Positions 1-64,000 of a stretch of DNA of 64,000 nucleotides are shown piece by piece. Source of the DNA: Maridesulfovibrio salexigens DSM 2638. Lineage in GTDB: Bacteria; Desulfobacterota; Desulfovibrionia; Desulfovibrionales; Desulfovibrionaceae. The stretch's first letter is position 1; each line of letters begins with the position of its first letter. The stretch lies in assembly GCF_000023445.1 (NCBI RefSeq), contig NC_012881.1, positions 3,861,501 to 3,925,500 of the forward strand, in the 5' to 3' direction. The notes beneath the pieces were generated by a model. It saw nothing but the letters and a program-made list of their open reading frames with translations, made no database searches and had not been told where the DNA came from. A program made the position numbers and the translations under genes.

Positions 1-92
1 GCAGTCAGAATGTTGGGCAATTGCCCTTCAGGAAATTCGACGTCAACAACCGCGCCGATAACCTGAACAATTTTACCTGAAACTTTACTCAT
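1..92 (-). CDS. atpD: ATP synthase F1 subunit beta, N-terminal fragment
   Basis: Partial gene running off the left edge. The first 30 codons on the minus strand read MSKVSGKIVQVIGAVVDVEF and onward, the typical N-terminal beta-barrel start of F1 beta. An AGGGGG ribosome binding site precedes the ATG at 92. It follows atpG by 17 bases and is surely co-transcribed with it. Beta carries the catalytic nucleotide sites of the ATP synthase, but those motifs lie outside the window. Confidence 0.93.
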   Translation of the reverse strand, partial: MSKVSGKIVQVIGAVVDVEFPEGQLPNILT

Positions 93-109
93 CAGAGTAA
101 CCCCCTATA

Positions 110-988
110 TTATCCTTTCAGCGCTTCTGCGCCGCCGACAATGTCCATAAGATCCGCGGTAATCGCAGCCTGCCTGGTTTTGTTGTAAAGCAGTGTCAGA
201 GTTTCGGTCATGTCATCGCATGCTCTGGATGCGTTATCCATTGCAGCCATACGTGCAGCGTGTTCACTGCAGGATGTGTCGAGCAGACCGCGGTAAACCT
301 GAACTTTAACAAAACGGGGCAGCAGCTCCGCGAGAAGGCCTTCAACGGAAGGTTCGTAAATGTATTCGCTGTTAGCACCGGATTCACCTTCTTCACCTGC
401 TGCGTCGGAAGACATGGGCAGGATCTGGAGGGTATTCGGAGGCTGGCTGGCTACGTTTACGAATTCACCGAAGACAAGGAAAACCTCATCAAGCTCTTCG
501 GCAAGGTAGGCGTCGATAACTTTGTTACCGATGGATGCAGCCAGGTTGAAGTCGAAGTGAGTCATATCGTCATTGTATGCTTCAACGATCTCGTATTCGG
601 TCTTCTTAATGGCGGCAGCGCCTTTTTTACCTACGCAGTAAAACTTAACAGCTTTACCTTCAGCCTTCTTTTCTGCAGCCTTTTTAAGGGCCGCATTTAT
701 CATATTCGCATTAAAACTACCGCAAAGTCCGCGATCAGAGGTGGTAAGTACGATACCTACGGTCTTGATCTCTTCGTGGACTTCGAGCAGCGGGTGAACG
801 GAAGAATCCGCGCCTGCTGCCAGATCGCCAAGCATTTCGTAGAACTTGTCTGCGTAGGGGCGAAAGCGCTCAATTCTATCCTGAGCACCACGCAGCTTAG
901 CCGACGCAACCATGTTCATGGCCTTGGTAATCTGCTTAGTCTTTTTAATACTGACGATTTGGTTTTGGACATCCTTAAGAGAAGCCAT
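110..988 (-). CDS. atpG: ATP synthase F1 subunit gamma
   Basis: 292 residues, the normal length for gamma, the central rotor shaft of F1. The N-terminus MASLKDVQNQIVSIKKTKQI with the following TKAMNMVAS and the C-terminal segment with NASRACDDM and NKTRQAAIT are the paired helices of the gamma coiled coil. The conserved TSDRGLCGSFN motif is present near residue 85. It lies between atpA (15-base gap) and atpD in the standard order. An acidic and serine-rich stretch (AAGEEGESGANSE) around residue 200 looks like a lineage-specific loop. Confidence 0.97.
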   Translation of the reverse strand: MASLKDVQNQIVSIKKTKQITKAMNMVASAKLRGAQDRIERFRPYADKFYEMLGDLAAGADSSVHPLLEVHEEIKTVGIVLTTSDRGLCGSFNANMINAALKKAAEKKAEGKAVKFYCVGKKGAAAIKKTEYEIVEAYNDDMTHFDFNLAASIGNKVIDAYLAEELDEVFLVFGEFVNVASQPPNTLQILPMSSDAAGEEGESGANSEYIYEPSVEGLLAELLPRFVKVQVYRGLLDTSCSEHAARMAAMDNASRACDDMTETLTLLYNKTRQAAITADLMDIVGGAEALKG

Positions 989-1003
989 CAGTACCTCCCA
1001 GGA

Positions 1004-2512
1004 TTAAGCTGTGAAACCTTTATTGAACTCTTCCAGAGCGGCCTTCAGCTTGCCTTCGATTTCGTCGTCAATAGCGCCTTTAGTCTTGATGCCTTCCAGG
1101 ATTTCAGGCTTCGCGTTAGCGATGAATTCCTGGAGTTCGTCTTCGTATTTGCGTACTGCGCTAACAGGAAACTCATCCATGTAACCGCGGGTACCGGCGT
1201 ACAGGGAAACTACCTGTTCCATAACGTTCATGGGCTTGTACTGAGGCTGCTTGAGAAGCTCAACCATGCGTGCACCGCGGTTCAGCTTCTGCTGGGTGGC
1301 CTTATCGAGGTCAGAACCGAAAGCTGCGAAAGCTGCGAGTTCACGATACTGTGCGAGGTCAAGACGCAGAGTACCTGCAACCTGCTTCATAGCTTTAATC
1401 TGAGCAGCACCACCAACTCGGGATACGGACAGACCTACGTTAACAGCAGGACGGATACCGGAGTTGAAGAGGTTAGGCTCGAGGTAAACCTGACCGTCGG
1501 TAATGGAGATAACGTTGGTCGGGATATATGCGGATACGTCACCTGCCTGAGTTTCAATGATGGGCAGTGCGGTCAGAGAACCAGCGCCGAGGTCATCATT
1601 TACTTTACAAGAACGCTCGAGGAGCCTTGAGTGCAGGTAGAAAACGTCACCGGGGTATGCTTCACGTCCCGGAGGGCGACGAAGCAGGAGAGACATCTGT
1701 CTGTATGCAACAGCCTGTTTGGAAAGGTCATCGTATGCGATGAGGGCGTGCTTACCGCCGTCACGGTAGTACTCAGCCATGGTTGCACCGGTGTATGCAG
1801 AAATGAACTGCAGAGGTGCAGGCTCAGATGCAGTAGCAGAAATGATTGTGGTGTATTCCATTGCACCGTGCTTGCGCAGAATGTCAGCAACAAGAGCAAC
1901 TGCTGCTTTCTTCTGACCGATAGCTACGTAGAAGCAATGGATACCGGAATCTTTCTGAGCGAGGATAGCGTCAACGCAGATAGCGGTCTTACCAACCTGA
2001 CGGTCACCAATAACCAACTCACGCTGACCACGTCCGATAGGAGTCATTGCGTCAATAGACTTAAGACCGGTGTACATGGGCTCATGTACGGACTTACGAG
2101 CAATGATACCGGGAGCTTTAAGCTCAACGGGACGTTCTTCTTTAGCTTCAATGGGTCCGAGACCATCGATGGGCTGACCGAGGGGGTTAACAACACGCCC
2201 CATAACAGCGTCACCAACAGGTACGGAGAAGAGCTTGCCGGTACGTTTAACCGGGTCACCTTCTTTAATACCGGTATCGTCACCGAGGAGTGCAACACCG
2301 ACGTTATCTTCTTCGAGGTTGAGAACCATGCCCATCAGGCCGCCGGGGAACTCGAGGAGTTCCATAGCCATTGCGTTCTCAACACCATGAACACGAGCAA
2401 TACCGTCACCAACGTACAGTACGGTACCGGTTTCGCTCATCTCGACCTTAGACTCATAGTTCTGAATCTGATCTTCAATGATTTTGCTGATTTCTTCCGC
2501 TTTAATCTGCAT
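1004..2512 (-). CDS. atpA: ATP synthase F1 subunit alpha
   Basis: 502 residues with the ATG at 2512 ([16 protein letters not shown]). An in-frame codon 12 bases upstream overlaps the end of atpH and is less likely. Seen: the P-loop GDRQVGKT near residue 170, the [13 protein letters not shown] signature near 370, and the usual C-terminal helical domain. Alpha forms the non-catalytic nucleotide-binding subunits of the F1 hexamer. Its Shine-Dalgarno sequence (AAAAGGGG) lies inside the last codons of atpH, which implies translational coupling. Confidence 0.98.
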
Positions 2513-2516
2513 GGCC

Positions 2517-3068
2517 CTACACACCCCTTTTAATCTGTTCTTTCATCATTTGCAGCTGTGCGCGAATGCTTGCATCAAGAACTTTATCACCAACCTGAAG
2601 AACAACACCTCCGAGGATGTCTTTATCCATTGCAAAGTCGAGCTCGAGTTTGCTTTTAAGCTGTTCTTCAAGACGTGTTTTAATTTCTTTCTGACGCTTA
2701 ACGGTCAGCTTGATTGCAGTCACCAGTTTGCCACGGACGACACCCTGAACGTTGTCCAGCATTCCTGCGTAGTCGCTTGCGATCTCAGGAATAACCGGCA
2801 GACGTCCTTTGTCGGCCAGAAGGCTGCAAAAGTTTTTAACCACAGGTCCTGCCGAGGTCTTCTCAAGCAGTTTTTCGAGTACGGCTTTCTTTTCATCCGC
2901 ACTGAAAACAGGATTCTGGAAGAGCCTCAGGGCCTCCGGGGAATCTTCCAGTATCTGGGACAACTCGGTCAGTGCCAAACCATACGCCGCAAGGTCTTCT
3001 TCTCCCTGCTTCTGGCCAACGGAGAACAGCGCCTTGGCGTATCTGCGTGAGACTATGTTCCCGGTCAT
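2517..3068 (-). CDS. atpH: ATP synthase F1 subunit delta
   Basis: 183 residues ([18 protein letters not shown]). The RRYAKALF start and the C-terminal [19 protein letters not shown]-like segment with GDKVLDASI are hallmarks of OSCP/delta, the stator link between F1 and the b subunits. Its ATG overlaps the atpF stop codon as TAATG, indicating tight coupling. It ends 4 bases before atpA. Confidence 0.96.
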
Positions 3069-3637
3069 TAGAGCACCACCTTTGTTAAGTATTCATCCAC
3101 CAGAGTCTCGTGCTGAGCTTTGGTAAGCTTGCTCTTGACGATTTTCTCAGCTGCTTCGATGACTTTGTCAGCCATTTCTGCACGCATTTCGTCCAGTGCT
3201 ACATTTACTTCCTGCTCTGCGGAGACTTTGGCCTGAGCTTTGATCTGCTCGGCAGTCTGCTCGGCTTTCTGGATGATCGCCGCCTTCATGGCCTCGCCCT
3301 GAGATCTGGCTTCGGAAAGGATGGAATCCTTTTCCTGTTCCAGATTAGCAATACTTGATTCGACGTCGCGGAGCTTTTTCTCTGCAGCTTCCTTACGGGA
3401 CTGCAAATCGTTAAGCTCCTGTTTGATACCTGCCTGGCGTCCTTTAAAGAGAGAGGCGATTTTCTCGCCAGCAAACTTGTAAAGGATCCCGAGGACGAGG
3501 ATCAAGTTAAGTACACGCCAACCGAAGTTTGCCCAGGGAATCTCGTGCGCCCCTTCTCCACCGCTTGCATAGGCTGCGCCTGCTGCCAGCAGTACGGAAA
3601 GAGCGGTTGTTGCCATGATCATGTTTTTCCGCTTCAA
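3068..3637 (-). CDS. atpF: ATP synthase F0 subunit b, with signal-like leader
   Basis: 189 residues. After a hydrophobic leader ending in a cleavable-looking AYASGG (residues 1-27) comes EIPWANFGWRVLNLILVLGILYKF, the single membrane anchor. A long charged coiled coil (residues 65-180) forms the peripheral stalk. The leader plus anchor is longer than in the E. coli b subunit. The gene lies directly downstream of atpF' and is coupled to atpH. The F0 genes for a and c are not in this operon, so they must lie elsewhere. Confidence 0.93.
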   Translation of the reverse strand: MKRKNMIMATTALSVLLAAGAAYASGGEGAHEIPWANFGWRVLNLILVLGILYKFAGEKIASLFKGRQAGIKQELNDLQSRKEAAEKKLRDVESSIANLEQEKDSILSEARSQGEAMKAAIIQKAEQTAEQIKAQAKVSAEQEVNVALDEMRAEMADKVIEAAEKIVKSKLTKAQHETLVDEYLTKVVL

Positions 3638-3667
3638 GGCTAAACCCCCCTTCGATATTGATTAGGC

Positions 3668-4084
3668 CTAGCCAAGAACCTTGGCTGTAACCTTCTGAGC
3701 AAAAGCTTCAACTTCGCCACCAAGAACCTTCATTGCTGCACCTTTATCAGCTGCAACCTCCGCGCGAGCTTCCTTCATAGTCGCGGCTGCGACTTTTCCG
3801 GCCTCGGCGAGCAATGTTTGTTCCTGAGCGGCTCCCTGATCTTTGAAGTCGTTCCGGATTTCCATTCCCTCTTTACGGGCAGAGTCCAGAGCAGCTTCGT
3901 AATCCTTAACCTTGGTTTCAGCCTGTCCGTTAAAATTTTCCACCTTGGAGAGCTGATCGCTCATGAGCTCTGCGCGTCTCCTGATGATTTCACGAATAGG
4001 ACGAAACATAAGAAGGTTGAGAACAAGAAGGGTGATGATGAAGTTCGCTAACTGGATAAAAAAGCTAATATCTAAATCAATCAT
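3668..4084 (-). CDS. atpF': ATP synthase F0 subunit b'
   Basis: 138 residues: one N-terminal membrane helix (ISFFIQLANFIITLLVLNLL) followed by RPIREIIRRRAELMSDQL and an alanine/glutamate-rich coiled coil. This is the b/b' pattern. With atpF it would form a heterodimeric stalk, as in photosynthetic bacteria and many deltaproteobacteria. It is the first gene of the operon, 31 bases upstream of atpF. The call of b' rather than b rests on its order and short length. Confidence 0.9.
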   Translation of the reverse strand: MIDLDISFFIQLANFIITLLVLNLLMFRPIREIIRRRAELMSDQLSKVENFNGQAETKVKDYEAALDSARKEGMEIRNDFKDQGAAQEQTLLAEAGKVAAATMKEARAEVAADKGAAMKVLGGEVEAFAQKVTAKVLG

Positions 4085-4129
4085 GCCTGCTCCCGAAAAG
4101 GTTGTGAATTTTTGTCCAAAGTCAGTTGC

Positions 4130-4158
4130 GGTGTAGCTAAATTTAGAGCTTGTGTCAA
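4130..4158 (-). promoter_or_regulatory. Candidate sigma-70 promoter of the atp operon
   Basis: On the minus strand a perfect -35 TTGACA (4153-4158) is followed after 17 bases by TACACC (4130-4135), a weak -10. It sits 46 bases upstream of the atpF' start, in the gap after the bactofilin gene. The -35 is convincing and the -10 is not, so this is a candidate only. Confidence 0.4.
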
Positions 4159-4174
4159 AGGGTTTTTGAAAATG

Positions 4175-4196
4175 AATCGGTTACTTTTCGCCGATT
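4175..4196 (-). terminator. Possible weak terminator after the mre/bactofilin operon
   Basis: AATCGG (4175-4180) and CCGATT (4191-4196) form a 6-bp stem with a 10-base loop, followed on the minus strand by CATTTTC. An overlapping alternative stem GGTTA/TAACC competes. The fold is weak and the T tract short, so transcription may read through from the cell-shape genes into the atp operon. Confidence 0.3.
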
Positions 4197-4226
4197 AACC
4201 CCCGTCAACACTGGCTTGTTATTTTT

Positions 4227-4640
4227 TTAACTAATTTCTTCTGTTTCTGTTTCAGTTGCAGAAGAGGAGCTGGAACTCATGGTTACACGCCCTTCCAGAA
4301 CCGCACCTTCCTCCACTACCAAGGTGGGGGTGACCAGGTTACCCTGCAGGTTTGCAGTCTTATGCAGAACAGCTTTCTCAGCTGCATAAACCTCGCCTGT
4401 CACACGTCCACTGAGAACAAGCTGGCCCACACGCAAAACGCCTTCTACCTTTGCTTCGCGACCAACGACCAGAGTTCCCTCGGATTCAACTTCACCGTTG
4501 AAATTACCGTCAATACGTACAGCACCCTGAAAATTCAGCTTTCCCTGATAATCGGTTCCACTGCCTAAGAATGCATTTATTTCATCTCTTGCCATTTTTA
4601 TCTCCTTTTCCCCAGAGCCGGTTTTTGAAAAACCAAACAT
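4227..4640 (-). CDS. Bactofilin-family polymer-forming cytoskeletal protein
   Basis: 137 residues. The central part (about 25-120) is the bactofilin beta-helix, with repeating hydrophobic-glycine strands such as GKLNFQGAVRIDGNFNGEV and VLRVGQLVLSGRVTGEV. The C-terminus is a low-complexity serine/threonine/glutamate tail. Two starts are plausible: ATG 4640, just after the rodA stop with AGGGG upstream, and ATG 4595 (MARDEINAFL), preceded by a very strong AAGGAG at ideal spacing. Bactofilins polymerise without nucleotide and often act in cell shape, which suits its place as last gene of the mre-mrd operon. Confidence 0.9.
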   Translation of the reverse strand: MFGFSKTGSGEKEIKMARDEINAFLGSGTDYQGKLNFQGAVRIDGNFNGEVESEGTLVVGREAKVEGVLRVGQLVLSGRVTGEVYAAEKAVLHKTANLQGNLVTPTLVVEEGAVLEGRVTMSSSSSSATETETEEIS

Positions 4641-4645
4641 GCGGC

Positions 4646-5761
4646 TTACCCCTGTTTAAATACGTAACGTCTCATGGAAACGTTTAAAACGAGCCCCACG
4701 AGACAAAGGTTGACGACGGTACCACTGCCGCCATAACTGATGAATGGTAAAGGGATGCCTACTACCGGCATTAGTCCGAGGACCATACCCATATTGATAA
4801 GGATTTGCCAGAAGAAATAAAAGAATACGCCTGCCGCAAGATAGCTTCCGAACAGGTCTTTTGCTTCTCTGGCTGTCACAACCATTTGATACAAAAACAC
4901 ACAAAAAAGACTGAGCAGAGCCATAGCTCCGGCAAAGCCCCACTCTTCACCGAAAACAGCGATAGCGAAGTCTGTGTGCTTTTCAGGCAGAAACCGCAGC
5001 TGAGACTGCGTTCCGCCCAGAAAACCTTTACCCCAGACCCTTCCGGACCCAATGGCGATTTCCGACTGAATAATATGATAGCCCGCGCCGAGCGGATCGC
5101 TGGCCGGATTCATAAACGAGATAACCCTGCGCTTCTGATAATCATGCATGAAAAGCCAGCCCACAGGGATCAAACATGGACCTACCACAGCAAGGGTTTT
5201 GAACAGCTTGGGAGTCAGGCCCCTATAGAGAATCATCCCGCCGAGAATGAGCAGAATATTGAGCCCCGAACCGAGGTCCGGCTGGGTAATTACCATCCCT
5301 GCGGGAATAAGCCCCACCCCAACTACATAGGCTAGATTCTTAATATTCAGAGGATCGCTACTGCGGGAGAGAATTTTGGCCCCGATAACCAGAATGGTAA
5401 TCTTGGCCATTTCACTGGGCTGAAAATTAAAGAAGCCGAGATCAAGCCAGCGGCGGGCACCGTAAATGGTTTTGCCGATTACAGGTACACACGCCAACAG
5501 TATTACCGTAATCCAGAACAAAGGCCATGCTATGGTTCTTAAATGCCGGTAATCAAAAAGCATAAAAGTGATCATTCCGGCAAAGCCCATCAGTCCCCAG
5601 ATAAGCTGTTTCTGATAAAATGAGCTGACGCTCATTCCCTGCTCCAGCCTGAATCCGCTGGCAGAATAAAGGTTGAGAACTCCGACAAAAAACAGCATTG
5701 CCGCCAGTCCCAGCAGGAACCAGTTCATATGAATAAGTAATCTGCGGTCAATGGGAGACAT
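4646..5761 (-). CDS. rodA: Rod-shape peptidoglycan glycosyltransferase RodA
   Basis: 371 residues with about ten hydrophobic segments; SEDS family. Seen: the FQPSEMAKI motif near residue 115, the GAGYHIIQSEIAIGSGRVWGKGFLGGTQSQL loop with FLPEKHTDFAIAVFGEE near 225-275, and the C-terminal GIPLPFISYGGSG motif. RodA polymerises glycan for the elongasome together with the class B PBP encoded just upstream. Its ATG overlaps the mrdA stop (TAATG). Confidence 0.96.
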   Translation of the reverse strand: MSPIDRRLLIHMNWFLLGLAAMLFFVGVLNLYSASGFRLEQGMSVSSFYQKQLIWGLMGFAGMITFMLFDYRHLRTIAWPLFWITVILLACVPVIGKTIYGARRWLDLGFFNFQPSEMAKITILVIGAKILSRSSDPLNIKNLAYVVGVGLIPAGMVITQPDLGSGLNILLILGGMILYRGLTPKLFKTLAVVGPCLIPVGWLFMHDYQKRRVISFMNPASDPLGAGYHIIQSEIAIGSGRVWGKGFLGGTQSQLRFLPEKHTDFAIAVFGEEWGFAGAMALLSLFCVFLYQMVVTAREAKDLFGSYLAAGVFFYFFWQILINMGMVLGLMPVVGIPLPFISYGGSGTVVNLCLVGLVLNVSMRRYVFKQG

Positions 5762-7557
5762 TATTTCTTACCCTTATTGCCTTTGAAAATATAATCATAG
5801 ATAGCTTTGACTATCGGACCGGCCCCGGAACCGCCATGCAAACCGTGTTCAACCATGCAGACAACCACGTAACGCTGGTCTCCTTTTTCTGCAAAACTGG
5901 CCATCCACGCGTGGTCCCTATACTTATAAGGAATATCTTCATCCTTCATTTTCTTAAGCTCATCAGTGAGCTTAACCACCTGAGCAGTACCGGTTTTACC
6001 GCCGACAACAACCCCTTTCGTACGCAGTCTGCGAGCGGTCCCTCGAGGTTTATCTACTGTGGCGATCATGGCCTTGCGGATTAATTCACGTTGACTGTCT
6101 GTGAGCGGAATCACGCCCTGCTCTTCAGCAGGTTCTCCTGCTAGAAGCTGCGGCCTGAGCAATCTGCCACCATTAATCAGTGAAGAAATAGAGCGGGCCA
6201 CCTGCAAGGGAGTTACCAGAGTATATCCCTGTCCAATGGAAAAGTTCAGGTTTTCACCGGGATGCCATATTTCACCGAATCTGCGTTTTTTCCACTTACG
6301 GGTCGGGATCAATCCGCCCTTTTCATGTGGCAGCGCAATTCCGGTGGGCTTGCCGTAACCTGCAGCAAAAGCAAATTCACTCATCCGGTCTACGCCGAGT
6401 TTTTTGCCTAATTTGTAGTAATAAACGTCACAGGATTCGACTAAAGACTTTTCAAGGTCGGTTTCCCCGTGTCCGCCTCTTTTCCAGCAACGGAACACAT
6501 ATTTTCCGAGCTTCATATGACCGGGGCAATAAACCGTATCTTCAGGCGTAATCATCCCGTAATGCAAACCGGCCCCGGCAACAGTCATCTTGAAGACTGA
6601 TCCCGGAGGATACACGGACTGGATAACCCGGTTTTGCAGCGGAGTTCTGGGGTCATCGCGCAATGCGACCCACTGTTTCTGGCTCAAGCCGTCAGTGAAG
6701 GCATTGTTGTCGTAGGATGGAGCACTGACGAAAGCCAGAATCTGGCCGTTATCAGGGTTCATGACCACTACAGCCCCGGCCTTGCCTTCAAGCAGCTTTC
6801 CGCCAAGTTCCTGCAAACCGAGATCAATGGAAAGATCTATATCCTCCCCGGCTATGGGAGGATTAAGAATACGCTCTTTTAACCTTCGACCTGTGGCATC
6901 AACTTCACTCTGCCTGCGGCCTTTGACGCCCCGAAATCTTTTTTCCAGAACAGATTCGAGACCTTGCTTCCCAACGTAGTCACCCACAGCGAGATCGGAA
7001 TCATTTTCTAACTCAGCTTCGTCAACTTCGGAAACATATCCCAAAACATGCGAAAGAAGGGGACCTTGAAGATATTTACGGCGGGGACGGACCACAACCT
7101 CAAGTCCGGGCCAATGCAACGAGTTGGCCTCGATGACTGCTACCTGTTCAAAGGTGAGGTTGGGGACTAGGATCAAGGGCTCAAAAGGTTTGACCCTGCG
7201 CCGGGACTTCTTGAATACTTTTTGCAGCTTCGCAAGATCGACCCCTGTCCACTTTGATACGGTCACCAAGGTGGCATCCAGGTCCTTGCAGTCCTCACGG
7301 ACAATTCCCAAAGCGTAGGCGGGCTCGTTGACAGCCAGGAGCTGTCCGTTACGGTCTCTGATCAAACCGCGCGGGGCATAGAGATTATCCTGACGCAACT
7401 GGTTATTACGAGCCTGCTCGGAAAAATATTCGCCCTTATGAATCTGCAAATACCAGAAACGCAGGGCAAAAATACAAAACAGGAGCAATATAAGCCCCTG
7501 CAAGAGCAACAGTCCGTTCTTGGGAGGTTGCTGGCTTTTAGATTCATACAGGCTCAT
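5761..7557 (-). CDS. mrdA: Penicillin-binding protein 2 (elongasome transpeptidase)
   Basis: 598 residues. An N-terminal membrane anchor (about 15-37) is followed by the PBP dimerisation domain (RGLIRDRNGQLLAVN) and the transpeptidase. Active-site motifs are all visible: SVFK (PPGSVFKMTVAG), SCD of the SxN/D motif, and KTGTAQV. It cross-links side-wall peptidoglycan in concert with RodA. It overlaps mreD by 14 bases and rodA by a few bases, so the operon is tightly coupled. Confidence 0.97.
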   Translation of the reverse strand: MSLYESKSQQPPKNGLLLLQGLILLLFCIFALRFWYLQIHKGEYFSEQARNNQLRQDNLYAPRGLIRDRNGQLLAVNEPAYALGIVREDCKDLDATLVTVSKWTGVDLAKLQKVFKKSRRRVKPFEPLILVPNLTFEQVAVIEANSLHWPGLEVVVRPRRKYLQGPLLSHVLGYVSEVDEAELENDSDLAVGDYVGKQGLESVLEKRFRGVKGRRQSEVDATGRRLKERILNPPIAGEDIDLSIDLGLQELGGKLLEGKAGAVVVMNPDNGQILAFVSAPSYDNNAFTDGLSQKQWVALRDDPRTPLQNRVIQSVYPPGSVFKMTVAGAGLHYGMITPEDTVYCPGHMKLGKYVFRCWKRGGHGETDLEKSLVESCDVYYYKLGKKLGVDRMSEFAFAAGYGKPTGIALPHEKGGLIPTRKWKKRRFGEIWHPGENLNFSIGQGYTLVTPLQVARSISSLINGGRLLRPQLLAGEPAEEQGVIPLTDSQRELIRKAMIATVDKPRGTARRLRTKGVVVGGKTGTAQVVKLTDELKKMKDEDIPYKYRDHAWMASFAEKGDQRYVVVCMVEHGLHGGSGAGPIVKAIYDYIFKGNKGKK

Positions 7558-8005
7558 GTCTAAACCTTTGCGGATAAATGTATTTCAGCAGGAGCCATTC
7601 AACAGGGAAAATTGCGGCTTGCAGGATTCCTTCAAAGATATAGCGGTCCTGCACCCAGATCATATCTGCAAGCATGGACATCATCGCAGTCAGCGCGGGA
7701 TGCAAGGCTCCGAGCACAACTCCGCAGAGAAGAGCGAACATCATTGACTGCACATCAAAAAACATTGCTCCACAACGGTACAATACAAGTATTGAGGAAT
7801 ACCAGAGAACGGAATAACCAAAGGGAAGACCGCCAATTCCGTCCTGAATAAGAGACCAGATCAGAATAAGCCAGACAATATGATATTTCTTTTCCAGCTG
7901 GATGCAGAGCAGCAATCCCGGAGCAAGGAAATCCACTCCCGGCACAATTTTCTGTACCCAGATTGCGACAAAGCTGAAACAGGCCCACCAAAAAGCGGAA
8001 TACAT
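7544..8005 (-). CDS. mreD: Rod shape-determining protein MreD
   Basis: 153 residues, strongly hydrophobic with about five membrane segments, the size and profile of MreD. The sequence diverges strongly in this family, so the call rests on position between mreC (3-base gap) and mrdA (overlap), plus the pattern VWLILIWSLIQDGIGGLPFG typical of MreD loops. It is thought to help anchor MreC and PBP2 in the inner membrane. Confidence 0.85.
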   Translation of the reverse strand: MYSAFWWACFSFVAIWVQKIVPGVDFLAPGLLLCIQLEKKYHIVWLILIWSLIQDGIGGLPFGYSVLWYSSILVLYRCGAMFFDVQSMMFALLCGVVLGALHPALTAMMSMLADMIWVQDRYIFEGILQAAIFPVEWLLLKYIYPQRFRHEPV

Positions 8006-8008
8006 GGC

Positions 8009-8899
8009 CTACCTCCCTTCAGCTGTGGTGGAATTTCCGGTACCGGCTGTGGAATTGGCATTTCCGATGGGGGTGTTGGTATCAGGAACAGCCCTGTGCA
8101 ACAAAAGCACCTCTTCGGTATTCTCCATATCCACCAAAGGAATAGCTTCCACATTAAGAAAAAGCGAAATATCAGAACGCTCAACAGAAATGATCTTGGC
8201 GACAGGAAGTCCCGCGGGGAATAAACCGGCAAGGCCGGAAGTGACCAGAATTTCCCCTTCTGTAACCGGGGCATTGATCTTCATATACTTTACACTCAAA
8301 GACTCGCCCTCGCCGTTTCCGACCAGAAGACCGGTGGAGCGATGGATCTGACCGCGAACAGAAATCCTGCTGTTCAAGTCGGTCAGCAGCAAAGCCTTTG
8401 AAGCACTGAGCCCCGGTTCCACTACCCGGCCTACGACCCCGAGAGGGGTTATCACCGGAGTATCTGGATCGACACCCGAAACTACACCTTTATTGATGAT
8501 GATTGAATCAAGGGCTGCAGAAGGTCCCATGCGCTGGGCGATGATCCGGGCTCCGTCTGTTTTCCAGTTGTGAACCGGCTTGATCGCAAGCAATTTTTGA
8601 TAACGCTCGGCCTCAGCTGCCTTTTCACGCAGCTTCATAATCTCAAGGCGCATCAAATCATTCTGGGAGCTGAGCTGATCATTGAGCTGCTTCAGGCCCA
8701 CGAGATAAATATACTTTTCCCAGAACTCAACCGACTGGTCATGCACATATTCACAGGGCCACAGAACCCATTTGACGATTTCAAGACCGGTAAACCCGGC
8801 GAGACGGTCCAGCTGTCCGGACCTCAGATTCCATGAATAAAGGCTGAGGTAGACAAACAGGCCAATAATGACGGCTATAGCGGCGCGCTTAAGCTTCAC
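8009..8899 (-). CDS. mreC: Rod shape-determining protein MreC
   Basis: 296 residues. One N-terminal membrane helix (about 7-24), then a coiled coil (LKQLNDQLSSQNDLMRLEIMKLREKAAEAERY) and the periplasmic beta domain with IINKGVVSGVDPDTPVI, GVVGRV and DLNSRISV motifs typical of MreC. The C-terminal tail (GNANSTAGTGNSTTAEGR) is low complexity. MreC scaffolds PBP2/RodA activation in the periplasm. A 220-base gap to mreB is unusual for this operon. Confidence 0.95.
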   Translation of the reverse strand: MKLKRAAIAVIIGLFVYLSLYSWNLRSGQLDRLAGFTGLEIVKWVLWPCEYVHDQSVEFWEKYIYLVGLKQLNDQLSSQNDLMRLEIMKLREKAAEAERYQKLLAIKPVHNWKTDGARIIAQRMGPSAALDSIIINKGVVSGVDPDTPVITPLGVVGRVVEPGLSASKALLLTDLNSRISVRGQIHRSTGLLVGNGEGESLSVKYMKINAPVTEGEILVTSGLAGLFPAGLPVAKIISVERSDISLFLNVEAIPLVDMENTEEVLLLHRAVPDTNTPIGNANSTAGTGNSTTAEGR

Positions 8900-9119
8900 A
8901 CTTAATCCTCTGTAATTGCGAGCAGAGATTAAAAAACAAATAGAAAAAAGCTATAACCAGAAAGACGAAAGACCGGACTGAGAAAATTGAAATCAATCTC
9001 AAATCCGGGTGCGTTTAATTTCTGAGGACATAGCTTTTTGCAGACTAAATCCGCAAAAAACTATGCCCTCAGCCGTAACTGGTGCACTCGATTCCATCCG
9101 CGGCAAAAGGAGCGGACAA
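8900..9119. other. Gap between mreB and mreC without a recognisable gene
   Basis: A 220-base spacer inside an otherwise tightly packed operon. AGCTTTTTGCAG (from 9031) and the nearby CTGAGGACATAGCTTTTTG / AAAAACTATGCCCTCAG form an inverted repeat (about 9022-9071) that could fold as a hairpin after mreB. This could reduce downstream expression relative to MreB. No ORF with a ribosome binding site was found. Confidence 0.5.
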
Positions 9120-10202
<1,083 letters not shown>

Positions 10203-10293
10203 TCACTGGAGGCGGACTTAACGTCTATCAAAAGAAAATCCTTTGAGTTAACTAGCAGAAGAAAGTGTAGCAGGCAACACATTACAGCACTTC

Positions 10294-10308
10294 GGTCAGT
10301 TACTGACC
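10294..10308. promoter_or_regulatory. Palindrome between divergent mreB and yhcC-like gene
   Basis: GGTCAGT-T-ACTGACC is a perfect 7+1+7 palindrome in the 232-base divergent intergenic region, about 134 bases from the mreB start and 85 from the radical SAM start. The symmetry suggests a dimeric regulator site, but no cognate regulator can be named. Confidence 0.35.
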
Positions 10309-10392
10309 TGCCATCATAACAGTCCGTAAAAACAGACTTTTACAACTAAATCACAAATAAACCGCTTTAAAACCTTCAGATTAGGAGATTTC

Positions 10393-11346
10393 ATGCACCG
10401 TTTTTACGGTTTAGCTGCCCGACTGAGGCAAAGTTTCGGGGAACGGGTCCAGAAAATTCCGCTTGATTTCGGATTCACCTGCCCTAACAGGGACGGTTCC
10501 ATTTCCCGCAAGGGATGCATTTTCTGTAGTCCGCAGGGTTCAGGCTCCGGACTGCACAGTCTTTCCATGTCCATCCCTGAGCAATGGGCCCACTGGCAGG
10601 AGAAGTTGTCCAAACTTTACACCGCCAAACTCTATCTTGCCTACCTGCAATCCTATTCCAACACCTATTGCAGCTACGAAGAGCTGAAATGTGCCCTCGA
10701 CCAGTTAAACGGGCTTCCCGGACTGGCCGGACTATGCATAGGAACCCGTCCTGACTGCCTTGATGATGAGAAACTTTCTTTAATCAAAAGCTTGGGCCTC
10801 AAGGAGACATGGCTGGACCTCGGCCTGCAAAGCTCAAACAACGCAACACTTGACCGCATCAACCGTGGACATACTGCCGAACAATTTGCCGAGGCCGTAA
10901 AAATGGCCCACGGCCACGGCCTTGATGTCTGCGCACACCTGATAGCCGGACTGCCCGGAGAGACAGCTGAAGATTTCATCGAATCAGTCCGTTTTCTAAA
11001 CGATCTGCCAATTGCCGGGATCAAGTTTCATAATCTTTTTGTTGGTAAGGGTACTCCTCTGACCAAACTTTACGAAGCGGGTGAATATACCCCCATTGAG
11101 CAGGATGAGTACATATCCATGCTCGTGGAAGCTATCTCCATCCTGCGCACAGACATCGTCATCCATCGACTTAAGGCTGATGCCGTCCCCGGAGCACTTA
11201 TCGCGCCGGAATGGGTACGCATGAAACGGACTGTGCTTAATGAAATTGAAAAAACCATGAAAGAAAGAGGAATCTGGCAGGGGTGTGCACGGCCCGACGC
11301 CCCTGACGAACCGCCCTTATGGTATAGCCCCACCCTATCAACATAA
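10393..11346 (+). CDS. TIGR01212/YhcC-family radical SAM protein
   Basis: 317 residues, start supported by TTAGGAG seven bases upstream. The 4Fe-4S cysteines are spaced C30-x11-C42-x2-C45 (FTCPNRDGS...GCIFC), the atypical spacing of the YhcC/TIGR01212 group. Later motifs GTRPDCLDD, LQSSNNATLDRINRGH and HLIAGLPGET are those of an elongator-protein-3-like radical SAM barrel. The precise reaction of the family is unclear to me. It is transcribed away from mreB. Confidence 0.92.
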   Translation: MHRFYGLAARLRQSFGERVQKIPLDFGFTCPNRDGSISRKGCIFCSPQGSGSGLHSLSMSIPEQWAHWQEKLSKLYTAKLYLAYLQSYSNTYCSYEELKCALDQLNGLPGLAGLCIGTRPDCLDDEKLSLIKSLGLKETWLDLGLQSSNNATLDRINRGHTAEQFAEAVKMAHGHGLDVCAHLIAGLPGETAEDFIESVRFLNDLPIAGIKFHNLFVGKGTPLTKLYEAGEYTPIEQDEYISMLVEAISILRTDIVIHRLKADAVPGALIAPEWVRMKRTVLNEIEKTMKERGIWQGCARPDAPDEPPLWYSPTLST

Positions 11347-11374
11347 GCTATACGGTCATGGTTAAATCTATACT

Positions 11375-11431
11375 TGACTTAAATAAATAATAACAATTAG
11401 CACTATGAACTCATAGTAATTATTTAAGTCA
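11375..11431. promoter_or_regulatory. Nested inverted repeat upstream of the PAS-GGDEF gene
   Basis: TGACTTAAATAA (11375-11386) and TTATTTAAGTCA (11420-11431) are a perfect 12-bp inverted repeat. Nested inside is CTATGA-AC-TCATAG (11403-11416), a 6-bp stem with a 2-base loop. The outer left arm overlaps a TTGACT -35-like hexamer. The right arm ends 14 bases before the GTG start, so the structure could be an operator or a 5' leader hairpin. Confidence 0.5.
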
Positions 11432-11445
11432 AAATAAGGTTTATC

Positions 11446-12345
11446 GTGACTGAAACATTTTACAAAGAAATTCTAAATTCAGTTTCTGATGGAATTTACT
11501 TTCTGAATACCGAAAGAACCATCACTTATTGGAGCAAAGGAGCAGAAAAACTGGCTGGATATTCTGCTGCTGAAATTGAAGGAAAAAGCTGTAAAGACAA
11601 CCTGCTTCGCCACGTTGACGAAGAAGGGGCTGACCTTTGCGAGAACGGATGCCCGCTTGAGGCAACAATGCTCGACGGAAAAATACGGGAAGCAGAGGTC
11701 TTCATGCACCACAAACTTGGGCATAGGGTTTTAATTCGTGTAAAATCATTTCCTTTGAAGAACGAACTGGGACAAATTACCGGTGCTGCTGAGATTTTTA
11801 CCGAAGTAAATGAAAAAACAGACCTAGCTTACGATCTTGAATTATTGCGTCAAGAAGCCATGACCGACCCCTTAACGGGTATGGCAAACCGACGCTACAT
11901 GGATCAAGCTGCTGTTCATTTTGAAGAATCCATAAAACACGAAAAACAGAGCCTCGGCGTATTGTTCGTGGATATTGATAATTTTAAATCAGTCAATGAT
12001 CGATTTGGACATGACACTGGAGACAAGGCCCTGACCATGGTAGCAAAAACTATGCTTTCGGCTTTACGCCCAACAGACATTGCCAGCCGCTGGGGAGGAG
12101 AAGAATTTGTGATCTTTGTCCCTCATGTTGATGCTGAAAAATTAGGTTCTCTCGCTGAACGCATTCGCAAATTGATTGAGCTTTCATGGATTGACACTGA
12201 AAAAGCGAGCATATCCGTCACGGCTTCAATTGGTGGAACTATTGTTAAACCAAATGAAACCATTTGCTCAGCGATCAAGCGAGCCGACGAAAAAGCATAT
12301 TTGTGCAAACAATCCGGTCGTAACTGCATTCACATAGATAAATAA
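11446..12345 (+). CDS. PAS-GGDEF diguanylate cyclase
   Basis: 299 residues from a GTG start (AAGG upstream). The PAS domain (about 5-125) carries the motif GKSCKDN...LCENGCPL found in many PAS-linked cyclases. The GGDEF domain (about 140-297) has the active GGEEF signature (SRWGGEEFVIF) and an inhibitory I-site RPTD exactly five residues upstream. It should make cyclic di-GMP from GTP with product feedback. No membrane segment is seen, so it is a cytoplasmic sensor. Confidence 0.92.
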   Translation: MTETFYKEILNSVSDGIYFLNTERTITYWSKGAEKLAGYSAAEIEGKSCKDNLLRHVDEEGADLCENGCPLEATMLDGKIREAEVFMHHKLGHRVLIRVKSFPLKNELGQITGAAEIFTEVNEKTDLAYDLELLRQEAMTDPLTGMANRRYMDQAAVHFEESIKHEKQSLGVLFVDIDNFKSVNDRFGHDTGDKALTMVAKTMLSALRPTDIASRWGGEEFVIFVPHVDAEKLGSLAERIRKLIELSWIDTEKASISVTASIGGTIVKPNETICSAIKRADEKAYLCKQSGRNCIHIDK

Positions 12346-12382
12346 TTCCGCACACTCACTAACAGGCAGAACTTTAATTACT

Positions 12383-13567
12383 CTAGTCGAACACAGCATC
12401 ATAAGCCTGCAACAACTTGGGTTCTTCGTACTTCCACTCCAGTTCGTTCCTTACTCTGCGATATCCCAATGCGCCCATTTTCTCCCTTATATCCGGAGAA
12501 TCCAGCAATTGTAAGATCTTATCGCCCATATCCTTATAATCATTCGGCGCAGCGTAGAGAGAGGCCCCCTGCGCGGAAAAACGCCCCTCAGTCAAATCAA
12601 ACTGGACTATGGGTTTCCCAAGGGCCATGTATTCCATAATTTTATTCATTGTGGATTTGTCATTCATTTCATTCGCCCGGTCAGGATTCACACAGATGTC
12701 GGCAGTATTGAGCATTTCCAGCAGTTCCTGATCAGGAACTCGGCCGGTAAAGGTGACGTAATCGGATACCCGCAATTCCTCTGCCAGAACCTTCATTTCC
12801 TCAAGAGAGGTGCCGCCTCCCACAAGACCGAAATGGATATCATGACGGCCCAAGTCATGAACTATATACTGGACCGCTTGTAAAAGAAGATCGAGCCCTT
12901 CCTGTTTACCCATTACTCCCACATAGCCCACGAGATAGGTTCGACCTTTCTTGAGCGAATCGACAGGAGGGAGAAACTTTAAGCGGTCCAGCTTGGGACC
13001 GCTGCGTACCACATAAACTTTCTCAGGGTCCATCTTTCCCCGTTCAATGGCGATACATTTATATGACTCATTGGTGGCAATAGAAATATCCGCAGCCATG
13101 AAGGTTGCCCTTTCAAGCCAGACCATAAGCTTCCAGAAAAAGTCACGCCTGTTAAACTTGGCTTCATATAATTCGGGATTGATATCGTGATGATCAAAAA
13201 TAAATTTGGTTTTATAGAGCAATTTGAAAACGAGCCCGACCAGAAAAAGCAGATCCGGCGGATTGCAGGCATGGATAACATCAAAGCCCTGCTCGCGGCG
13301 AACCTTCCAAGCCAGCCTGAAGGTATGCCATAAAGCCGCGCTGTACTCCACTGCATATCCCTTTGCTCCTTCACCTTCCAAGGGCAGATCATAGCGGTAG
13401 ATATGAACACCTTCTATTTCTTCATAATATTTTTCATAGCCCTTACCCGTTGGGCATATGATGGAGACATGGTACCCTGCGCTGCGCAGAGATGTAGCTT
13501 CCTGCCATACCCGGCGGTCAAAGGGGGAAGGTAAATTTTCAACGAGAATCAAAATTTTTCGGGACAC
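12383..13567 (-). CDS. Glycosyltransferase family 4
   Basis: 394 residues from GTG 13567 (MSRKILILVENLPSPFDRRVW), with GCGGAG six bases upstream. The longer upstream frame overlaps algD and is not used. GT-B fold: N-terminal acceptor half with VIHACNPPDLL, C-terminal donor half with GYVGVMGKQEGLDLLL, VGGGTSLEEM and NPDRANEMNDKSTMNKIMEYMALGKPIV, typical of WbuB-like family 4 enzymes. Last gene of a three-gene minus-strand unit with AlgD and the heparinase-like protein, so it probably assembles a secreted polysaccharide. Donor and acceptor are unknown. Confidence 0.92.
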   Translation of the reverse strand: MSRKILILVENLPSPFDRRVWQEATSLRSAGYHVSIICPTGKGYEKYYEEIEGVHIYRYDLPLEGEGAKGYAVEYSAALWHTFRLAWKVRREQGFDVIHACNPPDLLFLVGLVFKLLYKTKFIFDHHDINPELYEAKFNRRDFFWKLMVWLERATFMAADISIATNESYKCIAIERGKMDPEKVYVVRSGPKLDRLKFLPPVDSLKKGRTYLVGYVGVMGKQEGLDLLLQAVQYIVHDLGRHDIHFGLVGGGTSLEEMKVLAEELRVSDYVTFTGRVPDQELLEMLNTADICVNPDRANEMNDKSTMNKIMEYMALGKPIVQFDLTEGRFSAQGASLYAAPNDYKDMGDKILQLLDSPDIREKMGALGYRRVRNELEWKYEEPKLLQAYDAVFD

Positions 13568-13598
13568 AATGATCTCCGCATTTCTTAAACTATCATCT

Positions 13599-14912
13599 TT
13601 ACCAGCAAATGCCGTCAATATGCTCATTTTCCAATGAGGAATCATCAAACCGAACCAGATCGACAACAACCTGACCGGGACGGATTTTGGATTGCAGGTC
13701 TTTGAATTCAGGAGAATTATTACCCACGACAATGGTCTCTGCAAAATCCAGCACACTTTCCATATCTGAGACCATAAGCTTTGAAATATGCGGAATGCGA
13801 TTCATGATGTAATCCCGGTTTGCTCCTAAAAGCTTGGCTGCATTAACATTACGATCATACAACTTAAGCTCGAACCCTTTCCCGATAAGCTGTTCGATGA
13901 CTTCCACCAGCGGGCTCTCCCTCAAATCGTCAGTCCCGGCTTTGAAACTGAATCCAAGAAAACCAACCTTTCTATTACCCTTGCCCATGATCATGGACAG
14001 CCCTCTTTCAATATGCCGTCTATTACTGCGCAAGACATTGTTTAAAAGAGGCAAATCCAAACTCAATTGATTAGCCTTGTAGGTCAGGGCGCGCACATCT
14101 TTAGGCAGGCAGGAACCACCAAAAGCAAATCCCGGTTTCATATAGTAGCTGGAAATATTAAGCTTGGTATCCTTGCAGAAAATATTCATAACCTTGTGAC
14201 TGTCTATGCCGACTTCTTTACATATGGCACCGATTTCATTTGCAAAAGCCACTTTGACCGCATGCCAGTTGTTATCGGCATACTTTACCATTTCAGAAAC
14301 TTCCATTTCAGTCCTGATCAGCGGCGCATCAATATTTTCATAAAGTGAAGCAAGGATATCCCCGCTTTTCGAGTCGCTTTCCCCGATAACCGTTTTAGGA
14401 GGGTTGTAGAAATCATGAACAGAGCTGCCTTCGCGCAGGAACTCGGGGTTATTGCACACGCCGAAGTCAACACCAGCGACCTTTCCGGAAGCTGCTTCCA
14501 ACGCGGGAATAACCAATGAACGCATGGACCCCGGCAGAATGGTGCTGCGAATGACAACTACATGAAATTCATCCTTATTCTTTAGAACAACACCGATCTC
14601 CTCACAAACACGGCGGACATAGCTTAAATCCAGACTACCGTTAAATTGACTCGGAGTTCCTACACAAACAAAGGAAATTTCAGATGAGAGGATAGCTTCT
14701 TCAGCAGAAGTGCTTGCCGTCAAAGAACCATCCTGCACAGCCTGCTGGAGAATATCGCCGATAAGGTCTTCAATGATGGGAGTCTGACCGGAATTGATCA
14801 TGTCGACTTTAACCTGATTCGGATCAACGCCGACAACCTCATGCCCCTCTTTGGCTAAGCAACCGGCAGAGACTGTCCCGACATACCCTAATCCAAATAC
14901 ACTAACCTTCAT
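13599..14912 (-). CDS. algD: GDP-mannose 6-dehydrogenase-like nucleotide-sugar dehydrogenase
   Basis: 437 residues, almost exactly the length of Pseudomonas AlgD. Rossmann motif VFGLGYVGTVSAGCLAKEGH, the binding helix YADNNWHAVKVAFANEIGA, and the catalytic-cysteine loop KPGFAFGGSCLPKDVRAL (Cys near residue 270) are AlgD-like; UDP-glucose dehydrogenases differ in the NNWHA region. The product would be GDP-mannuronate, the alginate precursor. It lies between the heparinase-like gene (8-base gap) and a glycosyltransferase. The substrate assignment is by motif similarity only. Confidence 0.88.
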   Translation of the reverse strand: MKVSVFGLGYVGTVSAGCLAKEGHEVVGVDPNQVKVDMINSGQTPIIEDLIGDILQQAVQDGSLTASTSAEEAILSSEISFVCVGTPSQFNGSLDLSYVRRVCEEIGVVLKNKDEFHVVVIRSTILPGSMRSLVIPALEAASGKVAGVDFGVCNNPEFLREGSSVHDFYNPPKTVIGESDSKSGDILASLYENIDAPLIRTEMEVSEMVKYADNNWHAVKVAFANEIGAICKEVGIDSHKVMNIFCKDTKLNISSYYMKPGFAFGGSCLPKDVRALTYKANQLSLDLPLLNNVLRSNRRHIERGLSMIMGKGNRKVGFLGFSFKAGTDDLRESPLVEVIEQLIGKGFELKLYDRNVNAAKLLGANRDYIMNRIPHISKLMVSDMESVLDFAETIVVGNNSPEFKDLQSKIRPGQVVVDLVRFDDSSLENEHIDGICW

Positions 14913-14920
14913 TTCCGCCT

Positions 14921-16918
14921 CTACTTAAAAGTATATTTTAAAACCGTTAAAAACTGACTCTTACCTTCAATCTTCCCCGCCCAGACTATCGTTGGGGACG
15001 GGACTTTGAAGTCAAATCTCCTTGAAATCCAGCCCAACGAAAAATCCTCACTACCTTGAACTACCACCGGTTCCATATCTGCGTCAGGCATAGACATTTC
15101 AAGGCAAGCTTTCGGTGTATTTATAAATACACTCTTTCCACTGATTTCTACAGAGCATGATTCTGAAACATGCCAGAACATTTCAATTTCATGTTTTTGC
15201 TCACAATCAAATTCATCACATACTTCAATAATTCCAGACTCTTTTTCAAATTTGACACTGCGGGAATGAATAACAGGATCGGCAAAACGGGTATAGCCAT
15301 CATGAGACCCTCTGAAAGAATCCTGTTCCGCTGAGACCTCAAATGACTCACACCAAGCCTTGGCATGTTTTGTCCATAAAAAATTACCGCCTGAGACAGA
15401 CTGATCCTGACGGTCAATACGGACCGTGTTGTGAGCGGATGTTCCTTTAAAGTAATCGCGCCATTTCCGTTCGGTATGGTAGGCATACGTTCCCGGGTCA
15501 ATTAGTATTTCCTCCCCGCCGAGAGACAAAACCATTGCGAGGGCATCGGCATGTCCATGTGCCGCAATTGAGGTATATCCCAGAGGTCCGGCATCAATGA
15601 TAACCTTCACTTCCCTATCTGTTTCGAAATCCTTCCCGAGAACGTAATATCCTCCATCAGGAAACTCCCTTCGAAACCCAGTGCAATCATTTTGCGGAAC
15701 AGCCAGTAACTCGGCAAAATCAGACTCGCCATCTTGACCTAGAAGCCAACGACTTTTGTCATCAAAAAAACCGGCCTTCTGCGCAAAATCAACTCGCTTA
15801 AAAAGCACTGCCCCGGTTGCAAGCAGTGATTGGTAAACGGAAAATTCTTCGTCCGGGACAAAGCGGACCATTACCGCATCATCAGAATCACCGATCATGG
15901 GCACAGACATCTCTGCATTCGCCATAGCTCCGATGAATTCAATCATAGATTCAAGACGATCCCAGTAATCTTTTGAAAAATCGACTCCGTTTGTACGACC
16001 CACAAGAGCACAAAGCAAAAGCATATCCGCGACTTCATGATGGTACCAGATTCCCTGTTCCCGATTACATCCATCAGTGAAATTCTGTTTCAGAGCCTCC
16101 GCTTCAAGCCCCGCTTTTGCCTTCTCCTGCCAATTAGAACTCTCTTTCCAGCAAGGCCATACGGTCGCAGCTACAAAAAGCCCCATATATTCACCCAGCA
16201 GGTGGTTGTTGGCAGATGAATAGCGCGAATAATAGCCATTGATAAAATGGCAGTGCTTATAAATAGATTTCAACCAACGTTCTCTGAATGCTTTCCCGTC
16301 ACTCCCTGCAAAAAGGAAAGAATCCTCTCCTCCCAGAAAATGCCATGTAAAAGACCAGTTTATCAGCCGCACAGCAAGTTCAAGAGAACTTGTCCAATTG
16401 GGTCCATATAAATAGGGACACTGCTCAAACCACGAATTCAACATTTCTTTGCAGGCATGGGCATATTTTTTATCGCCGGACAACATATATGCCTGCGCAA
16501 GGGTCACCAATTCCAAATGGCGATTAGGTTCCCAAAGATATTTGATATTACCGACATTAGACTCATCGCGGTAATTCAGCTTTTTCCCGAAAACCAAGGG
16601 CGCTGAAGTTCCGGTCAAAGGATCCTTGTTCCAGTTCGGAGGAAAGGCGAGGTGACAATCCCGCAGAGCAAAAATATTAAAATTTCCAGTGAGAATTCTG
16701 TCTGCATTCCTCAGATAGGTTCCAGCATCAGGCAGGTCTAAATCGACTTCAAGCACAGGACAGCTTTTCCCTGAAGCATCATCCGGCTCTGCAATGAAAA
16801 GTCCTCGTGACTGCGCCTCTGTCAGACAAGCCATGCGTACCCGATAGAGCACTTCAGTAACACTCATCCGTTTAAGACGGGCAATCAGCCAACCGAACCT
16901 CTTGATATTCAAAACCAT
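14921..16918 (-). CDS. Heparinase II/III family protein (polysaccharide lyase-like)
   Basis: 665 residues from ATG 16918, placed right after AGGTGG; a GTG six bases earlier is possible. The N-terminal half is an alpha/alpha toroid with YRVRMACLTEAQSRG, WEPNRHLELVTLAQAY and NNHLLGEYMGLFVAA segments. The C-terminal heparinase II/III domain carries HGHADALAMVLSLGGEEILIDPGTYAY and the FKGTSAHNTV motif with candidate catalytic His/Tyr residues. Such proteins are found in exopolysaccharide clusters, where they trim or degrade uronate polymers. No signal peptide is obvious. First gene of the unit with algD. Confidence 0.9.
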   Translation of the reverse strand: MVLNIKRFGWLIARLKRMSVTEVLYRVRMACLTEAQSRGLFIAEPDDASGKSCPVLEVDLDLPDAGTYLRNADRILTGNFNIFALRDCHLAFPPNWNKDPLTGTSAPLVFGKKLNYRDESNVGNIKYLWEPNRHLELVTLAQAYMLSGDKKYAHACKEMLNSWFEQCPYLYGPNWTSSLELAVRLINWSFTWHFLGGEDSFLFAGSDGKAFRERWLKSIYKHCHFINGYYSRYSSANNHLLGEYMGLFVAATVWPCWKESSNWQEKAKAGLEAEALKQNFTDGCNREQGIWYHHEVADMLLLCALVGRTNGVDFSKDYWDRLESMIEFIGAMANAEMSVPMIGDSDDAVMVRFVPDEEFSVYQSLLATGAVLFKRVDFAQKAGFFDDKSRWLLGQDGESDFAELLAVPQNDCTGFRREFPDGGYYVLGKDFETDREVKVIIDAGPLGYTSIAAHGHADALAMVLSLGGEEILIDPGTYAYHTERKWRDYFKGTSAHNTVRIDRQDQSVSGGNFLWTKHAKAWCESFEVSAEQDSFRGSHDGYTRFADPVIHSRSVKFEKESGIIEVCDEFDCEQKHEIEMFWHVSESCSVEISGKSVFINTPKACLEMSMPDADMEPVVVQGSEDFSLGWISRRFDFKVPSPTIVWAGKIEGKSQFLTVLKYTFK

Positions 16919-17027
16919 AACCACCTGTTACAAATAGGAATTCAGACAGATTACAAAATAGCATAATTCATTCTCGACCTCTATCCTTGATTAGGCCATC
17001 CCCTTCTGCCGAAAACAAAAGACAAGA

Positions 17028-17059
17028 AACGGCCCGCACGCATACACGCACGGGCCGTT
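17028..17059 (-). terminator. Terminator of the pst operon
   Basis: AACGGCCCG (17028-17036) and CGGGCCGTT (17051-17059) form a strong GC-rich stem, extended by GTGCGTG-type pairs in the loop. It is followed on the minus strand by TCTTGTCTTTT and lies just after the pstA stop codon. Confidence 0.8.
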
Positions 17060-17090
17060 CCAAGCACGGTCAAGAGGGTGAGGATGAAAT

Positions 17091-18050
17091 TTACTTATTA
17101 CCTTTTTTCTGCATCTTTGCCCTGATGTAAATAGCCAGCATGTTCATACTCAGCACAAGGGTGATCAATACTAGAGATGTGCCGTACTGGATATGCCTTG
17201 TCTTTTCGATTTCAGTACCGGCTGTTGCCAAAACATAGATATGATAAGGAAGAGCCATTACATCATCAAAAAGGGATTCCGGCATTTCCGGGGTGAAGAA
17301 CACGGCTGCAGTGAACATGATCGCAGCGGTTTCCCCGGCAGCCCTTGAAAGGGTCAGGATTGCACCGGTGAGCATTCCGGGCAAAGCTGCGGGCAGTACA
17401 ACTTTATAAATAGTCTGCCATTTGGTCGCTCCGAGGCCGAGTGAGGCTTCACGGTAGGTCTGGGGAACAGAGCGAAGCGCTTCCTCGGATGCCCCGATTA
17501 CCAGCGGCAGGGCCAGTGCGCCGAGGGTACAGACCCCGGCCATAATGCTTACGCCCATCCCCATAACGGTAACAAACAGGGAAAGCCCGAAGAGCCCGAA
17601 AACAACGGATGGAACACCTGCAAGGTTATTGATTCCCAGACGAATAATACGTACCAGTCGAGGTGAAGTTGCATATTCATTGAGATAGATGGCTGTTGCG
17701 ATTCCCCAAGGCAGTGCAATCATCAAGGCGCCGTAACTAAGCACGATAGTGCCCACAATACAGGGGAAAATACCGCCTGCGGTCATGGACTCACGCGGGT
17801 TTTCAGTAAGGAACTCCCAGCTCATGGCCGGGAGGCCGTAGTAAAGCACGAAGCCGACGATAATAAGCAGAGCAAGGCCGTTAACGGCAGCAGCAGCCTT
17901 GAACAACATAAAGACCACTTTCTGGATCTTCTCCCGCATTGAATAATTATTTTTTTCCGGTTCCATCATGGTCTCGGCTACTTCAATATTACTTTCCATC
18001 ATGGATTCCACTTGTTCTATTGTTTCAGCATTATTCATTTCTTTCACCAA
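17091..18050 (-). CDS. pstA: Phosphate ABC transporter permease PstA
   Basis: 319 residues, six membrane segments after an acidic N-terminal extension of about 40 residues rich in Met and Glu (EQVESMMESNIEVAETMMEPE). The permease EAA loop (EALRSVPQTYREASLGLGATKWQTIYKVVLPAALPGMLTG) and AGETAAIMFTA are diagnostic. Forms the channel with PstC for high-affinity phosphate import. Starts 21 bases after pstC ends. The usual next gene pstB is missing here; a terminator follows instead. Confidence 0.96.
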   Translation of the reverse strand: MVKEMNNAETIEQVESMMESNIEVAETMMEPEKNNYSMREKIQKVVFMLFKAAAAVNGLALLIIVGFVLYYGLPAMSWEFLTENPRESMTAGGIFPCIVGTIVLSYGALMIALPWGIATAIYLNEYATSPRLVRIIRLGINNLAGVPSVVFGLFGLSLFVTVMGMGVSIMAGVCTLGALALPLVIGASEEALRSVPQTYREASLGLGATKWQTIYKVVLPAALPGMLTGAILTLSRAAGETAAIMFTAAVFFTPEMPESLFDDVMALPYHIYVLATAGTEIEKTRHIQYGTSLVLITLVLSMNMLAIYIRAKMQKKGNK

Positions 18051-18071
18051 TTGTTTTCCCGTGCGTTTCAG

Positions 18072-19424
18072 TTACAGGGAGGCGGAACCGACCTGTTTGT
18101 ATTTATGGGCCACGTAATCAGCGATGAGGTTGAAAGCCATGGTAAACAGGAAAAGCACCATGCCGATTGCGAAGAGCGCATAGTAATGATCACTATGAAA
18201 AGGAGCTTCACCCATTTCAGCAGCAATTGATGCTGGCATGGGACGGACTGGATCAAAGATTGAGGTCGGCAACAGCCCTGCGCCACCGGCAACCATGAGA
18301 ACAACCATGGTCTCGCCGATTGAACGGGCCATACCAAGGATAACCCCGGTAGAAATGCCGGAAAGTGAAGCCGGTACGATAACTTTATAAATGGACTGCC
18401 AGTGGGTGGCACCAAGAGCGAGGGAGGCCTCTTTAAGTTCCGGGGGAACTGAATAGAGTGCATCCTCGGAAATACTGGTAATAGTCGGCACAGCCATAAA
18501 AGCGAGCATGACCGAAGCATTGAAAAGGTTCAGTCCAACCGCGATATCAAACGTTTCCTGCAAGAACGGAGCGACCACAACCATACCGAAAAAACCGATA
18601 ACAACAGAAGGCAGGGCGGCCAGCATTTCGACTGCCGGCTTAACAATGTTGCGCACCTTGAGCGGAGCGATTTCAGCAAGATAAATCGCAGTCATTACAC
18701 CGAGTGGGATTGCGATAAGTGATGAAAGCATGGTCACCGTTCCGGAACCGACAATCAAGGGCCAGATACCGAATGCGGGATCTTCATCAGTGGGATACCA
18801 TTCGTGACCGAAAATAAAATCAGTTACGGAAACATGCTTGAATATGGGCAGGCCTTCGATGAAAAGAAACATCATGATCAGGAAGAGGACCAGAATCGAG
18901 GTAAAAGCTGTTCCCAGAAAAATAGAGTGAATTATGCGCTCAACTGTGCGCCTACTGAGAGAAAGATTTGAAAGGGCGAAAATAACTATACCCAGAAGCG
19001 TAAGAACTCCACAAAGAACATACCAACCTGTCGATCGGGATGAAACCATATTCTCTGCACTGGCTTTGATACTTGTCATAGTTTCAAGGTCGGCCCTATT
19101 TTTACCCATGACTTCGGGATCAGTACGAACATAGGTGTAGACCCTGTTCAACTCAGAATTAAGTTCTTTCATCCTGAGTTCTTTTTCCGCTCTGCTCAGA
19201 CCGGTTTCTTCTGTGGTCTCTGCAACTTCATGAGTTGAGAGCATCATGACTTTCTTGAGCGCACCAGCGGCACTCATGGAATAGTCTCCCCTCTGCGCCA
19301 CCTTCTCAGCGGAGGAAATAAAAATCTGTTCGGCTTCAGTGCGTATACCCAGCTTGTAGGCATAGGCTCCGGCCACAACTGCGAGGACAATGAGCAGTAA
19401 ACAGATATTGCGGGACGTAATCAC
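18072..19424 (-). CDS. pstC: Phosphate ABC transporter permease PstC with N-terminal extension
   Basis: 450 residues against about 320 for classical PstC. The C-terminal 320 residues are the permease, with the EAA loop (EDALYSVPPELKEASLALGATHWQSIYKVIVPA) and ARSIGETMVVLM. The first 130 add a membrane helix (6-23), an extended charged region (about 25-130) and a second helix (132-152), so the insert probably lies in the periplasm. Separated from pstS by a 129-base gap with a strong hairpin. Confidence 0.94.
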   Translation of the reverse strand: MITSRNICLLLIVLAVVAGAYAYKLGIRTEAEQIFISSAEKVAQRGDYSMSAAGALKKVMMLSTHEVAETTEETGLSRAEKELRMKELNSELNRVYTYVRTDPEVMGKNRADLETMTSIKASAENMVSSRSTGWYVLCGVLTLLGIVIFALSNLSLSRRTVERIIHSIFLGTAFTSILVLFLIMMFLFIEGLPIFKHVSVTDFIFGHEWYPTDEDPAFGIWPLIVGSGTVTMLSSLIAIPLGVMTAIYLAEIAPLKVRNIVKPAVEMLAALPSVVIGFFGMVVVAPFLQETFDIAVGLNLFNASVMLAFMAVPTITSISEDALYSVPPELKEASLALGATHWQSIYKVIVPASLSGISTGVILGMARSIGETMVVLMVAGGAGLLPTSIFDPVRPMPASIAAEMGEAPFHSDHYYALFAIGMVLFLFTMAFNLIADYVAHKYKQVGSASL

Positions 19425-19479
19425 AACTTTTCCCCTGATATAAAAAATTGTTTTATTGTTAGTCTTGGATACTTGAAAT

Positions 19480-19508
19480 TCCGGGGGGACTTTTGAAATC
19501 CCCCCGGA
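19480..19508 (-). promoter_or_regulatory. Intercistronic hairpin between pstS and pstC
   Basis: TCCGGGGGGA (19480-19489) pairs perfectly with TCCCCCCGGA (19499-19508) across a 9-base loop. There is no T tract, so it is more likely an RNA-stabilising or attenuating hairpin than a full terminator. It would explain higher binding-protein than permease levels, a common pattern in ABC operons. Confidence 0.65.
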
Positions 19509-19553
19509 CTTTGTACTTATTCTATCGGACCCGGCTTTTCCGGAAAGCCTGTA

Positions 19554-20372
19554 TTATTTTACGGGAATGAAGCCGGTATCAGCTGCAAGCTTCTGACCGG
19601 CAGGGCTCATCATGAAATCGATGAGAGCTTTGGATTCACCAGTGGGTGCGCCGGGAGTGTAGAGGTTCAGGCCACGAGAGATGGGGTAGGAACCGTCTTT
19701 AGCAGTAGCAACGGAAGCTCCAACACCGTTAACAACAACACCTTTGAGCTCTTTGTTCAGGTAAGCAAGACCAACGTAGCCGATGGCTTTTTTGTTTTTG
19801 GAGACAGCCTGTGCAACAGCACCGTTGGAAGCCTGAAGGAGAGCGCCGGGGAATACGCGGTGTTTTTTACCGTCGTGCTTCATGACTTTGCTCTTCCAGC
19901 AGTCATAGGTACCGGAGGAGGTGTCACGGGAGATAACAACAATCTTAGCATCTTCGCCGCCAACTTCTTTCCAGTTGGTGATTTTACCGGTGTAAATACC
20001 CCAGAGCTGATCCTTGGAAAGCTTGGAAACGGGGTTGCCGGGGTTTACAACAGGAACGATGCAGTCAAGTGCAACTATAAACTGGGAGGGCTTGCGACCG
20101 TTGTCGGTAGCTTTCTGGATTTCGCTGCCTTTCATGTCGCGGGACATCATAGCGATATCGGTGGTACCATCGATGAGAGCTTTTGCACCGTTGGAAGAAC
20201 CGCCACCGGAAATGGAGATTGAAACATTAGGATTAGCCTTCATGAAGGCTTCAGCTGATTTCTGCATGAGCGGCAGAACAGTTGTTGAACCTTTAACCTG
20301 AATAGAACCTGCAAATGCAGAACCTGTAAAAGCCATTACCATCACAGCAACGAGAGCAATAATTTTTTTCAT
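19554..20372 (-). CDS. pstS: Phosphate-binding periplasmic protein PstS
   Basis: 272 residues with a classical signal peptide (MKKIIALVAVMVMAFTGSAFA). The mature protein starts SIQVKGSTTVLPLMQ, and SGGGSSNGAKALIDGTTDIAMMSRDM plus SRDTSSGTYDCWKSKVM are the phosphate-binding loops of the PstS/SphX family. It delivers phosphate to PstCA. First gene of the operon, preceded by PhoB-like repeats. Confidence 0.96.
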   Translation of the reverse strand: MKKIIALVAVMVMAFTGSAFAGSIQVKGSTTVLPLMQKSAEAFMKANPNVSISISGGGSSNGAKALIDGTTDIAMMSRDMKGSEIQKATDNGRKPSQFIVALDCIVPVVNPGNPVSKLSKDQLWGIYTGKITNWKEVGGEDAKIVVISRDTSSGTYDCWKSKVMKHDGKKHRVFPGALLQASNGAVAQAVSKNKKAIGYVGLAYLNKELKGVVVNGVGASVATAKDGSYPISRGLNLYTPGAPTGESKALIDFMMSPAGQKLAADTGFIPVK

Positions 20373-20469
20373 TCTAGTTTTCCTCCAAATAATGGAATTT
20401 TGATTTCAGACTCAGTTCATTTTTACCGCGTCCGTTTTCTAGCGTTGTGCAATGGTCTATCCGAATTTA

Positions 20470-20515
20470 GTTACAAACCTGTTACGCATAAAAGGAAGAT
20501 CCGTTACAGTGTAAC
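20470..20515 (-). promoter_or_regulatory. PhoB-box-like repeats upstream of pstS
   Basis: GTTAC occurs at 20470, 20481 and 20503, that is at spacings of 11 and 22 bases, plus an inverted GTAAC at 20511. Read on the minus strand this gives GCGTAAC-AGGT-TTGTAAC-TAAA, the 7+4 arrangement of direct repeats that PhoB binds. It lies about 100 bases before the pstS start. The binding role is inferred from phasing and location. Confidence 0.6.
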
Positions 20516-20622
20516 TTTAACACTCTCTAAACTGCAAAAAGAGCTAAAATTCAGACACTTAACTAAAATATATTTTTAATATTTTTTGAAACATATCCCC
20601 GGACAAAACTCTTAAATATGTC

Positions 20623-20638
20623 TGGCATAGGGATTGCT
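20623..20638 (+). promoter_or_regulatory. Sigma-54 (-24/-12) promoter upstream of the mutase gene
   Basis: TGGCATAGGGATTGCT fits the RpoN consensus TGGCAC-N5-TTGCW with one mismatch, GG and GC being ten bases apart as required. It ends 44 bases before the ATG at 20683. It predicts that the mutase and the following peptidase depend on RpoN and an enhancer-binding protein that cannot be named. Confidence 0.7.
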
Positions 20639-20682
20639 TCTATAACTTGAAACAAAGAATACTATGTTGCGGAGTAAGCACT

Positions 20683-22035
20683 ATGAAATACAGATATGTC
20701 ATAATCGGCGCGGGTCCCACCGGCCTTGGCGCGGCCCGTCGGCTTTCTGAGCTTGGTGAAAAATCATTCCTCGTACTGGAAAAAAATTCCTGGGCAGGAG
20801 GGCTGGCTTCCAGCTTTACTGATTCCAAAGGATTTACATGGGACATTGGCGGGCATGTGATGTTTTCCCATTACGACTATTATGACAAAATGATCGAAGA
20901 CGTGCTTAAGGGTGAATATATCGAGCACTTACGCGAATCATGGGTCCGTATTCTTCAAAGCTGGGTTCCCTACCCTTTCCAAAACAATATTCGCTACCTC
21001 CCCAATCAGGAAAAGTGGGAATGCGTGCGCGGGCTTCTGCCGGGAGAACGTTCAGAAGATAAGCCGAACAACTTTCTTGAATGGATTCATTCCATATTCG
21101 GTAAGGGCATCGCCAAACATTTCATGGAACCATACAATTATAAGGTATGGGCCACCCGTCCCGAAAACATGTCCTTCTCATGGATTGGTGAACGGGTAAG
21201 CGTGGTTGATCTTCGTTCTGTGCTCAAAAATATTCTTCTTGAGCAGGATCAGCTTTCATGGGGGCCGAACAATAAATTCAAATTTCCCCTTAAAGGAGGA
21301 ACCGGAGCCATTTTTAAAAATCTGGCTGAAACGGTTTCCGAGTATATTAAATATGACACCAATGTGGCTGTCATTGATCCGCAGGCTAAAACTGTTACAG
21401 ACACCAAAGGTAATTCATATGAATATGAACACCTGCTCAACACCGGTCCCATAGATATTCTCGCTTCACGCTGGCTGGCTACCCCTTCTACACAACTCAT
21501 CAACGCAGCCCAGGCCCTTAAACACAACAGCGTGATTGTTGCTGGTATCGGACTGTCCAGTTCCAAACCGGATTCCCGCTGCTGGATGTACTTTCCTGAA
21601 AATGACAACCCGTTTTACAGGATTACCAATTTCCATAACTACTCACCAAACAACACACCGCAACCCGGCAAAGGACGGGCTCTCATGTGTGAAGTTTCAT
21701 ATTCAAATGACAAAGTTATCGATAAGAACAATATAATGAGAGAAGTAGAAGACGGCTTGGTCAATACTGCCATGTTGAAAGAAGAAGACCGCAAAGACAT
21801 CATTTCGCGCTGGTCAATTAATGTGGATTACGGCTATCCCATCCCTTGCCTGCAACGCGATGAAGCGTTAAAAGTTCTTCAGCCTGCCCTTGAATCCATG
21901 GACATCTATTCCCGCGGCCGTTTCGGTGGCTGGAAGTACGAAGTTTCTAACATGGATCATTCTGTAATGCAGGGAGTAGAATGGGCTGAACGAATGATTA
22001 ACGCGCAGCCGGAAACCACATACAGGATCAGTTAA
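20683..22035 (+). CDS. UDP-galactopyranose mutase-like FAD protein, eukaryotic-like class
   Basis: 450 residues from ATG 20683 (MKYRYVIIGAGPTGLGAARRL), with GCGGAG upstream; an earlier in-frame ATG at 20647 lacks support. FAD-binding GxGxxG and AGGLASS are present. The segments GGHVMFSHYDYYD, WVPYPFQNNIRYLP, EPYNYKVWATRP and GGTGAIFKNLA match, from memory, eukaryotic-type mutases rather than the E. coli Glf type. The expected reaction is UDP-Galp to UDP-Galf. It may supply galactofuranose for surface glycans. A related UDP-sugar mutase or oxidoreductase activity cannot be excluded. Confidence 0.82.
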   Translation: MKYRYVIIGAGPTGLGAARRLSELGEKSFLVLEKNSWAGGLASSFTDSKGFTWDIGGHVMFSHYDYYDKMIEDVLKGEYIEHLRESWVRILQSWVPYPFQNNIRYLPNQEKWECVRGLLPGERSEDKPNNFLEWIHSIFGKGIAKHFMEPYNYKVWATRPENMSFSWIGERVSVVDLRSVLKNILLEQDQLSWGPNNKFKFPLKGGTGAIFKNLAETVSEYIKYDTNVAVIDPQAKTVTDTKGNSYEYEHLLNTGPIDILASRWLATPSTQLINAAQALKHNSVIVAGIGLSSSKPDSRCWMYFPENDNPFYRITNFHNYSPNNTPQPGKGRALMCEVSYSNDKVIDKNNIMREVEDGLVNTAMLKEEDRKDIISRWSINVDYGYPIPCLQRDEALKVLQPALESMDIYSRGRFGGWKYEVSNMDHSVMQGVEWAERMINAQPETTYRIS

Positions 22036-22039
22036 GCAC

Positions 22040-23116
22040 ATGACAATTTCCACCGCCACTTACGAACAACGGCGGGAGAATGTTCGCAAACGCCTTAAGG
22101 ATCGCGGACATCCCCCTCTTCTGGTCAGCTTCGCAGCCAACCGCTACTACCTCAGCGGCTTTGAACTTCACGATCCCCAGTGCAATGAAACAGCAGGCTG
22201 GCTGATCATTGATCCCGCAGGCCGGGATTTCCTGCTCACCGACCCCCGCTACCACGATGCGGCCCGCAAGGTCTGGAAAGAAGATGACATCTTCATTTAT
22301 TCAGGTCGTAAATTCGATGCCCTGCGTGAATTCTTCAAATTAAACGGCTTCAAAAAAATTTCTTACGATCCGAAATCTATCAATATTTTTGAGCATGAGA
22401 AACTTAATGATTTCTGTGAGCTCAAACCTGTTTCAGGGTTGGTGGAAGATCTTCGCCTGATCAAGGATGAAACTGAAATCAAGCTCATGGAAGAATCCTG
22501 CGCTTTGAACCACAAGGTTTACGAACTGCTTGAGCCTAAGCTTGTTCCCGGTCGCACTGAGGCTGAAATAGCATGGGACGTGGAACAGCTTTTCCGTAAC
22601 AACGGTGCCTCCGAACTTTCTTTCCCCAGCATTGTCGGTATCGGCCCCAACGCAGCTCTGCCCCACGCTATCCCCGGCAATGACAAGCTTGAAGACGGTT
22701 CATTGGTACTTATCGATATGGGCGGCCGCGTAGGAGATTACTGCTCCGACCAAACCCGTACATTCTGGGTAGGCGACAAACCTTCCGACCGTTTTCTCAC
22801 CGTGCGCGATCAGGTGCAGGAAGCACAGATGGAAGCTATCAAAGTGCTGCGTCCCGGACTACCGATCCAGCACGCCTACCACACCGCCAAAGCTGTTTTT
22901 GAAAAATACGGAGTGGAAAAGTACTTTACCCATTCGCTCGGACACGGTATCGGCCTTGAAACACATGAGCCGCCCAGCGTAAGCCCCATTGCTTCCGGTG
23001 AACTTAAGCCGGGCATGGTCATCACTGTGGAACCCGGTCTCTACTACTCCGATTGGGGCGGTATCCGCTGGGAATACATGGTTTTGATTACTGAAGACGG
23101 ATATAAGATTTTGTAA
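22040..23116 (+). CDS. M24-family aminopeptidase P / prolidase-like
   Basis: 358 residues. N-terminal creatinase-like domain (1-125), then the pita-bread metallopeptidase domain. Metal ligands are visible: VLIDMGGRVGDYCSDQTRTF (two Asp), HSLGHGIGLETHE (His), and ITVEPGLYY plus GGIRWEYMVLI (Glu residues). It probably cleaves Xaa-Pro bonds in the cytoplasm. It starts 4 bases after the mutase stop and is probably co-transcribed. An intergenic repeat pair follows its stop. Confidence 0.93.
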   Translation: MTISTATYEQRRENVRKRLKDRGHPPLLVSFAANRYYLSGFELHDPQCNETAGWLIIDPAGRDFLLTDPRYHDAARKVWKEDDIFIYSGRKFDALREFFKLNGFKKISYDPKSINIFEHEKLNDFCELKPVSGLVEDLRLIKDETEIKLMEESCALNHKVYELLEPKLVPGRTEAEIAWDVEQLFRNNGASELSFPSIVGIGPNAALPHAIPGNDKLEDGSLVLIDMGGRVGDYCSDQTRTFWVGDKPSDRFLTVRDQVQEAQMEAIKVLRPGLPIQHAYHTAKAVFEKYGVEKYFTHSLGHGIGLETHEPPSVSPIASGELKPGMVITVEPGLYYSDWGGIRWEYMVLITEDGYKIL

Positions 23117-23185
23117 GCCTTCGGCGCCCTGCCGGGGGCCTTAAACCCTTTTCCAAAAGGGTTTAAGAATCCCAAAACATTTTAG
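23117..23185 (+). repeat. Composite intergenic repeat, copy A
   Basis: Begins at the base after the peptidase stop codon: GCCTTCGGCG and CTGCCGG, then a hairpin TTAAACCCTTTT-CC-AAAAGGGTTTAA, then GAATCCCAAAACATTTTAG. The same modules recur at 45053-45180. A strong hairpin directly after a stop could also end transcription. It is followed head-to-head by copy B. Confidence 0.8.
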
Positions 23186-23218
23186 TTTTTTAACTAATAC
23201 TAAACACGTATAATTGTA

Positions 23219-23312
23219 CTAACCAAAACGGCGAAGCCTTACTAAAAAGTTTAGGAGAGTCCAGAGACCCCTTTCCAAAGGGTTCTTTGGTCCCCGAAAG
23301 GCCGCCGGAGGC
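23219..23312 (-). repeat. Composite intergenic repeat, copy B (inverted to A)
   Basis: Read on the minus strand: GCCTCCGGCGGCC, then GAACCCTTTGGAAAGGGG hairpin arms, then CTCTCCTAAACTTTTTAGTA, GGCTTCGCCG and TTTTGGTTAG. The GCCTCCGGCGGCC head and CTTTTAGTA end are shared with copy D at 54509. A and B form a convergent pair of about 196 bases, resembling a bacterial interspersed mosaic element. Confidence 0.75.
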
Positions 23313-23330
23313 AAAATATAGTTTAAAGAT

Positions 23331-23612
23331 ATGGCCCGTAGAAAAAGAAAACCTCGTCCACGTCCCCTGCCACCGCCGCCGGAGAATTCCTCCCGCATGT
23401 ATATTCAGATTGCACCTTCTGATATTGCAATCTTTCGTTTCCTCATGGAGGCCGTGGAGAATCTAGCACTTTTCACCATTGCCGACCGCTTCAAAGGAAT
23501 TCTGCTGCTACGCTACAGCCCGCATCAGGAAAGGGAATTCCGTGAATTCATGAATGGACTCAAGCAGGAAATCGACATCAAATTCCTGCCCAATCCATCT
23601 GATCCGGCATAA
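23331..23612 (+). CDS. DUF4911-like small protein
   Basis: 93 residues with a basic, proline-rich N-terminus (MARRKRKPRPRPLPPPPENS) followed by a compact alpha/beta segment (YIQIAPSDIAIFRFLMEAVENLALFTIADRFKGILLLRYSPHQ). I recognise the latter as the DUF4911 pattern, found mainly in sulfate reducers; no function is known to me. It follows the repeat pair and may be read from upstream. No membrane segment. Confidence 0.72.
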   Translation: MARRKRKPRPRPLPPPPENSSRMYIQIAPSDIAIFRFLMEAVENLALFTIADRFKGILLLRYSPHQEREFREFMNGLKQEIDIKFLPNPSDPA

Positions 23613-23688
23613 CTGATTTGCTCAAACATTTTCAGCCTGGCGCTTAACAGTGCCGGGCTTTCTTATTTTCAGGTAATATCTCCAAACG

Positions 23689-23738
23689 TGAATTTAAATT
23701 CATATTTATTGACAACATGAACATGAATTTATATTCAT
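23689..23738. promoter_or_regulatory. Twin palindromic operators and promoter of the tetR gene
   Basis: Two related palindromes, TGAATTTAAATTCA (23689-23702, perfect) and ATGAATTTATATTCAT (23723-23738), are 34 bases apart. A TTGACA -35 (23709-23714) and TATTCA -10 (23732-23737), spaced 17, lie between and inside them. Repressor on the second site would block the -10, so autoregulation by the adjacent TetR protein is likely. This is an inference from symmetry and position. Confidence 0.7.
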
Positions 23739-23768
23739 AAAATTAAATTATAAAACTCAGGAGATAAC

Positions 23769-24374
23769 ATGCCCCGGACACCAACCCAGAAACGAAGTCA
23801 GGATAAAAAACGCCGAATCATTGTTGCCGGGATGAAACTGTTCTCCGAAAAAGGATTCCACAAAACAGGGCCTACAGAAATTGCACAGGAAGCCAAAGTT
23901 TCAGTAGGCTCTTTCTACAGTTACTTCAAAGACAAAAAAGACCTGCTGGATCAGGTAAGTGAGGCATATGCTGCCAGCATTACAAAAGGCGTTTACGGCA
24001 ATTTTGCAGACAATGCTCCGTACTCGAAAGGTTCACGGGAAATCACCGCTTATATAGTGGAAACCGCGAAACAGGCACATACTCTGTCAACAGAACTGCA
24101 CCGTGAAATGCTGGCCCTGAAAAACAGAGAAGCACATATGGCCGAACTGGACCGCAACATAGTGCAGGCACTACAAAATGGGGTGGCCCAAATACTGGGA
24201 AATTGCCCGGACAAAGTCAGAATTAAGGACCTAGACTTAGGGGCCAGACTTGTCAGCGGGGCAATAGAAGAAACAATGCACCGCTGCATACTTGAATCCG
24301 CAGAACCGGACACGGAAAAAGCTTTTAACGAACTGACCGAGATGTGTCACAGATATCTTTTCGAAAAAGAATAG
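23769..24374 (+). CDS. TetR/AcrR family transcriptional regulator
   Basis: 201 residues. The N-terminal helix-turn-helix domain (about 12-58) reads RIIVAGMKLFSEKGFHKTGPTEIAQEAKVSVGSFYSYFKDKKDLL, the standard TetR signature. The C-terminal ligand domain diverges, so the inducer cannot be named. Preceded by twin palindromes and followed by a membrane methyltransferase gene that may be its target. Confidence 0.94.
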   Translation: MPRTPTQKRSQDKKRRIIVAGMKLFSEKGFHKTGPTEIAQEAKVSVGSFYSYFKDKKDLLDQVSEAYAASITKGVYGNFADNAPYSKGSREITAYIVETAKQAHTLSTELHREMLALKNREAHMAELDRNIVQALQNGVAQILGNCPDKVRIKDLDLGARLVSGAIEETMHRCILESAEPDTEKAFNELTEMCHRYLFEKE

Positions 24375-24497
24375 TGCTCAACAAATGGTTTTTGTTGCTC
24401 TTTTCTTTAAACTGTTAGACTATGATCTTGTGAGGATTTCTATTCACGTTCAAGTAAAATGGTGCTGATATCAACTGGAAAAAGAGTGGAGCAGATA

Positions 24498-24980
24498 ATG
24501 GAAGAACGCAATAAAAGTGTATTCGGAGTCGGCCTGAAAATTTTCAAGCCTACAATTATTTACGGCCTTGCATCCTTGATCATCACACTGATCTTTCCCA
24601 AAATTTTCTTGATGACTTTCCTGCCCAGTTCGGCATTCAATATTCTGGGCGGCATGCTGCTTGGAATCGGCATAGCTTTTCTCTTCATTTCCGGAGTTAC
24701 AGTAAAAAAAGCCATTGCTGAAGAACGTCTGGAAACAACCGGAACTTTCGCCATAGTGCGTAACCCGCTCTATTTTGCCTGGATCGCATTCATCTTCACC
24801 GGAAGTGCCATTGCGACTCAGGCTTGGTTGCTATTTGGAATGTGCTTTGTAGCTTATTACAAGTTCCTGCACCACATCCCGGAAGAAGAAGCTGTGCTGG
24901 AAGAACTTTTCGGGAAGGAATATCTGGACTATAAAAAACAGGTTCCTTCCATTGTTCCCAACCTGAAAGAACTGCTCTAG
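24498..24980 (+). CDS. Isoprenylcysteine carboxyl methyltransferase-like membrane protein
   Basis: 160 residues from ATG 24498 (GGAG seven bases upstream). Four hydrophobic segments and the C-terminal motif GTFAIVRNPLYFAW...PEEEAVLEELFGKEYLDYKKQVPSIVP are typical of the ICMT/PEMT family (RNPxY, EExxLxxxFG-xYxxY). Bacterial members methylate varied lipids or small molecules; the substrate here is unknown. Lies 123 bases after tetR and ends at a strong bidirectional terminator. Confidence 0.85.
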   Translation: MEERNKSVFGVGLKIFKPTIIYGLASLIITLIFPKIFLMTFLPSSAFNILGGMLLGIGIAFLFISGVTVKKAIAEERLETTGTFAIVRNPLYFAWIAFIFTGSAIATQAWLLFGMCFVAYYKFLHHIPEEEAVLEELFGKEYLDYKKQVPSIVPNLKELL

Positions 24981-25001
24981 TATTTCACTGAAAATAGAAA
25001 T

Positions 25002-25037
25002 AAAAAAAGTCTGACCAGAATTGGTCAGACTTTTTTT
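25002..25037. terminator. Bidirectional intrinsic terminator
   Basis: AAAAAAAGTCTGACC (25002-25016) and GGTCAGACTTTTTTT (25023-25037) form a 15-bp perfect stem with loop AGAATT. A-runs and T-runs on both sides make it work for the plus-strand ICMT-like gene and the convergent methyltransferase. Confidence 0.93.
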
Positions 25038-25072
25038 ATTTCGGACGCCTCAACTGAAGCGTAGAAAAGCTA

Positions 25073-25840
25073 TCATGTTCCACCGGGGCAGTGATAATGT
25101 GCCCGGTTGCGGGCAAATGGGACTTTGTCCGTTTGACGATTTCCACCGGAACAGGACTCAAAGGTCGGCGCATAACGTGTGGAACATTTCTCCATCACAA
25201 TGCAAAAAAGATCTCTGGGAAGCGCACCCTCTTCAATACGTTCAATGGATTTGATTTTAAAACCGCTGGCCAATCCACGAAGCTTGTCCTCGCTGAAAAA
25301 ATGAACCGCGAACTTACCTACTTCATACAAATTCTCACCCAGATGATCACCAGCTCGATAATGGCGGTCAAAAATTGAGCGCACAGAATAAACAGCCAGT
25401 CCACCGGGCTTCAAAACCCTGTGTAACTCACTCAAAGCACAAGAAATCTCAGCCATAGTCAGCTCCATGCACAGCAGCATATGAGAGTAACAGGCATCAA
25501 AGGATTCAGATTCAAAAGGAAGCGGTTTGCGGATATCGAAGCAACGGGAATCAATATAAGAAGAGAGGGAAGAGGAAGTAGCTTTGGCAGAAATTTCATC
25601 AACGGCCCGGGTGGAATAGTCAAGGGCTGTAACCTTGATACCGTCTTGGGCAAACAAAAACGTATCACGCCCCTGCCCACAACCGGACTCCAATACGGAA
25701 CAAACGTTATTTTCCCGAAACAACTCCAGCGACTTCTGCGCTAGAAGACTGGGTTGTTCACCAAAATAACTTTCGGACTCTGTAAAGATTTGATCCCAAA
25801 GCTCTTGCTGCTTGGTAAAGGCATTCATTACCGGCTTCAT
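25073..25840 (-). CDS. Class I SAM-dependent methyltransferase
   Basis: 255 residues. Motif I VLESGCGQGRDTFLFA (near residue 48), acidic motif II VTALDYS, and LHRVLKPGGLAVYSV are those of a class I methyltransferase (Methyltransf_11/25 group). The last 40 residues (CSTRYAPTFESCSGGNRQTDKVP and on) are unlike the preceding domain and may result from an old frameshift at the 3' end or be a real tail. Substrate unknown. It converges on the ICMT-like gene. Confidence 0.85.
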   Translation of the reverse strand: MKPVMNAFTKQQELWDQIFTESESYFGEQPSLLAQKSLELFRENNVCSVLESGCGQGRDTFLFAQDGIKVTALDYSTRAVDEISAKATSSSLSSYIDSRCFDIRKPLPFESESFDACYSHMLLCMELTMAEISCALSELHRVLKPGGLAVYSVRSIFDRHYRAGDHLGENLYEVGKFAVHFFSEDKLRGLASGFKIKSIERIEEGALPRDLFCIVMEKCSTRYAPTFESCSGGNRQTDKVPFARNRAHYHCPGGT

Positions 25841-25973
25841 TACCCCTCCCTGAAAGAACCAGTAAGGTAGGTAATATTACAGCCAGCCGGACTTGGCAAC
25901 TACTGAAATGTGGCAATCAAGCATCAAATACGACATTATCACAGTCATAGAAAAGCACTGATTACGTAAGAAA

Positions 25974-27500
25974 TCAGCCCTGTCTATCCATACTGCGGTA
26001 ATTGATAGCCTCAGCTAAATGTTGCACCTGAATCATGTCCGCTCCTGCAAGATCGGCGATGGTCCGTGAGATACGCAGAATACGGGTGTAGGCACGAGCG
26101 GAAAGTCCGAGACTGCGCACAGCCTGCTCCAGAAAACTGTGTTCAGCCTCACTGAGTTTACAAAATTTTTCCAGTGATGAACCGGACAGCTCGCTATTGG
26201 TCAGAATGTTCATATCTTTATACCGATCTGCCTGAATTTCCCGCACCCGCTCAATATTAGCTCGCATGGACGCGGAATCAAGGCCGGAGGAATCCCGCAA
26301 ATCCTTATACTCAACAGCTGGAACCTCAATCTGCAAATCAATACGGTCGAGCAAGGGGCCAGAAAGTTTGGAACGATAACGGGCAACAGCCTGTGCGGAA
26401 CAGGTACAGGCATGCCGTTCATCTGTGAAATATCCACAAGGACAAGGATTCATGGCGGCAACAAGCATAAAATCAGCCGGATAGGAAAGAGACATGGCCG
26501 CACGGGAGATGGTCACTTCGCCGCCCTCTAGAGGCTGGCGCAGAACTTCGAGCACGTTTTTCTTAAACTCCGGCAGTTCATCCAGAAAAAGAACACCGCG
26601 ATGCGCCAATGAAACTTCTCCCGGCTTCGGATAAGCCCCGCCACCGATCAGTCCGGCATCAGAAATAGTATGGTGCGGAGCACGGAAAGGCCGAGTAACC
26701 ATGAGCGATTTATCGCGTTCAAGCTGACCAGAGACACTGTAAATCTTGGTTACTTCCAATGCCTCCTCAAAAACCAACGGAGGAAGCACTGTAGGAATAC
26801 GCCGAGCCAGCATAGTCTTGCCACTGCCCGGAGGACCGATGAAAAGCAGGTTGTGGTTGCCTGCCGCACCGATCTCAATAGCCCGTTTAGCATGCTCCTG
26901 TCCTTTGACTTCTGAAAAATCCATCCCAAAGGACTGCCGCCCCGACCAAAGCAGGTCTGTATCTACTGTTGCAGGCTCAAGATGATCCTCACCGATCAGG
27001 AAATTAACCAGTTGAGAAAGGGTCGGGACACCGTATACAGAAAGACCTTCTACTACTGCTGCTTCATTGACGTTCTCAGGACTGACAATCAGCCCCTTAG
27101 CACCCTTACGCCTTGCTTCGATAGCCAACGGCAATACACCGTGAACAGGTTTGACTCCTCCGCTCAATGAAAGTTCCCCGGCTAAAAACCAACCTTCCAA
27201 GGCAGACTGGTCAATTACTCCAGCTGCACCGAGCAAAGATGTTGCCAGAGGCAAATCATAGGCTGACCCAGCCTTACGGATATCCGCAGGAGCAAGGTTT
27301 ACGGTAATGCGTGATGGCGGAATGCGATATCCGGAATTCTTCAGAGCTGAAAAGACACGTTCCTTACTTTCCTTAACCGCTCCCTCGGCCAGACCGACCA
27401 TGGTAAATGCAGGCATGCCCTGCCGGGTCAAATCAACTTCCAGATCAACTTTAAAGGCATCAATACCCATAAGGGCTGCACAGGAAACTTTCGCAATCAT
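25974..27500 (-). CDS. YifB/ComM family AAA+ magnesium-chelatase-like ATPase
   Basis: 508 residues. N-terminal ChlI-like domain (GIDAFKVDLEVDLTRQGMPAFTMVGL, 1-190), then an AAA+ domain with Walker A GPPGSGKTM (near 220), Walker B LFLDELPEF and the cysteine cluster CPCGYFTDERHACTC, and a C-terminal helicase-like lid. Homologue ComM is a helicase that promotes branch migration in natural transformation. The equivalent role here is inferred from family membership. Confidence 0.94.
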   Translation of the reverse strand: MIAKVSCAALMGIDAFKVDLEVDLTRQGMPAFTMVGLAEGAVKESKERVFSALKNSGYRIPPSRITVNLAPADIRKAGSAYDLPLATSLLGAAGVIDQSALEGWFLAGELSLSGGVKPVHGVLPLAIEARRKGAKGLIVSPENVNEAAVVEGLSVYGVPTLSQLVNFLIGEDHLEPATVDTDLLWSGRQSFGMDFSEVKGQEHAKRAIEIGAAGNHNLLFIGPPGSGKTMLARRIPTVLPPLVFEEALEVTKIYSVSGQLERDKSLMVTRPFRAPHHTISDAGLIGGGAYPKPGEVSLAHRGVLFLDELPEFKKNVLEVLRQPLEGGEVTISRAAMSLSYPADFMLVAAMNPCPCGYFTDERHACTCSAQAVARYRSKLSGPLLDRIDLQIEVPAVEYKDLRDSSGLDSASMRANIERVREIQADRYKDMNILTNSELSGSSLEKFCKLSEAEHSFLEQAVRSLGLSARAYTRILRISRTIADLAGADMIQVQHLAEAINYRSMDRQG

Positions 27501-27641
27501 TGAACTTCCAGCGGTAAAAATTGGTATCTAAATTAATAATCGGCTTTTAGATATCCGGTTTATCGACCCAAGGCAAGATAACAAAGGAAGTTCACTACCT
27601 AGACAACAGAACAGGCATTTAAAATCATATATGAAGGGATT

Positions 27642-28070
27642 CTATTTAATGTTCTCCGACCAATCTTTGGTGCCGCCCTGCTTAATAAACTGCACAATTT
27701 TATAATCTTCATGCAGGATGTGATCTATCAGCCACTTGGACAACAACTCTTTTATTTCTTCAGGGGGAATTTCCTCATAATGGAACCGGGCAGCCCGTAA
27801 TGATTTCACAGAACCCTTGAGCCTTGCATGGGCATGACGATGACTTTGAAGATAAGGAAACTCAATCTTTTCCATATACTTTTCTTCAGCATTGAAGTGC
27901 AGAACAGTATATTCATGCAACTGCCCTAGCATGCGGTCAACGGCAGATTCAGTTTCGCCCTTGGCAAAGGCTTCAAGAATATCATTTATCATCTGCACCA
28001 AATTTTGATGCTGTTCGTCTATTTCCTTTATCCCGATATTCAAACTGTTATTCCATTCAATCCTACCCAT
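27642..28070 (-). CDS. Bacteriohemerythrin
   Basis: 142 residues, the usual length of a single-domain hemerythrin. Iron ligands of the four-helix bundle are visible: DEQHQNLV, LHFNAEEKYME, the HRHAHARLK pair, and the C-terminal HILHEDYKI. Binds O2 at a di-iron site, probably for oxygen sensing, delivery or scavenging in an anaerobe. Stands alone with flanking gaps of 141 and 74 bases. Confidence 0.95.
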   Translation of the reverse strand: MGRIEWNNSLNIGIKEIDEQHQNLVQMINDILEAFAKGETESAVDRMLGQLHEYTVLHFNAEEKYMEKIEFPYLQSHRHAHARLKGSVKSLRAARFHYEEIPPEEIKELLSKWLIDHILHEDYKIVQFIKQGGTKDWSENIK

Positions 28071-28144
28071 GAGTCCCCCAAATATAGATTAAATTATCTT
28101 ACCGGAAGCATACATTATTTCAACGGATAACAGCAAGAAAACAT

Positions 28145-30805
28145 CTACACCTTAAAACCAAGAGCAGCATAAACTGCATTCATGTCCACATTCTCGCGGA
28201 CAACGGAAGCAAGGCGATCAAGCCCCTCTTCCATATTGAAAACAGACTGCACCTTGCCTAGCTTAGGCAGCCCTTTGCGGGCACGAAGGGAATCTACAAA
28301 CCAGCGCCTGAATTCATCAGCATCAAAAATACCATGCAAATAAGTTCCCCAAATCAAACCGGACTCGGAACCGAATCCCAAAACCTTGGAAATAGGAACT
28401 CCTCCGGCAATACCTTGCGGAACAATAGCTGCCCGCACTGTGGGCAAGAGAGGCTCGGTCTTACCATGATGAATTTCATAACCGACAACCTCCAGCTTGC
28501 TCTGGGAGTGCATACCCACGGTTCGGGTCAGGGTCTTTTCCGGGGCAAGGGTGGTCTGCAAAGGCAACAGTGCCAACCCTTCAGCTGAACCGCCGGATTC
28601 AATTTCATCCGGATCACTGATAAACTGCCCCAGCATCTGAAAACCGCCGCAGATGCCCACAATTACCGCCTTATCACGCAGTTCTTTCACAGCGTCTGCC
28701 AGCCCGGATTCACGCAGATGGGCAAGATCCGTGAGGGTGGATTTGCTCCCCGGAAGAATTATTGCGTCAGGAGTTCCGAGATCTTCAGGTTTATCAACCA
28801 CTCTCAAAGAAACATCCGGCTCGCCCTTAAGTGAATCAATATCAGTAAAATTGGAAATGCGCGGCAGATCAATGCAGACCACGTCAACGCAGTCTTTACG
28901 TTTGCTATCTGAACCGGATTTTTTCAAATCTTCCTTGAATGAAACAGAGTCTTCATCCGGCAAACCGAGGTTGGCGATATATGGGATAGTCCCGAGTACG
29001 GGCTTTCCGGTATGGCTCAGTGTAAAATCAAGTGCCGGGGTCAAAAGCGAAGCGTCCCCGCGAAATTTATTGAGCAGGAATCCGCAAACCAGTTCCCTTT
29101 CTTTCGGGTCCAGTAAATCCATGGTTCCGGCGAGGGAGGCAAAGACGCCGCCCCGGTCAATATCACCGGTAATGATCACCTTTGCTTCGGCATAATCAGC
29201 CATTGCCATGTTAACGATATCGTGCTGCTTGAGGTTGATCTCCGCAGGACTTCCCGCGCCTTCAATAACCATCACGTCAGCATCGCTGCTCAGAGAATCG
29301 TAAGCATCCTTAACCGCTTCAAAAGCGGTCGGCTTGTACTCCACATACTTCTGAACTTTCATATTGCCCACGGGCTTGCCCATGACAATTACCTGCGAGC
29401 CTATGTCACTCCCCGGTTTAAGGAGGACCGGATTCATACGTACATCCGGCGACATCTTACAGGCCGCAGCCTGAGTGACCTGCGCCCTGCCCATTTCCAG
29501 ACCGTCATCAGTAACGAAAGAATTAAGTGACATGTTCTGAGCTTTAAACGGAGCTACTTTAAAGCCATCTTGCAAAAAGATACGACAGAAGGCCGCAGCA
29601 AGAATTGATTTACCGGCATTGGAACAGGTGCCCTGAATCATCAGAGCCGGAGTTTTTCTGGGCTTGGGAGCGGCAACTTCCATACCGGAGAAAGAACGCA
29701 ATCCGTCAAGAAGGACCCGATTCTCTTCCTCAGTACGCACAGCAATACGGAAATAAGTGGAATCCAATCCATCAAAGTTATCGCAATGGCGAACCGCCAC
29801 ACGATTCTTGATCAGATGCTCGATGAGCCCGGAAGCATCCATGCCTACCCGTTGCACCTGACAAAGCATGAAATTGGCTTGCGACGGCAAAGCACGAATA
29901 CCGGGAACTTCCAGAATTCCCTGCGCCAGCTCTTCACGCAAACGGACCGTAGTCTCAATGGTTTTGCGCTCGTATTCCTCATCGCGTAGGCAACGCAGCC
30001 CGACCTTCTGAGCCAAGATATTCACAGACCAGCAAGGCAGCACATTTTTGATCTCCATGATGATATCAGGCGATGCAAATGCCAGCCCCAGCCGCAAACC
30101 GGGGATAGCGTAAAATTTGGTCATGGAAACAACGGTGATTACGTTGGGAGGACGTTGTCCGGCCAAACGCTGTAATCCCGGAACAAAATCGGCAAAAGAT
30201 TCATCAATCACAAACCGGGACTCAGGGTGCTTGCGGGCCAGCACCTTGAGTTCTTCAGGATCAAAGGCTGTACCGGTGGGGTTATTCGGCTGCGCCAGAA
30301 AAACTAAGGCCGGAGAAGCAGCGAGAAAAGATGAAAGGGTATCAAAATCGGGGGAAAAGGCTTTTTGCGGATCAAGAGGAATATGCTCGGTCTTCAATCC
30401 GGCAATCTTGCAGGAACGCTCATAATCCACATAACAGGGAACCGGGATAACAGCCCGCTTGAATCCGCCCACCCGCGCAATGGCCGAGATCAATTCTGAA
30501 GCACCGTTCCCGGCCACGCACTCCGTGGGCCAGACCGAAAACTTCTCGCAAGCCGCAAGGGTAAGCTCAGTACATTCAGGGTCAGGATAACGATCCACTT
30601 CGGCAAGAGCCCTGCTAACTTCCTGCTGCAACCACGCTGGAGGTCCCAGCGGATTGATATTGGCCGAAAAATCCACAATATCGGAAGAAGGACACCCAGC
30701 CCGATCCGCTAATTGGCGCAAATTACCGCCGTGGGAATATTTCCTTTTTTCAGCTTCAATTTCAGCAAGTTGTTCTTTTAAAGACTGATCGTTAAAAGAC
30801 TTCAT
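28145..30805 (-). CDS. cobQ: Fused CobD-like decarboxylase and CobQ cobyric acid synthase
   Basis: 886 residues in one frame. Residues 1-370 are a PLP aminotransferase-fold domain like L-threonine-O-3-phosphate decarboxylase ([32 protein letters not shown], and [14 protein letters not shown] with the PLP lysine). From about 385 comes cobyric acid synthase: P-loop [21 protein letters not shown], and the glutamine amidotransferase nucleophile [10 protein letters not shown]. Both domains act late in adenosylcobalamin assembly: aminopropanol-phosphate supply and amidation. No stop or start separates them. Confidence 0.93.
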
Positions 30806-30964
30806 ACGCTCTCTCCGTTGGATGAAGGAAATTTTATATTCAAGTTATAACTGGAAATGTAACCGGATTCAAATAAGACTTTAAATTTCACACTGGCGAA
30901 ACAAAATAAAGCCGTATAACATCAAGAAAAATCAAACACATCGGTCCAAATAGGGAGAGACACC

Positions 30965-31333
30965 ATGAAGTATCAAGCCATCAATTTCAAGGATAAACTT
31001 TCGAAATTCCAAGAACATTGGTCTCCACGCGTAATTGCGGAAATGAACGATTACCAGTTCAAACTGGCCAAGCTGAAAGGGGAATTCGTCTGGCACGACC
31101 ACAAAGATACGGATGAAACATTCATGGTCATCGAAGGAGAACTGGATATCCTCTTCCGGGATGGAAAAGTAACCCTTAATGCCGGAGAAATGTACGTGAT
31201 CCCCAAAGGGGTAGAACACAAACCTGTTGCTGAAAAAGAATGCAAGGTCATGCTCATTGAGCCGCGCGGAGTTGTGAACACCGGCGATGCTGATGGCGGG
31301 AAACTTACTGCTGAGAATGATGTTTGGATTTAA
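30965..31333 (+). CDS. Cupin-domain protein
   Basis: 122 residues forming one small cupin barrel. Metal-binding motif 1 is [20 protein letters not shown] (H-x-H-x6-E) and motif 2 [15 protein letters not shown] (H). Such small cupins serve as sugar isomerases, dioxygenases or binding proteins. Nothing here decides which. AGGGAGAG upstream supports the start. It converges with a glycosyltransferase gene 14 bases away. Confidence 0.85.
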
Positions 31334-31347
31334 GGGGCATAAAAAAA

Positions 31348-32430
31348 CTACTTAAGCTTAAACACTCCAGCCACTTGGTTCAGCAGCTGATTACTATCAG
31401 TTTTGATTAGTGATGGCGGAGGACATTCTCTTTGCACGACCTGCATCAATAATCGCGGAATCTCCGTCAGCCCCTGGTACTCATAGACCCCATCACGTCC
31501 CCCGTAACTTCTAGCGGCATGTTGACTTGAAACGACAGGAATTCCGGCACGCAATAATTCGGGAATTTTGGTTAAGGCCCCAGCTCCGACATCCTGATGC
31601 AACACACAGGCACTGCACTCAGTCAAAAGAGCTTCTAATCCGGAGTCATCGACTCCCCCAACAACATTAACGGTTTCTGGCACATTTTCCCGACCAAAAA
31701 AACGTTCCACACCAAACCCAACCAGCACAAGAGGCTGACTTCCCCCGGTAATTGCTGTCCAATTATCTACAAGTTTTTTCATTCCAAATAATGTAGGAGG
31801 GTTGTAGGCAGTCCCCATACAAAGGCAATAGCTTTTCTTTGATTTGCGTCGGGCAATACGAATTTTTGCCAATTGAGTTTCGTTGTCTTCAGATGGGAAA
31901 TACGGATAATTATAGCATTGCGCTCCCATATTCCTAAGCAACCATGCATCCTCACGGGCAATGGTCACACACAAAGCAGAGCTTGCCACAACATTCACTT
32001 CCTCATGCAACAAATCCCATTGCGCTTCGACTTGCAGAGAACGTGGTAGAAAGGACTCAATATTGTGTATGACTGAGACCACTGGGATATCCCTTTTCGC
32101 AAGGGCCTTTACTGTTAGTGGAAAAAAGACAGGGTCATCTATAACTGCCCCTTTGATATCAGCTCCTTCCACTGCTTTAGATAGAGACTTATCCAAGCCT
32201 AGCTGTGAGGCAATGTGTCCATTAAAACCATAAAGCGAATCAAAATCCTGATCAGTAGAGAACAATGCAGAAGTCAGTTCAGTTGCCGGACTATGCGCAT
32301 AAAAAGAAAGATCGGCAAGCTCAACTCCAATATCTGCAAAAACAGAAGCCATCTGCCTTGTCCGTCTGTTCCCGCCGTGTCCGCCGGAGATTGCAGCAAA
32401 TCTTGTTATGTATGGATACTGAGGTAACAT
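31348..32430 (-). CDS. Glycosyltransferase-like protein (GT4 type)
   Basis: 360 residues with a GT-B-like layout: an N-terminal SGGHGGNRRTRQMASVFADIG segment, a middle region SVIHNIESF with AREDAWLLRNMGA, and a C-terminal part with GGVDDSGLEALLTECSACVLHQDVGAGALTKIPELLRAGIPVVSS, typical of donor-binding halves. The family assignment is by pattern and not strong. It ends with the start of the downstream gene unrelated; the next minus-strand gene upstream is a SPASM radical SAM protein 15 bases away, probably the same operon. Confidence 0.7.
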   Translation of the reverse strand: MLPQYPYITRFAAISGGHGGNRRTRQMASVFADIGVELADLSFYAHSPATELTSALFSTDQDFDSLYGFNGHIASQLGLDKSLSKAVEGADIKGAVIDDPVFFPLTVKALAKRDIPVVSVIHNIESFLPRSLQVEAQWDLLHEEVNVVASSALCVTIAREDAWLLRNMGAQCYNYPYFPSEDNETQLAKIRIARRKSKKSYCLCMGTAYNPPTLFGMKKLVDNWTAITGGSQPLVLVGFGVERFFGRENVPETVNVVGGVDDSGLEALLTECSACVLHQDVGAGALTKIPELLRAGIPVVSSQHAARSYGGRDGVYEYQGLTEIPRLLMQVVQRECPPPSLIKTDSNQLLNQVAGVFKLK

Positions 32431-32445
32431 TATTTTACTTTAGGT

Positions 32446-33318
32446 TTAGGGAGCATAAAATCCCGTACACCCCTTACACAACTCCAGCTCATCCTTACGC
32501 CCTTCCTTGAATGCCCGGATCATTTCCAGACGGGTGGGATGAGCGGCAAGTTCTTCTAGGGTGCTTTCCAGCACAGAGCCGAATACGCCTCGCTCGTTGA
32601 GATCATTGCAGCAGACCGTGACTTTGCCCTCGGGCAGGACGACCAGATTCTTTTGCAGCAGGAAGCAGACCTCGCCTACACGCTGCTCGGCAATCACCTG
32701 ATAGCCGCTGTCATCAACGCCGAGATCGACACTGCCGTCCCAATTATGCGGATTACGCACGCTGACCTTATCCGCCAATTGAAGGAGTGCAGCAAATTCC
32801 GGGGCCATTCCGCCATCGGGAAGACCTTCTGCCGGGATCATACAAATTATCTCAGTCTGCACAGGTTCCTTGGCGCGGCGATTGATCTCCATAAAAGCCT
32901 CAACATTTCGCCGAACAACTTCCCACTTTGCTCCTTTGCGAATTGATTCAAATGCAGCAGGAGAACCACCGTCAATACTGAAACGGACCTGTGTAACCGC
33001 CCTGCTACGGCAGATTTGTTCGGAAACTTTGGGAGTAAGCAGCATGCCGTTGGTCAAGAGACCGATGGTTACCGACGAAGGGATGGAAGGGCGGTGACGG
33101 CGGATTACGGAAAGCATCCCCGGTAAATCGGGATGCAGAAGGGTTTCACCGCCATTATGCAGGTCGATACGCCGCAAATTCTTGAAAACCCCTGAGCCCA
33201 GCTCCTGCATGACCTTTTCAAGCACTTCGCGAGGCATGATCTTCCGTTCCTTCCCATGGTCCAACGCACACCACTTGCAACGCAGGTTACAGGAAGAATT
33301 AAACTCCAAATTAAACAT
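32446..33318 (-). CDS. Radical SAM / SPASM domain protein
   Basis: 290 residues from ATG 33318 (MFNLEFNSSCNLRCKWC); the in-frame start 24 bases earlier is less likely. The radical SAM cluster motif is C-N-L-R-C-K-W-C (CX3CX2C). HNGGETLLHPDL and RFSIDGG are barrel motifs. The C-terminal SPASM-like part has VTVCCNDLNERGVFG and LCKGCTGFY cysteines for a second cluster. Substrate is unknown. Co-located with a glycosyltransferase, as are several SPASM proteins of surface-sugar islands. Confidence 0.88.
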   Translation of the reverse strand: MFNLEFNSSCNLRCKWCALDHGKERKIMPREVLEKVMQELGSGVFKNLRRIDLHNGGETLLHPDLPGMLSVIRRHRPSIPSSVTIGLLTNGMLLTPKVSEQICRSRAVTQVRFSIDGGSPAAFESIRKGAKWEVVRRNVEAFMEINRRAKEPVQTEIICMIPAEGLPDGGMAPEFAALLQLADKVSVRNPHNWDGSVDLGVDDSGYQVIAEQRVGEVCFLLQKNLVVLPEGKVTVCCNDLNERGVFGSVLESTLEELAAHPTRLEMIRAFKEGRKDELELCKGCTGFYAP

Positions 33319-33384
33319 TGTAATCAATTCAGCATATAACATAACCAGACGTATTATACTAACATGCGTAACTTTAGAAGTTTT

Positions 33385-34485
33385 TTATTCGACCTTACAG
33401 CGCCTACGGGCAGTAATGAACTTGGGATGAGCGTCCGGTAACAGCTTGGAGTAAATGCTAAACGCTCTGCGGCACAGCTCGGCAGCTTCTTCATGGGCTC
33501 CTGTTTTCCGCTTACACTGGGCCACACGGGTGCAGCCATCAGCAACAGGAACAGACTCTTCTCCATAAATGGATACCGCCGCCGCTAGCGCGGATTCATA
33601 GAGGGGCAGGGCCTCATTAAATTTGTTGGAATGCATGAAGACATCGCCCAATCCGGTCTGGCATTTACTAATAATACTCCGGGTACACTCATGAGTGTCG
33701 CAAGCCATACCCAAGCCCTGCTTGAACAAGGCTTCTGCCTGCCAATAGTCTTCAATGATCAGAGCAAGCTGGCCAGCTTCATAGATGTGAACGACCCCGG
33801 CCTTACCGGTCTCGATCCCCTTAACCAGAGCATCCATAGCTGCATCGTAATCAAGATCATTCTTAGCCAGCAACCCCAGATGAAAATAAGCATCAGCTTC
33901 ACGCCTTGCATAAGCTTTCCGCTTTACGCCGGACTCTTCTGCAATTCTGGTCCAGATGGAGCGCGCCTCTGCACTATCCCCTGAAGCGAGCATGGATTCG
34001 GCGGATTCGATCTCAGTTTCAGATACCCATCCGCGCAAAATCTCCAGTTCTTCAGCAAGACCGGTAATTGCTTTTAGCGAATCAGCATACCCTGTCTCGA
34101 CAAAAAGCAACCTCTGCTCTGCTTCTTTAAGAGCTGCGGATATTTTACGGGATTCCGGTGAATCGGCATCACGAAGCAACTGCAAATCAACTTTTAATTC
34201 CGCCACCTTATCACGCAGGTCTTCTTCGTATTTTTTAAGAGTAAAATCGGACTTACCGCTACCGGGCATCTTGGGCTTCAAGACAGAAAAATACACGATA
34301 ACCACAGCAATGCCTGCAACAGCAAAAGCAATAATTATAAGCTTGCCTTCCGGAGTAATAGCCTCCCACCATTTGTCTGAATCTGCTGCTGCGGAAGCAA
34401 ATACATTCATTACGCCGGCACAGAGAATTCCCATTACTGCAAGGCACAAGGCAAGTATCAATTTTCTGTCAGTGAATAGTTTCAT
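33385..34485 (-). CDS. Membrane-anchored TPR protein
   Basis: 366 residues from ATG 34485, preceded by AGGAGG; the longer frame upstream is not needed. Two hydrophobic segments at the N-terminus (about 8-30 and 48-70), then a coiled coil (KKYEEDLRDKVAELKVDLQLLRD), then tetratricopeptide-like helices including YFHLGLLAKNDLDYDAAMDALVKG and ALPLYESALAAAVSIYGEES. The TPR part suggests protein-protein contacts. No partner is apparent from the neighbours. Confidence 0.8.
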   Translation of the reverse strand: MKLFTDRKLILALCLAVMGILCAGVMNVFASAAADSDKWWEAITPEGKLIIIAFAVAGIAVVIVYFSVLKPKMPGSGKSDFTLKKYEEDLRDKVAELKVDLQLLRDADSPESRKISAALKEAEQRLLFVETGYADSLKAITGLAEELEILRGWVSETEIESAESMLASGDSAEARSIWTRIAEESGVKRKAYARREADAYFHLGLLAKNDLDYDAAMDALVKGIETGKAGVVHIYEAGQLALIIEDYWQAEALFKQGLGMACDTHECTRSIISKCQTGLGDVFMHSNKFNEALPLYESALAAAVSIYGEESVPVADGCTRVAQCKRKTGAHEEAAELCRRAFSIYSKLLPDAHPKFITARRRCKVE

Positions 34486-34581
34486 ATTGCCACCCTCCTG
34501 CGGCGCGGGATTATTTATTACCTTAAATAATACCAGAGCAGGGAAGGTAGTCAATGGGAGTTGGATAAAACCATCTTATCT

Positions 34582-36858
34582 TTATCTTGAATATTTAATC
34601 AGAAGCTTCTCAACATCACCAATCTGTGTGGGTTTGGACAAATAGTCATTTATACCCGAAGCAAGAAAATCTTCTTTATCCCCTGCCATGGCGTATGCGG
34701 TGCATGCTATGATTGGAATCTCTTTAGCAGCCTCTCCACCCTCTCCGCCACGGATCCGGTGAGCGGCTTCAAGCCCACCCATTTTCGGCATCTGGATATC
34801 CAGAAAAATCAAATCAAACTTTATTTCCCCAGCACCCAGAATATTTATAACTTCACAGCCGTCACTAGCAACAGAGACATTACATCCATATTGCTCCAGA
34901 AAACTCTTAAGCGTAAGCAGGTTTACCTTTTCATCTTCGGCAACAAGAACCTCAAATTCCTTAATAGAATTTTTATCCCAAAGAGGAAGTTTTTCATCTG
35001 CAACGGAACGTTGCTCAGCAGCTTCAAAATCCAAAGAAAAACAAATCGATGTTCCAACATTAATCTCACTGCTTATGGAAAGAGTTCCACCCATCAATTC
35101 CAAAAGCTGCTTTACAATAGCAAGGCCTAAACCTGCTCCCTCATAATTTCGAGTTCTGCTGGTCTCTATCTGAGTAAATGAATTAAAAATTGAATCGAGC
35201 TTACTGTCCTCAATCCCGATTCCTGAATCCGAAACAGAAAACAAAATGTGATAACTACCATTCTGATTACGATCCAGAAGATATGCTTCCACTAAAACGA
35301 ACCCTGAATCGGTGAACTTCAAAGCATTACCAATCAAATTATTAAATATCTGATGCAGACGATTAATATCGCCAATCATTGTTTTCGGAACATTCCCTGC
35401 AATCTCAACACGCAGATCAATATTTTTCTGGATGGCTGCCGGCTTAAAAAGTGCCTGAACAGAATTCAAAGCATTATGTAGATCAAATTCAGCATCAACT
35501 ATTTGCAAATGCCCGGATTCAATTCTTGTAATATCAAGTATGTCGCCCAAAAGTTTATTTAAGCGCTTACAAGATTCCATTGCGAATCCGCATTGCTCTT
35601 CCTGCTTCTGATTCATTTCGCCCATGCGCATCAATTGCAGCATGCCCATAATTCCATTTAAGGGAGTTCGGATTTCATGAGACATATTTGCCAGAAACTC
35701 CGACTTTGCAATATTTGCTGATTCAGCTTCCAGCTTGGCTGCAATGAGTCTTTCCTCTGATTTTTTACGTTCCAGAACCAAGGCAACGTTTTTACTGAAC
35801 AAAGAAAGGATATCAATATCCTCTTCGGACCACTTCCGATGCTCAAGCACTGAATCAAAGCCGACAAACCCGACAAGCTGATCATAGAAATAGATGGGTT
35901 CAATAAGCACAGACCATATATCTTGAACTTGGAGGATAGCTTTATCCGGTAAGTCATCAGGGAGCGCTGATACATCGGGGATGTAATAAGATTCTCTTTT
36001 ACAAAGAGTTTCCCAAAGAAGGGAACCGGACTCTACTAAATCTATATTCTGTAATTCCTGAATTTGCGGTTCTATGTTTTCTGCGCACCACTCATGGGTA
36101 TTATCGCAAATAGAACTGTTGCCCCGCATAAGAAATATATAGGCTCTACCCACTCCGGTAAAAAGGCATATCTTTTTTAAAGCCTCTGTGAGCCCTCTAT
36201 CGATATCTCCCACAGATAAATTTAGAAAATCAGAGGCAACATTACTGACCAGATTTTCAAAAACGATACGTCTGGAAAGTAAATTTTCAGCTTCTTTCCT
36301 TTTAGTAATATTAAGTACGGTAAAAGAGACTCCTTTTGACCAGTCATTGCAGTCCAGAGGTTTTGAACTCAAAATGACATGTATGATTTTACCGTCTTTT
36401 CGTTGGAATCTAGTCTCAACTGAACCGATCCCTTTCTCTCTTATCTGGGCATATTTATATTTACTGACTAAATCAAAATCAGCATCGCTGGGATAAACAA
36501 CACGTGAGGATTTCCCGATCAATTCTTCTCTGGAATAACCTGTCATTTCGCATAAGAAGTCATTCACTTCCTGAAAAATACGATCAACAACGACCCCTAT
36601 CCCTATGGGGGCTGCAGACAAAACGGTTTGCAGCTGAACATCACGTGCTTCTAGAATTTCCTTTACCTTTCGCTGCTTATGAAGAAACAAAGTATAAGAA
36701 TAGAAAGCACACCCCGTCATAGCTCCAAAAATCAATGGAACCAAAAAGGACTGCGGTACTAAAGGCCAACCCATTAAATACTTATGGGTAGCGGAAAGCA
36801 GACATAAGACTGCAGCACCGCAAATGGCCGCTAAGATTAAGCGAAATAGAAACAACAT
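34582..36858 (-). CDS. Hybrid sensor histidine kinase (PAS-GAF-HisKA-HATPase-REC)
   Basis: 758 residues. Two N-terminal membrane helices (about 5-22 and 35-55), PAS (about 80-195), GAF (about 205-365), HisKA with [11 protein letters not shown], ATPase with [19 protein letters not shown] and [12 protein letters not shown], and a C-terminal receiver (640-755) with phospho-acceptor in [14 protein letters not shown] full phosphorelay start with an attached receiver but no output domain, so a phosphotransfer protein elsewhere is expected. It is divergent from the inserted NTPase gene. Confidence 0.95.
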
Positions 36859-36956
36859 GAACCCTCCAAAAGAAATCCTATCACCCTTCAGTCGACTATT
36901 TCAACTATAACATAATATGCCATCCTTTTTACCCTCCCCAAATGCAAACGGTCTTT

Positions 36957-37025
36957 CCAAAAAAACTAAAGCCCCGGTACAAACGTACCGGGGCTTTCAT
37001 GTATCCAGATTTCAACTGTGTGCGC
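36957..37025. repeat. 69-bp direct repeat, left copy (duplicated lepB terminator)
   Basis: Matches 39000-39068 at 67 of 69 positions by eye. It contains the stem AAAGCCCCGGTAC-AAAC-GTACCGGGGCTTT, a perfect 13-bp hairpin, then CATGTATCCAGATTTCAACTG. The two copies are 2043 bases apart and bracket the KAP-like NTPase gene. Here the hairpin lies between divergent promoters, where a terminator has no obvious use. Its right end falls in a 14-bp palindrome TGTGTGCGCACACA (37017-37030). Confidence 0.92.
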
Positions 37026-37099
37026 ACACACTTCCTTGAAGAATAGAGTCTCCGTATGTTACCTGAAATGCAAAATAAATATAAAGACGGAGGTCTAGC

Positions 37100-38980
37100 A
37101 TGCCGAACCAACATATCAAAGAATATTTGGACTACTACATACAATCGAAAAATCCCGAACATGCAGTCATGATTAATGGAGCGTGGGGTTCAGGGAAAAC
37201 GTGGTTTATCAAAGACTATGTAGATAACTACGAACAGCCGGAAGACGAAATCAAATTCGTTCACGTCAGTCTGTACGGCCTGAAGACAACAGAAGACATA
37301 GATAACGAAATTTTTCGGCAAGCTTTTCCTGTTTTGTCTTCCAAGCCCATGGTTATTGGTAAGGCCGTTGCCAAGGGATTTATACGAGGTTTTCTGAAAA
37401 TTGATTTGGATGGTGATAAACAAAATGATTTGCAATTTGATTTGAAAGAAATGGAAGGAGCATTCAGCAGCAAAGATCTAAGTTTAGATAATCTTATTTT
37501 GATATTTGATGATGTGGAACGGACATCGATTAATACGATTGAATTGCTGGGGTATATTAATAACTTTGTTGAGATTCAAAATTATAAAGCGGTGCTATTA
37601 TGCAATGAAGAAGCATTAAGAACTAAATTTGATAAAGATGAAAACCCCAATTCAACGTACAAATACCAAGAAATTATAGAAAAATTAATCGGCACTACAT
37701 TTTATATCATCTCCTCTCATTCTGAAGCCATTAAATATTTCATCAATGAAATTGAAGATTCACAAAGTAAAGTAATCTGTGAAAACAATATAAGAGTAAT
37801 AGAGAAAATTTTTTGCGAATCAGAGCATAAAAATCTTAGAGACATAAAGCGAAGCCTGTGGGGATACACCCGTTTAATGAACACTCTATGCAAAAACGAA
37901 AGAATTAAACACAACACTGAATTTCAATCACATATACTTGCCTTATTCATTATATATAGTCTTGAAAATAGAAATGAAAATTTTAAAATTGACAACATGG
38001 GTCCAATGTTTGCTGATATGAAACATGAATATTGGAATGAGGAGACTAAAATTAAACTTCATAAATATTCATCAATCAATGCAATAGATCCCTGCGTCCC
38101 ATTTGGTGTTTGGAGACACCTTCTCCTTTCAGAAGATTACCTTAGCAACGATGAGATAATTAAAAATTGCTTAACTTCTTCATACTTTGATGGAGCCAAA
38201 ACCCCTTTATGGAAAAAAATATATTTATACCACACCTTAGAAGAAGAGGAGTTTGCCAAGCTGCTAAAGATGGGTGAAGTAAAATTTAAGGCTAAAGACT
38301 TTGAAAACCACCAAGAACTTCTACATACCTTCGGAATATTTTTAAACTTAACACGAATAGGCTTCACACAGATCGGCGAGGATGAACTATTCAAATTGTC
38401 AAAAGAATACATTCAAAAAATCGCTGCGGAATATGTCTTACCCACTCCTACTAGCATCTTTGACAGTTACCAATTCATCAAAGAATTCGAAGAATATGAC
38501 AATTACGCATTCCAAAATCACGACGACCCAAAGTTCAAAAAATTAACTCATCTTATCAGCGATTTAAGACAAGAGAACATAGACAGTTTCTATGATAAAA
38601 AAGCAGAGCACTTACTAAGGACCCTCTCAAGAGATAGAGCTCTTTTCTGTAGGCAAATAGCATGTGATGATGTTGCAATTTCAATGCAAAGAGACAAAAC
38701 ACTACAGCACGTCAACATTGACGACTTTATAAATAAATTTTGTAAATTAAAAAACATTGAAAAACCACAGATTGTAAAAGCATTCTACACCCGTTACAAC
38801 GTAGAAAACGTCACAGAACTATATACTGAAACAACATGGCTTACCAAACTTAACAACAAGATAAAAACGAAAGCGACTAAATGTAGAGGTAAAATAGCTC
38901 ATATTCATTTAAAAGATTTTTCTAAAACACTTGATAATATTCTAAAAAGACTAAACGAAACCACAAATAAAATAGAGTAG
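37100..38980 (+). CDS. KAP-like P-loop NTPase, probable horizontally acquired gene
   Basis: 626 residues with strong GGAGG before the ATG. Walker A GAWGSGKT (27-34) and Walker B ILIFDDVE (133-140) are KAP/STAND-type features. The remaining 450 residues are predicted mostly helical, with no known domain recognised. No transmembrane pair of classical KAP proteins is seen. Codon use is clearly more AT-rich than in all neighbours. Single-gene cassette between direct repeats. Many KAP-like NTPases lie in phage-defence islands, so defence is a reasonable guess but not shown. Confidence 0.82.
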   Translation: MPNQHIKEYLDYYIQSKNPEHAVMINGAWGSGKTWFIKDYVDNYEQPEDEIKFVHVSLYGLKTTEDIDNEIFRQAFPVLSSKPMVIGKAVAKGFIRGFLKIDLDGDKQNDLQFDLKEMEGAFSSKDLSLDNLILIFDDVERTSINTIELLGYINNFVEIQNYKAVLLCNEEALRTKFDKDENPNSTYKYQEIIEKLIGTTFYIISSHSEAIKYFINEIEDSQSKVICENNIRVIEKIFCESEHKNLRDIKRSLWGYTRLMNTLCKNERIKHNTEFQSHILALFIIYSLENRNENFKIDNMGPMFADMKHEYWNEETKIKLHKYSSINAIDPCVPFGVWRHLLLSEDYLSNDEIIKNCLTSSYFDGAKTPLWKKIYLYHTLEEEEFAKLLKMGEVKFKAKDFENHQELLHTFGIFLNLTRIGFTQIGEDELFKLSKEYIQKIAAEYVLPTPTSIFDSYQFIKEFEEYDNYAFQNHDDPKFKKLTHLISDLRQENIDSFYDKKAEHLLRTLSRDRALFCRQIACDDVAISMQRDKTLQHVNIDDFINKFCKLKNIEKPQIVKAFYTRYNVENVTELYTETTWLTKLNNKIKTKATKCRGKIAHIHLKDFSKTLDNILKRLNETTNKIE

Positions 38981-38999
38981 ACTCCAACAATCCAGAATC

Positions 39000-39068
39000 C
39001 CAAAAAAACTAAAGCCCCGGAACAAATGTACCGGGGCTTTCATGTATCCAGATTTCAACTGTGTGCGC
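39000..39068. repeat. 69-bp direct repeat, right copy and lepB terminator
   Basis: Adjacent to the lepB stop codon, so this is probably the ancestral copy. Stem AAAGCCCCGG...CCGGGGCTTT, followed on the minus strand by TAGTTTTTTTGG, acts as the lepB terminator and would also end transcripts of the convergent NTPase gene. Two differences from the left copy (A for T, T for C in the loop region) break the inner part of the stem. Confidence 0.92.
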
Positions 39069-39671
39069 TTAGTGCAGGATGTCACCAATGCGATCCCAGC
39101 GAACGGTCTTGGGACCGCCCCAAGACCAGTAGATAATCCACGCCTTTCCTAAGATGTTCTCTCTGGGAACGTTGCCCCAGAATCTGGAATCGTTGGATCC
39201 ATCGCGGTTGTCGCCCATTACGAAGTATTCGTTTTCGGGAATTACCCGGGGCGGCATATTGTCGCGCAGTGTTGAAACGTGGGTGGTATCGGTGTACTGC
39301 ACGTAAGGCTCAACAAGCTCCTTACCGTTAACGAAGACCTTCTTGTTCTTGATCTCCACAGTATCACCGGGTACGCCGATAACCCTTTTAATGTAATCCT
39401 TGCTGGGGTCCCCGGGGTATTTGAAGACAATGATGTCCTGATACTCGGGATCGCCCACCGGCACGACAACCTTCCCGGTAAAGGGAACTTTCACGCCGTA
39501 GGAAAATTTGCTTACCAGCAGATGGTCTCCGATCTGGAGAGTCTGCAACATGGAACCGGACGGAATCTTGAAGGCCTGCACGATAAAGGTTCGGATAAAA
39601 AGAGCCAATATGAGTGCGATAAAAAGAGCTTCAACATATTCCTTCACAGTGCTCTGCCATCTGGGATTCAT
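39069..39671 (-). CDS. lepB: Signal peptidase I
   Basis: 200 residues. One N-terminal membrane helix (about 11-33), the catalytic serine in IPSGSML (Ser40), the catalytic lysine in YIKRVIG (Lys95), and the box GDNRDGSNDSRFWG. Cleaves Sec and Tat signal peptides at the outer face of the inner membrane. Downstream of lepA by 76 bases, the usual lepA-lepB order. Confidence 0.97.
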   Translation of the reverse strand: MNPRWQSTVKEYVEALFIALILALFIRTFIVQAFKIPSGSMLQTLQIGDHLLVSKFSYGVKVPFTGKVVVPVGDPEYQDIIVFKYPGDPSKDYIKRVIGVPGDTVEIKNKKVFVNGKELVEPYVQYTDTTHVSTLRDNMPPRVIPENEYFVMGDNRDGSNDSRFWGNVPRENILGKAWIIYWSWGGPKTVRWDRIGDILH

Positions 39672-39747
39672 AATTAATATCCTTATAGTTTCCTGCTCTT
39701 AACGCAGGGCGAGTCGTTTTCTTGAAACGTTCAAGCCGGACCTGAGA

Positions 39748-41553
39748 TTAATCCTCTCCGGCTTTAAGTACTGCCATGAACGCTTCCTGCGGGATCTCAA
39801 CATTACCCATCTTCTTCATGCGCTTCTTACCTTCCTTCTGTTTTTCCAGAAGCTTGCGCTTACGGGTAATATCCCCGCCGTAACACTTGGCGGTAACGTT
39901 TTTCCTGAACGGGGCCACTCGTTCCTTGGCGATGATCTTACGACCGATCGCGGCCTGAATAACAATTTCAAACATCTGGCGCGGGATTGCTCTTTTCAGC
40001 TTAAGGGCAAGTGAACGTCCGAAAGGATATGCTGAATCCTTATGGACAATGGCTGAGAAGGCATCCACCGGATCAGTGTTGATCAGGATGTCGAGCTTTA
40101 CCAGATTCGATTCGCGGTAATCAATAATTTCATAATCAAGGGATGCATATCCCTTGGTATGTGACTTCAGCTTGTCAAAGAAGTCGTACATAATTTCCGC
40201 AAAGGGAACTTCGTAAGTAATGATAACCCTTGAAGATGTCAGGTAACGCATATCCTTCTGGATTCCACGCTTCTCTTCACAGAGCTTGAGTACCGCGCCA
40301 ACATAATCGTTCGGCACGTGGATTTCAAGACGGCAGAAAGGCTCGGCCAGAGATTCGAGATCTCCGCCGTCAGGCATCTTGCTGGGGTTATCAATTTCAA
40401 GCACTTCGCCATTGTTCAACCTTGCCTGATAGACAACGGAAGGCGCAGTAGCGATAAGCTTGGCCTGAAACTCACGTTCCAGACGTTCCTGAATAATTTC
40501 CATATGCAGCAGACCGAGGAAACCGCAGCGAAAACCGAAGCCGAGAGCTGTGGATGTTTCCGGTTCAAAAGAGAACGCGGTGTCGTTGAGCTGCAATTTT
40601 TCCAGCGCGGCCTTGAGCGGCTCATACTCGGCGGGTTCAACCGGATAGAGTCCACAGAAAACCATGGGCTTAACTTCCTGAAAACCGGGGAAGGGATCTT
40701 CGACCGGATCGGCAGCGAGGGTAATGGTATCGCCCACGGGCGCATCATTAAGCTCCTTCATGCTGGCGCAAAGGAAACCGACCTCACCGGCAGCCAGCTC
40801 TTTGGCCTTCTGCGGTTCAGGGGTATAAACACCAAGTGTGGTCACATCGAAAGTGCGTCCGGTGGAGTGAATCTGAATCTTGTCACCCTTCTTGATGGTA
40901 CCGTCCAGAATTCTGAACAGCACCACAACTCCCTGATATGAATCATACCAGGAGTCGAAGATCAGGGCCTTGAGCGGAGCATCAGGATCGCCTTGCGGTG
41001 CGGGCAAATCCTTCACGATGGACTCAAGCACATCTTCCACGTTCAGGCCGGTTTTGGCGCTGATCATGAGCGGCTCGGAACAATCTAGCCCGATGACTTC
41101 CTCGATTTCCTGCGCAACACGTTCACAATCGGAGCTGGGCAGGTCCACCTTATTAAGCACGGGCACGATTTCAAGGTCGTGGTCCAGTGCCAGAAATACG
41201 TTTGCAAGGGTCTGCGCTTCCACACCCTGAGTGGAATCGACAACCAGCAGCGCGCCTTCGGAAGCGGCAAGGCTTCGGGAAACCTCATAGCTGAAGTCCA
41301 CATGACCGGGAGTATCAATCAGGTTGAGAATATACTCCTCACCGTCATTGGCCTTGTACGGAATACGCACAGTCTGGGCCTTAATGGTAATTCCACGTTC
41401 CTGTTCCAGTTCCATTTTATCGAGGTACTGGTCCTTTTTCTCACGTTCGGAAACCATTCCGGTGATTTCAAGGATACGGTCCGCAAGAGTGGACTTGCCG
41501 TGGTCAATGTGCGCAATGATGCTGAAATTTCTTATTTTATCTAATTTAGCCAT
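39748..41553 (-). CDS. lepA: Elongation factor 4 (LepA)
   Basis: 601 residues, standard length. G1 [10 protein letters not shown]3 DTPGHVDF, G4 NKVDLP, and the LepA-specific C-terminal domain ([32 protein letters not shown]). GTPase that acts on stalled or mispositioned ribosomes. Transcribed together with lepB. Confidence 0.98.
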
Positions 41554-41966
41554 ATGGGAAAAGTCGGCGGCCTCCAGGGGTCGTCGCCTTATGTTATCTT
41601 CTTTTAATATACCCTGCCCCGTTTTGGAGCAGAGGTTAAGGGGATTCCTTATTACGGTATTTGTGAGCCGCTGTCTAATATGTAATTACGGTTGCGGCAA
41701 GCAATAACTGGTCGTCTTTGAATAGAAATCAGAATTAACCTGACAACTTTATTACATTCATAAAGAAATGTTGCGAAATTTTCACAAAATCAATTGATTG
41801 ACCCATCAATTTATATTAAAGAGATTATCAGGTCTATAAAAATTGATACTGCTACTGCATTGCATTCCGTAGTCAGGTGTTAATTATTTCTCAGGGTTAA
41901 AGGGAATGGGAAATTACACCGTGCAGGAAAACTGCTTCAGACTGTGGATTATGGATACTACTGGAA
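41554..41966. other. 413-base gap without a recognisable gene
   Basis: Between lepA (start at 41553, minus strand) and the 3' end of a small minus-strand gene. The left third should hold the lepA promoter. It contains ATTGAT-TGACCC-ATCAAT (about 41793-41810), an inverted repeat in an AT-rich stretch. A TTAAAGGGAAT word near 41896 recalls cobalamin riboswitches but the rest of the core is missing. No ORF with a ribosome binding site was found. Confidence 0.4.
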
Positions 41967-42386
41967 TCAGACTTTGCCGAGAGCGCTGCCCGGAAGCGTA
42001 TATTCAAGAGCGCCGGACTGTCGGGAATAGGCATTGATTGCCCTGGTCCTCATGTAACCGGTGCTCCCGGGATTGAACATGGCGGAATCCTCGGAAAAAG
42101 CCGTTTGGGTAAGAGCGAGCTGCTGATGCACATTTTGCACGTGCCGTTCTTCGCTTTGAGTACGGGGGTAGGTTTTTGATCGGAATTCGCGCGAAGCCTT
42201 TGCTGCTTCGTCCGGTTCAAATTCGAGGTCCTTTGCAGTGAAGTTAATACCGAGCTTGCCGATATTAAAGCCGAATTTACGCGTGACCACGCGTGCCTTC
42301 ACCTGTTCCACTTCAGCTGCAGTGTCTCTGGACCACTTTTTCGCATTATCAGCATATTGGCTGATGCCCTGCGCTGCTATTCTCAC
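41967..42386 (-). CDS. Conserved-looking hypothetical protein
   Basis: 139 residues from GTG 42386, with TGGTGGAG at good spacing. Polar, no membrane segment, no recognised domain. Patterns such as NIGKLGINFTAKDLEFEPDEAAKASREFRSK and HQQLALTQTAFSEDSAMFNPGSTGYMRTRAINAYSRQS suggest an extended helical protein; the tail has an appendage- or flagellar-like flavour, but I would not assign it. It is isolated between two 400-base gaps. Confidence 0.65.
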   Translation of the reverse strand: MRIAAQGISQYADNAKKWSRDTAAEVEQVKARVVTRKFGFNIGKLGINFTAKDLEFEPDEAAKASREFRSKTYPRTQSEERHVQNVHQQLALTQTAFSEDSAMFNPGSTGYMRTRAINAYSRQSGALEYTLPGSALGKV

Positions 42387-42798
42387 TACTTACTCCACCA
42401 GAAAAAACCGTTCCGCGTACACAAAAAAAGGCCGACTGCCATTAATGGCAATCCGCCGTATCTGCGATTATTCGCAATCATCCATGAAGGATACGCGGTA
42501 TTTCCGGCTTCCGTCCGTGGAAGCTGATGAAAATAAACTTCTGCTAAGTTGTATTAATATATAATACGTCAGTGCAGAATTGGCAAGAGGGGCGAGCCAT
42601 GTAATCAAACTGATGGTAAGGCTTTGACCGACAAAAGCGGGAAAAAATTTAAAAGACTGAAAAAAACTTAGCGAGGGAAGCGCATATTTCAGTTTTTTCA
42701 CAGAAAGGGAAAAGCCAACACCTTATAATCAGTCTGAAACTTGCAATCCGGTGGGGAAAGCCTTAACTTCCCCTGAAACTTAAGCAGTGTAGGAGATT
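42387..42798. other. 412-base gap with small palindromes; nfnA promoter region
   Basis: Divergent region between the hypothetical gene and nfnA. It holds GCCATTAATGGC (42438-42449, perfect palindrome) beside GGCCTTTTTTT-type bases, TGCGA-TTAT-TCGCA near 42462, and a TATAAT (42724-42729) 70 bases before nfnA with no good -35. No gene is apparent. Confidence 0.45.
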
Positions 42799-43644
42799 AT
42801 GAGCAACAAAATTCTGACTAAAAAAGCACTTATCCCAGGCCAGACATCCATGCTGGTCCTTGACTGTCCTCAAATTGCCAAAAAGGCTAAACCGGGAAAT
42901 TTTGTAATTCTACGCATCCATGAAAAAGGCGAACGCATTCCGCTGACCATTGCTGACACTGACAAAGAAGCTGGAACAATTACTATCGTATACCTCGTAG
43001 TCGGCAAAAGTTCAGCCCTGCTTGAAACATTAAATGAAGGGGACACCATCCTTGATGTTTGCGGTCCCTTGGGTAAACCCACCCATATCGAAAAATCCGG
43101 AACTGTTATCTGTGTGGGCGGTGGTACCGGAATCGCAGCCATGCACCACATTGCCAAGGGACACCACCTTGCAGGCAACCACGTTGTCGCCATTGTCGGT
43201 GCCCGCAGCAAAAATATGCTCCTTTTCTGTACCGAGCTGGGCTTCTTCTGCCCCGAACTTCTCATCGCCACAGATGACGGTTCCAGCGGACACAAAGGCT
43301 TTGTCACCGATCTCCTGCGCGAACGCCTTGAGCAGGACAAAGACGTTGCAGAAGTCGTTGCCATCGGGCCCGTTCCAATGATGGAAGCAGTTGCCAAAGT
43401 AACCGAGCCTTTCGGCGTTAAAACCACAGTCAGCCTGAACTCCATCATGGTTGACGGCGTGGGCATGTGCGGAGCCTGCCGTTGCAGTGTTGGCGGAGAA
43501 ACCAAATTCGCCTGTGTAGACGGCCCTGAATTCGACGGTCATGAAGTTGATTTCAATGAACTGAAAATGCGCCTTACCCAGTATAAGGAGCAGGAAGACC
43601 TTTCAATGCAAATGTTCAGGAGTTGTAACTGCCATGGTGAATAA
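42799..43644 (+). CDS. nfnA: NADH-dependent reduced ferredoxin:NADP+ oxidoreductase subunit A
   Basis: 281 residues. Ferredoxin reductase-like FAD/NAD domains (RIHEKGERIPLTIAD, CVGGGTGIAAMHHIA) and a C-terminal 2Fe-2S cluster region (GMCGACRCSVGGETKFACVDGPEFDGHEVDF), as in NfnA/dihydroorotate dehydrogenase electron transfer subunits. With NfnB it performs electron bifurcation, coupling NADPH oxidation with NAD+ and ferredoxin reduction. Overlaps nfnB by 11 bases. Start supported by AGGAG. Confidence 0.95.
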   Translation: MSNKILTKKALIPGQTSMLVLDCPQIAKKAKPGNFVILRIHEKGERIPLTIADTDKEAGTITIVYLVVGKSSALLETLNEGDTILDVCGPLGKPTHIEKSGTVICVGGGTGIAAMHHIAKGHHLAGNHVVAIVGARSKNMLLFCTELGFFCPELLIATDDGSSGHKGFVTDLLRERLEQDKDVAEVVAIGPVPMMEAVAKVTEPFGVKTTVSLNSIMVDGVGMCGACRCSVGGETKFACVDGPEFDGHEVDFNELKMRLTQYKEQEDLSMQMFRSCNCHGE

Positions 43645-45049
43645 ACAGAATTTTACCCCCACCCGTACCCCCATGCCGGAGCAGCCGGCTGACGTCCGCA
43701 ACAAGAACTTCAGCGAAGTAGCCCTCGGTTACTCCAAAGAAGAAGCCATGGCTGAAGCTGCCCGCTGCCTGCAGTGTAAAAAGCCGCTCTGCCAGAAAGG
43801 TTGCCCTGTTGAAATCGACATCAAAAGTTTCATCAAGCATCTGGCTGACGGCGACATTCCTTCCGCTTACCGCGTTATCAAGGAAACCAACGCCCTGCCC
43901 GCTGTCTGTGGTCGTGTCTGTCCGCAGGAATCCCAGTGTGAAGGGTCCTGTATCCTAGGCAAAAAATATGAACCTGTTGCTATCGGCCGCCTTGAAAGGT
44001 TTGTTGCTGACAGCTTTGACAGTGACTCCGCCTGTGAAATGATCACCGGACACACAGCTTGTTCGCTGCCCAATGACCAGTTCAAGGTCGCCTGCATCGG
44101 TTCCGGGCCTTCCAGCCTGACCGTAGCCGGATACCTTGCCGCACGCGGAGTACCCGTAACTGTATACGAAGCTCTGCACGAAGTCGGCGGCGTACTGATT
44201 TACGGTATCCCTGAATTTCGTCTGCCCAAGTCCATCGTAGCCCGCGAAGTGGGTGCGCTCTGGTCTAAAGGCGTTACCTTCCAGCCCAACTACGTGGGCG
44301 GTAAGACCGTAACTGTTGAAGATCTCTTCGAAGACGGTTTTGATGCCGTATTCATCGGTGTTGGCGCAGGACTCCCGTGGTTCCTGAACATCCCCGGCGA
44401 GAACCTTGTCGGCGTATATTCCGCCAATGAATACCTGACCCGTATCAACCTCGGTCGGGCCTACGATTTCCCCAACCACGACACCCCCGCCCCCAAAGCC
44501 AAGAACGTGGCTGTAATCGGCGGCGGTAACGTGGCTATGGATGCTGCCCGCACCGCTCTGCGTCTCGGCGCTGAAAACGTGTACATCACTTATCGCCGTA
44601 CGCAGGACGAAATGCCTGCCCGCCTTGAAGAACTGCACCATGCAATCGAGGAAGGTGTACAGCTTGAGCTGCTTACCTCCCCCATTGCCATCAACGGTGA
44701 CGAGAACTCGCACGTTAAGTCCATGACCCTTCAAGTGATGGAGCTTGGCGAACCTGATGATTCCGGTCGCCGCCGTCCCGTTGCAGTGGAAGGAAAGACC
44801 AAGGAACTGGAAGTCGACATGGTTGTCCTCGCTGTGGGAACCGGAGCCAACCCGGTACTGCTCGAAGCAACCCCCGGCCTTGACCTTAACAAGTGGGGTT
44901 ACATCGTAACCGATGCTGAAACAGGCGAGACTTCTATCCCTAATGTATACGCTGGCGGTGATATCGCAGGCGGGTCCGCAACAGTAATCTCAGCCATGGG
45001 CGCAGGTCGCCGCGCGGCTAAGACAATCGCGGAGAAATTGGGAGTATAA
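43634..45049 (+). CDS. nfnB: NADH-dependent reduced ferredoxin:NADP+ oxidoreductase subunit B
   Basis: 471 residues, homologous to the small subunit of glutamate synthase. N-terminal 4Fe-4S cysteines (CLQCKKPLCQKGCPVEIDI and CGRVCPQESQCEGSC), then two nucleotide-binding folds (GSGPSSLTVAGYLAARG; AVIGGGNVAMDAARTALRLGA) and C-terminal NVYAGGDIAGG. Adjacent to NfnA, so the bifurcating enzyme is preferred over a GltD role. A composite repeat and a strong terminator follow. Confidence 0.95.
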   Translation: MVNKQNFTPTRTPMPEQPADVRNKNFSEVALGYSKEEAMAEAARCLQCKKPLCQKGCPVEIDIKSFIKHLADGDIPSAYRVIKETNALPAVCGRVCPQESQCEGSCILGKKYEPVAIGRLERFVADSFDSDSACEMITGHTACSLPNDQFKVACIGSGPSSLTVAGYLAARGVPVTVYEALHEVGGVLIYGIPEFRLPKSIVAREVGALWSKGVTFQPNYVGGKTVTVEDLFEDGFDAVFIGVGAGLPWFLNIPGENLVGVYSANEYLTRINLGRAYDFPNHDTPAPKAKNVAVIGGGNVAMDAARTALRLGAENVYITYRRTQDEMPARLEELHHAIEEGVQLELLTSPIAINGDENSHVKSMTLQVMELGEPDDSGRRRPVAVEGKTKELEVDMVVLAVGTGANPVLLEATPGLDLNKWGYIVTDAETGETSIPNVYAGGDIAGGSATVISAMGAGRRAAKTIAEKLGV

Positions 45050-45052
45050 GAA

Positions 45053-45180
45053 GCCTTCGGCGACCCTGCCGGGAGCCTTAAATCCTTTTGCAAAAGGGTT
45101 TGTTCCACTGTCGTTATCTCTAAGACTCGCGGAAGACCGCTCGCCTAAGAGCTAATATAAGAATCCCAAAAACTTTTAGT
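45053..45180 (+). repeat. Composite intergenic repeat, copy C with 57-base insertion
   Basis: GCCTTCGGCGACCCTGCCGGGAGCCTTAAATCC and the CTTTTGCAAAAGGG hairpin match copy A. AAGAATCCCAAAAACTTTTAGT then matches its end, but 57 extra bases (45102-45158) separate the two halves. The insert carries CTCTAAGACTCGCGG and CCGCTCGCCTAAGAG, a partly symmetric pair. It begins three bases after the nfnB stop. Confidence 0.75.
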
Positions 45181-45225
45181 AGTTTAGTTTTGTACTAGCT
45201 TATCTAAAAGTGCTTTGAAAAACTG

Positions 45226-45264
45226 AAAGACGAAGCAGATTTTTTTCTGCTTCGTCTTTTTTTA
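45226..45264 (+). terminator. Strong intrinsic terminator after nfnAB
   Basis: AAAGACGAAGCAGA (45226-45239) and TCTGCTTCGTCTTT (45246-45259) pair perfectly over 14 bp with a six-T loop and are followed by a T run. It separates nfnAB from the glycyl radical enzyme gene. The A-rich left side allows function on both strands. Confidence 0.93.
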
Positions 45265-45416
45265 TGCAAAAAATTTAACGTTCCCCCTAGCTGGAAGGGG
45301 TTTGCCCTGTTCTAATTTTCTTATAAACGCAGACAATAGGAAGGGATCAGGAGAAATTGCATTACGCTTTATGCTTCTGCTGTTGATAATGTTTTCTACG
45401 GGAATGGGGTTCTACA

Positions 45417-47810
45417 ATGAAGACAGATTACACAGAGAATTTTATTACTGACAGAATTAATAAACTTAAAGCTGAATACCTTAAGGTTAAGCCGAGCATT
45501 TCAATTGTCCGCGCTCAGGCTTTTACAGAGGTTACCCGCAACAATCCCGACCAGCCTGTCAACATCCGTAGAGCTATGGGTTTCAAACGCGCCTGTGAGA
45601 TTGCCCCCATGTACATTCAGGAAGGCGAACTCATTGTCGGACACCCCTGCGGCAAACCGCGCACCGGATCTTTTTCCCCTGATACCGACTGGCAGTTAAT
45701 CAGCAACGAACTGGACACCATCGGAACCCGCTCTCAGGACCCCTACCAGATCAGCGACGAAGACAAGAAGACCTTGCAGGATGAAATATTTCCCTTCTGG
45801 AAAGACAAATCCATTGCCGAAGCCTGTGAAGCGGAATTCCGCAAAGCCGGGATCTGGGAATTCGGTGCTGAATCCTGTGTCAGCGACCTTACCTACCACA
45901 TGTCCAGCGGCGGAGGTGACACCAGCCCCGGTTATGACATCATCCTTTTCAAAAAAGGTATATCCGGCGTAAAAGCTGAAGCTGAAGCACATCTTGCTGA
46001 ACTCGAAAAATCAGCTGATCCTGATCACGAAAGAATAAATTTCTACAAGGCTTCCATCATTACCTGTGAAGGAATCCTGCTCTACGCCAAGCGTGTTGCT
46101 GCTTATGCAAAAGAGCTGGCTGCAAAAGAAGAACATCCGGTACGCAAAGTTGAACTTGAGCTCATAGCCGAGATCAACGAACGTGTCCCGGCCAATCCGC
46201 CCAAGACTTTCCATGAAGCCCTGCAGGCTGTATGGACTATTCAATCCCTGTTCCTGCTGGAAGAAAACCAGTGCAGTACCTCCCTTGGCCGTTTCGACCA
46301 GTACCTGCTGCCCTGCTACGAAGCCAGCATCAAATCCGGTGAACTTAATCAACAGCAAGCCTTTGAACTGATGAGTTGCTTCATACTCAAATGTTCCGAG
46401 ATGATTTGGTACACACCGGAAGGGACCGCAAAATACTTCGCCTGATACATGCCCTTCATCAACATGTGTGTTGGTGGTATCAAACGCGAAGGTGGCGACG
46501 GCACCAATGATCTTACCTACCTGATCATGGATGCTGTTGCCAAAGTCGGTGTTTACCAGCCATCTCTGGCCTGCCGTATCCACAACCAGTCACCCCGCGA
46601 ATATCTGCAGAAAATTGTGGAAGTTGTTAAATCCGGCATCGGCATGCCCGCCTGCCATTTTGACGATGCCCACATCAAGATGATGCTCCACAAGGGCTTC
46701 GATTTTGAAGATGCCCGCGATTACTGTCTCATGGGTTGCGTTGAGCCCCAAAAATCAGGCCGCATCCACCAATGGACCGCAGGGGGATTCACCCAGTGGC
46801 CCATCGCCATTGAGTTTGTCTTCAACCGTGGTGTTCTCAAATCCTACGGTGAAAACAGACAAGGTCTCGACACAGGCCCTCTTGAGCAGTTTACCAGCTA
46901 TGAAGAATTCGATGCAGCAGTCAAAAAGCAGCTCGATTACATCATGGGAATCACAGCGCAGGGAACGCTTATTAATCAGAAGCTGGTCCGTGATCTGGCC
47001 CCCACCCCGTACATGTCCCTCTTTGTGGACGGCTGCATGCAGAGCGGTAAGGACGTCACCGCCGGTGGAGCCTGTCTGTACGAAGGTCCGGGAACCATCT
47101 TCGCCGGACTGAATACCTATGCCGATTCCATGGCTGCCATTAAAAAGCTGGTCTTCGATGACAAGAAGTACACCCTCACCCAGTTGAAGCATGCTCTTGA
47201 CTCCAACTGGGAAGGGTACGAAGAAATGCAAAAAGACTGCCTTGCTGCTCCCAAGTTCGGTAATGATGATGACTACGTTGACCTGATTACCTCCGACATC
47301 ATCGACTACACCGAAAAGACCATGAACGGTCACAAATCATTATACGCCCGCATGATCCACGGAACCCTCTCTCAGTCATTCAACACCCCGCTGGGAGAGA
47401 TGATCGGGGCCACCCCTGACGGACGCATGAACGGAATGCCCCTCTCCGATGGCATGAGTCCCACTCAGGGAGCCGATAAAAAAGGCCCTACCGCTGTGAT
47501 TAAATCCGTAGGCAAACTAAATGTGGAATCCATGAGTCTTGGGATGGCCCACAACTTCAAGCTCATGCCCGGTTCCCTTGATTCACCGGAAGGTGAAAAC
47601 GGGCTCATCGCCCTGCTGCGCACTGCCTCCGTGCTCGGCAACGGCCAGATGCAGTTCAATTACGTTGATAACGATACCCTGCTCAAAGCCCAGCAGAACC
47701 CTGATGATTACCGAGGCCTAATTGTTCGCGTGGCCGGATACTGTGCTTTCTTTGTCGAGCTCTGCAAAGAAGTTCAGGACGAAATCATCAGCAGAACTAT
47801 GCTTGAGTAA
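45417..47810 (+). CDS. CutC-like glycyl radical enzyme with in-frame UGA (candidate selenoprotein)
   Basis: 797 residues if the UGA at 46443-46445 (codon 343) is read through. The frame is open on both sides, and the flanks KYFA-[UGA][11 protein letters not shown] match the family's usual FAGY-P-x-N-x-x-x-GG, where Gly is expected. Thiyl-radical cysteine GCVEP (Cys441, Glu443), CutC-like QKSGR and QWT, and the glycyl loop [11 protein letters not shown] (Gly774) are intact. Substrate unknown; no activase, microcompartment or cutC-type genes are near. Either selenocysteine, or a nonsense mutation (GGA to TGA) making two pieces. Confidence 0.85.
46443..46482 (+). promoter_or_regulatory. Candidate bacterial SECIS stem-loop
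   Basis: The UGA starts the fold. UGAUAC (46443-46448) pairs with GUAUCA (46477-46482), and CAUCAACA (46457-46464) with UGUUGGUG (46469-46476), leaving loop UGUG and an 8-base bulge on the 5' side. This gives 14 pairs, one of them G-U. The apical loop begins 19 bases after the UGA and has G in its second position; bacterial SECIS elements show these properties and the same placement of UGA in the lower stem. Confidence 0.6.
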
Positions 47811-47838
47811 TTAACAACCTCCTCCACTCAAGCAAAGT

Positions 47839-47874
47839 AAAGCCCCCGGTTTGTGGTAAAACCGGGGGCTTTTT
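47839..47874. terminator. Bidirectional terminator between the GRE gene and cyuA
   Basis: AAAGCCCCCGGTTT (47839-47852) pairs with AAACCGGGGGCTTT (47859-47872), loop GTGGTA, followed by TTTT. It ends both the plus-strand enzyme gene and the convergent cyuA transcript. Confidence 0.93.
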
Positions 47875-47926
47875 GTTCAACCCGAGGGAGGTCGGATCTT
47901 AAGGGGGAGGTGTAGTTCTTAAAAAA

Positions 47927-49222
47927 CTATGCTGCGGGGGCAGTGGTGTGCTTTCCGGTCATAATCTTGAGAATAACTTTATCGGTCTGAGCCATGCCCA
48001 CGGAACCAAGCTGGCCCACGTTATGGATGCAGGTCTCAATGTCGTCATCAAGAATACCGTCTTTACCGGGAATGGAGATACCTTTCATTGCCAGCAGTGC
48101 GGAGTTGATGGCAGCTTCAACTGCGGAAGAAACCTTCAGGGCGCAGGAGGTCTTTGCGCCGTCACAAATCATTCCGGCAATATCACCGAGAGTGTTTTTG
48201 ATGGTGCTTTCCACTTCTTGAAGTCCGCCGCCGAGGATAAGCACAATTCCGCAACCGGAAGCTGTCGCTGCAAGGCTGGCCCCGCAGAGTGCGGAAAGCT
48301 TACCGAGATGGCTCTTCATATGCACTGCGGAAAGGTGGCTGAGGATCAATGCTCTGATCAGCAATTCTTCACTTGCATCACGGCGTCTGGCAAAAGCCAA
48401 AACAGGCAGAGTTGCAGTCAGGCCCTGGTTACCACTGCCGGAGTTGCTCATTACCGGCATCTGAATGCCTTCCATGCGTGCATCGGAAGCTGCTGCAGTC
48501 ATCTTGATAGCGTAGGAGACAATATCATCTGAACGGATACCGTCTTCAATATCCTTGGCAATGGATTTACCTACTTTGAGGCCCCAATCGGAAGCAAGGC
48601 CTTCAGCGGCAACCTTTTCGTTAAGCTCCACAGCTTCAAGAATGAAACGCAGGTCTTCCAGCGGAGCTTCAGTTGCGTATTCATAAATTTCTTTCATGGT
48701 CATGGTGCATCCGGACTCATCTTTATCTTCACTAAGCCACGGAGCAGAGAAAACCTCTTCACCATTCTTTTCCACCAGCACGATGGCTGCATGCGCGCGA
48801 GCAATCACACAGCGAGCGGAATCTTCTCCGGCTTCAACGATAGCTTCCACATAGAGAAGTTCTTCAGTATCAGCCAGTTCAACATGAAGACGCCCGTCAG
48901 CAATCAATTTCTTGCCTTCTGCGAGCTGCGTAGCATCAAGGTCACGCAGAACTTCAAGTGCGAGTTCTGATTTACCGCCGGTAACACCTACAGCAGCGGC
49001 AATATCCAGACCGGTCATTCCGGTGCCGGGAACACCAACGCCCATGCCGTTCTTAAGCAGGTTACCGCTGACTTTCACAACTACCTTTTCAGCCTCTTTA
49101 CCGAGGGTTTCAGCAGCCTTGGCAGCAGCAAGAGCGATTGCAACGGGCTCTGTACAACCCAGAGCAGGAACAACTTCACGTTTGAGAATTTTTGCGAATT
49201 CAGACCATTTTTTATTGATCAT
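47927..49222 (-). CDS. cyuA: L-cysteine desulfidase family (CyuA/YhaM-like)
   Basis: 431 residues. The N-terminal GCTEPVAIALAAAKA motif (Cys23) and GVGVPGTGMTGLDIAAAVG, SNSGSGNQGLTATLPV and the cysteine-bearing ASGCGIVLILGGG and MICDGAKTSCALKV segments are characteristic of UPF0597/CyuA, a 4Fe-4S enzyme degrading cysteine to pyruvate, sulfide and ammonia. It is the last of three genes in an amino-acid catabolic unit with a symporter and RidA. L-serine or other substrates are possible. Confidence 0.9.
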   Translation of the reverse strand: MINKKWSEFAKILKREVVPALGCTEPVAIALAAAKAAETLGKEAEKVVVKVSGNLLKNGMGVGVPGTGMTGLDIAAAVGVTGGKSELALEVLRDLDATQLAEGKKLIADGRLHVELADTEELLYVEAIVEAGEDSARCVIARAHAAIVLVEKNGEEVFSAPWLSEDKDESGCTMTMKEIYEYATEAPLEDLRFILEAVELNEKVAAEGLASDWGLKVGKSIAKDIEDGIRSDDIVSYAIKMTAAASDARMEGIQMPVMSNSGSGNQGLTATLPVLAFARRRDASEELLIRALILSHLSAVHMKSHLGKLSALCGASLAATASGCGIVLILGGGLQEVESTIKNTLGDIAGMICDGAKTSCALKVSSAVEAAINSALLAMKGISIPGKDGILDDDIETCIHNVGQLGSVGMAQTDKVILKIMTGKHTTAPAA

Positions 49223-49361
49223 ATTATGATGCCTCCGACCGCCCTACGGGATTAATAATTTCAAGTTCTTCTTGTAGGGCTGCCGCTATGAAAATTAAAT
49301 ATACTTTGTTCTGAAATCCCTGCGGAGCCACATGGCTCCGCAGGGTAATGGAAGACCGGGC

Positions 49362-50557
49362 TTAGGATGCGCGGGCTTTATCGAGTTCACCGTTGCGGTT
49401 GAAGATACCTTCCATCATCAGAGCAAGGGCACCGTCACCGGTTACGTTACAGGCAGTACCGAAGCTGTCCTGCAGAGCGAATACTGCCAGAAGCAGTGCT
49501 ACACCTGCGGGGTCGAAGCCGAGTACGCCTACAACAATACCGAGGGAAGCCATAACGGTTCCGCCGGGAACACCGGGAGCGCCGATAGCAAAGATACCGA
49601 AGAGCAGGATGAACAGAGCCATTGTGCCTACGGAAGGAAGAGTGCCGTAGAGCATCATGGAGATGGTCATGGCAAAGAAGGTTTCAGTCAGAACGGAACC
49701 GCAAAGGTGGATGGTTGCTCCGAGGGGAACCATGAATTCAACGGTATCCTTGCACAGAGCCTTGGACTTACCTGCGCATTCAAGGGAAACAGGCAGGGTT
49801 GCGGCACTGGACATGGTTCCTACCGCAGTGAGGTATGCGGGAGGATAATGTCTGAAAACTTCAAGGGGATTTCTTTTGGAAATGATTCCGGCAAGGGTGT
49901 ACAGGAAAGCCAGCCAGATAAAATGCCCGATGAGGACGATTACAATAACTTCAAGGAAAACCGGGAGCTGCTTGGTGAGACTGCCTTCGTAAGCAAGACC
50001 TGCAAAGGTGGTTGCGATGAAGAAAGGAAGGACAGGAATAATGATACGGCTTACAACCTGCATCATAATTTTTTCAAATTCGCCGAGCATGTTTTCAAAG
50101 GTCTTGGCTTTACCCAGATGGTTGCGATACCGAGTACAACTGCGGTTACCAGCGCGGTCATTACAGACATGATCGGCGGAATGGACAGCTGGAAAACAAC
50201 TTCGGGAAGCTCGCGAAGACCTTCAACCTGTGTGGCAATGGAAAGATGGGGGATAAGGGCATATCCGGCAACAGCAGCCATTGTGGCAGCACCTGCTGCT
50301 GAAAGGTAAGCGAGGCTGACGCCCACACCCAGCATCTTGGAAGCGTTCTGGCCCAGTCTGGTAATCGCAGGAGCGATAAAAGCCAGAATAACGAGGGGAA
50401 CAGTATAAAAAATAAACTGACCCATTACATATTTAGCAGTAACCACAACTTCCATTACCGCATGGTTGGCAAAAAGACCGATTACAACACCGGCCGCAAT
50501 ACCGATGAGCAGTTTGATAATCAGCCCGAACTCTTTGAATTTTGATTCCTTAGACAT
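49362..50557 (-). pseudogene. Dicarboxylate/amino acid:cation symporter, frameshifted
   Basis: Two overlapping frames make one SDF-family transporter. The first (50557 to 50063) starts MSKESKFKEFGLIIKLL after AAAGGAG. The second (to 49362) holds MLGEFEKIMMQVVSRIII...SSAATLPVSLE...GTACNVTGDGAL. They join if one C is added to the CCC at 50113-50115 (plus strand), giving IATIWGKAKTFENMLGEF and 398 residues. Either the gene is broken by one base or the sequence has an error. Between cyuA and ridA, so an amino-acid uptake role is likely. Confidence 0.85.
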
Positions 50558-50626
50558 TTTTCCACTCCTTTGTAAGAGCCGCAAGCAGCTCTGAAATTTC
50601 ACCCGGCAGCACCACAGCCGGATTAA

Positions 50627-51001
50627 CTATTTAGCCGCAACAGCCTCAATCTCTACGAGAGCACCGAGAGGGAGGTTAGCTACTTCAAAGCAGCTGCGTG
50701 CGGGAAACGGTTCAGAGAAATAAGTCGCGTAAACTTCGTTGATGGCAGCGAAGTCTTCGATGTTCTGAATCAGCACGGTGGTCTTGACCACGTCATCCAT
50801 AGTGGCTCCGGCTGCTTCAAGAACGTACTTAAGGTTATCGAGAGCCTGCTTTGCCTGAGCAGCAGGTCCTTCAGGCATTTTTCCGGTTTCTGCATCAATA
50901 GGCAGCTGACCGGAGGTGAAAACCATATTATCTGTCTCAATTGCGTGAGAGTAGCAGCCTACTGCTGCCGGGGCTTTCTCACTTACAACAACTTTCTTCA
51001 T
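50627..51001 (-). CDS. ridA: RidA family enamine/imine deaminase
   Basis: 124 residues. GCYSHAIETDNMVFTSGQLPIDAETGKM, NLKYVLEAAGATMDDVVKTTVLI and the active-site arginine segment FPARSCFEVANLPLGALVEIEAVA are RidA hallmarks. It hydrolyses 2-aminoacrylate and similar imines released by PLP or Fe-S amino-acid lyases, fitting its place with cyuA and the symporter. First gene of the unit. Confidence 0.95.
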   Translation of the reverse strand: MKKVVVSEKAPAAVGCYSHAIETDNMVFTSGQLPIDAETGKMPEGPAAQAKQALDNLKYVLEAAGATMDDVVKTTVLIQNIEDFAAINEVYATYFSEPFPARSCFEVANLPLGALVEIEAVAAK

Positions 51002-51041
51002 TACTATCTCCTGTATGAATACTTTTCTTTGAGTTCAAAAA

Positions 51042-51097
51042 AACAACCTTCATGTTGTTACTGAAAAACATATAGCGATAAGAAAATCACACGTCAA
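51042..51097 (-). promoter_or_regulatory. Sigma-70 promoter and operator of the ridA-symporter-cyuA unit
   Basis: Minus strand TTGACG (51092-51097), 17-base spacer, TATATG (51069-51074): a good sigma-70 promoter. Ten bases past the -10, AACAAC-N6-GTTGTT (51042-51059) is a perfect inverted repeat across the start region, well placed for repression. The imperfect palindrome GTGATCAATCAC (51207-51218) lies further upstream. The nearby PAS-HTH protein is the natural candidate regulator. Confidence 0.7.
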
Positions 51098-51239
51098 TAA
51101 GAATTTATTCTAACGAGAAAAAATTATTAATGACAAACAAAAAAAATCTTATATTTTGATAAATTTTATTAAATATTAATTTTTTGAGCCTAAAAATTCG
51201 AAATAAGTGATCAATCACCTTTTTTTGTACACAAAACAA

Positions 51240-51278
51240 AAAACCGGACCAAACTCAACTCGAGTTCGATCCGGTTTT
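51240..51278 (-). terminator. Terminator of the PAS-HTH regulator gene
   Basis: AAAACCGGA (51240-51248) and TCCGGTTTT (51270-51278) pair, with an inner AACTCGAGTT palindrome in the loop, followed on the minus strand by TTTGTTTTG. It insulates the regulator gene from the ridA promoter. Confidence 0.85.
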
Positions 51279-51310
51279 AAGCACAATGTCAAGCGTCAAG
51301 CTTGCAAGAA

Positions 51311-52024
51311 CTACTTATCGTTTACTTTCTGCAAATATCTATAAACAGTGGCTTCGGACACGACCAAATGCTTGGCTACATCCTTGATAGCCCCTTTTAA
51401 CATAAACACACCACGATCATTAAGAGTAGAAACCACATCCATTTTTTCTTCAGAAGTCATACGCTCAGGAAGGATATTTGTATCAGAGATAACCCTTACA
51501 ATCAGTGATTCTGTCAGGTCTTCCATAGATTTCGGAAAAGTCTCACTGTGTTCTTCCTCTTTTGCTGACGCGGAGTAATCTTCTTTACGTACGCTGCGAT
51601 CAAATCCCGCACTGTGAATAACTTTATTAGTAAGGTCACGGGCGGCCAGCATGTCGGAGGTATCCATGTTCAGGCAGAGCATGCCGAGCAGCTCCCCTTC
51701 GGAATCCTTAATAAAATATGTCGCAGAATGGAGGATATGACCGTTTCTGCCCTCAGTGGTATAGCCCATCATCCAGTCTTTTTCACGGTAGACCTCATTC
51801 ACCATAAACTTTAGGGCCAGATCGGTCAGAGGTGCGCCAACACCGCGCCCGGAAATATGTTCATTGGCAATGGCAAGGACAGACTTTTCCTTGCTGGTAG
51901 TATCATGCAGGACTACCTCGCAATTCTCGCCCAGAAATGTTCCCAAAAATTCAACAAAAGGAACATAGTTATCAATCTTTCTTGATTTAGCTTTAGATTT
52001 GGCTGGCAAAAGACTCTCCCTCAT
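51311..52024 (-). CDS. YheO/DauR-like PAS and HTH transcriptional regulator
   Basis: 237 residues. N-terminal YheO-type PAS domain (about 20-125: NYVPFVEFLGTFLGENCEVVLHD, DSEGELLGMLCLNMD), then a C-terminal HTH_22-type helix-turn-helix (about 195-235: DRGVFMLKGAIKDVAKHLVVSEATVYRYLQKV). Relatives control D-arginine or cysteine-related catabolism. Upstream of and co-directional with ridA-symporter-cyuA, so it probably controls that unit. Effector unknown. Confidence 0.88.
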   Translation of the reverse strand: MRESLLPAKSKAKSRKIDNYVPFVEFLGTFLGENCEVVLHDTTSKEKSVLAIANEHISGRGVGAPLTDLALKFMVNEVYREKDWMMGYTTEGRNGHILHSATYFIKDSEGELLGMLCLNMDTSDMLAARDLTNKVIHSAGFDRSVRKEDYSASAKEEEHSETFPKSMEDLTESLIVRVISDTNILPERMTSEEKMDVVSTLNDRGVFMLKGAIKDVAKHLVVSEATVYRYLQKVNDK

Positions 52025-52195
52025 AATAATTTTTTATCAGCTCCAGAATTTTTTGTACTCATGATAATTTTTTTGTCAATCTTACTTTTAAGCAAAACCG
52101 ATTTGCGCAAAATTTCACTAAAACCTAGCACTGTATTTTTGTCCGCACCCGTTGTATGCTTTGGGTTACCTACCAACACTAACACCTCGCCAAAT

Positions 52196-53197
52196 ATGTC
52201 CATTGATAAATTCGATTTTGATTCGACCTTGCTGACTGTAAATTTCGCAACCCGCCTTCTAGCGATGGAAGTTGATCCGGATATACTTGTAGACCGTGTT
52301 CTGGAAGCTTTCTGTGATCTGGGCAACTGTCAGGACGCAACCCTGATGATGTATGATGAGTACGATCAACTCAAAGGAATCGCCGCTTCACTGCAAAGGC
52401 GCAGATTCATAATCGATGAAGAAATTCCTCTGACAAAAGCAATGGAAGAGGCTGCTCAATCTTTGAAGCCTGTAGTCCGGCCGGTCTGCGATGACTCAAT
52501 CTACCCCCTGCCTTCAGAATGCTGCGACACAGACAAAACATGCCTCTGCGTACCGCTGGTAGGTTCCCGTGACCGCATAAGAGGCTTTGTGACTCTTTAC
52601 CGCGCCAAGGAGCAGCAATGGGATATTTCCGAACTCTTTCAGTTGGGAATCATTTCAACAGTAGCTGCAATCTCCATCGAAAATTCAAGGCTTTTTCGCC
52701 AGACCATAGAAGACAGCCTTACCGGACTGTATATGCGCCGCTATCTTTTCATCAGGATGCGCGAGGAAATCCAACGCTTTAAACGCCGTGGCGGTCCGCT
52801 TTCCGTAATCATGATCGATGTGGACAATTTCAAGAACGTTAACGATACATACGGACATGCAACCGGAGATGCAGTTCTACGTTCCGTGGGACATATCCTG
52901 CACGAAAACAGCCGTCAGGGAGTGGATATCCCCTGTCGCTACGGCGGAGAGGAATTTGTTATTCTCATGCCCGGTTCAGAAAAAAGAGAAGCTGAAATTG
53001 TAGCGGAAAGGATCAGGGCAGCCTGTGAAGATGCAACGATTTCCGCGCCGGAAGGAAAAATAAAGATCACTGCCAGCTGCGGTATTGCTTCTGTTGAAGA
53101 ATGTCAGGAACCGTCAGCCGATGCATTACTGAATATTGCGGATAAAAGGCTCTACTGCGCCAAGGAATCCGGACGTAACCGGGTAGTGGCAAGATAA
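52196..53197 (+). CDS. GAF-GGDEF diguanylate cyclase
   Basis: 333 residues from ATG 52196 (MSIDKFDFDSTLL); the longer frame to 52061 runs through the divergent promoter region and looks artificial. GAF domain (about 20-170) and GGDEF (about 175-333) with an active CRYGGEEFVILMPG. The canonical RxxD I-site is not formed: the preceding residues are RQGVD, one spacing too long. It likely makes c-di-GMP, with weaker product inhibition predicted. No membrane segment. Confidence 0.88.
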   Translation: MSIDKFDFDSTLLTVNFATRLLAMEVDPDILVDRVLEAFCDLGNCQDATLMMYDEYDQLKGIAASLQRRRFIIDEEIPLTKAMEEAAQSLKPVVRPVCDDSIYPLPSECCDTDKTCLCVPLVGSRDRIRGFVTLYRAKEQQWDISELFQLGIISTVAAISIENSRLFRQTIEDSLTGLYMRRYLFIRMREEIQRFKRRGGPLSVIMIDVDNFKNVNDTYGHATGDAVLRSVGHILHENSRQGVDIPCRYGGEEFVILMPGSEKREAEIVAERIRAACEDATISAPEGKIKITASCGIASVEECQEPSADALLNIADKRLYCAKESGRNRVVAR

Positions 53198-53209
53198 AAG
53201 ACTGACAGC

Positions 53210-53635
53210 TTAACGCTGCCAGTCCATTAAAATTTCTACTCGTCCGGTATGCTCGTCAACACGATCTTCAACTATCGTGAAGCCATGTTTTGTGTAGAAC
53301 GAAACAGACGGTCCGTTCTCTTTATAGACGCAAAGATTAAGGTTTTCATGCTCATCTTTTGCATGTTGCAGAAGCTGAGAGCCAAGTCCCGCACCCTGTT
53401 TATCTACAGAAATAAAAAGGGCGGCAACGGTTTCACCAATAAGGCTGATAAAGCCCGCAATATCGCCATCTTTTTCAATTACCAATGTCTCTGCGGCAGG
53501 CAGGTATTCATTGCGCATGGCATCTACATTGCTTTCCCAGAACTCAGCGGGAACGAAATAATGAGCCTTGATTGATGCTTCAAGCCACAAACTGCTTAAA
53601 AGACCATACTCTTCGGGCAAAGCCTTTCTGATCAT
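53210..53635 (-). CDS. GNAT family N-acetyltransferase
   Basis: 141 residues. Acetyl-CoA-binding motif with DKQGAGLGSQLLQHAKDEH, a variant of Q/RxxGxG/A, and the C-terminal NGPSVSFYTKHGFTIVEDRVDEHTG typical of GNAT folds. Substrate unknown. Starts one base before the tatD stop region and is probably co-transcribed with it. Confidence 0.87.
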   Translation of the reverse strand: MIRKALPEEYGLLSSLWLEASIKAHYFVPAEFWESNVDAMRNEYLPAAETLVIEKDGDIAGFISLIGETVAALFISVDKQGAGLGSQLLQHAKDEHENLNLCVYKENGPSVSFYTKHGFTIVEDRVDEHTGRVEILMDWQR

Positions 53636-53636
53636 C

Positions 53637-54467
53637 CTATTCCTCTAAGCCGAAGAATTCGTGCGCGTTATCTGAACAAATCTTCCAAAGCTCGTTCACT
53701 TCCATACCCTTCAATTCCGCTACCTTGGCAGCAGTGAAGACAACAAATGCAGGCTCGTTACGCTTACCGCGCCAAGGTTCAGGAGTCAGATACGGGCAAT
53801 CAGTTTCCAGCACCATACGTTCTACGGGGATAGACCTAACCGCTTCCTGCGCAATCTCATTCTTTTTGTAGGTAACAGGACCGGGGATGGAAATGTACCA
53901 GCCGTGATCAATAATGCGCTTTGCGGTTTCCGCTTCACCGCCGAAGCAATGCCAGAGCAACGGTTTGCCGGACCAACCGAAATCTTCCAGAACCTCAAGG
54001 GTCCGCTCATGAGCATCCCGGCTATGGATAACCACCGGAAAATCCAGCTCTTCAGCCAGCTGAAGCTGCTTGCGAAACACATCTTCCTGTACATCGTAAG
54101 GCACTCGGTCCCAGTAAAAATCAAGCCCGATCTCACCGACTGCCTTCAAACGCGGATCAGCCTTGAAAGCCTCACGCATGGCATCAATATCTTCTTCCAC
54201 AAACTTGCCGGAGTCATTCGGGTGTACACCCAGCAAAAAGAACACTTCCGGGTAATCCGCAAAAAGTCCTTTGTTATCATGGTAAGCCTGCGGTCCCAAA
54301 AAGACATTGCCGATTTTGCCGACACCGCTTTCTTTGGCCCGGGCCATAACTTCCGGCAGGTCTTCACGATAATCGTCCTGATCCAGATGGGCATGGGTTT
54401 CCACGCCCGGAATATTTATACCCACGCTCTGGGGCAATGCTCTGTTTTTCTTTTTTTTCTTAGCCAT
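53637..54467 (-). CDS. TatD family metal-dependent hydrolase
   Basis: 276 residues. Metal ligands visible: VETHAHLD (HxH), GEIGLDFYWD (Glu), VVIHSRDA (His), HCFGG (His) and ETDCPYL (Asp), the TatD pattern. A lysine-rich N-terminal extension (MAKKKKKNRALPQ) precedes it. Homologues act as 3'-5' DNA exonuclease or D-aminoacyl-tRNA-related hydrolases. Followed by GNAT on the same strand. Confidence 0.94.
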   Translation of the reverse strand: MAKKKKKNRALPQSVGINIPGVETHAHLDQDDYREDLPEVMARAKESGVGKIGNVFLGPQAYHDNKGLFADYPEVFFLLGVHPNDSGKFVEEDIDAMREAFKADPRLKAVGEIGLDFYWDRVPYDVQEDVFRKQLQLAEELDFPVVIHSRDAHERTLEVLEDFGWSGKPLLWHCFGGEAETAKRIIDHGWYISIPGPVTYKKNEIAQEAVRSIPVERMVLETDCPYLTPEPWRGKRNEPAFVVFTAAKVAELKGMEVNELWKICSDNAHEFFGLEE

Positions 54468-54477
54468 TTTATTATCT

Positions 54478-54568
54478 GATGCGCTAGGCGCTTTTTTGAA
54501 AAGATTTCGCCTCCGGCGGCCAGAGAAACTTTTGCAAAAGTTTCTCTGAACTCTTCAAAACCTTTTAG
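54478..54568 (+). repeat. Composite intergenic repeat, copy D
   Basis: GATGCGCTAGGCGC followed by TTTTTT (54478-54497), then GCCTCCGGCGGCC, a hairpin CAGAGAAACTTTTG-CAAAAGTTTCTCTG (perfect 14-bp arms) and AACTCTTCAAAACCTTTTAGTA. Head and tail match copy B, and the 5' module recurs inverted at 55746. It lies between tatD and the downstream end of a glycosyltransferase. Confidence 0.8.
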
Positions 54569-54640
54569 TAGGGGATTTGAATTTTCGCGAAAGGATGTAC
54601 CTGAGAGGAACAAATCACAGATTACACGAATAAAAAATTC

Positions 54641-55624
54641 TTAAAAATTGTCCCAGATATCCAGAACGGTCTTTTCCTGCTCTTCCATGGTGTATGAACG
54701 GATGGTCTGTTGCCCTGCTTCAAGAGCACTGTCAAGGATAGAGCCGCCCTCGCGCCAGAGGATAATAGCTTTTTCAAGGTTGAAAGCTGCATCAAGCACG
54801 TCCGCATCAGCTGACCAGAATCCGTTGCCGGACCACGGCACTTCGCGCAGCGGCCACCAAGGTTTGAAAGTCGCACCTTCTATCTGGCGCATGTAATCCC
54901 AGCCGCCGAAACCGGAAAATCCAACGGGAATACAACCGGATGCTAAAGACTCCAGAGGGGGAAGCGGACAACCTTCCGGAAAACCGGAAACAAGAAAAAT
55001 ATGACAGGAACGCAAAGCATCAGCCACCCCCTGTGCATCCATTCCGGCAATCTCCACCCAACGAACTTCAGCCCCGGGATTGCGGGATTCAAAAATAGAT
55101 TTAATCTGGCTCACAAGAGCCTTATTCTTACGCGGCATGTACGCGATTTTAATTTTCCCACCGGACTTCTTTTCTGGAGGATAAAAAAGATTTGTATCAA
55201 TACCCGGCCTCAAGATTGGCGAAACTTTGCCCACGGTCTGCTGCATGAACCATTCAACTGGATGGGAGACCGCCAGAAATGAAACAGGCAGATTAGTCCA
55301 CGAAACGCCCTCCGGCAAAGATGAAAACAGATACGCCCAGTTCTGACAGTAAACCACACAGCGAGCCCCGGCGTTCAATCCCGGAGCGAGACTGTTCACC
55401 CACCCCTCAGGCACCAGCCAGAGATCATCTGTAGTAAGTTTGACTTCATCCCAATGAACAGGGTCAGGATACCCTTCTGCAATCTGCGGCATCCAGCTTC
55501 CTTTCTCACGCATAACAAGCTGAACATCCTTACCGTGGCGGGCGAGGATTGAAGCAATCTGGCAAAAAACGGTGATTCCACCGGTAGGCTTACGAACCGG
55601 AGGTATGAATATATATGTTTTCAT
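54641..55624 (-). CDS. Glycosyltransferase family 1/4-like protein
   Basis: 327 residues from ATG 55624 (MKTYIFIPPVRKPTGGITVFCQIASILARHG); the longer frame is unlikely. GT-B-like: GGITVF near residue 15, DTNLFYPPEKKSGGKIKIAYMPRKNKAL in the hinge, and the donor-site EGCPLPPLESLASGCIPVGFSGFGGWDYM. The acceptor is unknown. The gene stands alone and is bracketed by inverted copies D and E of the composite repeat. Confidence 0.85.
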   Translation of the reverse strand: MKTYIFIPPVRKPTGGITVFCQIASILARHGKDVQLVMREKGSWMPQIAEGYPDPVHWDEVKLTTDDLWLVPEGWVNSLAPGLNAGARCVVYCQNWAYLFSSLPEGVSWTNLPVSFLAVSHPVEWFMQQTVGKVSPILRPGIDTNLFYPPEKKSGGKIKIAYMPRKNKALVSQIKSIFESRNPGAEVRWVEIAGMDAQGVADALRSCHIFLVSGFPEGCPLPPLESLASGCIPVGFSGFGGWDYMRQIEGATFKPWWPLREVPWSGNGFWSADADVLDAAFNLEKAIILWREGGSILDSALEAGQQTIRSYTMEEQEKTVLDIWDNF

Positions 55625-55677
55625 AATTTTGTTTCCTTGGACGGAACATACAACTGATCCAACCAAACAACAACTAT

Positions 55678-55765
55678 CCTAACCAAAGGAGCAAAGCCCT
55701 ATTCAAACGTCTTTGAAAGAGAGAGGCGGGGTTTGGGGAAGGCATAAAAAAGCGCATAGCGCATC
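55678..55765 (-). repeat. Diverged composite repeat, copy E (inverted to D)
   Basis: On the minus strand, GATGCGCTATGCGC followed by TTTTTT (55746-55765) matches the head of copy D at 19 of 20 positions. The far end CTCTTTCAAAGACGTTTGAATAGGGCTTTGCTCC and TTTGGTTAGG resembles the tails of copies B and D. The middle hairpin is absent or lost. D and E enclose one glycosyltransferase gene. Confidence 0.55.
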
Positions 55766-55791
55766 AAAACCATTCATGTTATTAAATTCAC

Positions 55792-57192
55792 GTGTCAAAC
55801 GAAGCTCAATATATAATCAGCGGCCTGATGGGTCAGCAATTCAAGCTCCCGGACCTTTTAAACGAGGTTCCTATCGGTATTGCCGTGCTGGATATCGAGG
55901 GCAGGGTCAAACTGGTCAACCGCGCATGGCAGACCATCACCGGGGCTGATCCTGACGCCATGCAGGGTTTGAAATGCTACCTTGGACTTCGTTGCGACTA
56001 CTGTTTCAAAGGCTGCCCGGTTATGGCCGACAAAGCAGATTTCCAAACAGTATCAGTGGATGCGGATATCATTGATCGCACAAGGACCAAGGTACCCATC
56101 CGACTCAATATTTCACCTATCGTTAACAGCGACAATGTCATTTCCGGATACATAGAAACCATTCAGGATATCAGGCAGGTTGCAGAACTTAGCAGCACAG
56201 CCAGTAAAGCCTACTCACTTGGCGGATTGATCGGCACCAGCCCGGAAATGGTGAAAATTTTCAGCATGGTTCCATCCATTGCTGCCACGGACTCATCAGT
56301 ATTGATCACCGGGGAGACCGGGACAGGTAAAGACGTACTTGCCGAAGCCATCCACAATGCCTCGGATCGTGCAGGTGCTCCGTTTATTAAAGTAAACTGT
56401 GGCGCTCTGCCCGAAACCCTGCTCGAATCTGAATTATTCGGGCACGTTAAAGGAGCTTACACCGGAGCAAATGAAGACCGCCCCGGACGCATCAAACTGG
56501 CCCATAACGGTTCATTCTTTTTGACGGAGATAGGCGACCTGCCCCTACCTTTGCAGGTAAAACTGCTTTCTTTTCTGGATGATAAGGTCATCCACCCGCT
56601 TGGAAGCTCTCGTGGCTTTAATGCTGATGTACGGGTAATTGTCGCCACCCACCGGGACCTCAAAAAGATGGTTCATGAAAAGACATTCCGTGCCGACCTG
56701 CTCTTCAGGCTAAATGTAGTCCATCTGCATCTGCCGCCCCTGCGGGAACGCGGCGACGATATTTTGTTGCTCAAGAACCATTTCCTGATGGAATACTGCA
56801 ACAAATTCAACAAGAAGATTAAAGGTTTTTCCAAAAAATCAGCCAAAATTTTATCTGCTTACAGATACCCCGGTAACGTGCGCGAACTTAGCAATATCGT
56901 GGAATACGCTGTTAACTTCTGCGACCGGGACTTAATCGGATCTGCACACCTGCCCGCCTATCTGACCGAGCAGGATATACTGCGGCCTGTCACTGAGTCC
57001 GCCCATGCAGCGCAGGAACGAACCGCTCCTTTGGAATACTCATCTGCCCAGAACTGGGATGATGCTGAAAAGCAAATGATCATGGACACTCTGCTCAAAT
57101 GCGGAGGACGTAAAGGCGAGGCCGCCTCACGGCTTGGCTGGTCCCGCGCCACCCTCTGGCGCAAGATGAAGAAACACTCCATCACCGGATAA
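55792..57192 (+). CDS. Sigma-54 enhancer-binding regulator with PAS domain
   Basis: 466 residues from GTG 55792. PAS domain (about 18-125) with a cysteine cluster CYLGLRCDYCFKGCPV, then AAA+ (about 145-375) with Walker A GETGTGKD, the sigma-54 loop as GAYTGA, R-fingers region and FRLNVV, and a C-terminal Fis-type HTH (GRKGEAASRLGWSRATLWRKMK). The Walker B reads FFLTEIGDL, with Thr where nearly all relatives have Asp. It probably activates the RpoN promoter at 57710. Confidence 0.93.
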   Translation: MSNEAQYIISGLMGQQFKLPDLLNEVPIGIAVLDIEGRVKLVNRAWQTITGADPDAMQGLKCYLGLRCDYCFKGCPVMADKADFQTVSVDADIIDRTRTKVPIRLNISPIVNSDNVISGYIETIQDIRQVAELSSTASKAYSLGGLIGTSPEMVKIFSMVPSIAATDSSVLITGETGTGKDVLAEAIHNASDRAGAPFIKVNCGALPETLLESELFGHVKGAYTGANEDRPGRIKLAHNGSFFLTEIGDLPLPLQVKLLSFLDDKVIHPLGSSRGFNADVRVIVATHRDLKKMVHEKTFRADLLFRLNVVHLHLPPLRERGDDILLLKNHFLMEYCNKFNKKIKGFSKKSAKILSAYRYPGNVRELSNIVEYAVNFCDRDLIGSAHLPAYLTEQDILRPVTESAHAAQERTAPLEYSSAQNWDDAEKQMIMDTLLKCGGRKGEAASRLGWSRATLWRKMKKHSITG

Positions 57193-57195
57193 ATT

Positions 57196-57531
57196 ATGTC
57201 ACACAAGATCATGATCCCTTTACATAACGACGAGGTCGCTCCCCGCTTCGATCTTGCCACTGATGTACTGCTGGTCAAAGTCAAATCCGGCGGAGAACTC
57301 AGCGAACGTATTATTGTTTTACCACAGGCTTCCGCAGATGACCTCTGTGCCCTTGCAACCTCCGACAACACAGATGCGGTGGTATGCGGCGGAATTGATG
57401 ACGAGCATTACCAGTACCTCAAATGGAAAGGGATTGAAGTTCTCGACGATGTCATCGGTCCTGTAAAACACGTCCTTCAAGCTTACAAAGACGGGAAGCT
57501 GTCCTGCGGCGATAATTTTTACCGTAAATAG
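57196..57531 (+). CDS. NifX/NifB-like dinitrogenase cofactor-family protein
   Basis: 111 residues, 3 bases after the activator. IMIPLHNDEVAPRFDLATDVLLVKV, DAVVCGGIDDEHYQYLKWKGIEVLDDVIGPV and the C-terminal YKDGKLSCGDNFYRK match the NifB/NifX/MTH1175 (DUF-like Nitro_FeMo-Co) fold, which binds Fe-S or Mo cofactor precursors. Here it is more likely a partner of the activator than a nitrogenase factor. Ends before the enhancer region. Confidence 0.85.
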   Translation: MSHKIMIPLHNDEVAPRFDLATDVLLVKVKSGGELSERIIVLPQASADDLCALATSDNTDAVVCGGIDDEHYQYLKWKGIEVLDDVIGPVKHVLQAYKDGKLSCGDNFYRK

Positions 57532-57580
57532 CCCCTCCTTAACCCCCTATAAACCTTCCTTCATTTTATCATACTTTCCT

Positions 57581-57661
57581 GTTTTGTTTCTATTTGTTTC
57601 ATTTTGTTTCTTGAGAAAGTTTTCACAATAATTCATTTTGTTTCAACAAAAAGAAACAAAA
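57581..57661. promoter_or_regulatory. Phased TTTTGTTTC enhancer motifs
   Basis: TTTGTTTC ends at 57590, 57600 and 57610, exactly one helical turn (10 bases) apart. A fourth TTTTGTTTC (57636-57644) faces an inverted GAAACAAAA (57653-57661). The cluster lies about 50-130 bases upstream of the RpoN promoter at 57710, the usual place for an enhancer-binding protein. Confidence 0.72.
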
Positions 57662-57709
57662 ATTCTTTCTACAAGCTTAAAACTCTGTTATACATGGAAT
57701 TATTTTATC

Positions 57710-57725
57710 TGGCATAACGAGTGCT
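57710..57725 (+). promoter_or_regulatory. Sigma-54 (-24/-12) promoter of the receiver-CBS-DASS operon
   Basis: TGGCATAACGAGTGCT fits TGGCAC-N5-TTGCW with GG and GC ten bases apart; two mismatches. It ends 63 bases before the ATG at 57789. It is preceded by the phased enhancer motifs and by the gene for an enhancer-binding protein. Confidence 0.75.
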
Positions 57726-57788
57726 TTAGAATGCTGGGTGCTGCAAAGACCGAATTCCCGGTCAGTAGCAAAGACAACATTCTAAAAC

Positions 57789-58151
57789 ATGAAAATAATG
57801 ATTGTTGAGAAGGACTCGGAATTTCGTGAACACCTTGTACTGCGACTCAGGAGTGAAGGCCTGAATGTCGCAGAATCCGGTAACCTGGACGAGGCAAAAG
57901 AATTCATCCGCGAGAACAAACTGGACGGCATCGTGCTGGGCCTGTCTGAATTCGGACGTAGTTCTTTGAAATTCATGGAGGACATTTCTTCGATTGTTCC
58001 TGATTTGAAAGTTGTTTTAATCAATCGGCACAATAAGATTCCGCTTTCCATTGAAGCAATGAATCTGGGGGCATGTGCTGAAATTTCAGTTCCGGTGGAT
58101 ATTGCCGCGCTAATCAAGACTTTGCGCAGATTCTGCGCACCTGAGAACTAA
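57789..58151 (+). CDS. Degenerate response-regulator receiver protein
   Basis: 120 residues, one CheY-like domain. The phospho-acceptor position reads LDGIVLGLSEFG where an Asp is expected after VL; the switch lysine site reads EISVPVD instead of KP, and the first acidic pair is MIVEKDSEF. So it should not be phosphorylated by the normal mechanism and may act as an atypical or protein-binding receiver. First gene of the RpoN-dependent unit, followed by CBS and transporter genes. Confidence 0.82.
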   Translation: MKIMIVEKDSEFREHLVLRLRSEGLNVAESGNLDEAKEFIRENKLDGIVLGLSEFGRSSLKFMEDISSIVPDLKVVLINRHNKIPLSIEAMNLGACAEISVPVDIAALIKTLRRFCAPEN

Positions 58152-58192
58152 GCGCTCAAACTCTGTCCGGGCAACCTAAATAGGGGGAAAAC

Positions 58193-58747
58193 GTGAAAAA
58201 TTTCAAAGCAAAAGACCTGATGATTCCAGCAGATGAATACTGCCGGGTGAAAAAGGACACCACTCTTCACGAAGCGATGGCACAACTGGTCATACAAAGC
58301 GAAGAAAAAGGCCTTTCACATCCGCATCGCGACCTGCTGGTCGAAGACGAAAATGGTAAAATTATCGGAAAAGTAACTATGCTCGACATTTTTAAATCTA
58401 TGGAGCCAAGCTACTTCAAGATGGAAAACAATGGGCATCAAGGTGCCTTGAGCAAAGAGTATGTTCAAAAAGTTTATACCGACTTCAACCTCTGGTCTGA
58501 ACCGATGAGCACTCTTTGCCAGAAATGTGCAGCACTTAAAGTGGCAGACCTGATGCACACCCCGCATCTGAGTGAGATGATCAACGAAGATGACAGCATA
58601 GATAAAGCTCTGCATTCATTTGTACTCGGCCTTCATCAGCCTATCTTGGTACAAAAAGACGGCAATGTAACCGGGGTTCTGCGCCTTGGGGACATCTTTG
58701 AAAACATCAGAAAAGCAATTCTCGCCTGCGAGATTGAAACAGCCTAA
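58193..58747 (+). CDS. CBS-domain protein
   Basis: 184 residues from GTG 58193 with AGGGGG upstream. Two CBS motifs: KDLMIPADEYCRVKKDTTLHEAMAQLVIQ...LVEDENGKIIGKVTMLDIF and VADLMHTPHLSEMINEDDSIDKALHSFVLG...ILVQKDGNVTGVLRLGDIF. Such Bateman modules bind adenine nucleotides and may gate the transporter encoded next (18-base gap). A C-x2-C is present in LCQKCAAL. Confidence 0.9.
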   Translation: MKNFKAKDLMIPADEYCRVKKDTTLHEAMAQLVIQSEEKGLSHPHRDLLVEDENGKIIGKVTMLDIFKSMEPSYFKMENNGHQGALSKEYVQKVYTDFNLWSEPMSTLCQKCAALKVADLMHTPHLSEMINEDDSIDKALHSFVLGLHQPILVQKDGNVTGVLRLGDIFENIRKAILACEIETA

Positions 58748-58765
58748 TTGTAAGGAGCTGAGATA

Positions 58766-60235
58766 ATGACTGCTGAAGTTGCAACCAAGCCCGGATTTGA
58801 TTTCAAGAGGCTGTTTTTTATGCTGCTGGGCATTGCCCTGTTCGCTATTGTCTATTACTGCCCGGCATGGCCCGATGCAGTTGACCCCGGCGGGCAGCAT
58901 TTTGTTTTAAGTAAAGAAGCTAAAGGCGCTATCGGCGTTTTCCTGCTGGCAGGCACATGGTGGGTATTTGAAGTTGTCCCCATCGGCGTAACCTCTCTGG
59001 CTATCGGCGTACTCCAGGCAATGTTCTTCATTCGTCCTCCCAAGGTGGCATTCAAAGATTTCATGGACCCCTCCGTCCTGTTTATCTTTGCTTCCATCAT
59101 GATCGGACTTGTATTCACCAAAACCGGACTGACCAAGCGTCTGGCCTACAAGATGCTCATGGTCGTCGGTGAAAAGACCAGCCGCATCTACCTAGGCGTA
59201 TTCGTTGTAACTGCCTTGCTGACCCATATCATGGCTCACACCGCTGTTGCTGCGACTGTCTACCCGCTGCTGCTGGCAATCTACTCCCTTTACGGCGAAG
59301 GGGATAAGCCCACTAAGTTCGGTAAGGGTCTGTTCATAGGTATGGCTTTTGTTGCCGGCGCCGGTTCTATCGTAACCCTGCTGGGTGCGGCTCGCGGTGC
59401 TGTTGCCATCGGTTTCTACAACCAGATTCTTGGTAAAGACATCACTTTCTTCGAGCTGACTTACTACATGGCTCCCATCGGCTGGGCTATGGTCTTCCTG
59501 CTTTGGGGCTTCTTCATGATCTTCCTGAAGCCTGAAAAAGACGTTATTCCCGGTCTTCGTGAAAAAGCCAGAGAACTCAACAAGCAGATGGGTCCGCTTT
59601 CCCGTGATGAAAAGCTGGCTGCTGTTCTTGTCGGTGGTGTAATCCTGGTAATGAGCCTGCGCTCCTTTATTCCTGAACTGAAGGCTATCGACAAGACCTC
59701 CATCATCTTGCTCTCGTCCATATCCTTCTTTGTCTTCAAAATTCTGGACATCAACGACCTTGAAGACATTCCCTGGAACATCATCCTTCTCTTCGCGGGT
59801 GCAATGTCCATCGGTTTCTGCCTCTGGGATACCGGCGCTGCTAAGTGGATGGCGGTTAACTGGCTGGTACTCTTCCAGGATTCAAGCGGATTTGTTTTCA
59901 TCATGTCCATCGCTTTCTTCGTAATGATGATGACCAACTTCATCATGAACGTGGCGGCAATCGCGATCTCGCTCCCGGTAGCACTCGTTATCGCGCCTTA
60001 CCTCGGCGTAGCACCGGAAGTTATTCTCTTCGCAGCATTGGTTGTTGCCGGTATGCCTTTCCTCCTGCTGGTAGGTGCGGCTCCCAACGCAATCGCATAC
60101 GACTCCAAGCAGTTCACCACCGGGGAATTCTTCATGTACGGTATCCCCGCAAGTATTCTGCTCATGATTGTAACCGGCATCTTCGTCAAGTTCATCTGGC
60201 CCATCATGGGCATGCCCGTGACCTTGCCGGGTTAG
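58766..60235 (+). CDS. DASS/SLC13 family sodium-coupled anion transporter
   Basis: 489 residues with about 12 hydrophobic segments. The two transport loops NHIMAHTAVAATVYPLLLA-like (LLTHIMAHTAVAATVYPLL) and MMMTNFIMNVAAIAISLPVALVIA are SNT-type motifs of the DASS family (citrate/succinate/sulfate carriers). The substrate is unknown; sulfate, sulfonates or dicarboxylates are options in this organism. Third gene of the sigma-54 unit. Confidence 0.9.
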   Translation: MTAEVATKPGFDFKRLFFMLLGIALFAIVYYCPAWPDAVDPGGQHFVLSKEAKGAIGVFLLAGTWWVFEVVPIGVTSLAIGVLQAMFFIRPPKVAFKDFMDPSVLFIFASIMIGLVFTKTGLTKRLAYKMLMVVGEKTSRIYLGVFVVTALLTHIMAHTAVAATVYPLLLAIYSLYGEGDKPTKFGKGLFIGMAFVAGAGSIVTLLGAARGAVAIGFYNQILGKDITFFELTYYMAPIGWAMVFLLWGFFMIFLKPEKDVIPGLREKARELNKQMGPLSRDEKLAAVLVGGVILVMSLRSFIPELKAIDKTSIILLSSISFFVFKILDINDLEDIPWNIILLFAGAMSIGFCLWDTGAAKWMAVNWLVLFQDSSGFVFIMSIAFFVMMMTNFIMNVAAIAISLPVALVIAPYLGVAPEVILFAALVVAGMPFLLLVGAAPNAIAYDSKQFTTGEFFMYGIPASILLMIVTGIFVKFIWPIMGMPVTLPG

Positions 60236-60375
60236 CAATATAGAGTTATAAGGGACTATTAAACATAGGGCAGGACGGTTCTGGCAAGGCGTGCCGGAAC
60301 CGTCCGACTTGTGCAAACCCTGTTGCCGGTTTCCGCCTACGACTTCCGGTGCTCAACAAAAAGCGAGAAGGATTT

Positions 60376-61815
60376 ATGAAACAGCTGAATAAGCTTATTG
60401 ACCATATTGTCAACCGAGTAAACGTTAACCTGCGCGAGCCGCTTGTGGATGTGGGGCCCTACATCAAAGGCCTTATCCCCGAAGACAGCTTCGCGCTTTA
60501 CTACGCTTTTTACTCTCTGACCAACAACCACCCGCTTATGTTCAACTTCCGCCACTCCAGCATCGGCGGGACCTACTTCCTCGGCAAATGTAAAGTTAAC
60601 CACTCCATCCTCTATAAGAGTGATATCCGTGGTGATGAGCTGAAGAGAAAAGGTAGCGAGGTAGAAGTCAACGGTCAGAAGATCAAGCTCCGTGATGACG
60701 AAGTCATTAAGATCCGCGACAGTTTTCTGATGAAAACTCTCGTGCACAACAACTCCCACGACCCTGAAAACCTTGAGTGTTTCAAAATTTCAAACACCGT
60801 GTCTCTGCATTACGCAAATATTCACGGTACTTCCGTGGAAGGCTGTTTCCTTGAGCCTTTCTCCTCAGTTGACCTTTCAATCTGCCACGACTGCGCAGTA
60901 GGAGCATACTCCTACGTTCAGGCCGGAGAACTTTCCCACAAACGCATTAAAGCCGGGCGTGTATGGGTCAAGGCGGACGGCGCATTTGAATTCAACTACC
61001 AATACCCCGAAGAGATCCTCTCCAAGTACATCCGTATGGAGAACAACAGGCCGAAAGGGATTCTCATGGACTTCTTTGATGACCGCAAAGAAGACTTTGT
61101 TCCTATCTACTCTTCGGTTAAGCCTGAGCTTACCATTGACGTTCCTGAAGGAGCATCAGTAAGCCCATACGCAGTACTGAAAGGCGACTGCAAAGTAGAC
61201 AAAAATGTTCTCGTAGCCCAGCGGTCATACATTGAGAACTCAACTCTCGGCCCCGGAGCCAACGCTCAGGAAAACTGCTACATTATCAATTCTGTTTACG
61301 ATGGCGAAGTTGTTACCCCGCATGGCGGTAAGGTAATATATACCCGTATGGGTAAGCGTTCCTTCGTAGGCTTTAACTCTTTCCTCAATGGAAAAGAGGA
61401 TGCTAGAATCGAAGTAGGAGCAGGAACCATATTAATGCCGCACACAATTATAGATGCGGAAGAACCCATTAAAATACCTGACAACTATCTCGTTTGGGGC
61501 TATATCAGCAAACAAGAAGATCTCGAAATGCACTCGATTCCTCTTTCTGACTTCGCTGCACTCAAAGGACAGTTCCGTCTCGGAAACATGACCTTTGAAG
61601 GCATCGGAGCTAAATTTGTTGATGGATTCCGGCACCGTATCGAACATATTCTCGAAGCTAACGGTGCGTTCTGGGATGGTACCGAAGAAACCGCGGGCCA
61701 TTCCCAGCAAACTCAAGATATCTCCTTCAATATCCTTCAGCCTTATCCTGAAGGAGAATTGCAGGGACTCTATCCGGAACTGACAATCGACCCGCTGGTC
61801 CCCAGTGATCTTTAA
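60376..61815 (+). CDS. Left-handed beta-helix (hexapeptide-repeat) protein of unknown function
   Basis: 479 residues from ATG 60376 (GAAGGA upstream). Repeated strands such as VSLHYANIHGTSVEGCFLEPFSSVDLSICHDCAVGAYSYV and VSPYAVLKGDCKVDKNVLVAQRSYIENSTLGPGANAQENC suggest two hexapeptide-repeat coils, as in acyl- or nucleotidyl-sugar transferases. No signal peptide or known catalytic His motif was recognised. It sits between two sodium-coupled transporter genes, 140 bases after DASS. Confidence 0.75.
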   Translation: MKQLNKLIDHIVNRVNVNLREPLVDVGPYIKGLIPEDSFALYYAFYSLTNNHPLMFNFRHSSIGGTYFLGKCKVNHSILYKSDIRGDELKRKGSEVEVNGQKIKLRDDEVIKIRDSFLMKTLVHNNSHDPENLECFKISNTVSLHYANIHGTSVEGCFLEPFSSVDLSICHDCAVGAYSYVQAGELSHKRIKAGRVWVKADGAFEFNYQYPEEILSKYIRMENNRPKGILMDFFDDRKEDFVPIYSSVKPELTIDVPEGASVSPYAVLKGDCKVDKNVLVAQRSYIENSTLGPGANAQENCYIINSVYDGEVVTPHGGKVIYTRMGKRSFVGFNSFLNGKEDARIEVGAGTILMPHTIIDAEEPIKIPDNYLVWGYISKQEDLEMHSIPLSDFAALKGQFRLGNMTFEGIGAKFVDGFRHRIEHILEANGAFWDGTEETAGHSQQTQDISFNILQPYPEGELQGLYPELTIDPLVPSDL

Positions 61816-61864
61816 AGAAACCATAGATCACTAGGTTCCACACAAAAGGCAAAAGGAGTAACCC

Positions 61865-63355
61865 GTGCCCAAAACAATGTCACAGGCGTTGCAGAAGAAC
61901 CTGCTAGGTAATTCGCCCGACTGGTACAAACTCACTATTATCGGATTTTTAATTTTAAACCCGATTCTCATGGCTGTAGCCGGCCCGTTCATCACCGGTT
62001 GGGTGCTGATCGGACAGTTCATTTTTACTCTGGCCATGGCTCTCAAGTGTTACCCCCTCCCTGCAGGTGGTCTGCTTGCGGTTGAAGCTATCGCTCTCGG
62101 GCTGGCTTCACCCGAAACAGTCTATAATGAGACAGTACTGAACTTCCCGGTAATTCTGCTGCTGATGTTCATGGTTGCAGGTATCCATTTTATGAAAGAC
62201 ATGCTCCAGTATGCTTTCACTAAAATCATTACCCGCGTTAAATCGAAGATCGTGATTTCACTGCTCTTCTCCCTTTCAGGTGCCGTCCTGTCCGCATTCC
62301 TTGATGCACTTACCGTTACTGCTGTAATTATCGCTGTTGCTTATGGATTCTACGGAATCTACCACCGCTTTGCATCCACAGGTAAATGCTCCCTGACAGA
62401 CGACTCCATGCTTCGCGGAGAATGCGTAAACAATCTCAGTGAATTCCGTGGCTTCCTCAGAAACCTGATGATGCACGGTGCAGTCGGTACCGCTCTCGGT
62501 GGTGTTTGTACCATCGTAGGAGAACCTCAGAACCTGCTCATCGGTAAGACCATGGGTTGGGAATTCATGGAGTTCTTCTTTAGAGTAGCTCCTGTCTCCA
62601 TGCCTGTACTTGCTGTAGGCCTTGTGACCTGTATCATGCTGGAAGTAACCGGTATCTTCGGATACGGCTACCAGCTGCCCCAGAACGTGCGTGAAATCCT
62701 CGAAGAGGAAGACCGCAAGAACGACGAAGAAATGAGCCTCAAGAAAAAAGCAGCTCTGTTCACTCAGGCTTGCGCGGCTATATTCCTCGTTCTCGCTCTG
62801 GCATTCCACATTGCGGAAGTAGGTCTTATCGGTCTGACCGTTATTGTTGTGCTTACCGCACTTAACGGTATCACTGAAGAACACCAGATCGGACACGCTT
62901 TTGAAGAGGCTCTGCCCTTTACCGCACTGCTGGTTGTTTTCTTCGCTGTTGTAGGTGTTATTCACGAACAGCACCTCTTTGCCCCGATCATTCATTACGT
63001 GCTCGGCCTTGAAGGTAAAGTTCAGCTTGCTGCCTACTACATCGCTAACGGCGTACTCTCCATGATTTCAGACAACGTATTTGTTGCAACAGTATATGTG
63101 TCTGAAACCCTGAAAGCATTCCAGAACGGCGTTATCGGCCGTGAACAGTTCGACCTGCTCGCAGTTGCAATCAACACCGGTACTAACATCCCCAGTGTTG
63201 CAACTCCTAACGGACAGGCAGCTTTCCTGTTCCTGCTGACTTCCGCCATTGCTCCGCTCATCAGGCTCTCATACGGCCAGATGGTTAAGATGGCATTCCC
63301 CTACACTATTACCATGTCCATTACCGGCCTCGCCGCGACCTGGTACTTCCTGTAG
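61865..63355 (+). CDS. nhaB: NhaB family Na+/H+ antiporter
   Basis: 496 residues from GTG 61865 (AAAAGGAG upstream), about 12 membrane segments. Matches Nha[80 protein letters not shown] and [24 protein letters not shown]. Exports sodium in exchange for protons, sustaining the sodium gradient used by the adjacent DASS carrier. Strong terminator follows. Confidence 0.94.
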
Positions 63356-63381
63356 GAACTGCTCTTACACAGCACAAAATT

Positions 63382-63415
63382 AAAGCCCCTGCCGATTGCT
63401 CGGCAGGGGCTTTTT
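63382..63415. terminator. Bidirectional terminator between nhaB and chemoreceptor
   Basis: AAAGCCCCTGCCGA (63382-63395) and TCGGCAGGGGCTTT (63400-63413), perfect 14-bp stem with loop TTGC and T tail. Ends nhaB and the convergent chemotaxis gene. Confidence 0.94.
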
Positions 63416-63437
63416 CATTTCTTAAGTTGTATGCTGT

Positions 63438-64000
63438 TTACTGCTGCATACGGGCAATAATTCCATCCAGTTCCCTTGCCAGCTCGGACATGCGGCTTAC
63501 AGCTTCAGCTGATTCATTCATGGCCTGTGCAGTTTCTCCGGCAATAGTATTGATCTGTCCGGTAGAGCGACTGATCTGCTCACTCGCAGCAGACTGCTCT
63601 TCCGAAGCAGTTGCAATGGAACGAACCTGATCGGCGGTCTCGGAAACCTTCTCAACTATCTCCTTAAGGATTTCACCTGACTGGTTCACCAATTCAGTGA
63701 CTTCGCCGATAGCCTGAGTAGACTTTTCAGTATTGGCAATGTTGGTTTTAGCACTTTCCTGAATTCGACCGATATATTCTCCAACTTCGCTGGTGGCATT
63801 CATGGTGCTCTCAGCAAGCTTGCGGACCTCATCGGCAACCACGGCAAACCCGCGTCCGGCATCCCCGGCACGGGCAGCCTCAATAGCAGCATTAAGCGCC
63901 AACAGGTTGGTCTGATCAGCAATGTCACTAATCACACCCATAATATTACCGATACCGTCTGCCTGCTGCCCAAGATCAGCCATATCTTTCTGCATCTGAT
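63438..64000 (-). CDS. Methyl-accepting chemotaxis protein, C-terminal fragment
   Basis: Partial gene whose 5' end lies beyond the right edge; about 187 residues seen. The signalling hairpin tip [38 protein letters not shown] is intact, flanked by methylation-helix heptads such as [19 protein letters not shown]. It signals to CheA/CheW; the sensor domain is not in the window. Ends in [10 protein letters not shown]-like bases without a CheR-binding pentapeptide. Confidence 0.97.

What the first reader, a model, noticed from the sequence alone, without database searches (positions are those of the whole stretch)
36957..39068. KAP-like NTPase cassette inserted at lepB with duplication of its terminator
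A 1.9-kb AT-rich gene for a P-loop NTPase (Walker A GAWGSGKT, Walker B ILIFDDVE) is flanked by 69-bp direct repeats, 67 identical by eye. The right copy is the lepB terminator; the left copy lies uselessly between divergent promoters. This is what acquisition at a terminator with target duplication, or recombination between terminators, would leave. Single-gene KAP-like NTPases in such places are often phage-defence genes.
Basis: partly seen in the sequence, partly recalled or inferred. Interest (0 to 1): 0.7.

Follow-up and report, generated by a model that had tools for sequence, protein, structure and literature searches.

The report
Single-gene defence cassette at lepB terminator
A lone gene for a probable anti-phage ATPase was inserted right behind the lepB gene of this bacterium, duplicating lepB's 69-base transcription terminator on either side; relatives show the same spot empty with one terminator.

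Summary
A 626-aa KAP NTPase gene (37100-38980, 33.5% GC) lies between two 69-bp direct repeats, 67/69 identical; the right one starts at the base next to lepB's stop codon and is its terminator. The duplication is unique to this genome: among 348 genomes of the order, six congeners carry the terminator once and only this one twice. Four congeners show lepB-terminator-histidine kinase, a clean empty site. The only same-family KAP genes in the genus (two species, 37-39% identical against 86-87% for LepB) sit elsewhere, behind a glycosyltransferase gene; in one of them the 3' end of that gene is also duplicated, about 62 bp, decayed. So this is at least the second independent acquisition in the genus. 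The protein matches PADLOC candidate PDC-S49 over its full length (481 bits), and E. coli relatives lie in the published P2 prophage defence hotspot. Defence is therefore likely but untested. No integrase lies in the cassette; how it was inserted (recombinase in trans, homologous or illegitimate recombination, long target duplication) is not settled. A well-documented new member of a known kind; the recurring long duplications at gene ends are the unusual part.

The parts
34582..36858 (-). PAS-GAF histidine kinase with receiver domain; neighbour beyond the left repeat; directly follows lepB and one terminator in empty-site congeners
   Evidence: Pfam; empty sites L005-L008
36957..37025 (-). 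left copy of the 69-bp lepB-terminator repeat; its hairpin GTACGTTTGTAC is the form seen in three congeners
37026..38999 (+). inserted DNA between the repeats: 74-bp leader, KAP gene, 19-bp tail; no integrase or transposase
37100..38980 (+). KAP-family P-loop NTPase, 626 aa, PADLOC candidate defence family PDC-S49
   Evidence: structure model m8739fed8fe63
39000..39068 (-). right copy of the repeat: functional position of the lepB terminator; two private changes in the hairpin
39069..39671 (-). lepB, signal peptidase I (target gene)
   Evidence: Pfam Peptidase_S26

Best explanation
A single-gene cassette encoding a PDC-S49-type KAP NTPase was acquired horizontally and inserted at the junction of lepB and its terminator, leaving the host's 69-bp terminator duplicated on both sides (shown by the empty sites). 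lepB keeps a terminator and the downstream kinase keeps its original upstream flank, so the insertion damages nothing obvious. The protein most likely defends against phages: an AAA+/KAP NTPase module (residues 1 to about 290) that probably oligomerises and binds nucleic acid or a phage component, coupled to an all-helical C-terminal half that senses or acts (inferred, not shown). The duplicate sequence carries bases specific to this species, so it was copied from this species' own lepB terminator or that of a very close strain (inferred from the alignment).
For: Empty sites with one terminator in G003, G004, G008 and G010 in front of the kinase, and in G011 in front of the next gene; two copies only in G000 of 348 genomes. 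KAP absent from 14 of 16 congeners; the other two are 37-39% identical against 86-87% for LepB and sit elsewhere. Base composition far from neighbours. PDC-S49 481 bits over residues 2-622; homologues in viral contigs and, in E. [quoted passage not shown] Model pLDDT 86; NTPase half resembles TnsC, ORC, MuB and RdrA. QatA, another KAP defence protein, is reported to bind DNA and form heptamers or octamers (PMC13279940). Both copies share CGCACACA and TTTTTTTGG, which vary between congeners.
Against: No phage assay. Fold matches of the NTPase half are generic AAA+ (Foldseek TM 0.2-0.3) and the C-terminal half has no significant match. No second strain of this species was available to show polymorphism.
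Confidence: 0.78

Rival explanations
1. The cassette is a minimal cis-mobilisable element: attL and attR (the repeats) recognised by a tyrosine recombinase supplied in trans, its own integrase having been lost or never present.
For: Insertion at a gene end with restoration of the target, as with integrase elements; CIMEs (attL/attR kept, integrase lost) are described (PMC5704250); the genome has 11 Phage_integrase hits and a second KAP gene right beside one.
Against: No terminator-like attP in 2.9 million viral contigs (exact pattern) and no second copy in other genomes. The repeat matches over 69 bp including species-specific flanks, more than an att core needs. KAP orientation relative to the target gene differs between this case and G015.
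Confidence: 0.3
2. Homologous or homology-facilitated illegitimate recombination: incoming DNA from a very close strain anchored at the lepB/terminator end and joined illegitimately at the other side, or a circle integrated by one crossover in the terminator.
For: Both copies carry the same species-specific flanks; the right copy, not the left, has private changes; needs no recombinase.
Against: Does not explain how the first such arrangement formed, nor the second case with a similar duplication length in G015 (about 62 bp).
Confidence: 0.4
3. The gene is ancestral and was lost from the other species by recombination between the repeats.
For: Recombination between direct repeats would restore exactly one copy.
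Against: Requires loss at this site in every examined congener that has this terminator; only 2 of 16 congeners have any PDC-S49 KAP, at another site; deviant composition.
Confidence: 0.05
4. The KAP protein has a housekeeping or plasmid/replication role rather than phage defence.
For: KAP and ORC/TnsC-like AAA+ folds serve many roles; PDC-S49 is only a candidate family and no paper in the library names it.
Against: Sporadic distribution, full-length PDC-S49 match, presence in prophages and in the P2 defence hotspot.
Confidence: 0.15

Closest known systems
PADLOC candidate defence family PDC-S49
   Same: full-length match, single-gene organisation
   Different: the family is a computational candidate; its E. 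coli members lie in P2-like prophages, this one is a lone cassette at a chromosomal terminator
Tmn and QatA (KAP-family NTPases of defence systems)
   Same: KAP NTPase domain
   Different: Tmn has transmembrane segments (PMC11846954), this protein has none by hydropathy; QatA works in the four-gene qatABCD system (PMC13279940), this gene is alone; PDC-S49 was the only PADLOC family matched at E up to 1
CIME (cis-mobilisable element)
   Same: no integrase, flanked by direct repeats at a gene end
   Different: only one gene; the repeats are not proven att sites; mobility not shown

Membership tests
KAP family of P-loop NTPases (PF07693) | Pfam gathering score reached over the NTPase domain | tested here: met
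   78.9 bits, cut-off 20, residues 5-252
KAP family of P-loop NTPases (PF07693) | Walker A and DD-type Walker B motifs | tested here: met
   GAWGSGKT at 27, LILIFDDVER at 132; W29, G30, G32, K33, D137, D138, E140, R141 invariant in 62 sequences
PDC-S49 (PADLOC) | full-length profile match | tested here: met
   480.8 bits, residues 2-622 of profile 5-620/624
PDC-S49 (PADLOC) | anti-phage activity | not testable with these tools
   needs a plaque assay
Tmn | transmembrane segments in the KAP protein | tested here: not met
   highest 19-residue hydropathy 1.03
qatABCD | QatB, QatC and QatD genes alongside | tested here: not met
   neighbours are a histidine kinase and lepB
CIME | flanking direct repeats and no integrase in the element | tested here: met
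CIME | repeats act as attL/attR | tested here: inconclusive
   no matching attP in viral contigs and no integrase found at lepB

The most novel reading that the evidence does not exclude
Single-gene KAP cassettes without an integrase enter at the 3' ends of genes by a so far undescribed route that leaves a 60-70-bp duplication of the host sequence: seen here at lepB (69 bp) and, independently, at a glycosyltransferase gene in a congener (about 62 bp, decayed).
Probability: 0.1. Interest if true: 0.65.

Novelty: new member of a known kind. Interest (0 to 1): 0.38.

Why it matters
It is a clean case (occupied and empty sites in one genus) of a lone candidate defence gene entering a housekeeping locus without obvious cost to it. 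It makes two open points testable: whether PDC-S49 proteins block phages, and how single defence genes without their own recombinase move between chromosomes.

Tried and rejected
Dispersed-repeat explanation: the 69-mer occurs only twice. Regulatory RNA: only sub-threshold Rfam matches. General rule that PDC-S49 genes are repeat-flanked: of 74 loci only 6 had flanking repeats above control, in-locus control 11 of 644 intervals (Fisher p about 0.02 without the window). One of the six is an array of long repeats (L099), one resembles a dispersed repeat (L134), one is partly masked and overlaps tRNA sequence (L130), so the excess is weak. Other Desulfovibrionales homologues have no flanking repeats. 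attP search in viral contigs: none. In the second KAP locus of this genome no duplicated target was found within 15 kb. C-terminal half: no significant PDB match.

Full report
What is there. The window holds a 626-aa KAP NTPase gene (37100-38980, +) between 69-bp direct repeats at 36957-37025 (left) and 39000-39068 (right), 67 of 69 identical, 2,043 bp apart. The right repeat begins with the base after the lepB stop codon and forms the lepB terminator: a hairpin followed by AGTTTTTTT on the lepB strand. The pair is the only direct repeat of 30 nt or more within 6 kb in the window. A 400-kb sample of the same chromosome gave only repeats that I read as lying within tandem or paralogous genes. 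The gene has 33.5% GC against about 50% for lepB and lepA; the adjacent kinase gene is also AT-rich, 40%. The genome is a single contig of 4,289,847 bases; from memory this is the size of Desulfovibrio (Maridesulfovibrio) salexigens DSM 2638, which I could not check.

The empty site. LepB was located in 16 congeners and the DNA behind it read. In G003, G004, G008 and G010 lepB is followed by one terminator of the same sequence type and then the same histidine kinase gene; in G011 by one terminator and the next gene of the row. A pattern search of 348 genomes of the order found the terminator once in each of six congeners and twice only here. The right copy keeps the lepB side of the empty site and the left copy keeps the kinase side at about the same distance, as an insertion with duplication requires. 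The hairpin of the left copy has the form found in three congeners; the right copy has two private changes that weaken the hairpin from -26.5 to -21.8 kcal/mol. Bases around the terminator that differ between species (CGCACACA before it, TTTTTTTGG after it) are the same in both copies. The duplicate was therefore most likely made from this species' own terminator or that of a very close strain, not imported from a distant host.

Acquisition, not loss. Only two congeners, G015 and G006, have a PDC-S49 KAP gene, 37-39% identical to this one although LepB is 86-87% identical. Both sit in another neighbourhood, 13 to 26 kb from lepB, near a TatD gene. In G015 the gene lies between a WecG/TagA-like glycosyltransferase gene and a GNAT gene (named by eye from the sequences), and the 3' end of the glycosyltransferase gene is repeated behind the KAP gene: about 62 bp, alignment score 30 against a shuffle maximum of 16. 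G014 shows the glycosyltransferase-GNAT junction without KAP. The G015 glycosyltransferase has lost its usual stop and gained a 10-residue tail at the junction. G006 lacks the glycosyltransferase gene and has only a weak trace of the repeat (score 17 against a shuffle maximum of 14). So the genus shows two separate insertions of single KAP genes at gene ends, both with duplicated host sequence of similar length. Two cases do not make a rule.

How common is this. Among 74 KAP loci (this genus and other genomes), six have flanking direct repeats above a cross-pair control; in-locus control intervals gave 11 of 644, Fisher p 0.017 leaving out the window. Three of the six are doubtful (array, dispersed repeat, masked tRNA region), so this is a hint only. 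Homologues in other Desulfovibrionales have none.

What the protein does. It matches PADLOC PDC-S49 models over the full length (481 bits) and no other PADLOC family at E up to 1. Homologues occur in 37 viral contigs, and a close relative of one of these in 45 of 5,426 E. coli genomes. In the two E. coli loci read, the gene lies in P2-like prophages in the segment before the portal gene; in strain SFE8 this is between the replication endonuclease and portal genes, beside a SIR2 gene. That segment is a published hotspot of anti-phage systems (PMC9122126; also PMC9519451). An AlphaFold model from 62 sequences (mean pLDDT 86) has an AAA+ NTPase half whose best aligned structures are TnsC, ORC, MuB and RdrA (Z 13-15, about 220-270 residues, 5-6 A), and an all-helical C-terminal half with no significant match. 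There is no transmembrane segment by hydropathy. KAP proteins are already known in defence: Tmn (PMC11846954) and QatA, reported to bind DNA and to form heptamers or octamers (PMC13279940). I infer an oligomeric NTPase that engages phage DNA or a phage product and acts through the helical half. The effector step is unknown.

How it got in. Three routes fit: a recombinase acting in trans on the repeats (a minimal CIME), homologous or homology-facilitated recombination from a close strain, or an insertion with a long target duplication. Against a conventional attP: no such sequence in viral contigs, and the identity covers flanks that no integrase would need conserved. For recombination: the species-specific flanks in both copies. 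The opposite orientation of KAP relative to its target gene in the two cases speaks against one integrase with one polarised site. I favour recombination from a close strain for the present state, with the first formation unexplained.

Verdict. Observation confirmed, interpretation supported, defence likely but untested, insertion route open. A new member of a known kind.

Noticed in passing
L258 (same chromosome, 3010001-3030000): 14312-15997 and 12825-14042: A second, distant KAP protein (561 aa, weaker PDC-S49 match) is encoded directly beside a tyrosine integrase and behind an AI-2E-type transporter gene; a type I methyltransferase gene lies further on.
   Followed up: partly
L099 (Wenyingzhuangia gilva contig), 1-9273: Seven to eight copies of a repeat of about 224 nt separate mostly single ORFs, one of them a PDC-S49 KAP gene: an integron-like cassette array.
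   Followed up: partly
window 37017-37030: The left junction falls inside a perfect 14-bp palindrome TGTGTGCGCACACA, part from the repeat and part from the inserted DNA; the right junction lacks it.
   Followed up: no
L005 and L007, directly after lepB: Two congeners carry about 45 and 75 extra bases between the lepB stop codon and its terminator, the same point where the KAP cassette boundary lies here; possible scars of other insertions.
   Followed up: no
window 34582-36858 and L004: The histidine kinase gene next to the cassette is AT-rich and missing at this place in G011, where lepB and its terminator are followed by the next gene (TPR protein): it may itself be an insertion.
   Followed up: no
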